Origin: a virus
IMG/VR virus record: IMGVR_UViG_3300023113_000001
Span: 1 to 41,386 of that record
Length of the DNA: 41,386 bases
Reading direction: 5' to 3' (one strand)
Within the stretch, counting starts at the first letter, position 1. Every line of letters starts with the position of its first letter. The notes under the pieces were generated by a model. That model worked only from the letters and a program-made list of their open reading frames with translations, was not told the origin of the DNA and searched no databases. Positions 1 through 41,386 of the stretch are shown here, piece after piece. Both the position numbers and the translations under genes were made by a program.

Positions 1-127
1 GTGTCATGCGGCTTCCCCTTGCTTGGCGGGACCGAACACATCAGGCCGAAGCTCATGGCGGGAGATGCCGGTGATGCGCTCCACGTCGAGAACGCGGGCG
101 GGTGGGACTTGGCGTGCGCCAGTCTCC
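1..127. repeat. Terminal direct repeat, left copy (circular junction)
   Basis: These 127 bases are repeated exactly as the last 127 bases of the window. The repeat lies inside coding sequence (3' part of the YdaS-like gene plus its overlap with the next gene) and has no feature of a physical phage end. The length equals a common assembler k-mer. I infer an assembly overlap of a circular or circularly permuted genome rather than a true terminal repeat. Confidence 0.95.
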
Positions 128-225
128 CAGCGGCTCCACATCGCCAGCGTCACGCCTGCTTCTTTCGCAACGTCGTCTGCCGAGCGGCCTACGCGCTGAC
201 GCCATGATTTGATCGGTGTGCTCAT
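4..225 (-). CDS. YdaS/Cro-like HTH regulator
   Basis: A 73-residue protein starting at MSTPIKSW. An HTH occupies roughly residues 8-55, and the C-terminus (GISRHELRPDVFGP) is typical of the YdaS/Cro-like family of small phage regulators next to CI-type repressors. A longer frame begins at 291, but the operator palindrome covers that extension, so I chose the ATG at 225. The probable -10 is at 232-237, which places transcription initiation at or next to this ATG, so the message may be leaderless. The stop overlaps the start of the next minus-strand gene as ATGA across the circular junction, making this the first gene of the long minus operon. A Cro-like switch role is inferred; some YdaS proteins are toxic to the host. 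Confidence 0.85.
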   Translation of the reverse strand: MSTPIKSWRQRVGRSADDVAKEAGVTLAMWSRWETGARQVPPARVLDVERITGISRHELRPDVFGPAKQGEAA

Positions 226-231
226 GCTCAA

Positions 232-260
232 TAATTTCCATATCGGAAATCGCAAGTCAA
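232..260 (-). promoter_or_regulatory. Leftward promoter with embedded operator
   Basis: On the minus strand, TTGACT (260-255) is followed after 17 bp by AAATTA (237-232). The spacer contains the 17-bp palindrome at 234-250. The predicted start lies at about 225, the ATG of the YdaS-like gene. The promoter shares the string CGCTTGAC and an embedded palindrome with the rightward promoter near 690. Visual match only. Confidence 0.6.
234..250. promoter_or_regulatory. Operator O1
   Basis: A 17-bp palindrome, ATTTCC-N5-GGAAAT, overlapping the leftward promoter spacer. It matches the palindromes at 666-682 and 699-715, so it is a likely binding site for one of the two flanking HTH proteins. Confidence 0.75.
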
Positions 261-268
261 GCGTTTCG

Positions 269-313
269 ATTTCCGATCCGGGCATGCCCACGCAACGGGA
301 CGCAGCCTATACA
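269..313 (+). promoter_or_regulatory. Possible repressor promoter with degenerate operator O2
   Basis: A half-matching operator (ATTTCC-GATCC-GGGCAT, 269-285) precedes a TATACA -10-like hexamer at 308-313. There is no good -35, which fits an activated maintenance-type promoter. The predicted start is at about 320, the ATG of the HTH gene, so the message could be leaderless, as for lambda cI from PRM. This is inference from spacing. Confidence 0.35.
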
Positions 314-319
314 GGCGGC

Positions 320-643
320 ATGGTCCAGCGCATCGGCTCCAAGCACCCTTCGCGCCTCTTCATCAGGGAGTGGATCAAGAAACGCGGCCTCGATCAGAAG
401 CGCGTGGCCGAGCGCATGGAGTGCGAACCAGGCACCCTTTCCAAGCTGCTTAATGACAAGATGGAGATGACGACGGCTTGGCTGGCCGGAATTGCCGACG
501 CGCTCGACGTGTCGGTGCCAGACCTGTTTCGCGATCCTGACATGCCAACGCGCGACGAGCTGCTATCGATGGGGACTGCGGAGGAGTTCAGGCAGGCAAT
601 CCGCCTCGTTCAACTCGCCAAGACCGGCAGCGATTCCCGGTAG
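320..643 (+). CDS. XRE-family HTH protein, probable phage repressor
   Basis: A 107-residue protein. Residues about 10-65 form an XRE/CI-type HTH (RGLDQKRVAERM, then PGTLSKLLNDK, then WLAGIADALDVSVPDLF). The remaining ~40 residues are too short for a LexA-like peptidase domain, so induction would not use RecA-stimulated autocleavage. I chose the ATG at 320, just before the conserved domain, over upstream starts at 209 or 284 that would run through the operators. It lies between two promoter-operator modules pointing away from each other, as expected of the lysogeny repressor. Which of this protein and the YdaS-like protein is the repressor and which the antirepressor cannot be settled from sequence. 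Confidence 0.8.
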   Translation: MVQRIGSKHPSRLFIREWIKKRGLDQKRVAERMECEPGTLSKLLNDKMEMTTAWLAGIADALDVSVPDLFRDPDMPTRDELLSMGTAEEFRQAIRLVQLAKTGSDSR

Positions 644-665
644 CTGATATTTTTTTGCCCTCCCG

Positions 666-716
666 ATTTCCGATACGGAAATAACGCTTGACAAGGCGGT
701 TTCCATATCGGAAATT
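666..716 (+). promoter_or_regulatory. Rightward early promoter with operators O3 and O4
   Basis: Two palindromes, ATTTCC-GATAC-GGAAAT (666-682) and GTTTCC-ATATC-GGAAAT (699-715), flank and overlap a promoter with TTGACA at 688-693 and a weak GAAATT at 711-716 (17-bp spacer). O4 covers the spacer and -10, so a bound protein would block polymerase. The promoter precedes the gene at 740 and probably drives the whole plus arm through the integrase. Confidence 0.7.
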
Positions 717-739
717 GAAGCAACACAACGGAGGACGAC

Positions 740-877
740 ATGACCGAAGCCACCCACATCGCAATCCGCAACGACCGGGTTGTTGAGTTCGCCTCTTACG
801 AGGAAGCCCGGCGCTTCGTTCTGGCTCGCGGCGATGCTTCCGAGCTGTGGCTGATCAAGTTGGTGGTGCGGTCATGA
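740..877 (+). CDS. Small unknown early protein (45 aa)
   Basis: First gene of the rightward operon, starting MTEATHIA, with GGAGG well placed before the ATG. Its stop overlaps the next start as ATGA. Acidic/basic mixed composition with no membrane segment and no family recognised. The position directly behind the operator-controlled promoter makes it one of the earliest expressed proteins. Confidence 0.65.
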   Translation: MTEATHIAIRNDRVVEFASYEEARRFVLARGDASELWLIKLVVRS

Positions 878-1242
878 GCGCCAACATAGACTTGATCGTG
901 AAGCGCCTGCTTGACCCGCAGTTCGGATCAGACACCACCGAGCGGCTGCTCATGGGCTCTGCCGCTGATGCGATCCGGTATTTGCAGGGCGAGATGGCCC
1001 GCCTTCAGGCGCTGCTCGATAGCGCAAGCGCGCAGCAACACCCCGATCTCGTCAGCCGCGCTGAAGTTCTCAACGTTCTCAAGAGGCTCGGCAATCAGGA
1101 CGCAGACCTTGCCTTGTATGGCGCGGAGGACAATGCGCGGGCTCGCGAATACGGAGAAGCCGCCATGGCGCGCGCTTGTTGCGCCGTCGCAATCATGCCC
1201 GGCGTTCGCCCCACAGCAGATGAAGCCGCCAGCGTGGGCTGA
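874..1242 (+). CDS. Unknown early protein, helical (122 aa)
   Basis: Starts at MSANIDLI in an ATGA overlap with the preceding gene, preferred over a longer upstream frame. The protein is largely alpha-helical, rich in Ala, Leu and Arg, with a segment around residues 30-50 that could form a coiled coil. No catalytic motif or known family is visible. Confidence 0.65.
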   Translation: MSANIDLIVKRLLDPQFGSDTTERLLMGSAADAIRYLQGEMARLQALLDSASAQQHPDLVSRAEVLNVLKRLGNQDADLALYGAEDNARAREYGEAAMARACCAVAIMPGVRPTADEAASVG

Positions 1243-1252
1243 CCCTCACCTA

Positions 1253-1270
1253 GGAGCCCTTCGGGGCTCC
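1253..1270 (+). other. Perfect 7-bp stem with UUCG loop
   Basis: GGAGCCC-TTCG-GGGCTCC lies in the 58-bp gap before the gene at 1301. UUCG tetraloops are unusually stable. No U-run follows, so it is not a standard intrinsic terminator. It may stabilise mRNA, act as a pause or processing site, or hide a ribosome binding site. Confidence 0.7.
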
Positions 1271-1300
1271 GAATGAGTGCCAGCAACCGGGAGCATCCCC

Positions 1301-1624
1301 ATGGCTTACAAGCACAACCACACGCTCTACATCCAAGTCGGCCCGAACGAGATCGCGGTCGATGTCGTCTACACCGTGACGCCCGGCTTTGCTGGCGACC
1401 GTATCGACCCGCCCTATGGGCCGGAGGTTGATATTCTGACGGTCGAGGCGGTGATCGAAACATTCCGCTTCGGCAAGAAGACCACGACGCGCCATCCCGT
1501 CACCGGCTGGCTGCTCGATGTCATCACGAACTGCCCTGACATCAACGCCGATCTGCTCTCCGAGGCAGGCGAGGAAGACAGCGACCGTCGCGCCGACATG
1601 ATGGAAATGCGGAGGGCTGGCTGA
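1301..1624 (+). CDS. Unknown early protein (107 aa)
   Basis: Starts at MAYKHNHT, behind GGGAG. The protein begins with beta-strand-like segments (HTLYIQVG, then IAVDVVYTV) and ends in an acidic, helical tail. It resembles small hypothetical proteins seen in other phage early regions, but I recognise no family. The stop overlaps the next ATG (TGATG). Confidence 0.7.
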   Translation: MAYKHNHTLYIQVGPNEIAVDVVYTVTPGFAGDRIDPPYGPEVDILTVEAVIETFRFGKKTTTRHPVTGWLLDVITNCPDINADLLSEAGEEDSDRRADMMEMRRAG

Positions 1625-1842
1625 TGGAAATCAAGAACGCGACGACTGTGCACCGCATCTGGAAAGAGCTTCCCGAAGCCGAATTGATGGGCGCCTTCCA
1701 GTATGAAACGGACGCCAGAATCTACTGCCGAGCGGCGATTGAAAGCCAGCCGGAAGGGACTTTCTTGGCGCTGATCGATCACTACAGCGGGAAGATGTTC
1801 TGTTTCCACAAGGCGAAAGCCGATGCGGAGGCGCAGTCATGA
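1624..1842 (+). CDS. Unknown early protein (72 aa)
   Basis: Start fixed by the TGATG overlap with the preceding gene, and ends in an ATGA overlap with the next. A compact alpha/beta composition with aromatic residues in the centre (FQYETDARIYC, then HYSGKMFCFHKA). No family recognised. Confidence 0.7.
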   Translation: MEIKNATTVHRIWKELPEAELMGAFQYETDARIYCRAAIESQPEGTFLALIDHYSGKMFCFHKAKADAEAQS

Positions 1843-1955
1843 TCACCGACCTCCGCGCCCTCATAGCCAACGCCTTCCAAGTTTGCGCCCTGCTTGGGGT
1901 GGCTTGGATGATCGCGACTGGCTTCGTCATCCTCGATTTTTTGGTGTCCCAATGA
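1839..1955 (+). CDS. Single-span membrane microprotein (38 aa)
   Basis: Begins MITDLRAL in an ATGA overlap and ends in another overlap with the gene at 1952. Residues about 10-35 (VCALLGVAWMIATGFVIL) form one membrane segment. Tight tiling on both sides is the main evidence that it is translated. Function unknown. Confidence 0.55.
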   Translation: MITDLRALIANAFQVCALLGVAWMIATGFVILDFLVSQ

Positions 1956-2254
1956 GCAACGCAAAGCATACGCCGGGACCGTGGTACGTTGAGCGCGGCG
2001 ATAGCTGCGTGTTCATTCGGAAGGCGGGCAGGCGGATCGCCGCAACCGATACCAAAACGTTCTATGAGAAGCATGACGAAACAGACGTTGCCAACGCCAA
2101 TCTTATGGCTGCATCGCCTGATCTGCTGGCCGTGCTCAAAGATGTCATCCGGTCCAACCGCAAGGATTTCCATTGGGGGCCGCCCGGCGAGGAAAAGTAT
2201 CGTCAAGCCTACGCTGCGGAATTCGCCCTAATCGCTCGCGCGGAGGGCCGCTGA
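1952..2254 (+). CDS. Conserved phage protein of the TPGPWYV type (100 aa)
   Basis: Starts at MSNAKHTPGPWYV. The N-terminal TPGPW motif followed by a central NANLMAASPDLLAVL block is a recurring signature of small phage and prophage proteins of unknown role. The protein at 5684 carries a related TPGPWRV/NAAHIARL arrangement, so the two may be distant paralogues. Confidence 0.8.
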   Translation: MSNAKHTPGPWYVERGDSCVFIRKAGRRIAATDTKTFYEKHDETDVANANLMAASPDLLAVLKDVIRSNRKDFHWGPPGEEKYRQAYAAEFALIARAEGR

Positions 2255-2400
2255 TGTCCATTGCAATCTACATCGGCATTGCCGTCGCGGTCCTCGCTTC
2301 GCTGGTCTGGATCGTCGCGATGGCCCTGTTTCCCGTCGAGATCATTGAAGACGAGGAGCCCCATGGGGATGCCTCGATGCTGGGGAGGGACCGCGAGTGA
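2254..2400 (+). CDS. Single-span membrane microprotein (48 aa)
   Basis: Start set by the TGATG overlap. Residues 3-26 (MSIAIYIGIAVAVLASLVWI and onward) form a clear membrane segment, followed by an acidic tail rich in Glu and Asp. It ends in a GTGA overlap with the next gene. A role at the host envelope is inferred only from topology. Confidence 0.6.
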   Translation: MSIAIYIGIAVAVLASLVWIVAMALFPVEIIEDEEPHGDASMLGRDRE

Positions 2401-2537
2401 CGCGGCCCATTCCGCTCAGGTCCGGCGCCAAGACACCGCAGGCGCGGGTGCTCCAGCGCAAGCACAACGAGACAATCATCCGCCTCGCCAAGCAGCTTGG
2501 CCGGCGCGTCATCAAACCGAAAGGCCAGAAATCATGA
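2397..2537 (+). CDS. Small basic unknown protein (46 aa, GTG start)
   Basis: Uses a GTG start in a GTGA overlap and ends in an ATGA overlap. The product is strongly basic (many Arg and Lys, ending KPKGQKS) with a helical centre, which suggests nucleic-acid binding. No family recognised. Supported mainly by its fit in the chain of overlapping genes. Confidence 0.55.
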   Translation: MTRPIPLRSGAKTPQARVLQRKHNETIIRLAKQLGRRVIKPKGQKS

Positions 2538-2734
2538 GCCCCGCACTTGGGTTTGCGTATCTCAGCCTCGCGGCGACAAGCATCCGCATCGCCAATCACT
2601 ATCACCAGCAGGCGCAGCGCACCGATAGCCCGCGCTGGCGCGAAGACGACACCGCCGAATGGCGCAGGCTCAAGAAGCAGGCCCGCACCGCCATTTTCTC
2701 ATCTTCAATGTGCGACCGTCCGAGGCTCCCATGA
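2534..2734 (+). CDS. Small unknown protein (66 aa)
   Basis: Starts at MSPALGFAYLSLA, with a short hydrophobic N-terminus (possible weak membrane association), then a charged region rich in Arg, Gln and Asp (HYHQQAQRTDSPRWRED). ATGA overlaps on both sides. No family recognised. Confidence 0.55.
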   Translation: MSPALGFAYLSLAATSIRIANHYHQQAQRTDSPRWREDDTAEWRRLKKQARTAIFSSSMCDRPRLP

Positions 2735-3495
2735 ACGTGCAAGTCACCTCCGGCCTCATCGGCCACAATAACCCGCCTGTCGAGATTGAGCCGACGCCCT
2801 TCGAAATGTCGGAGGTTGAGATTGGCGACCTGTACGCGGAGGCCAAGGGCTTTCTCGACGGCGAGCCGATCAGCAATCAGGCGATGGCGGATGCCGTTTC
2901 AAAGCTGATCGATGATCTGCGGAAAGCCGCGAAGCTGGCCGACGAGCGCCGCATCGAAGAAAACCGCCCGTTTGACGAAGGCAAGGCTGCGGTTCAGGCC
3001 CGTTACGCCCCGCTCATTGCCGACACCAAGACGACGAAGGGCAAGGCCGTCCTCGCCATCGAGATCGCCAAGAAGGCGCTCGCGCCGTGGCTGCAAAGGC
3101 TGGAAGACGAAAAGCGCGCTGCGGCGGCTGCGGCCCGTGCGGCGGCAGAGGAGGCCGAGCGCAAGGCGCGTGAAGCTCTGGCTGCTACCAAGGCGACCGA
3201 AGACCTTGCAGCGCGTGAAGCCGCCGAGGCGATGCTTCGCGAGGCGCAGGCCGCCGACGCCGCCGCGACCAAGGCCGAGAACGACAAGGCGCACGCCAAG
3301 GGCGGCTCGCGGGCCATGGGGCTGCGTAGCGTCTGGCGAGCCGAGATGACCGATGGCCGCGAAGCTGCGGGCCACTACTGGCGCACGCGCCGGGAAGACG
3401 TGGACGCATTCTTTCAGGGGCTTGCCGATGCCGACGTGCGCGCCGGCAAGCGGTCGATCCCAGGTTTCAACATCATCGAAGATCGGGTGCTCTGA
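2731..3495 (+). CDS. Coiled-coil protein of the recombination module (254 aa)
   Basis: Starts at MNVQVTSG. Residues about 70-200 form a long alanine-, lysine- and glutamate-rich coiled coil; the C-terminal 55 residues (SVWRAEMTDG to IPGFNIIEDRVL) look folded and conserved. It lies directly upstream of, and overlaps by TGATG, the Rad52-type gene. Proteins of this layout often sit next to single-strand annealing proteins in alphaproteobacterial prophages, so a partner role in recombination or nuclease control is inferred. No catalytic residues recognised. Confidence 0.75.
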   Translation: MNVQVTSGLIGHNNPPVEIEPTPFEMSEVEIGDLYAEAKGFLDGEPISNQAMADAVSKLIDDLRKAAKLADERRIEENRPFDEGKAAVQARYAPLIADTKTTKGKAVLAIEIAKKALAPWLQRLEDEKRAAAAAARAAAEEAERKAREALAATKATEDLAAREAAEAMLREAQAADAAATKAENDKAHAKGGSRAMGLRSVWRAEMTDGREAAGHYWRTRREDVDAFFQGLADADVRAGKRSIPGFNIIEDRVL

Positions 3496-4214
3496 TGTTT
3501 ACCGACGAACAGAAGACGGAGCTTTCTGCCAAGCTGGACCGCTCGCACGTCAAGCAGCGCGAACAGGCTGGGCGCACGCTGTCCTATATTGAGGGCTGGC
3601 ATGCCATTGCCGAGGCTAACCGCATCTTCGGCTATGACGCTTGGACGCGCGAAACGCTCGACATTCGCATGGTCGCGGAAAACGCCCGCAAGGTTGGCCG
3701 CCCGCCGCGAGAGCGCGACGGCTGGGGCGTGTCCTACATCGCCAAGGTCCGCGTCATCGTCAACGGCGTTGCTCGCGAGGGGATCGGCGCCGGGCATGGC
3801 ATCGACGTTGATCTCGGCCTCGCCCATGAGAGCGCGATCAAGGAAGCCGAGACGGACGCCATGAAGCGGGCGCTGATGACGTTCGGCAATCCGTTCGGCC
3901 TCGCCCTGTATGACAAGACACAAGAGAACGTGGAATCCGTGCCGGTGAGCGGCAGGATCGCCGCCCCTGTGAAAGACCGCACATCGAACGCAGGGGCGGC
4001 GCCTTCATCTTCCGGCAATGACGACGCGCTGACCAAGGCCACGATCTTCGCGGCGAAGCAGTGCGCCAGCGTTGACGATCTGCGCCTTTGGTGGGGCGAG
4101 CAAATCCCGACGCTCAAGCGCAACATGTCGCCGGATGGCTTTGACAAGCTCAAGGCGTCAATCGCGGCCATTGCCGAGAATATGGCGTCGCCGTTCCAAG
4201 AGGCTGCGGAATGA
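3495..4214 (+). CDS. Rad52/Rad22-family single-strand annealing protein
   Basis: A 239-residue protein whose first ~150 residues match the phage Rad52 fold: YIEGWHAIAEANRIFGYDAW, GWGVSYIAKVRVIVNG, then GIGAGHG and the conserved helix AHESAIKEAETDAMKRAL followed by FGNPFGLALYD. The C-terminal third is a low-complexity linker and a helical end. The family anneals complementary single strands during phage recombination, usually with an exonuclease; I see no lambda-type exonuclease here. A VRR-NUC and HNH proteins are encoded elsewhere in the genome. Overlapping neighbours suggest co-translation. Confidence 0.92.
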   Translation: MFTDEQKTELSAKLDRSHVKQREQAGRTLSYIEGWHAIAEANRIFGYDAWTRETLDIRMVAENARKVGRPPRERDGWGVSYIAKVRVIVNGVAREGIGAGHGIDVDLGLAHESAIKEAETDAMKRALMTFGNPFGLALYDKTQENVESVPVSGRIAAPVKDRTSNAGAAPSSSGNDDALTKATIFAAKQCASVDDLRLWWGEQIPTLKRNMSPDGFDKLKASIAAIAENMASPFQEAAE

Positions 4215-4696
4215 GCGACGCGCCCGCCGCCATCACCGCGCAGCTTGTGGACGTTCGCAACGTCGCCGCCCATAAGAGTGTGCGCCTGGAGCTTCATGTC
4301 CCCGCCGAACAGGCCGGGCTTGTCATGGCCGCGTTCGGCTGGCCGACGATGGCCGATCCTGTGCCGGTCGCTCTAGCGAGGCTCCACAGCCCCGCAGAGC
4401 CCATCGCCAAGCCAGAGGCCCCGAAAGAGCGACGACCGTTCAGCGAGCTTCCGTATAGCCAGCAAGCGGCGATGCGCTGTGGTGAGAGAGAGTTTGCCCG
4501 GTTTTTGGCGGAGAAGTTTACGGTGGATAGCGTCGTTGCTGGCGGCAATAAAAGCTTGCCGGAGTTCAGCTCAGACGCAGTCCGACAAATCTGCCGCGTC
4601 AAATCACGATCCGAGCTTGAGCGCGGCACAGCCGCAGGAGACAAGTGGGAAGCCCTCGAAGCCGAATACTGGGCATGGCAGAGGGGCGCGCGATGA
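4211..4696 (+). CDS. Unknown protein following Rad52 (161 aa)
   Basis: Starts in an ATGA overlap with the Rad52 gene. The N-terminal ~55 residues have a beta-rich pattern (LVDVRNV, SVRLELHVP). The C-terminal half (FSELPYSQQAAMRCGEREFARFL up to SRSELERG) is helical and resembles a segment common in phage proteins next to annealing proteins. Function unknown; a link to recombination is inferred from position. Confidence 0.7.
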   Translation: MSDAPAAITAQLVDVRNVAAHKSVRLELHVPAEQAGLVMAAFGWPTMADPVPVALARLHSPAEPIAKPEAPKERRPFSELPYSQQAAMRCGEREFARFLAEKFTVDSVVAGGNKSLPEFSSDAVRQICRVKSRSELERGTAAGDKWEALEAEYWAWQRGAR

Positions 4697-4935
4697 AAAC
4701 GCTGGACGATATTGTCGCTTCGATCAAGGCGCGTGACTTCGTTGCTTGCCCCCACTGCGGCAAGGCTGCCGACATGACCGATAGTGACCGCTATCAGGGG
4801 CACGTCACCTATTGGGGCGAAGACGAGGCGCAGCCCATCACTTGCTACGGCTGCGATACCGACTTCTACCTTAAGGAATACGTCACGCGCCATTGGGTTG
4901 CCGGGCGCACGCCTGACGAGGCGGAAGAGATATGA
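4693..4935 (+). CDS. Small zinc-ribbon-like protein (80 aa)
   Basis: Starts at MKTLDDIV in an ATGA overlap. Two cysteine pairs, CPHCG and CYGCD, about 32 residues apart, form a probable zinc ribbon. It ends in an overlap with the HNH gene. Such small zinc proteins are frequent in phage early operons. The partner is unknown. Confidence 0.75.
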   Translation: MKTLDDIVASIKARDFVACPHCGKAADMTDSDRYQGHVTYWGEDEAQPITCYGCDTDFYLKEYVTRHWVAGRTPDEAEEI

Positions 4936-5288
4936 GGCGCCCCCGTTCCACCACAGCCCGCCTTGCCATATGGCGCAAATACGGCGGCGTCTGCCAGATG
5001 TGCAGACAGCCGACAGACGAGCGCGGCTTCGACCTGGACCATCACATCCCGCTGGAAATCGGCGGGGATGACACCGACGACAATCTCCGCCCCCTTTGCC
5101 GGCCATGCCATCGCCTTAAAACAAAAGGCGACGCGGCAGACATCGCCAAGGCCAAGCGGCGTGAAGCTGATGCGGTCGGAGCTACCGCGCGCAAGCCGTG
5201 GCCTAAGCGCCCGAAGACGCCAGCGGAGCCCCAGCGTCGAGCCTCATCGCCCTTATCAAAACAATTGCCGGTTAGGCGTTGGACCTAG
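4932..5288 (+). CDS. HNH endonuclease
   Basis: A 118-residue protein. CQMC (near residue 20) with a later CRPCH forms the structural zinc site, and DHHIPLEIGGDDTDDNLRPL is a canonical HNH core, with the histidines as metal and catalytic ligands. The basic C-terminus (RKPWPKRPKTP) would contact DNA. It is encoded in the recombination cluster rather than beside the terminase, so a role in recombination or homing is more likely than packaging. Confidence 0.88.
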   Translation: MRRPRSTTARLAIWRKYGGVCQMCRQPTDERGFDLDHHIPLEIGGDDTDDNLRPLCRPCHRLKTKGDAADIAKAKRREADAVGATARKPWPKRPKTPAEPQRRASSPLSKQLPVRRWT

Positions 5289-5298
5289 TCTTTTTATA

Positions 5299-5313
5299 TG
5301 TGGCATCCGCGAG
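5299..5313 (-). repeat. Dispersed CGCGGATGCCA motif, copy D (inverted)
   Basis: Read on the minus strand as CTCGCGGATGCCACA, followed by an A/T-rich run. It lies in the gap between the HNH gene and the gene at 5352. Together with the opposite-strand copy at 5643-5660 it brackets that gene as an inverted repeat of 13 matching bases. Confidence 0.7.
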
Positions 5314-5351
5314 TTTCCCCCAAGAGCCTTCGAACTACAGGAGATATCATA

Positions 5352-5687
5352 ATGGGTAGCAGCATGGATTTCGAGCGTCCGTGGGAGCGCGCCGAGCGTG
5401 ACGATATTGCCAACAAGGCTGGCATCAAGAGACTCAAGGAGGCAATGAAGGCCAAGCTACTTGCAAGCCGCCACAAAGGGCGTAGCGGATGGCAGAACAA
5501 AGAAGACTGCTCACAAGAACATTTGAGCAGGCTCCTGCGAGAACACGTCGAAAAAGGAGACCCTGTCGATGTCGCCAACTTCTGCATGATGCTCCATGCG
5601 CGCGGCGAGCGCATCCTCCCATGCCTTGAAGGTTCTGGCCGGAGTCTCGCGGATGCCAACTCAAATCATTCAGGAGAAACCCCATGA
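5352..5687 (+). CDS. Unknown protein bracketed by inverted repeats (111 aa)
   Basis: Starts at MGSSMDFE with AGGAG seven bases before the ATG. The protein is helical and basic in its first half (KRLKEAMKAKLLAS), with a WQNKEDCSQEHLSRLLREHVEKGD segment common to small phage proteins of unknown role. A 63-bp gap precedes it, unlike its tightly packed neighbours, and copies of the dispersed motif flank it, so it may be a later insertion. Confidence 0.75.
   Translation: MGSSMDFERPWERAERDDIANKAGIKRLKEAMKAKLLASRHKGRSGWQNKEDCSQEHLSRLLREHVEKGDPVDVANFCMMLHARGERILPCLEGSGRSLADANSNHSGETP
5643..5660 (+). repeat. Dispersed motif, copy A
   Basis: AGTCTCGCGGATGCCAAC, identical over 18 bases to the minus-strand copy at 35272-35289. 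It lies near the 3' end of the preceding gene, 23 bases before the start codon at 5684, with AGGAG between. Confidence 0.8.
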
Positions 5688-6118
5688 CCATTGACCCTAT
5701 CAGCGACGAACGGCTTGCCGAGATAAGGGCGGGGCTGGAGGGCGTGACGCCGGGGCCTTGGCGAGTGTGCGAAACCCACGAGGGCGAAATCATTGGCCGA
5801 CCTTCGTGGCCATGTCGCCGCCACGGCGTCAACGGCGAATGGCGCGTTGCTATTGCTGACGAGTTGGACGGAGCCGCGTTTGAGCAAGACGCCAATGCCG
5901 CCCACATTGCCCGCCTAGACCCTCAGACAGTCGCCGCTCTTCTCTCCCGGCTCGATAAGGCAGAGGCGGGATGGCGCCGTGACGTTGGCATTCTCCTCGC
6001 CAACATTCGGCAGATTGAAGATGCGACAGGCGAAGGGCCGGAAGGCGAAGACGCGCAGATCCTTGACCAGATCGAGCGCGAATACGAAGCCCTCCCCCCT
6101 CCCCCCTCGGAATCCTGA
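5684..6118 (+). CDS. Phage protein of the TPGPW type (144 aa)
   Basis: Starts MTIDPISDERLAEIRAGLEG, followed by TPGPWRV and an NAAHIARLDPQTVAALL segment, an arrangement seen in Ea22-like and related phage proteins with no assigned role. The C-terminus is helical and acidic, ending in a proline-rich tail (PPPPSES). ATGA overlap with the gene before it. Confidence 0.8.
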   Translation: MTIDPISDERLAEIRAGLEGVTPGPWRVCETHEGEIIGRPSWPCRRHGVNGEWRVAIADELDGAAFEQDANAAHIARLDPQTVAALLSRLDKAEAGWRRDVGILLANIRQIEDATGEGPEGEDAQILDQIEREYEALPPPPSES

Positions 6119-6119
6119 C

Positions 6120-6305
6120 ATGCCGCGCACCGCCGCCAGGATCACGCAAGCCGACATCGCCCGCACTGTGCGCGCGGTAGCACAAGCGCGCGTGCGGGCG
6201 GTGGTTGAGGTCGCGCCGGACGGAACCATCCGCGTCCTGATGGGCGACGACGCCCAACGCCCTGCGCCGATCAAGGTTGAGCCGGAAGAGGAGATCGTGC
6301 TGTGA
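6120..6305 (+). CDS. Small HTH-like protein before the integrase (61 aa)
   Basis: Starts MPRTAARITQADIARTVRAV. Residues 8-25 could form a helix-turn-helix, followed by two beta strands (AVVEVAPDGTIRVL). It overlaps the integrase by TGATG. Short proteins of this type regularly precede integrase genes in alphaproteobacterial prophages; an excisionase-like role is possible but not shown. Confidence 0.7.
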   Translation: MPRTAARITQADIARTVRAVAQARVRAVVEVAPDGTIRVLMGDDAQRPAPIKVEPEEEIVL

Positions 6306-7411
6306 TGGAGCCCATGCCCCGTCCTCGCTATCCTTACACTCACAGAGAAACCAGCCGGCACGGAAAGCCAGTCTGGTACTTCCGACGCGGCAAGGGCAAG
6401 CGCATTCGCCTGCCGGGCGATTACGGCAGCGAGTCGTTCAAGGCGGCTTATGAGGCGGCGCTGACGGGCGAGCCTATCGCCAAGCCTGCCGGAAGCAGCG
6501 CGGGCACCTTGCGATGGCTATGGGACCGCTACAGGGACAGCCAGGCATGGTCTGACCTATCCGTCGCAACCCGCCGCCAGCGCGAAAACATCATGAAGCA
6601 TGTCCTCGAAAACTCAGGCGACAAGGCGCTGTCTCTGGTGACGAGGAAGGCCATCATCGCGGGGCTCGACAGGCGCAAGAAGACGCCAGCCATGGCTAGG
6701 CATTTTCTGGAAACCATGCGCGGCCTGTTTATGTGGGGCGTCTATTCAGATCACGCGAAAGCCGACCCGACGTTTGGGATTAAAGCGTCCAAGCCGGCGA
6801 CAGACGGCCACCACACATGGACGGATGAGGAGTGCGACAGGTTCGAAGCCCGGTGGCCGATAGGAACGCGAGAGCGCCTTGCCTTTGACATCCTGCTTTA
6901 TACGGGCTTTCGGAGAGGCGACGCCGCGCGCTTTGGCCGCCAGAACGTTCGCAATGGCCTGATCCACATCACGACCGAAAAGAGCAAGGGCAAGGTAACG
7001 GTCATCCTGCCGCTGCTCCAGCCGCTCGCGGATTCAATCAATGCCACGCGCACCGGGGATCTGGCTTTCATCGCCAAGGCTGACGGTGCCGGTATGAGCA
7101 AGGAAGGATTTGGCAACTGGTTCGCGGAGGCGTGCGTTGCCGCTGGCGTGCCAGGAAGGGCGCACGGTCTCAGGAAGGCAGGCGCGACCAGAGCGGCGAA
7201 TCGCGGCGCATCCGATGCCCAGCTTGACGCCATCTTCGGCTGGAGCGGGCGCGGCATGGCTGCGCTCTACACGAAGAAAGCTAACCGGCAGAAGCTGGCC
7301 GAGGAGGCCGCATCGTTCCTGATGCCGGAACCGAAACCGAACACCTATTCCCGCACTTTGTTATCAGGTGCGGGGATGGGCTCGAAAACCGATGGAGATT
7401 CAACCCCTTAG
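6305..7411 (+). CDS. int: Tyrosine-type integrase
   Basis: A 368-residue recombinase starting MEPMPRPRYPYTH; the ATG at 6305 overlaps the previous stop and is preferred to the GTG at 6302. An N-terminal arm-binding segment and a core-binding domain (residues about 65-165) precede the catalytic domain. Visible active-site elements are Arg in TGFRRGDA (~204), basic KSKGKVTVI, HGLRK (~295), Trp in FGWSG in place of the usual second His, and the Tyr nucleophile in ALYTKKA. It catalyses site-specific integration and excision and is transcribed with the early plus operon. The attachment site is probably nearby but I could not identify a core. Confidence 0.95.
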   Translation: MEPMPRPRYPYTHRETSRHGKPVWYFRRGKGKRIRLPGDYGSESFKAAYEAALTGEPIAKPAGSSAGTLRWLWDRYRDSQAWSDLSVATRRQRENIMKHVLENSGDKALSLVTRKAIIAGLDRRKKTPAMARHFLETMRGLFMWGVYSDHAKADPTFGIKASKPATDGHHTWTDEECDRFEARWPIGTRERLAFDILLYTGFRRGDAARFGRQNVRNGLIHITTEKSKGKVTVILPLLQPLADSINATRTGDLAFIAKADGAGMSKEGFGNWFAEACVAAGVPGRAHGLRKAGATRAANRGASDAQLDAIFGWSGRGMAALYTKKANRQKLAEEAASFLMPEPKPNTYSRTLLSGAGMGSKTDGDSTP

Positions 7412-7420
7412 GAAAGGGGT
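7403..7420 (+). other. Hairpin over the integrase stop codon
   Basis: ACCCCTT-AGGA-AAGGGGT is a perfect 7-bp stem that contains the TAG stop. No U-run follows, so it could act with the terminator about 60 bases downstream. Confidence 0.5.
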
Positions 7421-7479
7421 GGTGGGGGAAGCAGGAGAGCCATATTTGGGCGTTTGCAATGGCTTGCCGATGGGTGCGG

Positions 7480-7514
7480 GCGTTTCGATCGCATTTGGCG
7501 CTAAACGCTTTTTT
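7480..7514 (+). terminator. Terminator after the integrase
   Basis: GCGTTT (7480-7485) pairs with AAACGC (7503-7508), followed directly by six T. The 17-base loop is long, so efficiency is uncertain. The 129-bp interval between integrase and the minus-strand RHH gene holds this hairpin and no gene I can see; attP may lie here. Confidence 0.6.
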
Positions 7515-7540
7515 GGCGCGTGCCCCGCACCTCCCCGCCC

Positions 7541-7732
7541 CTACTTCCCGCGCTCTCTGCGGCGGGTCGCGTCTTCAATAGCTTTCCGAACGAAGGCGGC
7601 AACGGTGCCGTCAGCAACAGCCTTCGCGCGGTTGAGCAGCGTTGTCGGGAGCCGGATCACGATGGTGCTGTGAGGCTCCTTGTCCGTGACCTTGGGCCTG
7701 CCGCGCTTGGGCTTTTCGGGGTCTGTCGTCAT
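7541..7732 (-). CDS. Ribbon-helix-helix DNA-binding protein (63 aa)
   Basis: Starts at MTTDPEKPKRGRPK. The basic, AT-hook-like KRGRPK tail is followed by the ribbon STIVIRLP and helices LLNRAKAVADG and VAAFVRKAIEDATRR, a CopG/Arc-type fold. It is transcribed away from the accessory block at 7808, from a shared intergenic region with paired promoters, so autoregulation and control of the rightward block are likely. It could be the antitoxin of an unrecognised pair. Confidence 0.8.
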   Translation of the reverse strand: MTTDPEKPKRGRPKVTDKEPHSTIVIRLPTTLLNRAKAVADGTVAAFVRKAIEDATRRRERGK

Positions 7733-7751
7733 TTTTCTCGCTAGCAATCAA

Positions 7752-7795
7752 TTGACCTGCCGGCAGATTATATGCTATCAATGAAATACGCAAGA
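7752..7795. promoter_or_regulatory. Divergent promoters of the RHH/accessory divergon
   Basis: On the plus strand, TTGACC (7752-7757), a 17-bp spacer and CTATCA (7775-7780) point toward the gene at 7808. On the minus strand, TCTTGC (7795-7790), a 17-bp spacer and a perfect TATAAT (7772-7767) point toward the RHH gene. The region also has the palindrome CTGCCGGCAG (7757-7766) and two direct repeats of the form AGCAATCAAT/TGCTATCAAT. These are candidate RHH operator sites. Confidence 0.6.
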
Positions 7796-7807
7796 GAGGC
7801 ATGGAAC

Positions 7808-8242
7808 ATGAGCAAGCGTTGGACAGAAGATGAGGACCGTTTCATCCATTCCTGCTTTGAGGCTGTGGGCGACTATATCGGCCCGCATGACCTTGGCCGT
7901 CCGGCTGGCGCCGCCGCAAAGCGAGCGGCCTTCTTGAAGCAGTCAGGGGCTTGGGACGCCCTTGATCGCAGGGTGCGTGCAGAGCGCGACTACCGAAAGG
8001 CTGTCGGCGCAAGGCTTCTGGACGACGACGCCGATTATCCGGAAGGGAGCCATCTGGCGGCTCTCCGAACCGCTCGGGCTTACGTCGCTGACGCCGCCGC
8101 CGACCAAGAGCAGAAGGCAGAATCCTTCCGAGGCTACACGCGGCTTTACGAGAAAGAAATGGCGCGGCTTGTTCCGATCCGCGCCGACCTTGCCGCTATC
8201 GACGCCGTGTTGCCCTCGTCTTCGTCGGAGGGCGAGCAATGA
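7808..8242 (+). CDS. Unknown protein, first gene of accessory block (144 aa)
   Basis: Starts at MSKRWTEDEDRF behind GAGAGG, preferred over an upstream ATG at 7772 that overlaps the promoter. The protein is charged and mainly helical, with a Myb/SANT-like beginning (WTEDEDRFIHSCFEAVGDYI) and a long helical centre. It has its own promoter separate from the integrase operon, typical of genes expressed in lysogens. Confidence 0.75.
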   Translation: MSKRWTEDEDRFIHSCFEAVGDYIGPHDLGRPAGAAAKRAAFLKQSGAWDALDRRVRAERDYRKAVGARLLDDDADYPEGSHLAALRTARAYVADAAADQEQKAESFRGYTRLYEKEMARLVPIRADLAAIDAVLPSSSSEGEQ

Positions 8243-8454
8243 ACGGGCGGGCGTCACAGGCTGACATGCGGACGGCCCCGCGCGATGGGAGACTGATATG
8301 GCTTTTCTCAAAGGACGAATGGAGTGGTCCGCGCGCGGGATACTGGTTTCGTTCGTCTGGCGCTAGCTGGTGGCGCGCGTTGACTGGCGAATGGATTAAT
8401 GGCGCGACGAGCTGGTCTGACAGTCCGCTCCCCTCCCCCACCCCAGAAGGATGA
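8239..8454 (+). CDS. Small Trp-rich phage protein (71 aa)
   Basis: ATGA overlap with the preceding gene. DMRTAPRDGRLIWLFSKDEWSGPRAGYW resembles the N-terminal half of a common small phage protein in which a T-APRDG-I motif precedes aromatic residues. Role unknown. The 3' end (PSPTPEG) coincides with the first copy of a 17-bp direct repeat. Confidence 0.7.
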   Translation: MNGRASQADMRTAPRDGRLIWLFSKDEWSGPRAGYWFRSSGASWWRALTGEWINGATSWSDSPLPSPTPEG

Positions 8455-8508
8455 AAGGCTCCTGAACCTAGCGGATGCCACAAATAATCCACACCCCAGA
8501 AGGATGAA
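8439..8508 (+). repeat. 17-bp direct repeat enclosing motif copy C
   Basis: CACCCCAGAAGGATGAA occurs at 8439-8455 and 8492-8508. The 53-bp period contains the dispersed motif at 8470-8482 (AGCGGATGCCACA). The second copy supplies the ribosome binding site of the gene at 8512. Removing one period would put AAGGATGA directly after the upstream gene, so this looks like an inserted or duplicated segment. Confidence 0.75.
8470..8482 (+). repeat. Dispersed motif, copy C
   Basis: AGCGGATGCCACA followed by the A/T-rich string AATAAT. It shares 12 bases with copy D and 10 with copies A and B, and lies 30 bases before the start codon at 8512. Confidence 0.65.
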
Positions 8509-8511
8509 GCC

Positions 8512-8784
8512 ATGAGCGAGACGAAGCTGACGGAGGCGCAGCGGGAGCAATTGACGAAGCTCAGGGATCTCAGAATGCCCGCCAGTATGTCCAAGTGCGG
8601 ATGGCCGGGGTTCCCAGAGCGCTACGTGGACTTGCGAACGATGCCGGCTCTTTTGAACCAAGGGCTTGTCGAGTGCGGGCAGCACGTAGCGCCTAGCCCA
8701 TCATCGTCAACCGGAATGATCCGAGGCGTGTGGTGGCGCATTACCCCCGCCGGTCGCGCCGCCCTCTCGGAAGGGGAACGGTGA
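8512..8784 (+). CDS. Unknown accessory protein (90 aa)
   Basis: Starts MSETKLTEAQREQLTKL behind AAGGATGAAGCC. The pattern of an initial helix, a central GWPGFPERYVDLRTMPALLNQG and a C-terminal WWRITPAGRAAL resembles a small winged-helix or HTH-like fold (TPAGRAAL endings occur in such proteins). It may therefore bind DNA; function unknown. Confidence 0.7.
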   Translation: MSETKLTEAQREQLTKLRDLRMPASMSKCGWPGFPERYVDLRTMPALLNQGLVECGQHVAPSPSSSTGMIRGVWWRITPAGRAALSEGER

Positions 8785-9023
8785 TGGGGGCGTTCGGAGC
8801 AGTCCAGATTGTCGAGAGCGCTCACATGACGGAGGCGTTTGAGGATTGGTCGCGCGTGCGATCTCCGGCGCGAGCGTCGCGGCGCCTGAAGCGGGGCTTC
8901 CGGCAGAATATCACGTACGGGCGCAAGCCCTGCGCCAAGCAGATCAACGGCGTGATTTACGCGCACCCCGAGATCGTCAGGCAGTTGCGCGCCTCCATCC
9001 CTCTGCCCAAGGAGCCCACATGA
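8784..9023 (+). CDS. Unknown accessory protein (79 aa)
   Basis: TGATG overlap fixes the start at MGAFGAVQ. A basic centre (SRRLKRGFRQNITYGRKP) and ending INGVIYAHPEIVRQLRASI. No family recognised; charge suggests nucleic-acid contact. Confidence 0.65.
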   Translation: MGAFGAVQIVESAHMTEAFEDWSRVRSPARASRRLKRGFRQNITYGRKPCAKQINGVIYAHPEIVRQLRASIPLPKEPT

Positions 9024-9643
9024 CCATCCTCGAAGACCTCAAGACCGGGCGGCTGGTGGTCGCGCCGAGGGAGGCACTAGCCGACCTCTGCAACGCAGTG
9101 ATGGCGGACATTTCAGAGGCAAAACGCCGTCTCGACGCCGACACCCCGAAAGACGCGCCAGTGCATCCTGTGTCCGCCTTCTTGACCGGCACGGCCCTGC
9201 ACATAGGCAAAGCTCGCGCCACCACCGACCACACCGCAGGGCTTATTGCCCTGGTCGAGGGGATGGAGGCGACATCTCAGGGCTTGGCCCGCGATGCGGA
9301 GTTCAATGGCGGCGCCGCTGATAGCTGGAAAGCCGAAGCCGAAAAGCAGAAAGAGCGGGCGGAGAAGTTCATGTGGCAGGTGCGCGACACTTGCACGCGC
9401 GCCGAAGCCGCCGAAGCCCGCGCCCTCGCCGCCGAGGCAGAGCGGGATGCGCTCAGGGAGGCGCTGGCGCCGTTCGGGAGCGGTGCGGTTGTCTTCTACG
9501 AGAACGAGCCGGACGACTGCGTTTTGTCCCTCGGGCGATGGAAATACCAAGAGGACGGACGCGCCCGCTTCTATGCCGATGTGCAATTCACAGTGGCCGA
9601 CTTCCGCCGCGCCCGCCAAGCCATCAAGGAGGCCAGCGAATGA
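9020..9643 (+). CDS. Phage protein with coiled-coil centre (207 aa)
   Basis: Starts MTILEDLKTGRLVV. Residues about 95-150 form an alanine- and glutamate-rich coiled coil (EAEKQKERAEKFMW, RAEAAEARALAAEAERDAL). The C-terminus (WKYQEDGRARFYADVQFTVADFRRARQAI) matches a recurring module of Ea22-like phage proteins. Role unknown; Ea22-type genes belong to non-essential early regions. Confidence 0.75.
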   Translation: MTILEDLKTGRLVVAPREALADLCNAVMADISEAKRRLDADTPKDAPVHPVSAFLTGTALHIGKARATTDHTAGLIALVEGMEATSQGLARDAEFNGGAADSWKAEAEKQKERAEKFMWQVRDTCTRAEAAEARALAAEAERDALREALAPFGSGAVVFYENEPDDCVLSLGRWKYQEDGRARFYADVQFTVADFRRARQAIKEASE

Positions 9644-10035
9644 TTGACGAGGGGCTTGACGAGATCGTCAAAGCGGCTTGGCGCAAAGCCAGAGGGCCGC
9701 TTGTCGGCGCCAGCGACGGGCAGACCTACGTCGTACCGGCGCTGACCAATGACCTGATGCGCGACATCTGCCGCGCCGCCATCACCGCCTACCTATCCGC
9801 CAGCGCGGAGCCGGTGGCGTGGCGGCACAAAAAGCGCGGCGGGCTTTATGAAATCGTCGGCGAGGCGCAGGTGCAGACCAACCACCCGCTAGAGGACTAT
9901 GAGCTTGTGGTAGTCTACCGCTCGCTCAATACGCCCGACATTGACGACCCGAAGTCTCCGATGAAGGGCGAGCTATGGGCGAGACCGAAGGCCGAATTTT
10001 ACGATGGCCGCTTTGAGGAGGCCCCCAATGTCTGA
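9640..10035 (+). CDS. Phage protein of mosaic type (131 aa)
   Basis: Starts MIDEGLDEIVKAAWRKA in an ATGA overlap. The segment SAEPVAWRHKKRGGLYEIVGEA followed by LVVVYRSLN recalls the common phage module in which PVAWR is followed by a yrpLY-type turn. It probably serves as a variable accessory protein; no enzymatic motif. Confidence 0.7.
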   Translation: MIDEGLDEIVKAAWRKARGPLVGASDGQTYVVPALTNDLMRDICRAAITAYLSASAEPVAWRHKKRGGLYEIVGEAQVQTNHPLEDYELVVVYRSLNTPDIDDPKSPMKGELWARPKAEFYDGRFEEAPNV

Positions 10036-10189
10036 CATCACGGAGGAGGAGATCGCGAGGGCTGTTCCTTGGCCGATAGGCTGGGATGGGAAGCCGAAGC
10101 CGTTTACGAAGCTGACGCATGCCGAGCGCCGCCGTCTCATGGCGGCCAAGCGCGTTTCGATCCCAGCCGCCGCCATCCGCAAGGGCTAG
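10028..10189 (+). CDS. Small unknown protein (53 aa)
   Basis: Starts MSDITEEEIARAVPWP. The 5' end overlaps the preceding gene by 8 bases. The C-terminal half is basic (HAERRRLMAAKRVS). No family recognised. Confidence 0.6.
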   Translation: MSDITEEEIARAVPWPIGWDGKPKPFTKLTHAERRRLMAAKRVSIPAAAIRKG

Positions 10190-10214
10190 ACTAGCCCGCT
10201 ACCAGAGGAAGGGA

Positions 10215-10460
10215 ATGGGGATGAGGATCAGGTGCCAGCTTTGCAATAAGATGGTGCGCGACAAGCCCCTAATCGGCACGACGCACTTCTGCCTTAGCCC
10301 TGTGGATCGCGTCCACCGCCGTTGGCACCTCCGACAGGGCCGGTGGATGATTGAACAGCAACGGCAGATGATGGCCGTGCCGGCTGATGAACGGGGCCTT
10401 GGCTATCTTGCACGGTTGCCCGCCCCTACTCCCTCACGATCTCCTGAGCAGCCTGAGTAA
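10215..10460 (+). CDS. Small zinc-finger-like protein (81 aa)
   Basis: Starts MGMRIRCQLCNKMV with GAGGAAGGG before it. CQLC near the N-terminus and a Cys/His cluster (THFCLSPVDRVHRRWH) could bind zinc. The last 35 bases overlap the convergent DUF3310 gene, so the two are antisense at their 3' ends. It closes the plus-strand accessory block. Confidence 0.6.
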   Translation: MGMRIRCQLCNKMVRDKPLIGTTHFCLSPVDRVHRRWHLRQGRWMIEQQRQMMAVPADERGLGYLARLPAPTPSRSPEQPE

Positions 10461-10656
10461 GGCGCGCGATCTCCCGCTCAACGTACCAGCGCGCTTTCTG
10501 CAAGTCCTGGGTCGGGTCGGAATCCTTCAGCCCAGCCCGCCATATGTACTTCATCGCGTTGCCTAGGTTGAAGTTCATGTGCTCTGTGATCGTGATGCAC
10601 TCAACGCCAGAGGGGTGGGCTCGGTAGTGATCGGGGTGGTTGACGGGATCGGGCAT
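10426..10656 (-). CDS. DUF3310 protein
   Basis: A 76-residue protein starting MPDPVNHPDHYR. The order VNHPDHY, then GVECITITEHMNFNLGNAMKY, then IWRAGLKD and LQKARWYVEREI is diagnostic of DUF3310, a widespread phage family sometimes annotated as nucleotide-kinase-like but without established activity. It lies on the minus strand inside the plus arm and is probably read with the small frame starting at 10787. Confidence 0.92.
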   Translation of the reverse strand: MPDPVNHPDHYRAHPSGVECITITEHMNFNLGNAMKYIWRAGLKDSDPTQDLQKARWYVEREIARLTQAAQEIVRE

Positions 10657-10787
10657 TCGCACATCCAAATCATGACGAGACTGTAGGCCATGTGGTGACA
10701 GGGACGGTCCTCTATCTGGACCATCCACCCTAGCGACAGGTGCGCTTCGACCTCATCGAGGCGCACGTATTTTACTATGCAATCCAT
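10575..10787 (-). CDS. Small protein overlapping DUF3310 (70 aa, possibly extended by frameshift)
   Basis: Starts MDCIVKYVRLDEVEAHLSLGW, a beginning typical of a small phage protein (YV-LDEVEA-L--GW, then AYSLVMIW). In such proteins the end usually follows the SVLMIW-like motif, at about 10665 here. The frame instead runs 82 bases into the DUF3310 gene with an unrelated Ser/Thr/Pro-rich tail, so a lost stop or a one-base change near 10656 is possible. Confidence 0.5.
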   Translation of the reverse strand: MDCIVKYVRLDEVEAHLSLGWMVQIEDRPCHHMAYSLVMIWMCECPIPSTTPITTEPTPLALSASRSQST

Positions 10788-10832
10788 ACAGATGCGAGTT
10801 AGTATGCGGCTTGATTCAACGGAGTTGGAACC

Positions 10833-11669
10833 ATGTCGCTCCCTCGCCAAGTTAAAGATGCAACTGGGCTCCGGTTTGGGCGCCTGACCGTCTCAGGGTT
10901 TGTAGATACTGTCCGCACGCCGGGCGGCGCGAGCGCTAGGTGGCTTTGCGTTTGCGACTGTGGGAACACAACCACGGTGCATGGTTCGCTACTCAGGAAC
11001 GGTAACACAAAAAGCTGTGGCTGTTTGGCACGAGACGCCGTGACCCGGCGGAACGCCAAGCATGGCTTGACGCGGACGCCCGAGTACACGGCATGGGTCA
11101 ACATGATTGGTCGTTGTTACAAGCCGAAAAGCTCAAACTACAAGCACTACGGCGGGCGTGGCATCACCGTTTGCGATAGATGGCGGTTTGGCGAAGGCGG
11201 CAAAAGCGGCGTTGAGTGCTTCCTGTCTGATATGGGTAAGAAGCCTCACCCGAAATGGTCGCTTGACCGATACCCGGATCAGGATGGCCCGTACTCTCCC
11301 GACAATTGCCGGTGGGCGTCGCAAGCCGACCAAATCCGCAATAGCACCTGCGTCACGCCGGTAGAGACCAGCAGCGGGACAATGTGCATAATCGACGCGG
11401 CGGCGGCAAGCGGCCAGCCTTACGGTCGGCTTCGATCCCGGCTTCGCTATGGCTGGGATCAGGAGACGGCGTTGGCGCGCCCCTTGGTTGAGCCGAACAG
11501 ATACCCCTATAAGGGCGAGATGCTAACCATCGGGGAGGCTGCGAAACGGTCAACCATAGGCATCAGTGGGATAACAAGGCGGCTCAGAATGGGCTGGGAT
11601 TTTGAGGCGGCGGTTGATACGCCTCCGCAGAAGACCGGACCTAAGCCGCGCGCTTCACAAGGAAGTTAA
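10833..11669 (+). CDS. Homing-endonuclease-like protein with zinc ribbon and SLDRYPD core
   Basis: A 278-residue protein with GGAG before the ATG. RFGRLTVSG and a CVCDCGN/SCGCL zinc ribbon (residues about 35-70) are followed by YTAWVNMIGRCYKP, YGGRGITVCDRW, DMGKKP and WSLDRYPDQDGPYSPDNCRW, the layout of a phage homing-endonuclease family related to AP2/HNH enzymes. The C-terminus has two similar repeats (GRLRSRLRYGWDQETAL and SGITRRLRMGWDFEAAV), probably DNA-reading modules. It is a lone gene between the converging arms; its last 29 bases overlap the metallophosphoesterase gene. Likely selfish DNA. Confidence 0.85.
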   Translation: MSLPRQVKDATGLRFGRLTVSGFVDTVRTPGGASARWLCVCDCGNTTTVHGSLLRNGNTKSCGCLARDAVTRRNAKHGLTRTPEYTAWVNMIGRCYKPKSSNYKHYGGRGITVCDRWRFGEGGKSGVECFLSDMGKKPHPKWSLDRYPDQDGPYSPDNCRWASQADQIRNSTCVTPVETSSGTMCIIDAAAASGQPYGRLRSRLRYGWDQETALARPLVEPNRYPYKGEMLTIGEAAKRSTIGISGITRRLRMGWDFEAAVDTPPQKTGPKPRASQGS

Positions 11670-12687
11670 GCCAGTCCACGCCTTCCTCAATCGACGGGGC
11701 AACCCACACTCTGCCCCGTTCCGTCTCAGGCTTGGCCGGGTTGATGATGACCAGCGCAGACGGGTGCATGGGCTTGGGTCTGAACTGGCCGGTGACAGCG
11801 TATGTGTCCGCTCGCTTGTAGCCAGACAGGCGCAAAAGCTGCGTCACGAAGCCGTCAGCGTTGATCAGCCCGCCATCCTCGCCAAGATGCAGATGGCCAG
11901 CGACAAGCAGATGATCGCGGAAGCCCGTCGTCACCTCGCGCTTCAGCCCGTGCATGTCGTTCCAGATCGACTGGCCCTTGAAGTTGTGGCGGGCATGGAC
12001 GCGGGTTTGCGCCCCGCATGGATGATGCAGGGCGAGCCGGAGGGCATCGGCCTCGTAAATCCCGACGCGGGCTTTTGTGATCCATTTGAGAGGATCGTTG
12101 CGCCCGTTCCATGCGTCGTGATTTCCGCCAACAAGGCCCAACCAATTGACGCCAGGGTAGGAGAACATCCATTCGGCCAAACGCCACCCATCGGTAGCTT
12201 TGACGGAAGATGAAGCATACAGCCGTTCTAATCGGCCAACCCACGAATCCGTAACGTCCCCGATATTAACGGCCATGATGCGGGGCTGCTTGGCGATGGT
12301 GGCCAGATCGGCCTCGATGCGCTGGAAATCGCAGCCGTCATTGTCAAGATGGGGGTCGCCCATGCACCAGATCCCGACAGGGCCGGGCATGGTGAGCTTG
12401 ACGGGGATCAGGCTGCGCGCCTCGTGCGCTTCAATCGTGCGCTGGCCGATCTCGCGCTTGCGGGCAATGAGCGCGTCAAGCGGTTCGTCCCGACTGGGCA
12501 GCGGGGCGATGTGGTAAGGTCTCTCCGGCTCATCGGCGCCGAAGAACTTGGGCGCCCTGCGGATGCGATGCTGGAAAGCCGAGCGGGATAAATCAAGCGC
12601 CTCTGCGGCCTCGACTTGGTTGCCATACTTCGCGAGAGCGTCAACAGCCGCTTGACACATCTCGCGCGTCAGCTTGGGAGGCGACAT
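11641..12687 (-). CDS. HTH-metallophosphoesterase
   Basis: A 348-residue protein starting MSPPKLTREM (TGATG overlap with the upstream gene). Residues 5-45 form a Fis-like HTH (NQVEAAEALDLSRSAFQHRIRR). The rest is a calcineurin-like phosphoesterase with GDPHLD (~110), GDVTDSW, GGNHD, a later His and GHLH, the usual two-metal ligands. Family members hydrolyse phosphomono- or diesters, including nucleic acids. It is the last gene of the late operon, behind the lysis genes, so it is probably not structural. The substrate cannot be told from sequence. Confidence 0.88.
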   Translation of the reverse strand: MSPPKLTREMCQAAVDALAKYGNQVEAAEALDLSRSAFQHRIRRAPKFFGADEPERPYHIAPLPSRDEPLDALIARKREIGQRTIEAHEARSLIPVKLTMPGPVGIWCMGDPHLDNDGCDFQRIEADLATIAKQPRIMAVNIGDVTDSWVGRLERLYASSSVKATDGWRLAEWMFSYPGVNWLGLVGGNHDAWNGRNDPLKWITKARVGIYEADALRLALHHPCGAQTRVHARHNFKGQSIWNDMHGLKREVTTGFRDHLLVAGHLHLGEDGGLINADGFVTQLLRLSGYKRADTYAVTGQFRPKPMHPSALVIINPAKPETERGRVWVAPSIEEGVDWLNFLVKRAA

Positions 12688-12992
12688 CAGCCAGCCCTCT
12701 TGAATAGCTGGCCGACGAGATGCCACCGATCTTGCATGTAGAACATGAAGCCGACGATGCCGGCTGATGCCCACAAAATGCGCTTGCCGAGCCAGCCAAG
12801 GGCGCCTGCCGTGCTGATGGCCTTCTGGCCTAGCTCGACAGTCGGCGCCATGGAATCCACTTTGGCCGATAGCGCCTTGATCTTTTCGTCTTGGGCTTCG
12901 GTCAGGCGGATGATAAGATCGAGTTTCGCGTCTTGGCCTTTCAGATGGTCTTCCACGCGATCGATCCGGTCAGACATAGCAACGGCGGCCAT
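12687..12992 (-). CDS. Coiled-coil membrane protein of the lysis cassette (101 aa)
   Basis: Residues about 6-50 form a heptad-rich coiled coil (DRIDRVEDHLKGQDAKLDLI and onward); residues about 65-88 (LGWLGKRILWASAGIVGFMF) form one membrane segment, with a positive C-terminus. This resembles XhlA-type holin partners. Its place next to the holin-like and endolysin genes supports a lysis role; it could also be a spanin-like component, though no lipobox is seen. Confidence 0.7.
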   Translation of the reverse strand: MAAVAMSDRIDRVEDHLKGQDAKLDLIIRLTEAQDEKIKALSAKVDSMAPTVELGQKAISTAGALGWLGKRILWASAGIVGFMFYMQDRWHLVGQLFKRAG

Positions 12993-12994
12993 CG

Positions 12995-13420
12995 TCAGGT
13001 GCCCTTGATCGGGCGGGTGGTGGTGATGCGACCATAGATCGACACAACCATCCCGATGCCGCTGGACACGGCCACAAGGCCCGTCACAAGCGTCTGTGCA
13101 TCCTCAGGGGATAGGGCATAGCCGAGCAGGCCGAGAACCGGCGCAAGGCCCGCCACAAGGGCGCCCCAGATGGCGTGGGACTGATACCAGGCGACAGGGG
13201 TTGAGAGCTTGGCGACTTCGGGCTGGGCAAGCACGCGCTCGATGACCTGAGCGGCGATGGCGTCAGCGTCGAGCGTCACGGGCGGGGCGATGGGCGGGGC
13301 CATCGGGGAAGCGTCCTGCGCCTTGGCGATGGTCTTGACGACATCGCGGGCAACGGGCGGAATGACCTGTTCGATAGCGCCGTTGACGGCCCCGGCGATG
13401 ATGGCTGCAAGGTTGATCAC
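12995..13420 (-). CDS. Holin-like membrane protein (141 aa)
   Basis: An N-terminal hydrophobic helix (LAAIIAGAVNGAIEQVI), a proline- and alanine-rich linker, and two membrane segments near the end (AIWGALVAGLAPVLGLLGY and TLVTGLVAVSSGIGMVVSI) with a short basic tail. Size, topology and the 4-base overlap with the endolysin gene point to a holin that releases endolysin to the cell wall. Holin families diverge strongly, so the assignment rests on context. Confidence 0.7.
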   Translation of the reverse strand: MINLAAIIAGAVNGAIEQVIPPVARDVVKTIAKAQDASPMAPPIAPPVTLDADAIAAQVIERVLAQPEVAKLSTPVAWYQSHAIWGALVAGLAPVLGLLGYALSPEDAQTLVTGLVAVSSGIGMVVSIYGRITTTRPIKGT

Positions 13421-14208
13421 TTCGGGCTCCTACGGAACAGGTTGGCGAGGAAGGATGCGAACTGCGCCCATGGGCCGGGCTCACTGGCGGGGGCTTGAAA
13501 CGTCCCGTCATTGCGGGTGGGTTCGTTCTTGACCGGAGCGGGCGGCTCAGCTTTGGAAGTCGCCGCAAGCTGTCGATCTTGCGCGGATTTTTCTTTTTGA
13601 TCGGGTTTTGATTTGCCATAGCCGGCTTCGACAAGCGCCGCCTGGAACTCCTTGGCGTAGGTCGCAATCAGCGACGCCTTGTCTGTCCCGTTGATGATGC
13701 GCCGCGCGTTGACGTAATCGGGCGGGCTCTTGGCGAGATAGTCGCGATTTGCCTTGCCGGTGTAGGCGCCCGTGGACATGCCCCAGACCAGCACCTTTGC
13801 GGCGATGCCGGGCTCTTCGACCGTCTGCGGCTCTTTCAGCAGATCGAGGCCAAGCGCCTTGCCCGCCTTGACGTAGTTCGCGCGGCCCGTAAGTTGCACA
13901 TAACCGCGCCCGGCAAACTTGGCGCCGTCGCCAGCCTGCACGTTGCCAAGCTCGGCTGCCTTGATAGGGCGCGAGCCGTGCTTGTCGTACATGCGCTTGA
14001 AATAGTCTTCCCCGCCAAGCTCCTTCATATGCTTCCACTGCGCCGTCTCATGGTGCGCGGTAGCCAGAGCGTAGGCTGCATACGACAGCGGCCAGTCAGC
14101 CGCGATAATGGTGTCTAGCAGCACCTCCATCCGGTAGATTTGCTGCGGAGTAACGGAGCCGTTGAACAGCTCGCGACGGATCGCCGCGAAGAACTTCGCC
14201 TTGTCCAT
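13417..14208 (-). CDS. GH19-type endolysin
   Basis: A 263-residue protein with a chitinase-19-like lysozyme domain in residues 1-185. The catalytic Glu is in ATAHHETAQW (~54), and YVQLTGRANY, the short helical blocks and ARRIINGTD are family hallmarks. The last ~75 residues are a low-complexity, proline-rich tail with no known cell-wall domain. GH19 endolysins of phages cleave peptidoglycan glycan strands. No signal peptide, so export depends on the holin. Confidence 0.92.
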   Translation of the reverse strand: MDKAKFFAAIRRELFNGSVTPQQIYRMEVLLDTIIAADWPLSYAAYALATAHHETAQWKHMKELGGEDYFKRMYDKHGSRPIKAAELGNVQAGDGAKFAGRGYVQLTGRANYVKAGKALGLDLLKEPQTVEEPGIAAKVLVWGMSTGAYTGKANRDYLAKSPPDYVNARRIINGTDKASLIATYAKEFQAALVEAGYGKSKPDQKEKSAQDRQLAATSKAEPPAPVKNEPTRNDGTFQAPASEPGPWAQFASFLANLFRRSPK

Positions 14209-14216
14209 GGATCACC

Positions 14217-14573
14217 TCAGCCTGTCGGAGAAGGAACAGCGAGACAGCGCGCATTGGTGGCCGGGCCGGTTTTCCAGCCCCCGCCGTCCCAATCGCACTG
14301 GCAAATGTGGAAGGCGCCATCAGGCGACCATGCCGAGCGCTCGATGACCTGACCCGAGGCGACGACGCGAAACTTCGTCAGCGTGTCGTCAAGCGCCTCG
14401 ATCTCGCTCGGCTTGGCCCTCCGGCAGCAACCGTTGGTCCAGCAGCACGTCGGCGGGAGAAACGAGCCGTAGAACGCTCGATAGGCAGGAGTACCGGGCG
14501 CCTGGTCATCGGCGCGTGTCTCCGGCGCCCCCGCAGCGAGTGCGAGGGCGAGGCTCAACCAGACGAGTTTCAT
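14217..14573 (-). CDS. Exported Cys-rich protein (118 aa)
   Basis: Starts with a Sec signal peptide (KLVWLSLALALAAGAPETRA, cleavage likely before DDQ). The mature ~95 residues contain a conserved-looking PPTCCWTNGCCRRAKPSE cluster and a WSPDGAFHICQCDWD segment plus a late Cys, so disulfides are likely in the periplasm. I recall related exported proteins of unknown function in rhizobial genomes and prophages. It is encoded between endolysin and the beta-helix protein; lysogenic conversion or envelope modification is inferred. Confidence 0.75.
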   Translation of the reverse strand: MKLVWLSLALALAAGAPETRADDQAPGTPAYRAFYGSFLPPTCCWTNGCCRRAKPSEIEALDDTLTKFRVVASGQVIERSAWSPDGAFHICQCDWDGGGWKTGPATNARCLAVPSPTG

Positions 14574-14583
14574 GGGGATGCCC

Positions 14584-15522
14584 CTAACAGGTGATGCCGA
14601 TGTTGGCGCCGCAGGACCGCGCGCCCGTTCCAGACACGGCCAACGCGGAAAAGGCGTAGCTCCCCGAAATCGACAGGGGCGCGTAATTGATCAGCGTGGG
14701 GGAGCCGAACTCGGCGCCGCGAAACATGGTCGCGCGGGCCGAGTAGATCACGACGGGCGCGGCGAAGACGGAACCGGAAAAGTCTGTTACGGCTTGGTTG
14801 CTGTTCCCGTCGTAGATAAAAACGGAATAGTCATAGTTGCCGGAGAAATCGCAGGCGACGAAATGGTTCTCCTGCACGCCGTTGTTGGCCGGGTTCGACC
14901 AACTGTTTTGGACGAAGGCGTATGTCTGGTGAAACCCGGCATAGTCGTTGAACTTGGTGCGGATGTACCAGTTTGCGCCCTGCGAGAAGACCGCCGAGCC
15001 CGCCCGCGCCGAGCCGCCGATAAATCCCCCGTCGAAGTAGCCATCAACGCCTTGGCTAAGGAGCCCATGCAGCCCGCCCCAAATTTGGAAGTCGCGGAAG
15101 ACGACGGGAACGTTGTGGGTGACATGCACGCAGGAAGCTGTCGCCGTGGTGGACTGAGAGCAGGCGACCCGCAAATCCGATAGCCCGCCAAACGAGTTAT
15201 AAGGCCCGGTGAAGCGCAGCGCTGTGATATCGGCATAGCCCATCGTAATGATGGCTGTGGCCGACTGGCCGGCGCCGACAAGCCGCTGGCCGCCCGGAAT
15301 AACTAGCGTCTGCGACAGTTCATAGGCGCCGGACGAAAGCAGGATGCGCCCACCCGGAGCCGCATTGATGTGGCACTGAAGCGCGGCATGGTCGTCCAGC
15401 CCATCGTTCGGGATGGCGGCGGGGCATCCATTCGACGGGGCGGAGACATCCGCCGCGTGTTGGGCAAACGCGGGCGTATTGAGCAAAGCGCAAAGCGCCA
15501 GCCCAAGGGCGGCGTGTTTCAT
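14584..15522 (-). CDS. Exported pectate-lyase-like beta-helix protein (312 aa)
   Basis: Starts MKHAALGLALCALLNTPAFAQ, a Sec signal peptide with cleavage after AFA, behind GGAG; an upstream TTG (15537) is less likely. The mature protein begins with NDGLDDHAALQCHIN, PGGRILLSSGAYELS and GQRLVGAG, the usual entry to a right-handed parallel beta-helix of the pectate-lyase superfamily, as in many tailspikes. Several cysteines (about seven in the mature part, two in the final ten residues) fit an oxidising compartment. Position in the tail-fibre cluster suggests a polysaccharide-binding or depolymerising protein, but the signal peptide argues for periplasmic or surface release. Confidence 0.8.
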   Translation of the reverse strand: MKHAALGLALCALLNTPAFAQHAADVSAPSNGCPAAIPNDGLDDHAALQCHINAAPGGRILLSSGAYELSQTLVIPGGQRLVGAGQSATAIITMGYADITALRFTGPYNSFGGLSDLRVACSQSTTATASCVHVTHNVPVVFRDFQIWGGLHGLLSQGVDGYFDGGFIGGSARAGSAVFSQGANWYIRTKFNDYAGFHQTYAFVQNSWSNPANNGVQENHFVACDFSGNYDYSVFIYDGNSNQAVTDFSGSVFAAPVVIYSARATMFRGAEFGSPTLINYAPLSISGSYAFSALAVSGTGARSCGANIGITC

Positions 15523-15560
15523 GTCGATCTCCGGCAATGTCAGGAGGGGGGCGCGGTGGG

Positions 15561-17009
15561 TTATGCGCCGCTTTCCAGAGCAGAAACGCGAGCGGTCAAG
15601 GCGTCAATCTTTGCCGACGCCTCCTTCAGAGCGGACGCCAGAAGTGCGACCATATGCGGGTAGTGCAGCGCGTCGGGTCGGCCTTCGTTGTCGTAACTGA
15701 CAAACTCAACCAGCCCCGCAGCGTGAACTTCTTCTGCGATAAACCCTGCAAAGCGCCCCCCCTCGCCTGATTTTGACAGGTAAGTTACGGGGCGCAGATT
15801 CAACACTGCTTGCAGGCCGCGCGTGTAATCCTGAACGTCCGTTTTGTAGCGGAGAGACGACGTTGAACGCCTGATCTGGCCGCCAGCGTCAACGGCGACG
15901 TTAGCCGCCGTGCCGCTTGTTTGCGCGTAAACATTAGGGGAAAAGAGAACACCAGAACAGCTCAACGTAAGCGGGCCGCCGTTGGAGTTGATTAAAACAG
16001 ACCGGGCGCCGGCCCCGCCGCTATTGCCCGATCCGTTCAATGAAATGGAGAAATCTGCGGCGTCGGAATCGTTGCCGATTGAAAAGCGGGTAATTGCCGA
16101 AGCGCCATTGGACAAATTGCGCGAGCTAAATTGCGTTGACGTGCCGTTCAGAGAGGCCGCGACTGCAACGCTTGTGCCGGTAATCGTCGTGGCAGTTACG
16201 GTAGAGGCGTTAACGGCTCCAATCGCCGTGCCCTCAATCGAACCGCCCGTGATCGCCACGGACGCTGCTGATTGCGTCGCTATCGTCCCAAGGGAAAGAG
16301 CATTTCTTGCCTGCGTCGCCGTCAGATCGACCGGAACGCCAGTGCCCGAGCCCGCCGCGCGCCCCTTAACCGTAGCCTCTGCCATGTTGGCAAGCTTGGC
16401 ATTGGTCGTAGCGGCGTCAGCAATTTTCGCGGTCCCCACGCTTCCATCATTGATGACGCGAGCGGACCATTTGTTCACGCCGTTGGAGCGCAACTCGACG
16501 CCCGAGTAAGCCGCATTCAGGACGAAGCTGGCCGCCCCGTTGATGGTGTCGGCGGCGTTGGCGTTGATCGTCAGCGTGTTCGTGCTGGTGATGCCCCCAA
16601 TGGCGTCCTGAACGACAATGCGCGTGCCTGCGGGATAGGTGGACGCGACAGGCAGCGACCAGATGCGCGCCGCCGTCAGCGCGGTCGTCAGTTCCACATA
16701 GCGGTCAGTCGAGAGGAAGGTGTAGATCGCATCGCCGCGCCCGGTATAGGTGTCGCCGGTCGTGGTCGTCGGGAGGTTGTCGAGTGTGGTCGTCTCCCAA
16801 GTGTCCGTCCCTTCGTTGTAGACGAACAGGCGATAAAGCGACGGATCGGGGATCGAAACGACGGGATCAAGCTCATCGAGATCAAGCCCGGTCGTCAGCA
16901 CGCCGCCGGCAATGACTTGCGAGATGCCGGGGCCTGACACGACACGGGCCGGAATGCGGACGTTTGCCCGAACGCGAATGCGGGGGCCGGAGTAGGGGGA
17001 AAGCGCCAT
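15561..17009 (-). CDS. Tail fibre with C-terminal S74 intramolecular chaperone (482 aa)
   Basis: The N-terminal ~90 residues begin MALSPYSGPRIRV and likely attach to the particle. A long repetitive Ser/Thr/Ala/Asn-rich fibre region follows. The last ~105 residues are a Peptidase_S74 (endosialidase-type) chaperone: a Ser-Lys dyad in TSSLRYKTDV, then VLNLRPVTYL, GFIAEEVHA and a terminal coiled coil. Such domains trimerise the fibre and are then cut off autocatalytically just before the Ser. It probably forms the receptor-binding fibre. Confidence 0.9.
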   Translation of the reverse strand: MALSPYSGPRIRVRANVRIPARVVSGPGISQVIAGGVLTTGLDLDELDPVVSIPDPSLYRLFVYNEGTDTWETTTLDNLPTTTTGDTYTGRGDAIYTFLSTDRYVELTTALTAARIWSLPVASTYPAGTRIVVQDAIGGITSTNTLTINANAADTINGAASFVLNAAYSGVELRSNGVNKWSARVINDGSVGTAKIADAATTNAKLANMAEATVKGRAAGSGTGVPVDLTATQARNALSLGTIATQSAASVAITGGSIEGTAIGAVNASTVTATTITGTSVAVAASLNGTSTQFSSRNLSNGASAITRFSIGNDSDAADFSISLNGSGNSGGAGARSVLINSNGGPLTLSCSGVLFSPNVYAQTSGTAANVAVDAGGQIRRSTSSLRYKTDVQDYTRGLQAVLNLRPVTYLSKSGEGGRFAGFIAEEVHAAGLVEFVSYDNEGRPDALHYPHMVALLASALKEASAKIDALTARVSALESGA

Positions 17010-17344
17010 CAGAAGGACTCCAGAACGGCGACAGTGCCGAGAAAAACGTCGTCGGTGTCGCCGGCCCGCTCAAAGCGAACGACGGCGGCATAGGTTCCTG
17101 CGGTAAGCGCCTGCATCTGCGACGCCTCAAAGCGCCAATCGACAAGGCCCGTGCCGGGAATGGTGAGTTCGCCCGTGGTGGTCGATCCGGTCAGGACGAC
17201 GCTGCCGCCAGGATCGCGCGCAACCTTCATCGTGATCGCGATTCCGGTCAGGTCCATCAGGTCGTCAGTTTCAGTGTCGATGACCTCGAAACCGTTGATC
17301 CATGTGGCGCGATTGGAAATCTGGCCGAGGCTTCCGTTAAGCAT
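17009..17344 (-). CDS. Small tail-fibre-associated protein (111 aa)
   Basis: A beta-rich domain (LTGIAITMKVARDPGGSVVLTG, then LTAGTYAAVVRFERAGD), the layout of the small BppU-like or fibre-connector domains that precede fibre genes. It overlaps the S74 fibre gene by TGATG. Likely an adaptor between particle and fibre. Confidence 0.7.
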   Translation of the reverse strand: MLNGSLGQISNRATWINGFEVIDTETDDLMDLTGIAITMKVARDPGGSVVLTGSTTTGELTIPGTGLVDWRFEASQMQALTAGTYAAVVRFERAGDTDDVFLGTVAVLESF

Positions 17345-17352
17345 GGCTGTCC

Positions 17353-18447
17353 TCAGAGCTTGATGTAGAAAGTGACGAGCAGGGAGTTTTGGACGTTGGC
17401 ATGAGCGCCACCGCCGCCTGTCGCCGTGGTCGTGACGGTGTGCGCGTGCGAGCCGCTGTTCTGCGTCGCAACAAAATGGGTGTGCGCGCCGTTGGTGAAC
17501 GTCGCGATGGAGTGCGTATGCGTGCCGACGCCATCGGTGGAGATGGTGGCCGCGCCAGCCGCCACCGCGCCGATGACCGTGCCGCCCGCGCCAAACCCTT
17601 GCAGCGGGACGTTCTGGATCGTGTGCGCGTGCGCGCCGTCAGCCGAAGTAATGCCGCCGTGCGAGTGGTCGCCCTGGCTGTCGGTCGATCCGATATGACT
17701 ATGCAGGCCGGTGGTGTCGGTCGATCCCGTGTGGGTGTGCGAGGGGATTTCCGTCGTGGCGAGCGTATGTGTCGCATCGCCAACCTTGCTCCCGACCGTC
17801 GAAGAATTGCCCGTGGTGAAGGTGAGCGCGCTGAACAGGTTCGTTGCTGAGTTGCCCATGCCATCGGAGCCGATCAGGGCGCACAGGCGAGCATCCGGCA
17901 GGGTGATGGTCTTGTTCGCAAGCCAGTCAGCCGCAGCGCTCGCGCCACGCCCGCCCGACACCGAAAACAGGGCGTTGCCCCAAAGCAGCGTGAACAAGTC
18001 AACGCAGTCGTCAGCCGCCCGCTCTGTCGCGCCAGATGCCGCCGAACCGATGGTGCGCGCATTGGCCCGGACCCAGCCGGCGCGCGTGCCAGAGGCAATC
18101 GAGGGCTGAATGTCGCCGGTCGCGTGCGAGGTCGAGCCGCCCCCGCCGCCACCTCCACTGACAACGGTAGCGTCGCCGGGCAAGTAGTCCATATCCTCGA
18201 TGACCGTCCCGCCTGCGGTCGTGATGACCGCGCGGTAGTCGCCGCCCTGCCCCCAGATCGGCGGGAAGCGGGCGTTGGCATTCGAGAGGATGGCGTTGGG
18301 GTTGTACGGCGTGTTCAACTGCCCGTCCGCGTACATGGTGCGAACGGAATTGGTGCCGGCGTCATAGAACCGCACGCGCGCACCGACGAGGAACTCCCCC
18401 TGATACCGGACGATGTAGTTCGACACGGCGCTTGCAAAAAATGCCAT
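17353..18447 (-). CDS. Tail fibre with HxH repeats (364 aa)
   Basis: Starts at MAFFASAVSNYIVRYQGEFL with GGAG before the ATG; an upstream TTG is rejected. The N-terminal ~95 residues are a particle-anchoring domain (FYDAGTNSVRTMYADG, NPNAILSNANARF). A Gly-rich linker follows, then a collar-like region (DLFTLLWG, KTITLPDARLCALIGSDG) and a C-terminal part with seven His-X-His pairs about 10-25 residues apart. HxH pairs in trimeric needles of other phages bind iron or other metals. Probably a metal-threaded receptor-binding fibre. Confidence 0.87.
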   Translation of the reverse strand: MAFFASAVSNYIVRYQGEFLVGARVRFYDAGTNSVRTMYADGQLNTPYNPNAILSNANARFPPIWGQGGDYRAVITTAGGTVIEDMDYLPGDATVVSGGGGGGGSTSHATGDIQPSIASGTRAGWVRANARTIGSAASGATERAADDCVDLFTLLWGNALFSVSGGRGASAAADWLANKTITLPDARLCALIGSDGMGNSATNLFSALTFTTGNSSTVGSKVGDATHTLATTEIPSHTHTGSTDTTGLHSHIGSTDSQGDHSHGGITSADGAHAHTIQNVPLQGFGAGGTVIGAVAAGAATISTDGVGTHTHSIATFTNGAHTHFVATQNSGSHAHTVTTTATGGGGAHANVQNSLLVTFYIKL

Positions 18448-18462
18448 GCGGCGGCTCCAATA

Positions 18463-18490
18463 CAAAAAACCCGCCGGGGAGGGCGGGCTT
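18463..18490 (-). terminator. Intrinsic terminator in the late operon
   Basis: On the minus strand, CCCGCC-loop-GGCGGG is followed by TTTTTT, with flanking A/G bases extending the stem. It lies between the last ejection gene and the HxH fibre gene, so it could limit fibre expression unless read through. Confidence 0.8.
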
Positions 18491-18560
18491 GGCTGAAAAA
18501 GCCGAGGATTTGGCTGACTTGAACGTAGCGTTTGACTGCGCCGGGGTTCAGAATCCCCGT

Positions 18561-18677
18561 ATGAGAGAGCCGAAACACATGCCTTTAGCGTCGTGGGAGA
18601 ATGACGTTGTTCTGGTCTGGGCTTTGGTCGGCGTCGTCGCGCTGGTCTGGCTTGGGTTTAAGCGATGGAAGCGCTAG
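18561..18677 (+). CDS. Membrane microprotein on the opposite strand (38 aa)
   Basis: A plus-strand frame in the ~370-bp interval between two minus-strand genes. It begins MREPKHMPLASWENDV (internal ATG at 18579 possible) and continues with one membrane segment (VLVWALVGVVALVWLGF) and a basic end (KRWKR), giving positive-inside topology. No clear ribosome binding site. Possible lysogeny gene or membrane exclusion factor; modest support. Confidence 0.45.
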   Translation: MREPKHMPLASWENDVVLVWALVGVVALVWLGFKRWKR

Positions 18678-18709
18678 ACGGCGCGGGGAACTTGCGGCAG
18701 GGTTTGGGG

Positions 18710-19009
18710 ATGCGGTATTTTTGGTATCTGGCGCAGGTTGCCTTCATCGTGTGGTTGACCCACGGCATAGCGACAACGCACCCAGCCAAGTCGCCGGGCG
18801 AAATCATCATTTCATTTGTGATTGCCGTCACACTCTGCGCGTTCTTAACCGCTTGCTTAACGCATCTGTGGGACTGGTGTGTCCGACGCCTGCGCGGCTT
18901 GAAGGGCCATCGAGGTGATCCGAGCAGCGATAGCTTGGGCCTGATTGGAGCCCGGCGCGGCGGCGGCAAGCCTGCGGAACAGCCCAAGCGCATTGGGATC
19001 AGTGAATAA
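18710..19009 (+). CDS. Two-span membrane protein on the opposite strand (99 aa)
   Basis: Starts MRYFWYLAQVAFIVWL with GGGG upstream. Two membrane segments (residues 3-22 and 35-55) flank a short polar loop, followed by WDWCVRRLRGL at the membrane edge, a pattern seen in small hypothetical phage proteins of rhizobia. The last ~150 bases run antisense to the end of the ejection protein gene, so the tail from about residue 60 may be fortuitous. It lies 33 bases after the microprotein, suggesting a two-gene plus-strand unit. Confidence 0.55.
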   Translation: MRYFWYLAQVAFIVWLTHGIATTHPAKSPGEIIISFVIAVTLCAFLTACLTHLWDWCVRRLRGLKGHRGDPSSDSLGLIGARRGGGKPAEQPKRIGISE

Positions 19010-20992
19010 GCGCGCGATCTGCTCTGTATTCTGACCGAGACGCCAATCCTCGTAAGCCTTGGTCAGCCTGCCGGGGATTTTGATGCCAGCGGTTGCGACT
19101 GCATTGACCGCTTCGCCAACGGCCCCGCCTTTTTGCAACTCGCTCTGGATAGCCTGATTGAACGCCGTCTGCGAGCCGATGCGCTGGCGCTGGCCAGTCG
19201 CCGCAATAACGTTCAGGAATTCGTCAAAGCCTTGCAAGACCTGAGGCCCGCCGACGCCCTGAATGGCGGCCGCTAGGTTTTCGGCTTGCTGCGTATTGCC
19301 GCGAACCGCCGCGACAAAGCCCGCGCCGCCAAATTGGTTTGCCCCGGCTTGCAAGTCGCGCGTCGCTTGATTGAAAACGCCTTCGACGTGAGCCCTCACA
19401 AGCTGTCGGGCCGCTGTGCCGTTGCGGCGCGCAAGAGCCCCAACCGCATCAATGATTTCGGGCGCCGAACCCGCCAACGGGGTGCGCGGGAACAGCACTT
19501 CGATTGCTTGCTGTGTTCCAATATCGCGGTTGGCTAGCTTCCCGATTGGCCCCGCCATCAGCGGCTCAAGATATTGCTGGCGCAGCGCCTCTTGCTGCGC
19601 GCGGGCCGCCTCATACGATCCAACCTGCGCCGGGGTTGTAGCAGTTGCAGCGCGCGAGCCAGTGACTTGTTCGGCAGCCGCGATGGGACCAGTGCGAGCG
19701 TCGCGATAGGCAGCCGCCGCCGTGTTGCCGGAATTGGCCTGCCCTGGAATGGCGAGATTGTCCGCCGTCTCCCGCATTCGCCGCTGGACCATATCAATAA
19801 CGCCAACGGAATCGTCAGGCAGGTTCGCAATCATCCGATTGAGCGCCGGATTGTTGCGGACCTCGGTGAAGACTTGAGCGTAAAGCGGATCGGCCATAAG
19901 GCCCTGCTGAACCTGAGCACCGACGCGCTGCGCTTCTGCCGCTTGATAAGCCGGGCGCGTCGCACGGTTGATGATACCCGTTGCTTCTTGCACCGTGTCA
20001 TCAGCCGCCCGCCCAATGGCGGGGCCAAGCGTTGACGGCCTCTGCGACTGCGGCGCGATTGTATCAAACGCCTGCCGGCCTGCCGCTTCGATCTGGCCGG
20101 GCCGCTGGGCCATAAACGGGGCCATAACGGCCTGCCCGCCCTGCGACCCTTCCACGACGCGCTGCAAGCCCGTGAGGCCCGTTGCGGCGCCGCCCGTGAC
20201 TTGCGCCACGGCTTCCGGCCATGTCAGCGCTACGCCACGCTGCTGGGCTTGGTTCATAAGCTGGCCAGCCGCCACAACGGTCGCGTCGTCAACGCCGCCC
20301 ATGGCGCCCGCCACCGCTGCTTGAGCAGTCGCGGGACGGGAAGCGACAGCACCCAAAACGCCAGCGCCGACGCCTGCGACAGCCCGCGCGTAAGGCTCGA
20401 TTGCAGTCCCCTTGGCGGCCTGCCCGGCAGTCTCCGACGCAATGGTCGGGGCAAGCCAGCCGCCGACAACGCGCTGGGCCATCGTGCCGGGGAACAGCAT
20501 TCCCGGCGCAAACTCGCCAGCGGTGCGGGCATATTCGCCGGCAAGTGTTTGCGGCTGATAATTGATGCCCGGCGCGACCTTGGCCACTTGAGCCGTCAGC
20601 GCCTCGCCTGAAATTGTATCTTCGGGACGCGGCAACGAAAACCCGCCATTGCGCGCCATTAAATCTTTTGTCGAAACCATCGGGGGCGCGCTGGGCGAGC
20701 CCGTTTTGGCGTAATTGACCGCCCGCCCAACCGTCTGGTTTTCGAGGAAGTCAGCGCCGCTACGCGCAAGGCCGGCCACCGTCCCCGGAAGACCGAGCAG
20801 GCCAAGCGTGCCGCGTCCCAAGCCAGAAGTGCCAGACTTGGCGACATCTTCCGCCACGCCGGGCTTGGCAGGCGTCGGGTCGTCGAACTGATCGAACGGG
20901 TTGGCTTCTTTTGGCCGGCGGTTCGGCGCGACCGTGACGACAAGCGGCCTGCCCTCGGATGGCGCGTCGAACTGGTCAAACGGGTTTGCCAT
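18857..20992 (-). CDS. Ejection/internal virion protein (711 aa)
   Basis: Begins with two copies of the motif ANPFDQFD (residues 2-9 and ~29-36), a hallmark of phage internal proteins, then a hydrophobic glycine-rich region and a long helical body rich in Ala, Gln and Arg. It is last in the trio of ejection genes. By position it corresponds to the large P22-type ejection proteins that form a conduit across the envelope, though sequence similarity to P22 is not visible. Confidence 0.75.
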   Translation of the reverse strand: MANPFDQFDAPSEGRPLVVTVAPNRRPKEANPFDQFDDPTPAKPGVAEDVAKSGTSGLGRGTLGLLGLPGTVAGLARSGADFLENQTVGRAVNYAKTGSPSAPPMVSTKDLMARNGGFSLPRPEDTISGEALTAQVAKVAPGINYQPQTLAGEYARTAGEFAPGMLFPGTMAQRVVGGWLAPTIASETAGQAAKGTAIEPYARAVAGVGAGVLGAVASRPATAQAAVAGAMGGVDDATVVAAGQLMNQAQQRGVALTWPEAVAQVTGGAATGLTGLQRVVEGSQGGQAVMAPFMAQRPGQIEAAGRQAFDTIAPQSQRPSTLGPAIGRAADDTVQEATGIINRATRPAYQAAEAQRVGAQVQQGLMADPLYAQVFTEVRNNPALNRMIANLPDDSVGVIDMVQRRMRETADNLAIPGQANSGNTAAAAYRDARTGPIAAAEQVTGSRAATATTPAQVGSYEAARAQQEALRQQYLEPLMAGPIGKLANRDIGTQQAIEVLFPRTPLAGSAPEIIDAVGALARRNGTAARQLVRAHVEGVFNQATRDLQAGANQFGGAGFVAAVRGNTQQAENLAAAIQGVGGPQVLQGFDEFLNVIAATGQRQRIGSQTAFNQAIQSELQKGGAVGEAVNAVATAGIKIPGRLTKAYEDWRLGQNTEQIARLFTDPNALGLFRRLAAAAPGSNQAQAIAARITSMALQAAQASDTPVPQMR

Positions 20993-23275
20993 TTATTCCC
21001 CCAGAATGCGCGCGGCAGAGCCGGGGCCGTATTTGGCATCGAAGGCGCTACGCAACGACGGATTGGCGCGCAGATGATCCACCGCCTTTGTCGGTGCCGG
21101 GGGCGGCGGGGGCGGCGCTGCGCCTAGTTTCTCAGCTTCTTTCACAAGGTCGGCAAAGCGATCCGCGCCGCCGATCTTGTCGGCAAATTCAAGCTCGAAA
21201 TCGTCAAACGAGCCCTTCGGGTTTTCGCGCTTCCAAGTGCGCCAACCTTTCGCCTTCTCAATGTCCAGATCAGCCATGCGCCGGGCCGCCGTAATGAGCA
21301 GCTTGTTGGCGCGCGGATCGTTCGCTAGCGACGGCAGCGTTCCGGTCAGGAACTCGCGGTCGGTGTTCGAGAAGTTGTTGGCCGGGAAGCCGCCAGAGCC
21401 GATCATATCCACCAGCATGCGGCCAGAAATGGCGTTGAGGGCCTGAGCATCGCCCACGCGCTTCGGGTCCAGCCCAAGCGCTTCTAGGTAGGCGTCATCC
21501 ACTCCGAGCGACTTGCCGAGCGCCGCAATCGTCATGCGGCTTGGAGACAGTTTTCCAGTCTCGACGTTCTTCATCAGAGCGTCAATCTGGCCGAGCCGCA
21601 TCAACTGTTTGGAGGCAGATGCAGCGGCGGCCATGGTTTCGCTTGCGCGTGTGCCCGCCGCCTTGCCAATGGCTTTTGACTCTTCGGTTTCGCCCGCGCC
21701 GACATTAACGGTCGTCCCGCCCGGTGGCGTGTAAAGCTTGCCGTCTGGTCCAAGCTGATAAACGCGCTTATCGTCAGCCGGGATGCCCGCAGACGCGCGT
21801 TCCTCCGGCGAGACAAGATTGCGATAGCCGCCAGAGCTACGGCGTAGCTGTTCAAGCTCAAGCTGCGCCTTTTCAGCCTGCGCCTTCGTCAAGGCGCGCT
21901 TTTCGGGCGCGTTCTCGTCGGAGTATTTCTGCCGGGCGCGGTAAATTTCCAGCGCCGCCGCATGATACTGGCTTTGGCGCTTGTCGTTCAGCACCTCCAG
22001 CAATTCCCGCGTGCTAATGTCGGGCCGGGGATCGTTCGGGGGAAGCTGGTTCGGGCCGGGAATGGTGAAGTTGCCCTGAACCTCTGCGCCGCCCTGCGCG
22101 GGAACGTCAGACACGGGAGCGCCCGGCTGTGCGGGAGCCTGCGCCAACTGAACCGGAGCGGCAGGGGCGCCACCGCCACGCTTCGCAAGCTCCTGCTGCA
22201 TGAGCGTGCGGAGGTTGTCGGGAACGCGGGGATTGTTGATGAACGCCTGCAAGGCAGGGGTGGGCGTGCTGGTGTAGAGCCCGTCCTGTGCGGGGGCGCC
22301 CTGCGGTGCCCGCGCGACCTGTGAAGGCTGCTGCGCCGGGGTGAACTGATCAGACGGCGGCGGGGCGCTGCCGAGCGCGAACTGCGGGCCGGCCTGCGCT
22401 GTCTGGCTCGGCTGCGCGCCGCCTTCAAACGCCGCGACCTCGCGGCCCCAGTTCGGGTTCAGAGCGCGCTGGAACACGTCTTCCGCGTAAGGCTGCTTGC
22501 CGTTCTCAACGCGGATTTTCGCCGCAATGAGCTTCTGGCGCACTTCCCAGTTGTTCATATCAAGCGGCTGATTGGGATCGACGCCCAACTCTTTCGCGAC
22601 CTGAGCGACGTAGGCGCCCGTATTGTTTTCGGTCGGAGGCGCCCAACGGTTGACGATGCCGTTCACAGTGTTGAGGCCGCGCCCCGCATAGCTGGTCAGC
22701 AGCTTGTCAGCAGCCTGGATGCCCTGTTCCGGCGTGGCGTACTGCGCGAAGCGGCCATCCGAGCCTTGGAAGCCCTGAACCGTCGCGGCGAACCGCCCGC
22801 TTTCAATGTTGCCGGGGTTGTTATTGCGGAGGCCGCGCGGCTCGTTCCAGTTGCCCAACTGCGTCAAGCCGGAAGACTGAGCCTCAAGGGAGGCAACCGC
22901 ATCCGGTGTTTCGGCCACCGCCACGCCAGCCGGGGACGCGCGGCCAGCGCCAGAGGTTGCCCCCAGCGACGTGACAGGCGCAACGCCCTGAACTGTCGGA
23001 GCGGTCGGCGTCGGGCGGTTGATGGCGAACGGGCTGTTCTTCGTCGCGGTTTCCGTCAGCAAGCGCTCGCGCGCCTTCTCGCCAAGCGCGAAGAAGTTGG
23101 CCGCCGCAGCGGTGTCGCCCTTCTGCAAGAGCGCCTGAGCGGCCTTGGCATAGCCTTCGGGCGTGCCGTCAAGGTTCTGGCCAAGGCTCGCAAGCTGCTG
23201 GCGCTGCTGGAAGCCCTGAATGGCCTTGTCGATGCCCGAAAAGTCGAGCGCCTTGTAGCCGGTGAATGCTGACAT
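20993..23275 (-). CDS. Internal virion protein with muralytic domain (760 aa)
   Basis: An N-terminal helical segment is followed at about residues 145-285 by a domain beginning EPRGLRNNNPGNIESG and including FAQYATPEQGIQAADKLL and VNRWAPPTENNTGAYV, known from structural protein P5-like peptidoglycan-digesting domains of virions. A Pro/Gln/Ala linker and a large helical C-terminus follow. It probably opens a local hole in peptidoglycan during DNA ejection. Abuts the HNH gene with no gap. Confidence 0.85.
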   Translation of the reverse strand: MSAFTGYKALDFSGIDKAIQGFQQRQQLASLGQNLDGTPEGYAKAAQALLQKGDTAAAANFFALGEKARERLLTETATKNSPFAINRPTPTAPTVQGVAPVTSLGATSGAGRASPAGVAVAETPDAVASLEAQSSGLTQLGNWNEPRGLRNNNPGNIESGRFAATVQGFQGSDGRFAQYATPEQGIQAADKLLTSYAGRGLNTVNGIVNRWAPPTENNTGAYVAQVAKELGVDPNQPLDMNNWEVRQKLIAAKIRVENGKQPYAEDVFQRALNPNWGREVAAFEGGAQPSQTAQAGPQFALGSAPPPSDQFTPAQQPSQVARAPQGAPAQDGLYTSTPTPALQAFINNPRVPDNLRTLMQQELAKRGGGAPAAPVQLAQAPAQPGAPVSDVPAQGGAEVQGNFTIPGPNQLPPNDPRPDISTRELLEVLNDKRQSQYHAAALEIYRARQKYSDENAPEKRALTKAQAEKAQLELEQLRRSSGGYRNLVSPEERASAGIPADDKRVYQLGPDGKLYTPPGGTTVNVGAGETEESKAIGKAAGTRASETMAAAASASKQLMRLGQIDALMKNVETGKLSPSRMTIAALGKSLGVDDAYLEALGLDPKRVGDAQALNAISGRMLVDMIGSGGFPANNFSNTDREFLTGTLPSLANDPRANKLLITAARRMADLDIEKAKGWRTWKRENPKGSFDDFELEFADKIGGADRFADLVKEAEKLGAAPPPPPPAPTKAVDHLRANPSLRSAFDAKYGPGSAARILGE

Positions 23276-23800
23276 TTAAGCGGCCCTCGCGATCTTGCCA
23301 AACTCGCCATGGAATTTGGCCGACGCCGCCGCATAAGCGTTCGCGGCATCATTCTTTGATTTGAAGAACCCGAGATGGATGCGCTTGCCAGTAACGCGGA
23401 TTTGGGCGTGCCACGCCTGCTGCGCGATGCTCCACGAAACGCCTTTAACGCCGCTTGAATTGTTCTTGTACAAGACGCGGTTGAACGCGTTCTGCTGCTG
23501 CGTCACAACGCGCAAGTTCTTAATCCGGTTATCTAACCGATCCCCGTTGATATGGTCGATCTGGCCGTTCGGCCACTCCCCGTAAACAATCAGCCATGCG
23601 AGCATATGTGCAGGCACGATCGTCCCAGAAATGCCTATTTTACGATATGATTCCGGGCAAACCGTTCCCGCTTCATCTCCAGCATTGCGGCGAGTGCTAG
23701 GGCGTTTCGCCCACAAAAAAAGCCCGCTATCGGGGCAATACGATAACTGGTCCAGCACTTGCGCGCGTACCAGAGAAAGGCGGCTGCGTTTCCCTGCCAT
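23276..23800 (-). CDS. HNH homing endonuclease with AP2-like domain (174 aa)
   Basis: SGLFLWAKRP, then IVPAHMLAWLIVYGEWPNGQIDHINGDRLDNRIKNLR in the HNH_3 style (DH, N, N-R ligands), then a C-terminal AP2-like DNA-binding region (SSGVKGVSWSIAQQAWHAQIRVTGKRIHLGFF, then DAANAYAAAS). Such genes are intergenic homing elements in phage structural clusters. It overlaps the upstream stop by TAATG and abuts the downstream start, splitting the ejection genes without disrupting them. A run of seven U after GCCC-GGGC occurs within its 5' coding part. Confidence 0.92.
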   Translation of the reverse strand: MAGKRSRLSLVRAQVLDQLSYCPDSGLFLWAKRPSTRRNAGDEAGTVCPESYRKIGISGTIVPAHMLAWLIVYGEWPNGQIDHINGDRLDNRIKNLRVVTQQQNAFNRVLYKNNSSGVKGVSWSIAQQAWHAQIRVTGKRIHLGFFKSKNDAANAYAAASAKFHGEFGKIARAA

Positions 23801-24807
23801 TAGTAGAGCCCCCCGGTGCCGGAGTTGGACAGCGCGTTGAAGGTTCCGCCGCCGCCACCGCCCATCCCCGGAAGCCTAAACCCGCCACCGCCCATCATGC
23901 CCGTCGCGGCGTTGAACAAGGTCGTTCCAAGGTTGACCATCGTCTGCTGATTGGCATTCTTCGCCGCGTCCGATGCCTGCGCCTGCGACGTGATGTTCTG
24001 CGTCTGCGCGCCGGTCGTGAAGTTGCCCTGATTGGCAAGCGACTGGCCGAGGCCGGTGTAGATGTTGGCTTGGTTCTGCCCGGTCTGCATGGCGACGTTG
24101 CCGAGCGACGAGCCCATGCCGGAGAAGATGCCCGCTTCCTTGCTCGCGCGGTCGGTCGCCAGACCCGCAAGGCCCGTGCCCTCAGCGACGCCCATCTGGC
24201 CGAGCGTGTTGTATCCCTGCTGCTGCTGGCCGGCTGCCTGCAAGCCTTGCGTGCTCAGGTTGCCGAGGTTGCCGAAATACTGCTGCGCGGTCTGGTTGGC
24301 GAGGTTTCCGCCGATGCGCGCAACCGCGTCAATCTGGTTGCCGCCAAGGCCGCCGATGACGCTCGCCCGGCGAAGGGCCGCGTCGCTGGTCTGGTCCACA
24401 ACGTCCTGAAAGCCGGTCGCATTGCGCCATGTGTTCAGCGCCGCAGCCTGAGCGCCCGAACCCGCCGCGCCGTTCAGGCCGAGAAAGTCGCTCTGAGCCG
24501 TGTTGGCCGCCTGCCCGCTCTGAACCCACGGGTTAAAGATGTCGATGCCCTGCTGCACGCTCTGCCGGCCCTGAGCAAAGCCGCCCGACAGATCGCCGCG
24601 CGCCTGATTGTAGCCGGTGCCGATAGCTCCAGCCGCCGCCGCGCCATAGTCGCGAATGGCATTGTTCGCCGTGGCCTGCCCCGTCCCCAGCGCGTTCAGC
24701 GAATAATCCGCCGCGTTCCTGAACCCCTGCGCGTTCGTCGCCTGGTTCTGGTTCAGGTAGTCGATATTCATCATGGTCGCTTGGCGCTGACCGCGTGCAG
24801 ATGCCAT
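23800..24807 (-). CDS. DNA-ejection protein, P22 gp7-like by position (335 aa)
   Basis: A Gln-, Asn-, Ala- and Gly-rich helical protein (NQNQATNAQGFRNAADYSLN, QQQQGYNTLGQMG) ending in a Gly-rich tail. The composition and position after the head-completion genes fit small internal virion proteins that leave the capsid ahead of DNA. The start could also be MMNIDYLN a few codons later. Confidence 0.75.
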   Translation of the reverse strand: MASARGQRQATMMNIDYLNQNQATNAQGFRNAADYSLNALGTGQATANNAIRDYGAAAAGAIGTGYNQARGDLSGGFAQGRQSVQQGIDIFNPWVQSGQAANTAQSDFLGLNGAAGSGAQAAALNTWRNATGFQDVVDQTSDAALRRASVIGGLGGNQIDAVARIGGNLANQTAQQYFGNLGNLSTQGLQAAGQQQQGYNTLGQMGVAEGTGLAGLATDRASKEAGIFSGMGSSLGNVAMQTGQNQANIYTGLGQSLANQGNFTTGAQTQNITSQAQASDAAKNANQQTMVNLGTTLFNAATGMMGGGGFRLPGMGGGGGGTFNALSNSGTGGLY

Positions 24808-24819
24808 GTTGCTATTCCT

Positions 24820-24963
24820 TTAGGGGATGGCCGCGCCCATGCGGGCGAGGTAGGCCATGACGCGGCTCAACCACTGGAGAAATTCAGGCGTCAGCTTGCC
24901 GTCTGGTCCGACTGCGGATTTCGTCGCGTCCCAGATCGGCGGGGGAAGCTCTGCGAAGGCCAT
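24820..24963 (-). CDS. Small conserved phage protein (47 aa)
   Basis: Starts MAFAELPPPIWDATKSAVGP in a TGATG overlap with the gp10-like gene. The LTPEFLQWLSRV helix is a recurring ending in short proteins beside tail genes. Likely a minor structural or assembly factor; too short to be sure of a family. Confidence 0.65.
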   Translation of the reverse strand: MAFAELPPPIWDATKSAVGPDGKLTPEFLQWLSRVMAYLARMGAAIP

Positions 24964-26372
24964 CAGGCTGCCGCCCTGGCCATGGCTTCAGCCCGCCCGC
25001 CCCTGAGCGTCTTGTAGACAGGGGATGACGTGCTCAGGCGGAACCTCACGCCGTGATGCGTTGAAAGCCCGATGCGATTGACGCGGATTTGGTTGACGAA
25101 ATCGCCCTGCCCGCCGAGCGAGCGGACGTTGACGCCGTTGGACCATGTGGCGCCGCCATCCATCGACCACTGCACGGTGACGGAGGGGTTCACCTCATCC
25201 TCAGAGCCGAGCGGGTTGCCCTGCCCGGTAGTGAAGTCGAAGAACGCCGACGACACCGCCGTTCGCGACGGAAACTGCTTGATCGGGCCGCTTTCCAGCA
25301 GCATCGCAATCACGCCGCCGTCTTCGTCATAGTCGGATTCGGCCAAGCGCTGGATCTTGCCGCCCGTGGTGTCGCCAAGCATCCAAGACCCGGCAAAATT
25401 GGCGCTCATCGTGCCGCGCCAGCGGTTCAGGCCGTAACTGGTGCGCTCATGCCAGAAGCCAGAGGCAAGGTTGAACTCCCATGTCCACGAATTGGACGAG
25501 AGCGAAAACACCGGCTGCCCGCCGACCACATGCACGCAAGCCTTGATCGTGCGCTTATCGACAACGGACGAAATCGCCCGCTCGACGTCCTTGGTTGAGA
25601 CGACGGTGGGCGTGTAGCCATCGAGGCGACGAACTGTGCCGTCAGCCGCGACGAACACGAGAGCCCTATCCCAGCCGCTCTCATAGCCCGCCACAGCCCA
25701 TTGACCGATCAGGCCAACCGGGAGCACCTGAGTGCGCTGCAAGGGGAAAGGCGTGGCGCCGACGTTCTCATAGAACTCAATCGAGTTGTCGCCCATCGCG
25801 AGCACTTCGCGACCGACGCGGATGACGCGATACAGGCCATCGGGGTTGGCTTGGCACTGCGTGAACGACAGCGGATCGACCGTGACGGCGTTGAGCCCGG
25901 TCGCCCAAATCTGGCCGGAACGGGTCGAGAAGATGATGTAGCCGTCCAGATCGGTGGCGCTGTTGGGCTGGGGCAGATCGCCATCGGCAAAGGACGTGAC
26001 AGCCGCCGTGGTAACGTTGAAGGCGCCATTCTCCGAGACGACGATCAGGTCTGGCGTGGGGCTTGCATTGTTTCGGCCCCACGAAACGGGCTCGGCGCCT
26101 GACAGCGTGCCGGTGAGCGACGTGATCGCCCCGTTTTCCGTGACAGTGACCACATCGTCTTCGTAAGCCGCATACAGAAGCCCGCCCGTGACGATCATGC
26201 CGCGAGGGGTCGCAAGCGTCGTGTCGCAGAACGCCGTAAAGCCGGGAACCGCGCGCCATGTCGGAACGCCCGCGTCAACCTCGCAATAGCAGTTGAGAAG
26301 CCGCCCCTGCCCTTCGCCGGGCTGCTGCCCTGGTAGCGAGGATTTTGGGAACGGAACGTCAACGGTCGGCAT
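24963..26372 (-). CDS. Head-completion/DNA-stabilisation protein, P22 gp10-like (469 aa)
   Basis: Begins PFPKSSLPGQQPGEGQGRLLNCY and continues with repeated beta-propeller-like strands, including EFYENVGATPFPLQRTQ, WALVF-type repeats (DRALVFVAADGTVRRLDG) and a C-terminal VQWSMDGGATWSNG domain. This layout matches the gp10-type packaged-DNA stabilisation and tail-hub proteins of short-tailed phages. It plugs the portal after packaging. Confidence 0.85.
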   Translation of the reverse strand: MPTVDVPFPKSSLPGQQPGEGQGRLLNCYCEVDAGVPTWRAVPGFTAFCDTTLATPRGMIVTGGLLYAAYEDDVVTVTENGAITSLTGTLSGAEPVSWGRNNASPTPDLIVVSENGAFNVTTAAVTSFADGDLPQPNSATDLDGYIIFSTRSGQIWATGLNAVTVDPLSFTQCQANPDGLYRVIRVGREVLAMGDNSIEFYENVGATPFPLQRTQVLPVGLIGQWAVAGYESGWDRALVFVAADGTVRRLDGYTPTVVSTKDVERAISSVVDKRTIKACVHVVGGQPVFSLSSNSWTWEFNLASGFWHERTSYGLNRWRGTMSANFAGSWMLGDTTGGKIQRLAESDYDEDGGVIAMLLESGPIKQFPSRTAVSSAFFDFTTGQGNPLGSEDEVNPSVTVQWSMDGGATWSNGVNVRSLGGQGDFVNQIRVNRIGLSTHHGVRFRLSTSSPVYKTLRGGRAEAMARAAA

Positions 26373-26725
26373 CAGTAGTATTCCGCCGCCAGAGTTTCAT
26401 AAGTCGGGCGCAGCGCGGTGATGCGGCGGATGATGTTCATGACGTTCTGCCGCGCCTCATCGGACGGCGCCGGCAGGCCGAAGTCAGACGCGATGTCCAA
26501 AGCCAGCAGCGCGGCCAAGCCGTTGAACAGTTCGTTGGGGATCTCCTCGGCGCTGGTGTCGCTGGTCAGCACCACATCGCAGACGCCAAGCGCGCTCAGT
26601 TCGTCAATCATCGGATTGAGAACGAGTTGGGCAACCGCGATGTCCTCAGCCGATGCGGTCTGGCCGGAGCCGACAACCATCGCCTTTGACAGCGCGCGCT
26701 CGCAAAGCTGCGTTTGGGTTTTCAT
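26372..26725 (-). CDS. Head-tail connector, P22 gp4-like (117 aa)
   Basis: A helical protein (LCERALSKAMVVGSGQ, VLNPMIDELSALGV, NGLAALLALDIASDFG) in the position and size class of the gp4-like tail accessory factors that bind the portal ring. It overlaps neighbours on both sides by TGATG-type junctions. P22 gp4 also has muralytic activity; nothing here shows that. Confidence 0.75.
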   Translation of the reverse strand: MKTQTQLCERALSKAMVVGSGQTASAEDIAVAQLVLNPMIDELSALGVCDVVLTSDTSAEEIPNELFNGLAALLALDIASDFGLPAPSDEARQNVMNIIRRITALRPTYETLAAEYY

Positions 26726-26991
26726 CAGACCACCTTGCGCGGACGACCACGCTTGCGGGGGGCTTCGGACTGGGGCTCGTCGTCCTGCGTGGCCCAGCAG
26801 CGCACATACAGCGCGGCGGCCTCAACGGGCTCCTGACGAGCCTCCAGATGCGAATGACGCGCGCACCGCGCGGCCAGATCGTCTTCGACCTCGGTCCATT
26901 CGGTGCGGGTGAATGTCTTGCCGAACAATTCAATGCTGGCGGGGCCATGGCCACCGCAGCGGGGATCGCCAATGAAGCGAAAGTCAGCCAT
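26725..26991 (-). CDS. Small unknown head-region protein with basic tail (88 aa)
   Basis: Start chosen at MADFRFIGDPRCGG rather than nine codons upstream, which lies in the terminator's 3' flank. FGKTFTRTEWTEV is a common phage structural motif, and the C-terminus KRGRPRKVV resembles an AT-hook. It may contact packaged DNA or the portal. Confidence 0.65.
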   Translation of the reverse strand: MADFRFIGDPRCGGHGPASIELFGKTFTRTEWTEVEDDLAARCARHSHLEARQEPVEAAALYVRCWATQDDEPQSEAPRKRGRPRKVV

Positions 26992-27003
26992 GTGGGCCTC
27001 ATG

Positions 27004-27032
27004 AAAAAGGCGGGGCACGCAAGCGCCCCGCC
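27004..27032 (-). terminator. Intrinsic terminator in the late operon
   Basis: On the minus strand, GGCGGGGC-GCTTGCGT-GCCCCGCC is followed by TTTTT: an 8-bp GC stem with a U-run. It lies directly after the small capsid-protein gene at 27058 and before the head-completion genes. Confidence 0.9.
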
Positions 27033-27057
27033 CTGTTGATGTTGCGTCGCCCTGGGA

Positions 27058-27534
27058 TCAGGGAACGACGTAGAAGACGACAACCGAGAGCGTGCCGGCA
27101 GCGAAGGTCGCAGCGGTGGCAACGCAGTTGACGGTGATAACCGTCTCCGCGCTGAACGCCTGCGGGCCGTCGGTGATCAGCTTGCCGCCGAAAGCGTAGT
27201 TGTAGCCGCCTTCCGGCTTGATGCCGGCGACGGTATCGGTGCCCTGAACGCCGAGATTGCCGAACCCGTCCGGGTCAGCCGCCTCAACGCCGTTGGCCGC
27301 CCAGCCGATGTCAAGGTCGAGCGTCTCGGCCGCGTTGGTGTCGAGGTCGTCCGAATAAATCCGGCCAGCGACGACGACAGCGCCCTTGGGAATGCGGCAC
27401 ATCTCATAGACATCGTTCGCAACCGGGTTGGCGGCGACTTCGATGGTGCCGTAAGCGGCGCAGAGAACCCCGGCGCCGGTAGCCTTGAAGACCGGGAACG
27501 TCGAAGCGGCCCGAGTGGCGGTGAAAGTTGCCAT
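27058..27534 (-). CDS. Small capsid/decoration protein (158 aa)
   Basis: A beta-rich protein (AAYGTIEVAANPVANDVYEMCRIP, AVVVAGRIYSDD, FSAETVITVNC) without Lys-rich regions, read right after the coat gene. Conserved phage structural proteins of this length and composition follow capsid genes. Capsid decoration is inferred by position. Confidence 0.75.
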   Translation of the reverse strand: MATFTATRAASTFPVFKATGAGVLCAAYGTIEVAANPVANDVYEMCRIPKGAVVVAGRIYSDDLDTNAAETLDLDIGWAANGVEAADPDGFGNLGVQGTDTVAGIKPEGGYNYAFGGKLITDGPQAFSAETVITVNCVATAATFAAGTLSVVVFYVVP

Positions 27535-27546
27535 GATCGCTTCTCC

Positions 27547-28668
27547 TTACGAAGCCGTGGACGAGGCGAAGAAGCCGGTGACGATGCCGTGGTCCTTGGT
27601 GTCGTCGCGGTCGCCCGCGCCCGAACCGAAGACCATCTTGCCGATGCCGTAGATCGCGGAGGTTTCGACGCCGTACTTGTCGCCGTAGTCGAATTCTTCG
27701 GTCTTGGAACGCCAGCGACGGGCATACGCAACAGCGATGGCCTGAGCGCCGCAGAGGTAGGCAGGGACGACCGTGGTCGTGCCGGAATCGCCCAGCGCGG
27801 TCAGGGTGGAGTAATCATAAAGGTCGTAAGCCTCCTTGATGATCACGCCGTCCCAGAGGAGGTCGCCGCCCTTGAACAGGCGGTTGTTCTCCATCTCCAG
27901 CGACACTTCACGCTGCGCCTGAGTGATGGTCGTATCCGCCTTAAGGTCGCGGAACGCCAGCGGGTGAGCGTAGAGCATGAAGTAGTGGCGCCCGTTGGTC
28001 TCCGAACGGATCGGACGGATTTTCGGGTTGGCACGGGTCGTCGCCTGGAACTTCATGGCGCTGATGTTGGCCGCCGTCAGACGCTCCGCAGCGGTGCCCG
28101 AAGTCAGCGTGGCAAGGCCAGCCGAGAGGTCGGTGCCCGCCGTGTAGACGCTGTTGCCGAAGAACACACGGTCGGCATTGTCCACCAGCCAAGCGTCAAG
28201 CGTGGTCTGGTTTCCGGCGAGGCCAACCGCAGCAGCGGTCATCTCGATGCCGTTCATGTTGCCGAGCGCGCGGGTGATCAGGCGCTCAGTATCCTTCATC
28301 GCCCACTCTTTGAGGACGAACTTGCCGGCAGAGCGGAGGGAAAGGGCCGAATACTGCTCATCGATCTCCGCGACGCGAACCGCATTGCGGCGCTTGTCAA
28401 CGGCCAGCTCGAACGAGCGGGTGGCCATGTCCTCTTCGTTGCCTTCCATGACGCCGCGACCGGTGACGGCATCCTGGGTGAGCTTGTTGACGAGCGCGAA
28501 GTTGACGCGGTCGCCCTTCTTCTTGGTCAGGTCTTCCTTGACCTGAATGATGGAGTTCTCGTTGGTCCCCATCTCACCGGCATAACGGTTTTCGGTGAGG
28601 TATTCGGTGAAGAACTGATCATCCCAAATCTCGGGAGTCAGATTGGCGTTTGCGCGAGTGTCAGCCAT
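27547..28668 (-). CDS. Major capsid protein (373 aa)
   Basis: Matches the N4-gp56/P22-like capsid group: IWDDQFFTEYLTENRYAG, the VNFALVNKLTQDAVTGRGVMEGNEE block, DKRRNAVRVAEIDEQ, and HYFMLYAHPLAFRDLK further on. This family has the HK97 fold and assembles with a scaffold rather than a maturation protease, and no protease is encoded here. A strong terminator lies just upstream of the start, so coat expression needs read-through or its own promoter, which I do not see. Confidence 0.9.
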   Translation of the reverse strand: MADTRANANLTPEIWDDQFFTEYLTENRYAGEMGTNENSIIQVKEDLTKKKGDRVNFALVNKLTQDAVTGRGVMEGNEEDMATRSFELAVDKRRNAVRVAEIDEQYSALSLRSAGKFVLKEWAMKDTERLITRALGNMNGIEMTAAAVGLAGNQTTLDAWLVDNADRVFFGNSVYTAGTDLSAGLATLTSGTAAERLTAANISAMKFQATTRANPKIRPIRSETNGRHYFMLYAHPLAFRDLKADTTITQAQREVSLEMENNRLFKGGDLLWDGVIIKEAYDLYDYSTLTALGDSGTTTVVPAYLCGAQAIAVAYARRWRSKTEEFDYGDKYGVETSAIYGIGKMVFGSGAGDRDDTKDHGIVTGFFASSTAS

Positions 28669-28712
28669 CGGAGGCTATTCCTTCTGAGGAAGGAAGACAG
28701 CCGGTCCCGCCC

Positions 28713-28741
28713 AAAGAAAAACCCCGCTCGATGGCGGGGTT
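28713..28741 (-). terminator. Intrinsic terminator between scaffold and coat genes
   Basis: On the minus strand, AACCCCGC-CATCGA-GCGGGGTT is followed by TTTCTTT. An 8-bp stem with a U-rich tail is a strong candidate. Odd place for a terminator, since coat protein is needed in the largest amount. Confidence 0.9.
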
Positions 28742-28743
28742 GG

Positions 28744-29556
28744 TTAGCGGCGAGAACCTAGGATGTCTTCAAGTCGGGGAGGGCCGGAGTAGGCCGGGCC
28801 GCTGCGGGCGCCGACGTTCCGACCAGTTGCGAAGTTGCCGGGCATGACGGGCGCGGGGCGCGTGTCTGCGGCCTGCGGCGTGTTGCCCTGCTGAAGTTCG
28901 GCCATGACCTGAGCGCGGATTTCCTCGGCCAGCTTCGCCTTGTAGGCGGCTGGGTCGGAGCCGATTTCGGCCATGGTGGATGTGTGCTGATGCCACTGCA
29001 CGGCGGCAGCGAAGGGGTTGGGAGCGTTCATGATCCGCTCGGCCATCACGGGATCAATCTGACCCGTCTGGCGTGCGCGGTCGAAAGCCTGTGCCGCTTC
29101 GTTGACCGTTTCCGGCTTGTGCTGGATTTCCGCCACCTGACGCGCCATGACCAACATCTGCTCGCGCAGGGGGTTGACCATTTCCATCGCCTGCGAACGA
29201 ACGAAGGCGTTGGGATCGTCCCAGATTTCGGGAGCCGCTGCCGGTTCAGGCTGGGCCTGCTTCGGCACAACGGCGCTCATCATCTGAGCGAAACGCTGTT
29301 CCCACTGAGCGTTCTGCTGTTCGAGCTTCGACTGAAACTCGGCAACTTGCTCGGTGTATCGCTTGGCCTTCTGGCGTTCCGCCTGGAGCGCGGCGACGGG
29401 GACCATTCCCCGCTCGTCGGTCTGCGGTTCGTCATTGGAAGACGGCTCCGGGGCCTGCGCCTCGGTGGTCGTCTCAGGCGTTGCGGTGGGTGTCGTGGTG
29501 GTTTCGACGGGCGCAGTTTCGCGCTCGCCGGAAAGGATGCTTTCCAGAGTGGACAT
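28744..29556 (-). CDS. Scaffolding protein (270 aa)
   Basis: A Thr/Pro/Glu-rich start (MSTLESILSGERETAP), an extended helical middle (ALQAERQKAKRYTEQVAEFQ, EQRFAQMMSA) and a short Pro/Gly-rich C-terminus (SGPPRLEDILGSRR). Helical scaffolds preceding the coat gene are typical of P22-like phages. Position between portal and coat supports the call. Confidence 0.82.
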   Translation of the reverse strand: MSTLESILSGERETAPVETTTTPTATPETTTEAQAPEPSSNDEPQTDERGMVPVAALQAERQKAKRYTEQVAEFQSKLEQQNAQWEQRFAQMMSAVVPKQAQPEPAAAPEIWDDPNAFVRSQAMEMVNPLREQMLVMARQVAEIQHKPETVNEAAQAFDRARQTGQIDPVMAERIMNAPNPFAAAVQWHQHTSTMAEIGSDPAAYKAKLAEEIRAQVMAELQQGNTPQAADTRPAPVMPGNFATGRNVGARSGPAYSGPPRLEDILGSRR

Positions 29557-29692
29557 CAGATTTCCCGTTTACGTGTGGATCACGAAGCGCCCGGAGCCCG
29601 GCGACAGCAGCGATTTAGTGAGGCTCGCTAAACCTCTAGCGCCCGTTGAGCCCGGCGACGGCTATGGAAGGCTTGCGGCCTTCAATCTGGAA
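29557..29692 (-). other. Portal-scaffold gap with two hairpins and a direct repeat
   Basis: No gene seen. It contains a perfect 6-bp hairpin (29667-29683, GAAGGC arms), a perfect 5-bp hairpin (29626-29641, CGCTA/TAGCG) and a 12-bp direct repeat GAGCCCGGCGAC at 29594-29605 and 29648-29659. No U-runs. Possible RNA processing or stability elements that let scaffold expression differ from portal. Confidence 0.5.
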
Positions 29693-31729
29693 TTAGGCGG
29701 GCAGTCGGTTCTGCATGGCCGCAATCTTGGCCTGATCATTGTTGGCCTGCTGCGCCATCTGCTGAGGCGCCAGCGCTGTCTCAACGCCGATCTGGTCGGC
29801 CTTGGCGTAGTTCAGGACAGCCGCGCTTTGCGCCTGTTCGGCACGGGCCATCGTCTCCATGTATTCCGCCTCGGTCGGGCCGGGGTCGATCTGCTGGCCC
29901 TGCGGCGCATCGGGCGTGAGAGCCTTCTGCGCCTGCGCCATCTTCAACTGTGCCGACGCCTGCTCATTGGCGACCTTGGCCTCGGCCATCGCCATCTCCA
30001 GCGCCTTCATCTGCTGCTGAAGCTGCGCGACTTCCGGCGGCGGCTGCTTGGCCTCGTCCATTGCCGCCATCACCTGTTCCTTGTTCTTCAGGTTCGGCAT
30101 GGCGGCCACGATGGCGCGGAACGGAAGCTCGCCGTTGCCGTCCATCTTCTTCAACTCGACAAGGCTCTGAAACTGCTCCAACTGCGGCGTTAGCCCATCA
30201 GGCGCGTCGTCAATGATGATGTCGCAATCAAGCTCGGCCACACTGCCGACCATGCCCGCAATCTTCTCCTGCGCCGCAGGGTCTTGCATCGCCATCTGAG
30301 CGCGCATCGGATCGACGTTCAGGCCGAGCCATTTGATATTGCGCTCGTCGTCGGTAACGCGAACCCACTTCTCGCCGGTCCAATACTGCCGAATGCGAGC
30401 CCAGATCGCGCGGAACACGCGAATGTCCATGTCGCGCAGAGCGTCCAGCAGCGGCGCCACTTCCATCGCCCCGCCCTGCTGGCTTGCGATGATCGCCTTG
30501 CCCGACGCTGCCGACTTCTGAAGCGCGTTACCCTGGAGGGCGATGTTGCCCGCCATCATGTCAATTTCGCCCTTGGCCTCCTGCAAGAGGTTCAGATGGC
30601 CGGTGGCGAGGTCAACGCGGGTGTCGTCCCTGATCTTGTCGAAGAAGCCGGGGTTGACGACCTTGACCCCATCAGGCCGGGCCGTCTCACGGCGGAACTT
30701 CTCGATGTCATCGACCGCGCCCTGCTCCATCGTGACCTGAGACACGTTGAGCAGGTGAAGTGCCTTCGAGCGGCGCTTGTTGATCTCGTCCTGCGGCCCG
30801 ATCATCTCGCGCACGATGCCATAGCGGTCGTTATCGCGGTTGACGTAGGCCGAGCCGAAGATCAGTTCGCAGTCGCTTTCGCCCTTGTCGGTCTGGTGCG
30901 GCGATGGCCCCTGACGAAGCACACCGCCCTTGGTGAACTCAGCGAAGTGCCATTCATCGCCCTTGCGGTGCCAGACCTGGCACACGCGAACGCGGCGACG
31001 CTTGCGATCAGCCCAGACCTTCCACCGGGGTTTGTCGTCAAAGGTGTCGGACACCGACGCATTGTTCAGCGTCTCGGTGAGGATGGATTCAGCGTTCGGG
31101 TTGTCTGCGTACTCGCGAACGGCCTCGTCACGGTCAAGCCAGCGCACCAACCCGACATAGCCGGCATCCGAGAAATCAGGCTCCGACGAATGCGGATCCC
31201 AGAACATCCGGTCCCACGGAATGCGGTCGATGGTGATCTCAAGCCCGTCGTAACTCTCCTTCACGCCGACGCGATAGCCGCCGGCGCCTTCGACCAGCAG
31301 ATTGTCCCACACACGCGAGCGCTTATGATCAAATCGCTGATCGTCCGCGACATAGCGCAGGGCCTGTTCAACGCCGTTCGCGTCTTCCTCATGCTGGGGC
31401 GTGCGAGGCAGGGCGCGCGGATCGACGCGCTGCCCCATCTCATAGCCCTTAAGGAAATCGACCTTGCGCTTGATGCGGTTGATGACGATGGGCGGCTGCT
31501 TGCGCTTGTTCAGCGCGGCAATCTCTTCGGCCGTGAGCTGGATGTTATCGACGTAGTCGCGGTCACGCTCGGCAAGCTGGCGGGCTTCGTAGCTCGCGTC
31601 TTCCGAGCTTTCGAACATGTCCACGAACTCAGCCGCAGACGGCATCGCGTCGTTATCGGTGGGATCGACAACAAAAGACCCGGCAACGGGCCGGGCCTCC
31701 AGGACTGTCGCGATGGGGTTAGCCTGCAT
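29693..31729 (-). CDS. P22-like portal protein (678 aa)
   Basis: Length and motifs fit the long P22-type portals: QPPIVINRIKRKVDFLKGYEM, PWDRMFWDPHSSEPDFSDAG, then a helical barrel-like C-terminus of Gln/Ala-rich heptads (QLQQQMKALEMAMAEAK). The dodecameric portal seats the terminase and the head-completion proteins. The first ~28 codons include a hairpin with a U-run (31672-31695), so translation might instead start at MPSAAEFV (31645); neither start has a clear ribosome binding site. Confidence 0.92.
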   Translation of the reverse strand: MQANPIATVLEARPVAGSFVVDPTDNDAMPSAAEFVDMFESSEDASYEARQLAERDRDYVDNIQLTAEEIAALNKRKQPPIVINRIKRKVDFLKGYEMGQRVDPRALPRTPQHEEDANGVEQALRYVADDQRFDHKRSRVWDNLLVEGAGGYRVGVKESYDGLEITIDRIPWDRMFWDPHSSEPDFSDAGYVGLVRWLDRDEAVREYADNPNAESILTETLNNASVSDTFDDKPRWKVWADRKRRRVRVCQVWHRKGDEWHFAEFTKGGVLRQGPSPHQTDKGESDCELIFGSAYVNRDNDRYGIVREMIGPQDEINKRRSKALHLLNVSQVTMEQGAVDDIEKFRRETARPDGVKVVNPGFFDKIRDDTRVDLATGHLNLLQEAKGEIDMMAGNIALQGNALQKSAASGKAIIASQQGGAMEVAPLLDALRDMDIRVFRAIWARIRQYWTGEKWVRVTDDERNIKWLGLNVDPMRAQMAMQDPAAQEKIAGMVGSVAELDCDIIIDDAPDGLTPQLEQFQSLVELKKMDGNGELPFRAIVAAMPNLKNKEQVMAAMDEAKQPPPEVAQLQQQMKALEMAMAEAKVANEQASAQLKMAQAQKALTPDAPQGQQIDPGPTEAEYMETMARAEQAQSAAVLNYAKADQIGVETALAPQQMAQQANNDQAKIAAMQNRLPA
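31672..31695 (-). terminator. Terminator-like hairpin in the 5' part of the portal gene
   Basis: On the minus strand, CCCGGC-CCGTT-GCCGGG is followed by TCTTTTGTT. The stem is 6 bp and the U-run is interrupted. It sits 34 bases into the annotated portal frame and about 60 bases after the TerL stop. Confidence 0.5.
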
Positions 31730-31735
31730 CGGAGT

Positions 31736-33181
31736 TTAAACCGTTTTCCATGCGCCGGCATCCTCTTCGTCGTCGCGGCGGTCGTAGCGGTCGCGGCGGG
31801 GCTTTTCGGTGGGACGCGGGTTCAAGCCGGCCTGCATTTTGTCCAGCAACTGACCGACAAGCCCGAGCGCATCCACTTGGTCGTCATGGACGCCAGCGGG
31901 GAACCTCAGGCACTCGGATATGAGATCGGCCTTCCACGGCGCGTCAGGGCTGATGTACAGCCCTTCCATCGCCATACGGCCTCGGATCGACTGTGCGCGA
32001 ACTGACTTGTCGCCGCGCGTTGGGAACTGTTCGCGGACGCCGTAAGCCTTGCGCTCGCGTGCCCGCTTTTCGAGGAACGGCCCGACGCCTGACTTGATCT
32101 GCCCTTGCTCTTCAGCCCAAGCGATAGGCTTCCACTTCAAGACCAGATCGCAATAGGCTTCCACCCATTCGTCAGACGAAGCCTGCTTGCGCCAGAGGTC
32201 GAGCAGATGCATCCGGCCATCAGGGTCAACACCGACAACCACATGAACCGTGTAGTCACCGCCTTGCGATGTGACGGCGTAATCTGAGCCGCCATAGATA
32301 CGCATCTGATCGCGCGGTGGCGGCGTCATGGTCTTGAACCATTCGGCGCGGAAATAGTCGCCTTCGTCTGGCGTCGGCTGCTGCTGGTACAGCGCGGACC
32401 AAAGCCGCGTATCCCGCTTTGCATCCGCCCGCATTTCAGGCGTGAACCACTCAGGCCACAGAGCCTCGCCAGGAACGCGTCCGAGCGGATCGTCAAGCCC
32501 TGCCTCCATCGGCAGTGACACAACCCGCCAGCGGGCGCCTTCCTCGGCCAGCAAGCGCCCGGCTAGATCGTCCTCATGCCATCGCGTCTGGATCAAGATG
32601 ACCGCAGCGCTCGGCTTCAATCGCGTGCCGAGGTCGAACTTGTACCAATCCCACTGCTTGTCGCGGATGAGCTTGCTGTCTGCGTCCTCGCGCGAGCGAA
32701 CCGGATCGTCAATGATGGCAAGGTCAGCGCGGCGCCCTGTGATCGAGCCGCCGACACCAGCCGCGTAATACTCGCCTTCCTCGTCAGTCTCCCAGCGGCC
32801 AGCGGCCTTGTTATCGCCCGACACGCCGAACCCGAGCAGCGACTGGTGGTCAGCCACCAGATTGCGGACCTTGCGGCCCCAGCGCTCGGCCAGTTCTGCC
32901 GTATGCGAGGCCGCGATGATCGAGCGATGCGCGCCTTGCGACAGATACCAAGGCGGGAACAGCACGCTTCCGTATGTGGACTTCGCGGAGCCTGGGGGCA
33001 GGAACAGCATAAGCCGATCCGTTTCGCCTCTTGCTACGCTCTCAAGTTCCTTGACGATCAGTTGGTGATGCCGGGCGGGCTCGTAGCCGCATTCCCTGCA
33101 CCATTCAGTGAGTGACGCCCTTGCGCGTCGGCGGCGCAGCAACTCCTGCGCTGCCTGCGCTGGCGATAAGGGCAAGCTCAT
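31736..33181 (-). CDS. Terminase large subunit (481 aa)
   Basis: ATPase: Walker A at LPPGSAKST (61-69) and Walker B at LAIIDDP (154-160). Nuclease: Asp in IYGGSDYAV, Glu in WAEEQGQI and Asp in HDDQVDALG are the expected RNase-H-fold ligands. The motor cuts and pumps DNA through the portal. The 77-base overlap with the small-subunit gene is large but common in this family. The circular or permuted contig suggests headful packaging, as in P22, but that is inference. Confidence 0.96.
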   Translation of the reverse strand: MSLPLSPAQAAQELLRRRRARASLTEWCRECGYEPARHHQLIVKELESVARGETDRLMLFLPPGSAKSTYGSVLFPPWYLSQGAHRSIIAASHTAELAERWGRKVRNLVADHQSLLGFGVSGDNKAAGRWETDEEGEYYAAGVGGSITGRRADLAIIDDPVRSREDADSKLIRDKQWDWYKFDLGTRLKPSAAVILIQTRWHEDDLAGRLLAEEGARWRVVSLPMEAGLDDPLGRVPGEALWPEWFTPEMRADAKRDTRLWSALYQQQPTPDEGDYFRAEWFKTMTPPPRDQMRIYGGSDYAVTSQGGDYTVHVVVGVDPDGRMHLLDLWRKQASSDEWVEAYCDLVLKWKPIAWAEEQGQIKSGVGPFLEKRARERKAYGVREQFPTRGDKSVRAQSIRGRMAMEGLYISPDAPWKADLISECLRFPAGVHDDQVDALGLVGQLLDKMQAGLNPRPTEKPRRDRYDRRDDEEDAGAWKTV

Positions 33182-33542
33182 CGTCGGTCATGGCTTTCGG
33201 ATCTGACTTGTGGGTGCTCTCGCGCTTCTCAACGCGGACACCAGCGAGGACGCCCTTTTCGCGGATGGCCGCGATGGCGGCTGCATACTGCCCTGCTGCA
33301 AGCGCCTTTTCGCGGACAGCCTCGGCTTCTTCGATGAGGCTTGCTGCCGTCACTTCGGCCTTAATCGCGCTGCGTTCCTGCAACTCGGCCACGCGAGCCT
33401 GCACCTTGTCATTCCTTGTCAGGCGTGACGCATTGGGCTCGCTGGGCTCGTATCCTGCGTTCTGGTAGGCTTCCGACTGGCTCTTGCCCTTTGCAAGCTC
33501 TTGGGCGAAGCGCTCATGGCGGGGGTTAGCGAGGGCGGGCAT
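33105..33542 (-). CDS. Terminase small subunit (145 aa)
   Basis: Opens with NPRHERFAQELAKGKSQSEAYQNAGY, the signature of the Terminase_2-type small subunits with an N-terminal HTH (residues about 5-50), then a helical oligomerisation region and a Lys-poor C-terminus. It recognises the pac or cos site, often located in or near its own gene. Confidence 0.92.
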   Translation of the reverse strand: MPALANPRHERFAQELAKGKSQSEAYQNAGYEPSEPNASRLTRNDKVQARVAELQERSAIKAEVTAASLIEEAEAVREKALAAGQYAAAIAAIREKGVLAGVRVEKRESTHKSDPKAMTDDELALIASAGSAGVAAPPTRKGVTH

Positions 33543-33831
33543 CGCGCTTGATGTTCTCTTCGATCAGTCGCGGCAGGCCGGACACAGTCTCGTCAAGGTA
33601 CTCATGGTCAAGAACGTGCCAAAAGGCGATTGTCCGCTGGGGTCCAGCAAAAAACGAACAGGTCCGCCAAGCGCTAACAGCGCCATCGCCGCCTAGCGCA
33701 ATACTGACCCCTGTCGCGCCCGCATCTTCCATGCGCTTGATCACATCGGCGCAGCTTATGGCCTGATCGCCGTTGATGAACGCGATTTCGGGGTCGGCCA
33801 TTTTGCTGGTACGCAATTTTTCCTCAGTCAT
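33526..33831 (-). CDS. Unknown protein before the terminase (101 aa)
   Basis: Overlaps the preceding small gene by ATGA and the terminase small subunit by 17 bases. Alpha/beta composition (EIAFINGDQAISCADVIKRMEDAGATGVSIALG) of a small folded domain. No family recognised. An accessory packaging role is suggested by position. Confidence 0.7.
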   Translation of the reverse strand: MTEEKLRTSKMADPEIAFINGDQAISCADVIKRMEDAGATGVSIALGGDGAVSAWRTCSFFAGPQRTIAFWHVLDHEYLDETVSGLPRLIEENIKRDARPR

Positions 33832-33971
33832 CCCGACACCGCCACGCCGCCCTTGAGGAAGCGCAGCACCTTCTCGGCCTCGCGCAGCACGTCATCAATT
33901 GTCGCGTCTGCGGGCTTGCGCTTGTCGGCTAGCATCATGGCCTGCATGCGAAGCTGTTCGTCAGGGGTCAT
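33828..33971 (-). CDS. Small unknown protein (47 aa)
   Basis: Starts MTPDEQLRMQAMMLADKRKP and ends FLKGGVAVSG. ATGA overlap with the next gene is the main support. Helical and charged. It is the first frame of the late operon after the leader terminator. Confidence 0.6.
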   Translation of the reverse strand: MTPDEQLRMQAMMLADKRKPADATIDDVLREAEKVLRFLKGGVAVSG

Positions 33972-33989
33972 GGGATGTGTCCTGAATAC

Positions 33990-34022
33990 AAAAGCCCCGC
34001 CATGCCGGAGCAGAGGGCGGGG
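33990..34022 (-). terminator. Intrinsic terminator in the late leader
   Basis: On the minus strand, CCCCGCC-14 nt-GGCGGGG is followed by CTTTTG. It separates the leader downstream of the NusG-like gene from the late genes. The U-run is short (four), so leakiness or regulation is plausible. Confidence 0.8.
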
Positions 34023-34511
34023 GCGCCCTTCAAGCGGCGCAAGCTAATCGACAAGGCCGGGCTCGATACCGGCTTGGCAGTTTTTATCAGGAATCTGGCC
34101 TAGGCTTTCGCCCCCGGCTTCAGACGGCGCTATGGCTACCTGACCGTCTACCCTTAGGCTCGCCGGCCACCCGGCTTCCTGCCTTGTCCTCTCAGCGTGT
34201 CCATCCACGCCGCTTGTCGAACTTGATGGCCCCACTTAACCGCCAGTGTCTAGAATGGCGGCAAGCACCTTGTGCTCAAGCGATGGCTTGGCGATGTAGA
34301 CCTCTTGCGAGCACATCGTCAGTGGCCGGGGCCGACCTCAGAAACTCAATATCAGGGCTTCCACCTGATGCCCGTGTTGGCTGTCACGGTCTGGCGCGAA
34401 CGCCGAAGCCTGATGCCGAAGCAGAGCAGGAACCCAAATCGTGTTGTTCCATTGCGTCGCAGTCAGGGTGCGGATGACCGCTGCCCCAACCGCGCCGACT
34501 TCCCGCACAAC
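34023..34511 (-). other. Long leader after the NusG-like gene, no convincing gene
   Basis: 489 bases without a good gene, in a genome where neighbours nearly all overlap. In the frame following the NusG-like stop there are three short open stretches (GTG 34508-34338, ATG 34316-34236, GTG 34235-34044) separated by single stops. A second frame gives AVKWGHQVRQAAWMDTL across the stop at 34236, so a frameshifted gene remnant is possible. A GGCGGTTAAGTGG string at 34232-34244 partly resembles the ops element of RfaH (9 of 13). May be a regulatory leader RNA. Confidence 0.5.
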
Positions 34512-35207
34512 TTACGCTGCCGGCCTGATTTGGTCAAGCGTCACGCGCACTTTCGTTGCGGCCCCGAACATCTTCATCAGCAAAATCACGCGCTCATCGT
34601 CGCCCGCGTGCAAGACTGTTGCGTGAAAGCCTTCCCAGAGGTCATCAACCACCAGCACGGTATCGCCCGCCTTGAAATGCTCGGACGCCTTCTTGGCGAT
34701 GCGGGTGCGCTCGGCCTCGCTGATGGCTTGAGACTTGGCCTCGTCCCACACGCCCGAAGCCTGCATGTCGCTAATGGCATAGACCAGCCCGCCGCCAACA
34801 AACGGGATGTTGCCGTTGTCCAGCGTCAGCGGGCGCCCCCAGAGGCAGGAGTTGAGCGACTTGCTTGCCCCCTGCTTCAAGCCGACGAAGACGTACCTAG
34901 GAAACAGCGGCGTGTGCCGGATGGTCTTTGTCCTGCCGATGCGAACCCACTTAGTCACGACGGGGCAATACGCGGCATAGCCATCGCGCTCTAGCTGGGC
35001 AACAGCGGCCATCTCCTGCTTCGGGCCGGTGTGCATGATGGTCCAGCGCGCAGGGCGCTCGGCGGCCTCCGGAAGGCGCTCAGCAAGCCTTGCCGGGCGC
35101 GGCGGGCCGATCAGTTCCTTGACGGGCCGGTTCTTGTAGCTCGACGCAACGCTATGGGTTTTGGCTGACGGCTTGTTCCAGAATTTGTGCATTGCGCCTT
35201 TCATCAT
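34512..35207 (-). CDS. NusG/RfaH-like transcription factor (231 aa)
   Basis: After a basic ~50-residue extension, an NGN domain (RWTIMHTGPKQEMAAVAQL, GYAAYCPV, then PLFPRYVFVGL; about residues 54-160) and a C-terminal KOW domain (FKAGDTVLVVDDLWEGFHAT, ERVILLMKMFG, VTLDQIRPAA). NusG paralogues bind polymerase and suppress pausing or Rho termination at specific operons. Start chosen at ATG 35207 with GGAG before it; a second ATG follows immediately. It is the last gene before a 489-base leader and the packaging genes, the position expected of a late antiterminator. Confidence 0.88.
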   Translation of the reverse strand: MMKGAMHKFWNKPSAKTHSVASSYKNRPVKELIGPPRPARLAERLPEAAERPARWTIMHTGPKQEMAAVAQLERDGYAAYCPVVTKWVRIGRTKTIRHTPLFPRYVFVGLKQGASKSLNSCLWGRPLTLDNGNIPFVGGGLVYAISDMQASGVWDEAKSQAISEAERTRIAKKASEHFKAGDTVLVVDDLWEGFHATVLHAGDDERVILLMKMFGAATKVRVTLDQIRPAA

Positions 35208-35243
35208 CAGTTCTCCATCGTTCGCTTGCGGCCTGGCTTGCTC
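35208..35243 (-). other. Possible 12-codon leader peptide before NusG-like gene
   Basis: ATG at about 35243 opens a frame MSKPGRKRTMEN whose stop overlaps the NusG-like start (TGATG). It carries the GGAG used by that start. Could couple translation; too short to judge coding. Confidence 0.35.
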
Positions 35244-35271
35244 ATGTCTGATCCTTTGGGTTTTGATTTTG

Positions 35272-35289
35272 GTTGGCATCCGCGAGACT
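35272..35289 (-). repeat. Dispersed motif, copy B
   Basis: AGTCTCGCGGATGCCAAC on the minus strand, identical to copy A, followed by CAAAATCAAAAC. It lies in the gap between the gene ending at 35295 and the NusG-like gene. Confidence 0.8.
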
Positions 35290-35294
35290 ACTGG

Positions 35295-35726
35295 TCATGC
35301 GGCGTCGCCGGGGCCGAGGCCAAGGAAATCGACCTTGAAATGCCGCAGATAGCTCCGCTTTGCGTCCTCACGCCCTGCCGCAATCCGCCGTTCAATGTTG
35401 CGCTGGCGTTGGATGTTGACCGCCGCCGACAGGCTGAGAGAACGGGAGCTTGCGAGATCGGGGTCTAGGCTACCGACGTGCCAGCGCTTCATGCGCTCGC
35501 GCTCCTCGGCCTCCCAATCCTTGCTGAACACGCGCTTGCAGACGCTGGTAATCCACTCGCCTTCCGTGGTCCCACCTGACATAGGCACCTGAGCGGACGT
35601 GCCGAGTAAATCGGGCGAAAACCCAGAGCCGACGCCGGCTTTTGTCGCCGCCTCTCTCGCCACTACAGGCAGCGCAACCGGAGCCGCGCCCAACAGCCTG
35701 AGAAATCCTCTGCGCCCTACGCTCAC
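35295..35726 (-). CDS. Small protein with Tat-like N-terminus (143 aa)
   Basis: GTG start in a GTGA overlap with the DUF1376 gene, behind GGGAGGG. Residues 1-25 (SVGRRGFLRLLGAAPVALPV) contain RRGFL and a hydrophobic stretch ending ALPVVA, matching a twin-arginine signal. The mature part has a WITSVCKRVFSKDWEAEERERM helix and no cofactor motif. An exported folded protein in a replication and regulation block is odd; the motif may be coincidental. Confidence 0.65.
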   Translation of the reverse strand: MSVGRRGFLRLLGAAPVALPVVAREAATKAGVGSGFSPDLLGTSAQVPMSGGTTEGEWITSVCKRVFSKDWEAEERERMKRWHVGSLDPDLASSRSLSLSAAVNIQRQRNIERRIAAGREDAKRSYLRHFKVDFLGLGPGDAA

Positions 35727-36637
35727 GCCGCCCTCCCTTCCCACTGGTCGAACTGAGCCGCCATGTCGTCTACGGCTACGGGCAGAGCGGGCGGGAACTC
35801 GCTCTCAAACCACCAGCCGTCCGCCCGATGCTCCTTTGAGGTCACAGCGGTCGCGGTGGGCTTGCCGATGGCCTTGCGGTAATCGCGCCATGCCCACCAT
35901 GCCTCGCTGTCCTGCTTGACGAAGACGCGGCCATTGTCAGACGGGCCGGCCTGGGGCGTGGCCGTGGCGAGCTTTAACCCGGCATTGACGCACCACTCAG
36001 GCTCGCAGCCCTGCCAGCCGCGCATCATCATCAGGTCAGCGGCCTTGTCGGGCTCCGCGATCTGGGCGAATTGCTTGGCGAGAAGCAGCGCCATGTGCGG
36101 GTTGAGCGGGGATTTCTTTTTCCGCCGATGGTCGATGACGGCCTTTGCCCGGTCCTCGGACAAGACAGCCATCAGGGTTTCCAAAATCTGCGCGTGTTCG
36201 GGCCGCGCCTTGGCGCGTTCTACAACAGGAACTTTAGTTTCTGTTGTAGAAGGTGATTGTGATTGTGATTGGCATTCCTGCGGCATATGCAACGGCATTG
36301 CCGCAGCATCTGCATCTGCAATGCCGGGCTTATGCCAACGCTTTGCCGCTTTCTCTTTCGCCTTCTCGCTGATGTCGCGGGCGGCCTGCAATTCCTCCTC
36401 GATGCGGGCGTGCTTCCAGCCCTCATCAAACATGTCGAACAGCGTCTCGCGCGCATCCGCCCACTCGTCGGGCGACATGCGGCAAATCCTGGCGAGCCGG
36501 CGATCCTCGTTGGGAAGCCCGCCATTCTGCCAATAGTGCATGATGAGCAGGAGATAGGCTCCATGCTCTGCGGCGCTCAGGTGCCCCGTGTCGGCCAGAT
36601 AGTCGGCCACATAGAGCGGCATCCATGCTCGGCTCAT
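35723..36637 (-). CDS. DUF1376 replication-associated protein (304 aa)
   Basis: The N-terminal ~85 residues (WMPLYVADYLADTGHLSAAEHGAYLLLIMHYW, then RRLARICRMSPDEWADA) are the DUF1376/YdaU domain, widespread at the replication position of lambdoid and rhizobial prophages. A charged linker leads to a C-terminal helical region (EAWWAWRDYRKAIGK, WWFESEFPP). Likely the replication initiator or helicase-loading factor; no helicase is encoded, so the host replisome is probably used. Confidence 0.88.
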   Translation of the reverse strand: MSRAWMPLYVADYLADTGHLSAAEHGAYLLLIMHYWQNGGLPNEDRRLARICRMSPDEWADARETLFDMFDEGWKHARIEEELQAARDISEKAKEKAAKRWHKPGIADADAAAMPLHMPQECQSQSQSPSTTETKVPVVERAKARPEHAQILETLMAVLSEDRAKAVIDHRRKKKSPLNPHMALLLAKQFAQIAEPDKAADLMMMRGWQGCEPEWCVNAGLKLATATPQAGPSDNGRVFVKQDSEAWWAWRDYRKAIGKPTATAVTSKEHRADGWWFESEFPPALPVAVDDMAAQFDQWEGRAA

Positions 36638-36990
36638 TTCGCAGGTATCCCGTACTTGGCCTCTAAGCGGGCGAGGCGATGCTGCGGGCCATCAGTTAGG
36701 AACCGCCGGCAATCGACAAAGAAGGCTTGCATGGCCTCTGCCGGCGCCATGTCGAACCACTCGCCGACAAGGCGCTTGTGCGCCATGACGTGATGGAAAA
36801 CCTCTTCGAGATACGCGACCATCTCTCGGCTGCCGAGTGGCGCAGCGATATAGACTGCCAACGGCGCTGGGTTCCCAGTTTGCAATGACGCGAGGCGCGA
36901 GCCGATCGAGTTGGTGATGCCGACCTTGACCGGCCCCACGATGCAGCCGCCGCGCTTAACGCCGATGACGTAAAGCACTGAATCGCTCAT
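36634..36990 (-). CDS. T5orf172/GIY-YIG-like protein 3 (118 aa)
   Basis: LYVIGVKRGGCIVGPVKVGIT, RLASLQTGNPAPLAVY, then E-VFHH and GEWFDM: the compact T5orf172 (MUG113) version of the GIY-YIG fold. One of three paralogues in this operon. Members are linked to DNA binding or nicking, with phage roles poorly known. Confidence 0.85.
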   Translation of the reverse strand: MSDSVLYVIGVKRGGCIVGPVKVGITNSIGSRLASLQTGNPAPLAVYIAAPLGSREMVAYLEEVFHHVMAHKRLVGEWFDMAPAEAMQAFFVDCRRFLTDGPQHRLARLEAKYGIPAK

Positions 36991-37376
36991 GCAGCCTCCA
37001 CAGTCTCAGGAAGGACGGAGCGGACGGCAGCGCGAGGGCGAACAACGCCCCACTCCTCTAGGACGCGGATGGGCTCATCCCTGCCAAATGCGACAGCGTA
37101 GGGAACGCCCGAGGCGATGCAGATGGCCTTGAACGTCTCCTGATGAGGCGAGAGCTTGCCCTTGCTGGTTTTCAGTTCGAGCCAGCCCGTCTTGCCGTTG
37201 AGCACAGGGCCGCCGATAACGACCAGATCAAACAGGCCACAGTGAAGCCCAGGCTGGCCAAGGGCGCCCGCGTTGGGGACGGCGGCTACCATGGTGCCGG
37301 GCACGGCGAACGAGCGCCAGTGCGCCATCACGGCGGCTTGGATTTCACGCTCTGAGGGAGCGGTGGATTTGCTCAT
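36987..37376 (-). CDS. VRR-NUC nuclease (129 aa)
   Basis: SEREIQAAVMAHWR, then AVPNAG, GLFDLVVIGG and TGWLELKTSKGKLSPHQETF: the VRR-NUC order with catalytic E, D and ELK residues. Standalone phage VRR-NUC enzymes resolve branched DNA, which fits replication and packaging. ATGA overlaps both neighbours. Confidence 0.92.
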   Translation of the reverse strand: MSKSTAPSEREIQAAVMAHWRSFAVPGTMVAAVPNAGALGQPGLHCGLFDLVVIGGPVLNGKTGWLELKTSKGKLSPHQETFKAICIASGVPYAVAFGRDEPIRVLEEWGVVRPRAAVRSVLPETVEAA

Positions 37377-37687
37377 GCCGCGCGCTCCTCATCCCGAGCG
37401 CGGGCAAGCGCATTCGCGACCTTCGCCTCGGTGACGCTGAGAAGGCGCGCAATCGTCAGGGTGTCCCAGCCTGCGCGGAACAAGCGCTGGGCTTCCGAGA
37501 CCATGGCCGGCTCCACAGCGTCGCGCGTGAAGTAGCGATGGCGGAAAGGCAGGCCAGAGCTTCGCACAATCTTGGACAGCGTTTTGCTGGTGATCCCAAA
37601 CTCATAGTGGATCACCTTGACCGGGCGGCCGCTGGCATAGCTATGAGCGATGGCCGCCCTTTTCTCGGGTGCGATCCGGCTTCTCAT
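37373..37687 (-). CDS. Small protein with two HTH-like segments (104 aa)
   Basis: Start chosen at MRSRIAPEKRAAIA (ATGA overlap with the GcrA-like gene). Residues about 5-35 (AHSYASGRPVKVIHYEFGITSKTLSKIVR) and 60-95 (FRAGWDTLTIARLLSVTEAKVANALARAR) each look like an HTH. Probable DNA-binding regulator; possibly acts with the two HTH proteins upstream. Confidence 0.75.
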   Translation of the reverse strand: MRSRIAPEKRAAIAHSYASGRPVKVIHYEFGITSKTLSKIVRSSGLPFRHRYFTRDAVEPAMVSEAQRLFRAGWDTLTIARLLSVTEAKVANALARARDEERAA

Positions 37688-38190
37688 GCCGCCATCCTCC
37701 GTTTCATGGAGAAGTGCTTGAGCGTGACGGGGCCGGCAGGCTTTGAAGCCACAGACAGCGCGCGGCAGTGGCCGCAATAGACGTGCCCCGCGTCGCTCTC
37801 GTTGCCGCAGTAAAAGCGCTCGCTAGGCGGGGCGTCGTTGTCCCACAGAGGCCAGCGGCAGATGCCGTCGCGCAGTTCCATGATGGTCACGCGCTGGGGG
37901 GCGTAGTTCGCGTCCACGACCAGCCGGGGCTTGGGCGCCTTGACGGCCACGGGACGCGGCGGCGCGGCGCCCTCAGGGCGCGGGGCAGGCTTCGGGCGGT
38001 CTTCCGGTTCCTCAGAGCGCGTCGTCGGGAACACCATGCCTTTCCCACGGGCGCGGTACACGATGCCGGCAACGCTGCATCGCGTGATGCCGAGGTCTTC
38101 GGAAATTTCCAGAAACGACATCCCGGCCAGCGCACGCTTAACCACAGCAGGCACAGCGGGGTTGCGGTGTTTCAGACCAAGTTTCTGCAT
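37684..38190 (-). CDS. GcrA-family cell-cycle regulator
   Basis: A 168-residue protein with the full GcrA layout: N-terminal HTH (FLEISEDLGITRCSVAGIVYRARG, residues 26-49), a Pro/Lys/Arg linker and a C-terminal Cys motif MELRDGICRWPLWDND to FYCGNESD-AGHVYCGHC (C111, C128, C139, C142). Host GcrA binds sigma70 and activates promoters with GANTC sites methylated by CcrM. A phage copy could redirect cell-cycle transcription to phage promoters. Several GANTC sites occur in the phage but I did not count them. TGATG overlap fixes the ATG start. Confidence 0.93.
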   Translation of the reverse strand: MQKLGLKHRNPAVPAVVKRALAGMSFLEISEDLGITRCSVAGIVYRARGKGMVFPTTRSEEPEDRPKPAPRPEGAAPPRPVAVKAPKPRLVVDANYAPQRVTIMELRDGICRWPLWDNDAPPSERFYCGNESDAGHVYCGHCRALSVASKPAGPVTLKHFSMKRRMAA

Positions 38191-38660
38191 CACCGCATCT
38201 CCCCAATGAGATCGGGGGAGGCGATCTTGCCGGAGCGAATCATCTTGCGATGAGCCTCCCGCCAGCGCTCGGCGCCGGGGCTGACGGTGACGCGGGGGAT
38301 CGGCGCAAGCCTGATCTGCGGCTTGGCGTCCATCTCGCCCGGCAAATCAGGCAGGCTCACACGCGGCAGTGTGATGCCGGCGCGAACGGGCGCGGGCTTG
38401 TCGGTGTAGGCAGCGATGCCGGCGCGGTCGATTTTCTTGCGAACGCGCTTGGGTAAGGGCTCTGCCTTACCGGCCAGAACGTCGCGTTCGCGCTGCTTCA
38501 CCTGACGATTATGGGCGATCTGAGCCTCATAATAGGCGGGATCAACGGCGGCCCGAACGGTCGTCCGTCCCTTGCGAAAGATGCGCGCGATTTCTCGGAT
38601 GCTCACGCCGCGAGCGCGCATTTCAACGGCTTCGGCGTGCCAAGGCTGGCTGTTCCTCAT
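38190..38660 (-). CDS. HTH protein of unknown family (156 aa)
   Basis: Residues 1-40 form a resolvase/homeodomain-like HTH (MRARGVSIREIARIFRKGRTTVRAAV). The rest is a basic, Pro-rich region with a conserved-looking ending PGAERWREAHRKMIRSGKI. Likely a DNA-binding regulator in the same unit as GcrA. Confidence 0.75.
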   Translation of the reverse strand: MRNSQPWHAEAVEMRARGVSIREIARIFRKGRTTVRAAVDPAYYEAQIAHNRQVKQRERDVLAGKAEPLPKRVRKKIDRAGIAAYTDKPAPVRAGITLPRVSLPDLPGEMDAKPQIRLAPIPRVTVSPGAERWREAHRKMIRSGKIASPDLIGEMR

Positions 38661-39319
38661 GACCGCGCCCCCCTCATGCGTGCCAGCGCAGCGCGAGCAG
38701 ACGCAATTGCGTCCGTCGCCTCGATTTCCGGCTCAGATGGCGGGACCGCGCTTTCCTCGCGCAGCTTGGTGAGAACGCTCAGTTCGGACCGAAGGGCGTC
38801 AAGCTCAAGCTCGTAGTAGCGATGGCGGGCAAGGCGCAAAGCGTCAAAAAGCTCGGAATCAACCGTGCGAACCCGAAGCTTCACAAGGTTGAACAGACGC
38901 GCGCTACCAAATCCAAGTTCAGCAGACAGGGCATCGTATGCGACCGCATAAGTCTCGCCCAAAGTGTCCTGCCGGAACCGTAGGCAAGCCTCTGCCCACT
39001 GCTTTGCAAGCAGCACATGCGGGCCATAAATAACCTCAGGCTCCTGCTCTGCGGGCAAGTCGCCGCGCAAGCTGTCGATAAGCGCCGCCAACTCTCCAGT
39101 CGCACCCGAGAAATCAAACCACTCGCCGTTGAGCCTCCGATCTGCAAATCGCTCATGCAGAGAGCGCTCCAATGCGAGGGTGCCGGGGACAACCGCAAGG
39201 AGTTCCAACGGCTGTGACGACGCCGTTTTCAGCGCACCCAAGCGCGTAGCGGACTTGCCCTTCGTGAAGCCAATCTTCACGTTGCCGCTGGCATTCCTGA
39301 TGAAGTAAATCTGGCTCAT
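38657..39319 (-). CDS. T5orf172/GIY-YIG-like protein 2 (220 aa)
   Basis: IYFIRNASGNVKIGFTKG, RLGALKTASSQPLELLAVVPG, then LERSLHERF and GEWFDF in residues 1-75: the T5orf172-type core. The C-terminal ~140 residues are a separate helical region ending in a coiled-coil-like segment, absent from the two other paralogues. Confidence 0.82.
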   Translation of the reverse strand: MSQIYFIRNASGNVKIGFTKGKSATRLGALKTASSQPLELLAVVPGTLALERSLHERFADRRLNGEWFDFSGATGELAALIDSLRGDLPAEQEPEVIYGPHVLLAKQWAEACLRFRQDTLGETYAVAYDALSAELGFGSARLFNLVKLRVRTVDSELFDALRLARHRYYELELDALRSELSVLTKLREESAVPPSEPEIEATDAIASARAALARMRGARS

Positions 39320-39322
39320 ATC

Positions 39323-39694
39323 CTACGCCCCCAGATCAGAAGCGAAGTCGCGCGCGCGCTGAGCCATTCGGCGCAGGCGAGCAATCTCTTCGCGGTGAAG
39401 ATTGCTGTCGTCCGCAGCCAGCCGAGCGGCGCGGATTTCCAGATGGCTTGCATGGTCGTGCATGTCCTTGGTCAGAAGGCGCTCCGAGATACGGGCACGC
39501 GCCGCTTCAAGCTGTTGAATCTCGACGGCCAGGATCGTCCGCGACTCCCTGTTCCAGAGGGCGCGGCAGCGTCGGATGTTGATCCCGACGTAGGCAGCGA
39601 CGCGCGGCAGGGCCGACTTCAACGGCATGGACGGCGCGACGAACTGGACGATGGCGCCGATGTGGGTTCGGGCCTGTAAACTCATGCAACTCAT
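39323..39694 (-). CDS. Unknown protein with HTH-like N-terminus (123 aa)
   Basis: Starts MSCMSLQARTHIGAIVQF with AAGGAA upstream. ALPRVAAYVGINIRRCRALWNRE (about 30-55) resembles an HTH; a coiled coil follows (LEAARARISERLL, HREEIARLRRMAQRAR). A phage DNA-binding protein is plausible. A longer frame from 39745 lacks a good start. Confidence 0.7.
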   Translation of the reverse strand: MSCMSLQARTHIGAIVQFVAPSMPLKSALPRVAAYVGINIRRCRALWNRESRTILAVEIQQLEAARARISERLLTKDMHDHASHLEIRAARLAADDSNLHREEIARLRRMAQRARDFASDLGA

Positions 39695-39695
39695 G

Positions 39696-39941
39696 TCACT
39701 GGTTCCTTGGCTGGAATTTCCAAGATTGGAGGGCTTTGCCGGCATGTTGGCTGTTCCTTTCGCGATGCTGAGAGCGCGAAAGGGGACAAACGGAATGGCT
39801 TGGTTGCCACTTGGAGAAGCCGTTGATCGCGTCCTGCGAAGACTTGGCGATCAGCGGAATGGAAAAGAGGCGGGCGGTGTTGAGCCGCCCGCCAAGTGCA
39901 CGCCCGACCGGGGGAGGATTACCGGGCGTGGTGGGGGTCAC
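39696..39941 (-). CDS. Possible small protein (81 aa, GTG start)
   Basis: GTGA overlap with the membrane microprotein upstream, and its stop lies one base before the next ATG. The composition is unremarkable but Gln/His/Ser-rich at the end (SQHRERNSQHAGKALQS), so coding is uncertain. Continuous tiling is the argument for it. Confidence 0.4.
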   Translation of the reverse strand: MTPTTPGNPPPVGRALGGRLNTARLFSIPLIAKSSQDAINGFSKWQPSHSVCPLSRSQHRERNSQHAGKALQSWKFQPRNQ

Positions 39942-40021
39942 GGCGTCACCGTCGCGAAGCCGGCGAACACCGAAAGAGCAAGGGCGAGGAGAGCCGCGAG
40001 AAAGTAGCCGCAGAAGGGCAT
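39938..40021 (-). CDS. Membrane microprotein (27 aa)
   Basis: ATG overlaps the preceding TAA (TAATG). MPFCGYFLAALLALALSVFA is a single membrane helix with almost no other sequence. Similar tiny hydrophobic proteins occur in phage early operons. Modest evidence. Confidence 0.5.
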   Translation of the reverse strand: MPFCGYFLAALLALALSVFAGFATVTP

Positions 40022-40620
40022 TAGGCGGCCCTCTCAAGAGCGTTGCCGCCCCACTGGTCAGCCATCGCCGCCGCGATGCCTTCAAAAGTGCGGCTGCGCT
40101 CTTTCCAGCGGTTGGGGCCAGGCGGCATACGGTGGATGCGGGCTTCCCTGCCCTCAACGATATTGGTGGGCCGCAGAGGCATCAGACCGTTGAGCCAGAG
40201 GCATGTCGCCTTCGTCTCGCCATGCCCGAACTGCCAAGGCTGGATGATCTGATCCGGCTTGCGGATGCGGCTGGAGATGATGCTGATCGGGTTCTCGATG
40301 CAGTAGCGGCCCGGAAATGCCATCAGGGCGCGGACAAACTCCAGAGCGCGTTCTTGCCTGCCGTCAGCCTGCTTGGCGGCGAAGTGGCGGGCGCCACTGA
40401 CGGCCAGATCAGTGCACGGCGGATGGGCAATCAGCAGATCCCATTGCCACCCGAACCGCCCCGGATTCCCGTGGAGGACATTGAGAACGTCCCCCTGGAT
40501 ATGATGGCTGGAATGGCCGTCTTCGGCGGGTAGCAAGTCACAGGAAATTGCCTCATGACCCAAAGCCCGAAAGGCGCGGCGGACGACCCCGGAGAACTCG
40601 CATGCGATCAGAACACGCAT
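40021..40620 (-). CDS. Cytosine-methyltransferase-like protein (199 aa)
   Basis: RVLIACEFSGVVRRAFRALGH is a SAM-type Rossmann start, and LLIAHPPCTDLAVSGARHF contains the PPC motif of C5 cytosine methyltransferases, then IENPISIISSRIRKPDQII and FGHGETKATCLWLNGL. It lacks the target-recognition length of full Dcm-type enzymes, so it may be a compact phage version for self-protection. ATG 40620 preferred over the GTG three bases upstream. Confidence 0.82.
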   Translation of the reverse strand: MRVLIACEFSGVVRRAFRALGHEAISCDLLPAEDGHSSHHIQGDVLNVLHGNPGRFGWQWDLLIAHPPCTDLAVSGARHFAAKQADGRQERALEFVRALMAFPGRYCIENPISIISSRIRKPDQIIQPWQFGHGETKATCLWLNGLMPLRPTNIVEGREARIHRMPPGPNRWKERSRTFEGIAAAMADQWGGNALERAA

Positions 40621-40880
40621 CACGCGGCCTCATGCACGTGCGAGGGCTGGGGCGCATCGAACTCCGCGAGATACAGGCTCACGATGGCCTGACGCTCCTG
40701 CGCCTCGGCGGTGTCCTGCTTGTCGCGGTTGCGGATTTCGCGAATGGCTTGGCCGAGCGCGGTTTTGCAATAGCCGGCGCTCTTGGCTTCGGCGTAGACC
40801 TCGCGAACGTCAGCCTTGATCTCATCGATCGCGGCCAACAGGTCGAGGATGCGCTCCATGGTCTGGCGAAGCTGGCTCAT
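40620..40880 (-). CDS. GapR-like DUF2312 protein (86 aa)
   Basis: QLRQTMERILDLLAAIDEIK, then VREVYAEAKSAGY and AQERQAIVSLYL match the GapR/DUF2312 family almost throughout. Host GapR coats overtwisted DNA in front of replication forks and RNA polymerase and stimulates topoisomerases. A phage copy may support its own replication or perturb host chromosome organisation. The C-terminal 12 residues are phage-specific. Confidence 0.93.
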   Translation of the reverse strand: MSQLRQTMERILDLLAAIDEIKADVREVYAEAKSAGYCKTALGQAIREIRNRDKQDTAEAQERQAIVSLYLAEFDAPQPSHVHEAA

Positions 40881-41266
40881 GCTGCGCGCTCCTGCTTGGC
40901 GGCGGAACGGGCTCGCATTGACGCGCTATGCCGCTGGGCTCGGATCAGCTTCCGCGTCTCCGCGTTCTCGCTGTACGACGAGCCCCACGGGGTGATCTCG
41001 GAGACGCCATGACCGCGCATCTGCTCGACAAACTCGGCAAGCTCGAAGACCGGCGTGAACCACTCGCGGTAAACGCGATACTGGGCGAAGCGCTGATGAA
41101 GGTCGTTCTCTTCGTCAAAGCGCGATGGCCAAAAGGCGATCAGCCTGACCTCGCAAGGCGACCGCATGGCGATTTCCTTGACGCGCTCGTGAGGCATGGT
41201 GGAGCGGCCAATCTTGATCTCGCCGCTCTTGGCTTCGATCAGGTACGTGCATGTCGTGAGTGTCAT
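40877..41266 (-). CDS. T5orf172/GIY-YIG-like protein 1 (129 aa)
   Basis: CTYLIEAKSGEIKIGRSTMPHERVKEIA, then FDEENDLHQRFAQYRVYREWF: a T5orf172-type fold with a His/Arg-rich tail. It is the gene directly after the YdaS-like regulator across the circular junction (ATGA), so it is expressed early under operator control. Confidence 0.83.
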   Translation of the reverse strand: MTLTTCTYLIEAKSGEIKIGRSTMPHERVKEIAMRSPCEVRLIAFWPSRFDEENDLHQRFAQYRVYREWFTPVFELAEFVEQMRGHGVSEITPWGSSYSENAETRKLIRAQRHSASMRARSAAKQERAA

Positions 41267-41386
41267 GCGGCTTCCCCTTGCTTGGCGGGACCGAACACAT
41301 CAGGCCGAAGCTCATGGCGGGAGATGCCGGTGATGCGCTCCACGTCGAGAACGCGGGCGGGTGGGACTTGGCGTGCGCCAGTCTCC
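41260..41386. repeat. Terminal direct repeat, right copy (circular junction)
   Basis: Exact copy of bases 1-127. Trimming one copy joins the YdaS-like gene (4-225) to its operon partner at 40877-41266 with an ATGA overlap, as expected in the intact genome. Confidence 0.95.

Follow-up and report, generated by a model that had tools for sequence, protein, structure and literature searches.

Terminator-like hairpins at late-gene boundaries of a temperate phage and candidate antiterminators encoded ahead of them

The late genes of the temperate phage analysed here carry intrinsic terminator-like hairpins at four gene boundaries, and on balance we favour the reading that these sites are intrinsic terminators within one long late unit, whose transcription would depend on a polymerase altered where the unit begins (processive antitermination with the logic of lambda Q). 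The window, a virus record of 41,386 bases with its late genes on the minus strand, encodes in this order a NusG-family gene, the terminase small and large subunits, a P22-like portal, a gene in the scaffold position, a Phage_capsid_3 coat gene, a probable cement gene, and head-closure and tail genes. The same gene order was found in the complete phage Pam5, in which scaffold, coat and cement are annotated. The major capsid protein (27547..28668, minus strand; Phage_capsid_3, 2e-47) was 61% identical to that of Pam5, and the probable cement/decoration protein (27058..27534, minus strand; phrog_8455, virion structural protein, 5e-4) matched the Pam5 cement protein in position. The first late ORF, of 47 aa (33828..33971, minus strand), lies directly after the leader terminator and resembles Pam5_68, a similarity judged by eye. 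The gene order and the absence of promoter-like sites suggest that the late genes form a single operon.

Terminator-like hairpins in the window

The late region scanned was 11641-35279 (23.6 kb). A simple terminator pattern scan of the window gave no excess over shuffled sequences (19 found, 19.3 expected), and a stability score was therefore used instead, the excess emerging only once hairpin stability and U-tract were scored. This d'Aubenton-Carafa-type D score combines hairpin stability per length with the U-tract; it was scripted after the published formula. At a D of at least 0, six sites were detected in the sense (minus-strand) direction versus none in antisense, and 200 dinucleotide shuffles of the late region gave a mean of 0.58 (sd 0.77), none of the 200 reaching six. 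At a D of at least 20, there were four sites versus 0.04 in the shuffles. Codons are not kept in the shuffles, which makes the antisense count the better guard against coding bias; the relatives gave 63 sense versus 6 antisense sites at a D of at least 20. An Rfam search returned no match.

A stable GC-rich hairpin with a U-tract above chance was present at 28722, 27009 and 18470, and marginally at 33994. The original prediction had placed terminators at four boundaries, three of which were upheld by both the D score and the fold z-score against dinucleotide shuffles, the fourth being weaker. The hairpin at 28713..28741 (minus strand) lies directly after the scaffold stop and before the coat gene (28722-28739, D 26.4, z -3.8). 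The strongest site, at 27004..27032 (minus strand), follows the coat-cement pair (27009-27032, D 42.5, z -4.8), and the one at 18463..18490 (minus strand) precedes the start codon of the tail-collar gene, at 18447, by about 20 nt (18470-18487, D 31.4, z -3.3). The leader hairpin ahead of the terminase genes, at 33990..34022 (minus strand), is the weakest of the four (33994-34011, D 3.4), with a z of -2.2 in its wide-loop form and only -0.6 for a longer segment; its position is conserved.

A fifth terminator, proposed at 31672 in the portal frame, was not sustained. The hairpin and T-tract at 31670..31702 (minus strand; 31677-31697, D 23.4) folds well but lies inside the portal reading frame, and a 79%-identical portal, that of the relative L001, keeps its N-terminus across the site. 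A terminator at the terminase|portal boundary was found in 1 of 39 loci, namely the window, and recurs in no relative. This hairpin is probably coding sequence rather than a boundary terminator. A sixth match, at 23722-23736 (D 13), is a weak hairpin of the terminator type that falls within the ORF of an HNH endonuclease and looks coding.

A second hairpin upstream of the coat gene, at 28669..28701 (minus strand; z -3.7), contains the ribosome-binding site of that gene. Among the relatives, the ribosome-binding-site hairpin had a mean z of -1.28 over 43 coat genes versus 0.32 for cement genes.

Conservation at the boundaries and the search for promoters

Relatives were found by their coat proteins, obvious duplicates were removed, and terminators were called at a D of at least 0, with the window included in the counts. 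As judged from sequence comparison, the terminators are real and conserved before the terminase genes, between scaffold and coat, after coat or cement, and before the tail gene. The counts are of loci and not of independent events, many contigs being fragments: a terminator preceded terminase in 14 of 21 loci (11 of the 12 with a coat identity of at least 58%), lay between scaffold and coat in 12 of 43 close relatives and none of 30 distant ones, followed cement in 20 of 42 loci with a cement gene, directly followed coat in 16 of the 23 where no cement gene was found, and preceded the tail gene in 9 of 14. Random 150-nt windows scored in 1.6% of cases, and the other boundaries gave 0/40, 0/48, 3/43, 4/63 and 1/39. 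The stems differ between loci, with pairing and U-tracts kept at all four boundaries; the scaffold|coat stems, for example, include CCCCGC/GCGGGG, GCCGCC/GGCGGC, CCGCC/GGCGG and CCCGGC/GCCGGG.

Many scaffold|coat gaps that lack a U-tract (e.g. those of L015, L051 and L064) hold a CGTC-GTGA/GCGA-GACG hairpin with a GNRA-like loop.

The hairpins might mainly shape mRNA ends, through stability or processing at gene boundaries, with termination being secondary. Such a role would suit the many relatives whose scaffold|coat hairpin has no U-tract, as well as the coat ribosome-binding site being enclosed in its own hairpin. We regard it as improbable, given the strong strand bias of the sites and the persistence of U-tracts at each of the four boundaries even though the stems have changed.

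The original prediction reasoned that several strong terminators in a single operon make sense if the late polymerase is modified or if there are internal promoters. This two-way logic is sound, but the search near each site lent nothing to its second arm. In a scan with a hand-entered, E. coli-like sigma-70-like weight matrix, by which alphaproteobacterial, non-sigma70 or activator-dependent promoters could be missed, the best scores at the internal sites were ordinary, 23-48% of random late windows equalling them. The pre-tail site had a mildly high score, equalled by 7% of random late windows. This score would fit late genes that are split into several units, with a promoter for each one behind a terminator, the terminators then being normal unit ends. 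The other sites have no promoter-like sequence above background, however, and the scaffold|coat gap is only 6-41 nt in several relatives, which makes separate units very improbable.

In the leader, the best score, at about the 99th percentile of random late windows, was that of a predicted late promoter, TTGACC-17-TAAGTT, at 34509..34537 (minus strand), overlapping the nusG stop codon. This candidate sits in a 38-nt identity run with the relative L081, the longest in that alignment, and its L081 counterpart has a poorer -10, TAGGGT. A non-coding block after nusG is conserved between the window (34447-34511) and L081 (5564-5622) and ends just before the strong terminator of L081.

The regulator position ahead of the late genes

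The last gene before the late operon, in a lambda-Q-like position, encodes a NusG-family protein (34512..35279, minus strand), which matched Pfam NusG through its NGN domain (7.5e-8) and the transcription antiterminator family phrog_6386 (6e-18). The top Foldseek matches of its low-confidence model were NusG and RfaH. The protein thus appears to have the NusG N-terminal domain and C-terminal KOW barrel of specialised NusG paralogues, the barrel being predicted from Foldseek matches and a model of low confidence, with a pLDDT of 72-81 in that part. Its position and family, not the terminators alone, make it a plausible antiterminator.

The terminators had been proposed as a direct test of the NusG hypothesis, a use to which they proved unsuited. 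NusG is rare among the relatives: it was found in L006, L009, L048 and L081, and weakly in L073, among 44 related records, and the only close relative found for the NusG of the window was that of L081, whose coat gene differs. The density of downstream terminators (D of at least 15) was similar, at 1.12 per 10 kb with NusG versus 0.90 without. The same boundary terminators are present in L001 (42.8-kb record; coat 89% identical), which lacks NusG, and Pam5, complete and also without NusG, has terminators ahead of the terminase block, at the scaffold|coat boundary and behind cement, with D of 29, 24 and 21, respectively. As NusG-less relatives have the terminators, NusG was ruled out as their explanation. 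The NusG phage L006 showed no terminator at a D of at least 0 in the available stretch of its late genes.

In relatives without NusG, the gene ahead of the leader terminator usually encodes a protein of 175-215 residues. Seven of these slot proteins form one family, which Pam5 gp65 joins at 7e-13; their alignment was too divergent for a scan of the collection, and L044 and L051 fall outside the classification. The L018 slot protein passes the DUF6456 Pfam cut-off, that of L017 matches weakly, and that of L002 has a PHROG in common with L017. Profile comparison linked this trio to GafA-type DUF6456 at 95% and the seven-member family to the trio at 90%. Beyond L018 and L017, the slot-protein profile links to DUF6456/GafA had 77-95% probability, and the link of the family to NusG had 0.1%. 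DUF6456 is the annotation on GafA homologues (PMC9638019), and GafZ has been shown to be an antiterminator that reads through terminators of the Caulobacter GTA cluster (PMC11150451). The slot gene in NusG-less relatives thus appears to be a remote relation of DUF6456, the family of the GTA antiterminators (GafA/GafZ); as this link is distant, the term GafZ-like denotes a presumed kinship. Since another candidate antiterminator occupies the NusG position in the relatives, the terminators bear on antitermination in general and not on NusG specifically.

Several leader terminators of NusG-less relatives (the pre-terminase hairpins of L018, L010, L044, L045 and L047) share a GAAA-capped inner stem with a bulge of one base, a form that might suit recognition by a protein.

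The similar terminator density with and without NusG would also be expected if the sites were partial terminators tuning stoichiometry without antitermination, each stopping a fraction of the polymerases and lowering the genes after it. The site behind the coat-cement block, a place where a drop in expression is useful, is both the strongest and the most widely conserved, and a terminator right after the coat block is expected without antitermination too. A terminator just before the coat gene, however, would lower the most needed protein, and a leader terminator ahead of every late gene makes little sense as a tuning device, so that we consider tuning alone unlikely, if less so than the roles in mRNA ends or as unit ends discussed above. 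Antitermination has its own counts against it, namely that the leader terminator is the weakest, that the scaffold|coat terminator occurs in just 12 of 43 close relatives, that the NusG phage L006 scored no terminator in its available late genes, and that no copy of the leader element described below was detected in the window.

Under processive antitermination, which we still prefer, the early minus-strand genes would supply the regulator, a NusG-family protein in the window and a DUF6456/GafZ-like protein in most relatives, and late transcription would begin just after the regulator gene. An unmodified polymerase would halt at the leader terminator, and a modified one would pass it and the later ones. 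In the lysogen, the later terminators would stop stray transcription, and if read-through is incomplete, the coat-cement block would be made at a level differing from its neighbours. The sequence evidence covers the terminator-like elements and the conservation of their positions, the absence of promoters near them and the regulator slot with its alternative occupants, and we infer termination in vivo, NusG loading and read-through.

A leader element was found in other NusG phages. The leaders identified via NusG homology (L009 and L106-L109) have in common CAAATCA, in most cases within GACA-N8-CAAATCA, and, some 50 nt further on, CACCCGCCGGGCGGCTTGTG; the element sits between nusG and terminase, often before a terminator. 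An exact-pattern scan returned 27 contigs, 21 of them with a NusG gene ending 44-312 nt upstream; of the six without, four are cut by the contig end and L130 has none within the 1.46 kb available. L147 was rejected as a carrier, its match being a chance coding one. The upstream AAATC was invariant in 20 aligned rows, though not part of the scan pattern. The element is also present in the Bradyrhizobium phage ppBjS10J-1, found by NusG homology. The carriers, namely the leaders of L122-L146, L009, L106-L109 and L160, go together with NusG genes of phages.

None of the tested GafZ-type loci scored well for this element, and the window has no detectable copy. A degenerate copy suspected by eye at about 34078-34050 was discarded, as the best window matches of the covariance model were off-target, with E of 3.9 and above. 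RNA covariation was thin (one pair changed on both sides, two cells), and the element is therefore called a sequence motif, an RNA structure being unproven. GGGCGGCTTGTG agrees with the consensus pause of bacteria and bears some likeness to the ops of RfaH. The element is thus a candidate promoter-like and pause-like element conserved in a separate NusG-phage subgroup. We tentatively propose, with a little less than even confidence, that in temperate phages a NusG-family protein came to occupy the lambda-Q/GafZ position, from which it would carry late transcription past the leader and internal terminators, one subgroup recruiting NusG via the leader element (CAAATCA in the promoter spacer, then a GGCCGGT...CACCCGCCGGGCGGCTTGTG pause-like motif).

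Relation to known antitermination systems

In the open-access literature, with most subscription journals outside the scope, we found no account of late genes under the control of a NusG paralogue encoded by a phage. If the proposal is true, unrelated antiterminators have been swapped at one position within the same phage family, the terminators staying, and NusG phages and GafZ-like phages would form matched natural pairs in which to study the way a protein of the NusG family overcomes intrinsic terminators.

The Caulobacter GTA with GafY/GafZ (PMC11150451) is likewise a phage-like cluster of alphaproteobacteria in which a regulator allows read-through of an early terminator, and relatives of the window phage carry DUF6456/GafZ-like proteins in the regulator slot. 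It differs in that the slot of the window holds a NusG-family protein and the proteins of the relatives are GafZ-like only at a distance. The conAn system of pLS20-type conjugation operons (PMC8955417) resembles the proposed late unit in that a single long operon contains numerous terminators, which processive antitermination bypasses, but it is a two-part protein/RNA system of Gram-positive plasmids. As with RfaH and LoaP, specialised NusG paralogues, a NusG fold is encoded beside the operon that would be served, and the leader element of the NusG-phage subgroup fits a consensus pause and is somewhat ops-like, in keeping with RfaH; unlike RfaH and LoaP, the NusG of the window is phage-borne, and no recruitment element was detected in the window. 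The arrangement, for which no sequence relation to lambda is expected, comes close to that of lambda Q, pR' and tR', as the regulator of the window is the last early gene and is followed by a predicted promoter, a leader terminator and then the late genes.

Follow-up and report, generated by a model that had tools for sequence, protein, structure and literature searches.

How are the late genes of a temperate phage switched on when the gene at the head of the late operon codes for a NusG-like protein, and at which site would such a protein act? The question is raised by an IMG/VR virus record of 41,386 bases (the window, which here means this whole stretch), where an integrase gene at 6302-7411 indicates a temperate phage. 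The late genes lie on the minus strand, starting near 33971 and reaching as far as the endolysin gene at 13417-14208, and form an operon of about 20 kb. The first late reading frame (predicted, 47 aa, 33828-33971) has its ATG about 20 nt past a candidate intrinsic terminator. The small terminase subunit (TerS, 33105-33542), the large subunit (TerL, 31736-33181) and, after them, a P22-like portal are assigned by Pfam and PHROG matches. In lambda, Q is the last early regulator and acts before the terminator ahead of the late operon.

Directly upstream of TerS, TerL and the portal, on the same strand, lies a gene for a NusG paralogue of 231 aa (34512-35207, with the start codon at 35207 or 35204). 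The protein gives a Pfam NusG match of 6.5e-8, with the NGN family PF02357 at 33.4 bits against a cut-off of 22.2, and matches phrog_6386, 'transcription antiterminator', at 4.5e-18. In Pfam and PHROG it matches NusG families only, and no Q protein family. The predicted model consists of an NGN domain and a KOW-type β-barrel CTD, the latter agreeing with NusG CTDs to 1.3-2.0 Å over 53-54 columns. Furthermore, the Foldseek matches of the model include NusG and ops-bound RfaH. In one AlphaFold model the CTD is a β-barrel, not helical; a Pfam KOW match is absent, so that the KOW domain is assigned from structure prediction. No relatives of the protein were found in genome contigs, and a scan with the L013 protein likewise found none there. 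The first-pass annotation had described an NGN-KOW NusG homologue before the packaging genes; Pfam, PHROG and the predicted fold agree with it, and both the paralogue and its position heading the late operon are real.

Two further features were noted around this gene. Three early genes (36634-36990, 38657-39319 and 40877-41266) form a repeated family matching PHROGs 8130 and 4284, the first of them with Pfam MUG113/T5orf172 matches. A 26-nt stretch just upstream of nusG, at about 35264-35289, recurs with 92% identity on the plus strand at 5643-5668, near the integrase.

The nusG gene is followed by a leader of 489 nt, which has no Pfam, PHROG or Rfam match and whose DNA has no match in the phage or plasmid collections. 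A gene in the leader or on its antisense was rejected, with no family match and no counterpart in the nearest relative, L003; a known RNA was rejected with no Rfam match. The earlier view of a leader with no convincing gene is thereby upheld. A gene encoded by the leader in all relatives, which that view had named as contrary to an antitermination role, is not present, since the L003 leader is too short for one. The ops-like string GGCGGTTAAGTGG at 34232-34244, to which the first-pass annotation had pointed, matches ops at 9 of 13 positions, but 9 or more are reached in 75% of dinucleotide-shuffled leaders, and the resemblance is put down to chance. Elsewhere the leader holds a match of 10 of 13, and the best matches to the ops element GGCGGTAGNNTG in the window leader are at chance level. 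The intrinsic terminator proposed before the late genes (about 33990-34022, minus strand; CCCCGCC(14 nt)GGCGGGG-CTTTTGT) is plausible and only moderately convincing, as about 10% of shuffles of the 540-nt stretch contain one of that kind.

The conserved part of the leader sits directly behind nusG. The NusG of L003 is 85% identical to that of the window, and comparison of window positions 33000-36700 with L003 gives one common DNA block, extending from the nusG start codon to GCACCCTGACTGC[GT]ACGCA[AT]TGGAA. The 25-mer element GCACCCTGACTGCGACGCAATGGAA (34447-34471, minus strand; core TGCGACGCAATGG at 34449-34461), the proposed loading site, is identical at 23 of 25 positions, and right after it the identity collapses; in 25-column windows immediately past the stop codon, no more than 9-13 positions are identical. 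Because 30% of the 25-column windows in the coding part of nusG also reach 23 of 25, the element stands out against its noncoding flanks, not against the gene. The core is situated 50 nt past the nusG stop in the window, 41 nt in L003 and 57 nt in L025, which combines a distant NusG with the exact core TGCNACGCANTGG. A search of the viral contigs with the pattern CACCCTGACTGCNACGCANTGGAA returned L003 only. The NusG paralogue of L025 (2914-3417, a frame of 167 aa) appears to have little of the KOW domain.

Leading into the element on the minus strand is a predicted RNA hairpin (34458-34494), composed of an 11-bp outer stem, CGCGGUUGGGG/CCCUGACUGCG, an inner stem, GCGG/CCGC, and a predicted UCAU loop. 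The fold alone is not significant (z -1.9), and a comparable hairpin is predicted in L003. From the element to the terminator, about 425 nt away, the window carries a lineage-specific stretch of about 420 nt (34023-34446, minus strand) that is absent in L003. There only 59 nt separate the nusG stop from the start of the terminator stem, so the further 420 nt or so of the window appear to be an addition or replacement in its lineage. On these sequence comparisons, the long leader is peculiar to the window phage, and leader length is not a conserved feature. The stretch also contains a 26-codon frame at 34236-34316 and, near 34105-34115, GGGCGAAAGCC, a GC-GAAA-GC loop resembling the one of rhizobial phages. 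The terminases of the window and L003 are only 23% identical, which suggests that nusG and its element moved as a cassette from one packaging module to another.

The same gene order is found across viral contigs. At least 9 of 26 viral loci found with the NusG alignment have a large terminase gene, of PHROG 2, 9 or 15, behind nusG. The genomes of phi3LM21 and vB_MseS-P1 have this order too, and their gaps share the 22-mer CAGGGCNAGTGCGNAAGCTATG (core TGC-GNAA-GC-TATG), which an exact pattern search located in 90 viral contigs. A NusG paralogue ends just before the 22-mer, on the same strand, in 85 of the 85 contigs with room upstream, the remaining 5 having less than 120 nt of DNA on that side. 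The invariance of the 22-mer arises by selection, through the exact-pattern search; its linkage to nusG does not. The nusG stop and the 22-mer are separated by 94-159 nt (median 135, 5-95% range 127-152 nt), and the distance from the 22-mer to TerL is loose (983-2037 nt). These contigs are partly related, with 72 unique downstream segments; clustering their TerLs at 35% identity gives 7 groups, and the median identity of their NusGs is 37%. The loop variant TGC-TACA-GC-TATG is present in 29 contigs, with nusG upstream in 26 of the 27 that have room; its occurrence in L259 was rejected as a chance match. Taken together, six named phage genomes and viral contigs numbering well over a hundred show the order of nusG, conserved element, intrinsic terminator and terminase; their terminases are diverse, and this recurrence supports the outline of late antitermination. 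Genes annotated as NusG or antiterminator exist in phi2LM21, phi3LM21, PPF1, Rivra and vB_MseS-P1. Among relatives of the window terminase, NusG is encoded upstream in only 7 of 62, which indicates that phages fill this position in several ways, the NusG factor being one of them. Mwe-JY13 (L007), with the closest terminase among annotated records, carries a GcrA-like gene (6259-6933) in the place of the window nusG, possibly an alternative late regulator.

In the leaders of the rhizobial phages, the element is preceded by a two-stem hairpin, in which an outer stem, CCYTGA/TYAGGG, encloses an inner stem. The inner stem covaries, with 25 two-sided changes against 6.3 in shuffles, and with 33 against 9.7 when the TACA-loop members are added; the outer stem then shows one compensatory change, from C-G to U-A. 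The hairpin loops vary. An intrinsic terminator is located no more than 75 nt downstream of the element in 63 of the 72 unique leaders, compared with 0.85 in shuffles and none in the 63 nusG interiors used as a control; the median gap between the element and the start of the terminator stem is 11 nt. In the other 9 leaders no terminator was seen. With a covariance model the leader is detected immediately after nusG in phi2LM21, phi3LM21, PPF1, Rivra, vB_MseS-P1 and Nsp-JY10, of which phi3LM21 and vB_MseS-P1 belonged to the set used to build the model. Between phi2LM21 and phi3LM21 the leaders are 89.5% identical over about 105 nt, and the NusGs 35%. Rfam has no above-threshold family for the rhizobial leader, and gave only a sub-threshold match on the opposite strand. 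The Nostoc phage Nsp-JY10 (L242, 4596-4665) has the rhizobial-phage leader together with a NusG, so its actual host may be a bacterium associated with the cyanobacterium rather than the host on record.

The rhizobial covariance models R1 and R2 have no significant match at the window element, nor in other NusG clades. The window core, TGC-GAC-GC-AATG, resembles the rhizobial TGC-NNNA-GC-TATG with one loop base fewer, the compared cores being TGC-GAC-GC-AATG and TGC-TAC-GC-ATTG against TGC-TACA-GC-TATG. A kinship between the two elements is suggested by this post hoc resemblance, and their sequence types differ. Each clade seems to own its site, given its clade-specific sequences: in L012-L014 and L148, hairpins with differing arms (CACGAGG/CCTTGTG, GCACGG/CCGTGC) precede an invariant TGCGTTAGCTTT and then a terminator, and L166, L181 and L197 share TTTCACCCGSCGGGYGGCTTGTGTC. 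Across leaders outside the rhizobial set, 12 of 29 have a terminator in the scanned stretch, against 1.45 expected. The idea that all NusG clades share one GC-NNN(N)-GC motif was rejected, as the pattern test is not significant outside the named clades. In another NusG clade, CTAGGGGTTGTG is situated directly past the nusG stop (L219, 1806-1830; L232, 515-540), with the terminase 2.4-3.5 kb off.

We consider it likely that the phage NusG, loaded at the element, takes RNA polymerase past the terminator and on into the late operon. An RfaH- or LoaP-like paralogue would be made from the last early gene, and early transcripts would continue past nusG into the leader, where the intrinsic terminator would end them ahead of the packaging genes. 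When the factor has built up sufficiently, it would load onto polymerase passing the element, that is, a hairpin and then TGC-loop-GC-WWTG (34447-34471 in the window). The loaded factor would remain bound, and the polymerase would thereby pass the terminator, probably Rho sites too, and go on to transcribe the late operon. Loading, readthrough and the window element doing the job of the rhizobial one are steps that we infer. Weighing against this reading are the distance of about 425 nt from the element to an only moderately convincing terminator in the window, the 9 rhizobial leaders with no terminator, the small share of terminase relatives with nusG, and the missing match between the rhizobial models and the window element. 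The initial proposal of NusG-type late antitermination at the leader gains strong comparative support in outline, by recurrence with diverse terminases, and has to be corrected in its details: the conserved element lies elsewhere, at 34447-34471, and the long leader is lineage-specific.

Known systems provide partial precedents. RfaH is recruited by a non-template DNA loop, C3-[GGTA]-G8, with one closing C:G pair, at a consensus pause (PMC5995543), and LoaP needs a small leader RNA hairpin and overcomes a NusA-dependent intrinsic terminator (PMC12691694). The phage leaders would mix RfaH- and LoaP-like parts, namely the hairpin, a GC-loop-GC with a T-G step at pause-like spacing, and the terminator. 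With RfaH/ops of Escherichia coli the phage system shares a NusG paralogue, long operons and a short leader element; the rhizobial loops read C-[GNAA]-G or C-[TACA]-G and that of the window C-[GAC]-G, with the T-G step at ops spacing, a likeness recognised post hoc. It differs in that the window has no ops sequence, the CTD is a β-barrel in the one predicted model, where RfaH has a fold-switching helical CTD, the factor gene lies beside its site, and the element in the phage leaders is preceded by a covarying RNA hairpin and immediately followed by a terminator. LoaP/dfn of Bacillus velezensis likewise combines a NusG paralogue with a leader containing a small RNA hairpin, a pause and an intrinsic terminator. 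However, the LoaP hairpin is of UNCG type, which the window and rhizobial loops are not, and LoaP targets host antibiotic operons rather than phage late genes. The window NusG resembles lambda Q in its position and proposed task; unlike Q, it is a NusG-family protein, its element lies behind its own gene, and no sigma-70 late promoter is found in 33000-36500. Control of the Q type involves a late promoter overlapped by the binding site, and a sigma-dependent pause. PHROG 6386, 'transcription antiterminator', which the window protein matches, and the phage genes annotated NusG are known by annotation only. The protein family is thus already annotated in databases; for a phage NusG at late genes, or for these leaders, no paper was found in the literature searched, outside which most subscription papers lie.

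Other explanations have to be weighed against loading and readthrough. It is unlikely that the terminator merely ends the early operon, with the late operon served by its own promoter and the NusG acting elsewhere, in host take-over, displacement of host NusG or a block of Rho. A terminator suits an operon end and most terminase relatives lack nusG, but a cis element bound to nusG at a fixed distance in all contigs with room for the gene, with covarying RNA and a terminator behind, calls for a local role. No promoter-like site was detected in 33000-36500 in a scan for the sigma-70 consensus only, so that a late promoter of another type could escape, as this explanation would need. A smaller chance is given to the element serving the nusG mRNA itself, as a signal for autoregulation or stabilisation, for example with the protein binding the 3' end of its own message, and having no late-gene role. 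Its place in the 3' untranslated part, at a fixed distance from the stop and with conserved RNA stems, fits such a signal, which needs neither a terminator right behind nor the recurrent place before packaging genes. Some NusG-family proteins favour pausing or Rho termination, and a factor that made polymerase pause or terminate more strongly at the leader would keep the late genes off in the lysogen. This is very improbable, since nusG is last in the early operon and the specialised paralogues with leader elements, RfaH and LoaP, act as antiterminators (PMC2871177; PMC12691694). A packaging (cos/pac) or replication site can hardly be credited: terminase genes are near and an HNH gene adjoins the terminase in many of these phages, but the distance is fixed to nusG and not to terminase, the TerLs are diverse, the stems covary as RNA and a terminator lies behind.

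If NusG loading at the element and readthrough into the late operon are true, the implications go beyond the window phage. On balance we lean towards the view that many phages, above all rhizobial ones, have a late control unrelated to Q, in which a NusG paralogue and its own loading site move together as a cassette, the site being a composite of covarying RNA hairpin and ops-like loop between nusG and terminator that diversifies with the factor clade. Operon choice by NusG paralogues has been studied so far mainly for RfaH and LoaP; cognate factor-site pairs would allow a direct test of whether it depends on the DNA loop, the RNA hairpin or both, for which phi2LM21, phi3LM21 and PPF1, phages of cultivated rhizobia, are named as test systems. 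Phages would then have adopted the NusG family for the job of lambda Q, in a compact, portable module of factor gene, site and terminator that stands beside diverse packaging genes.
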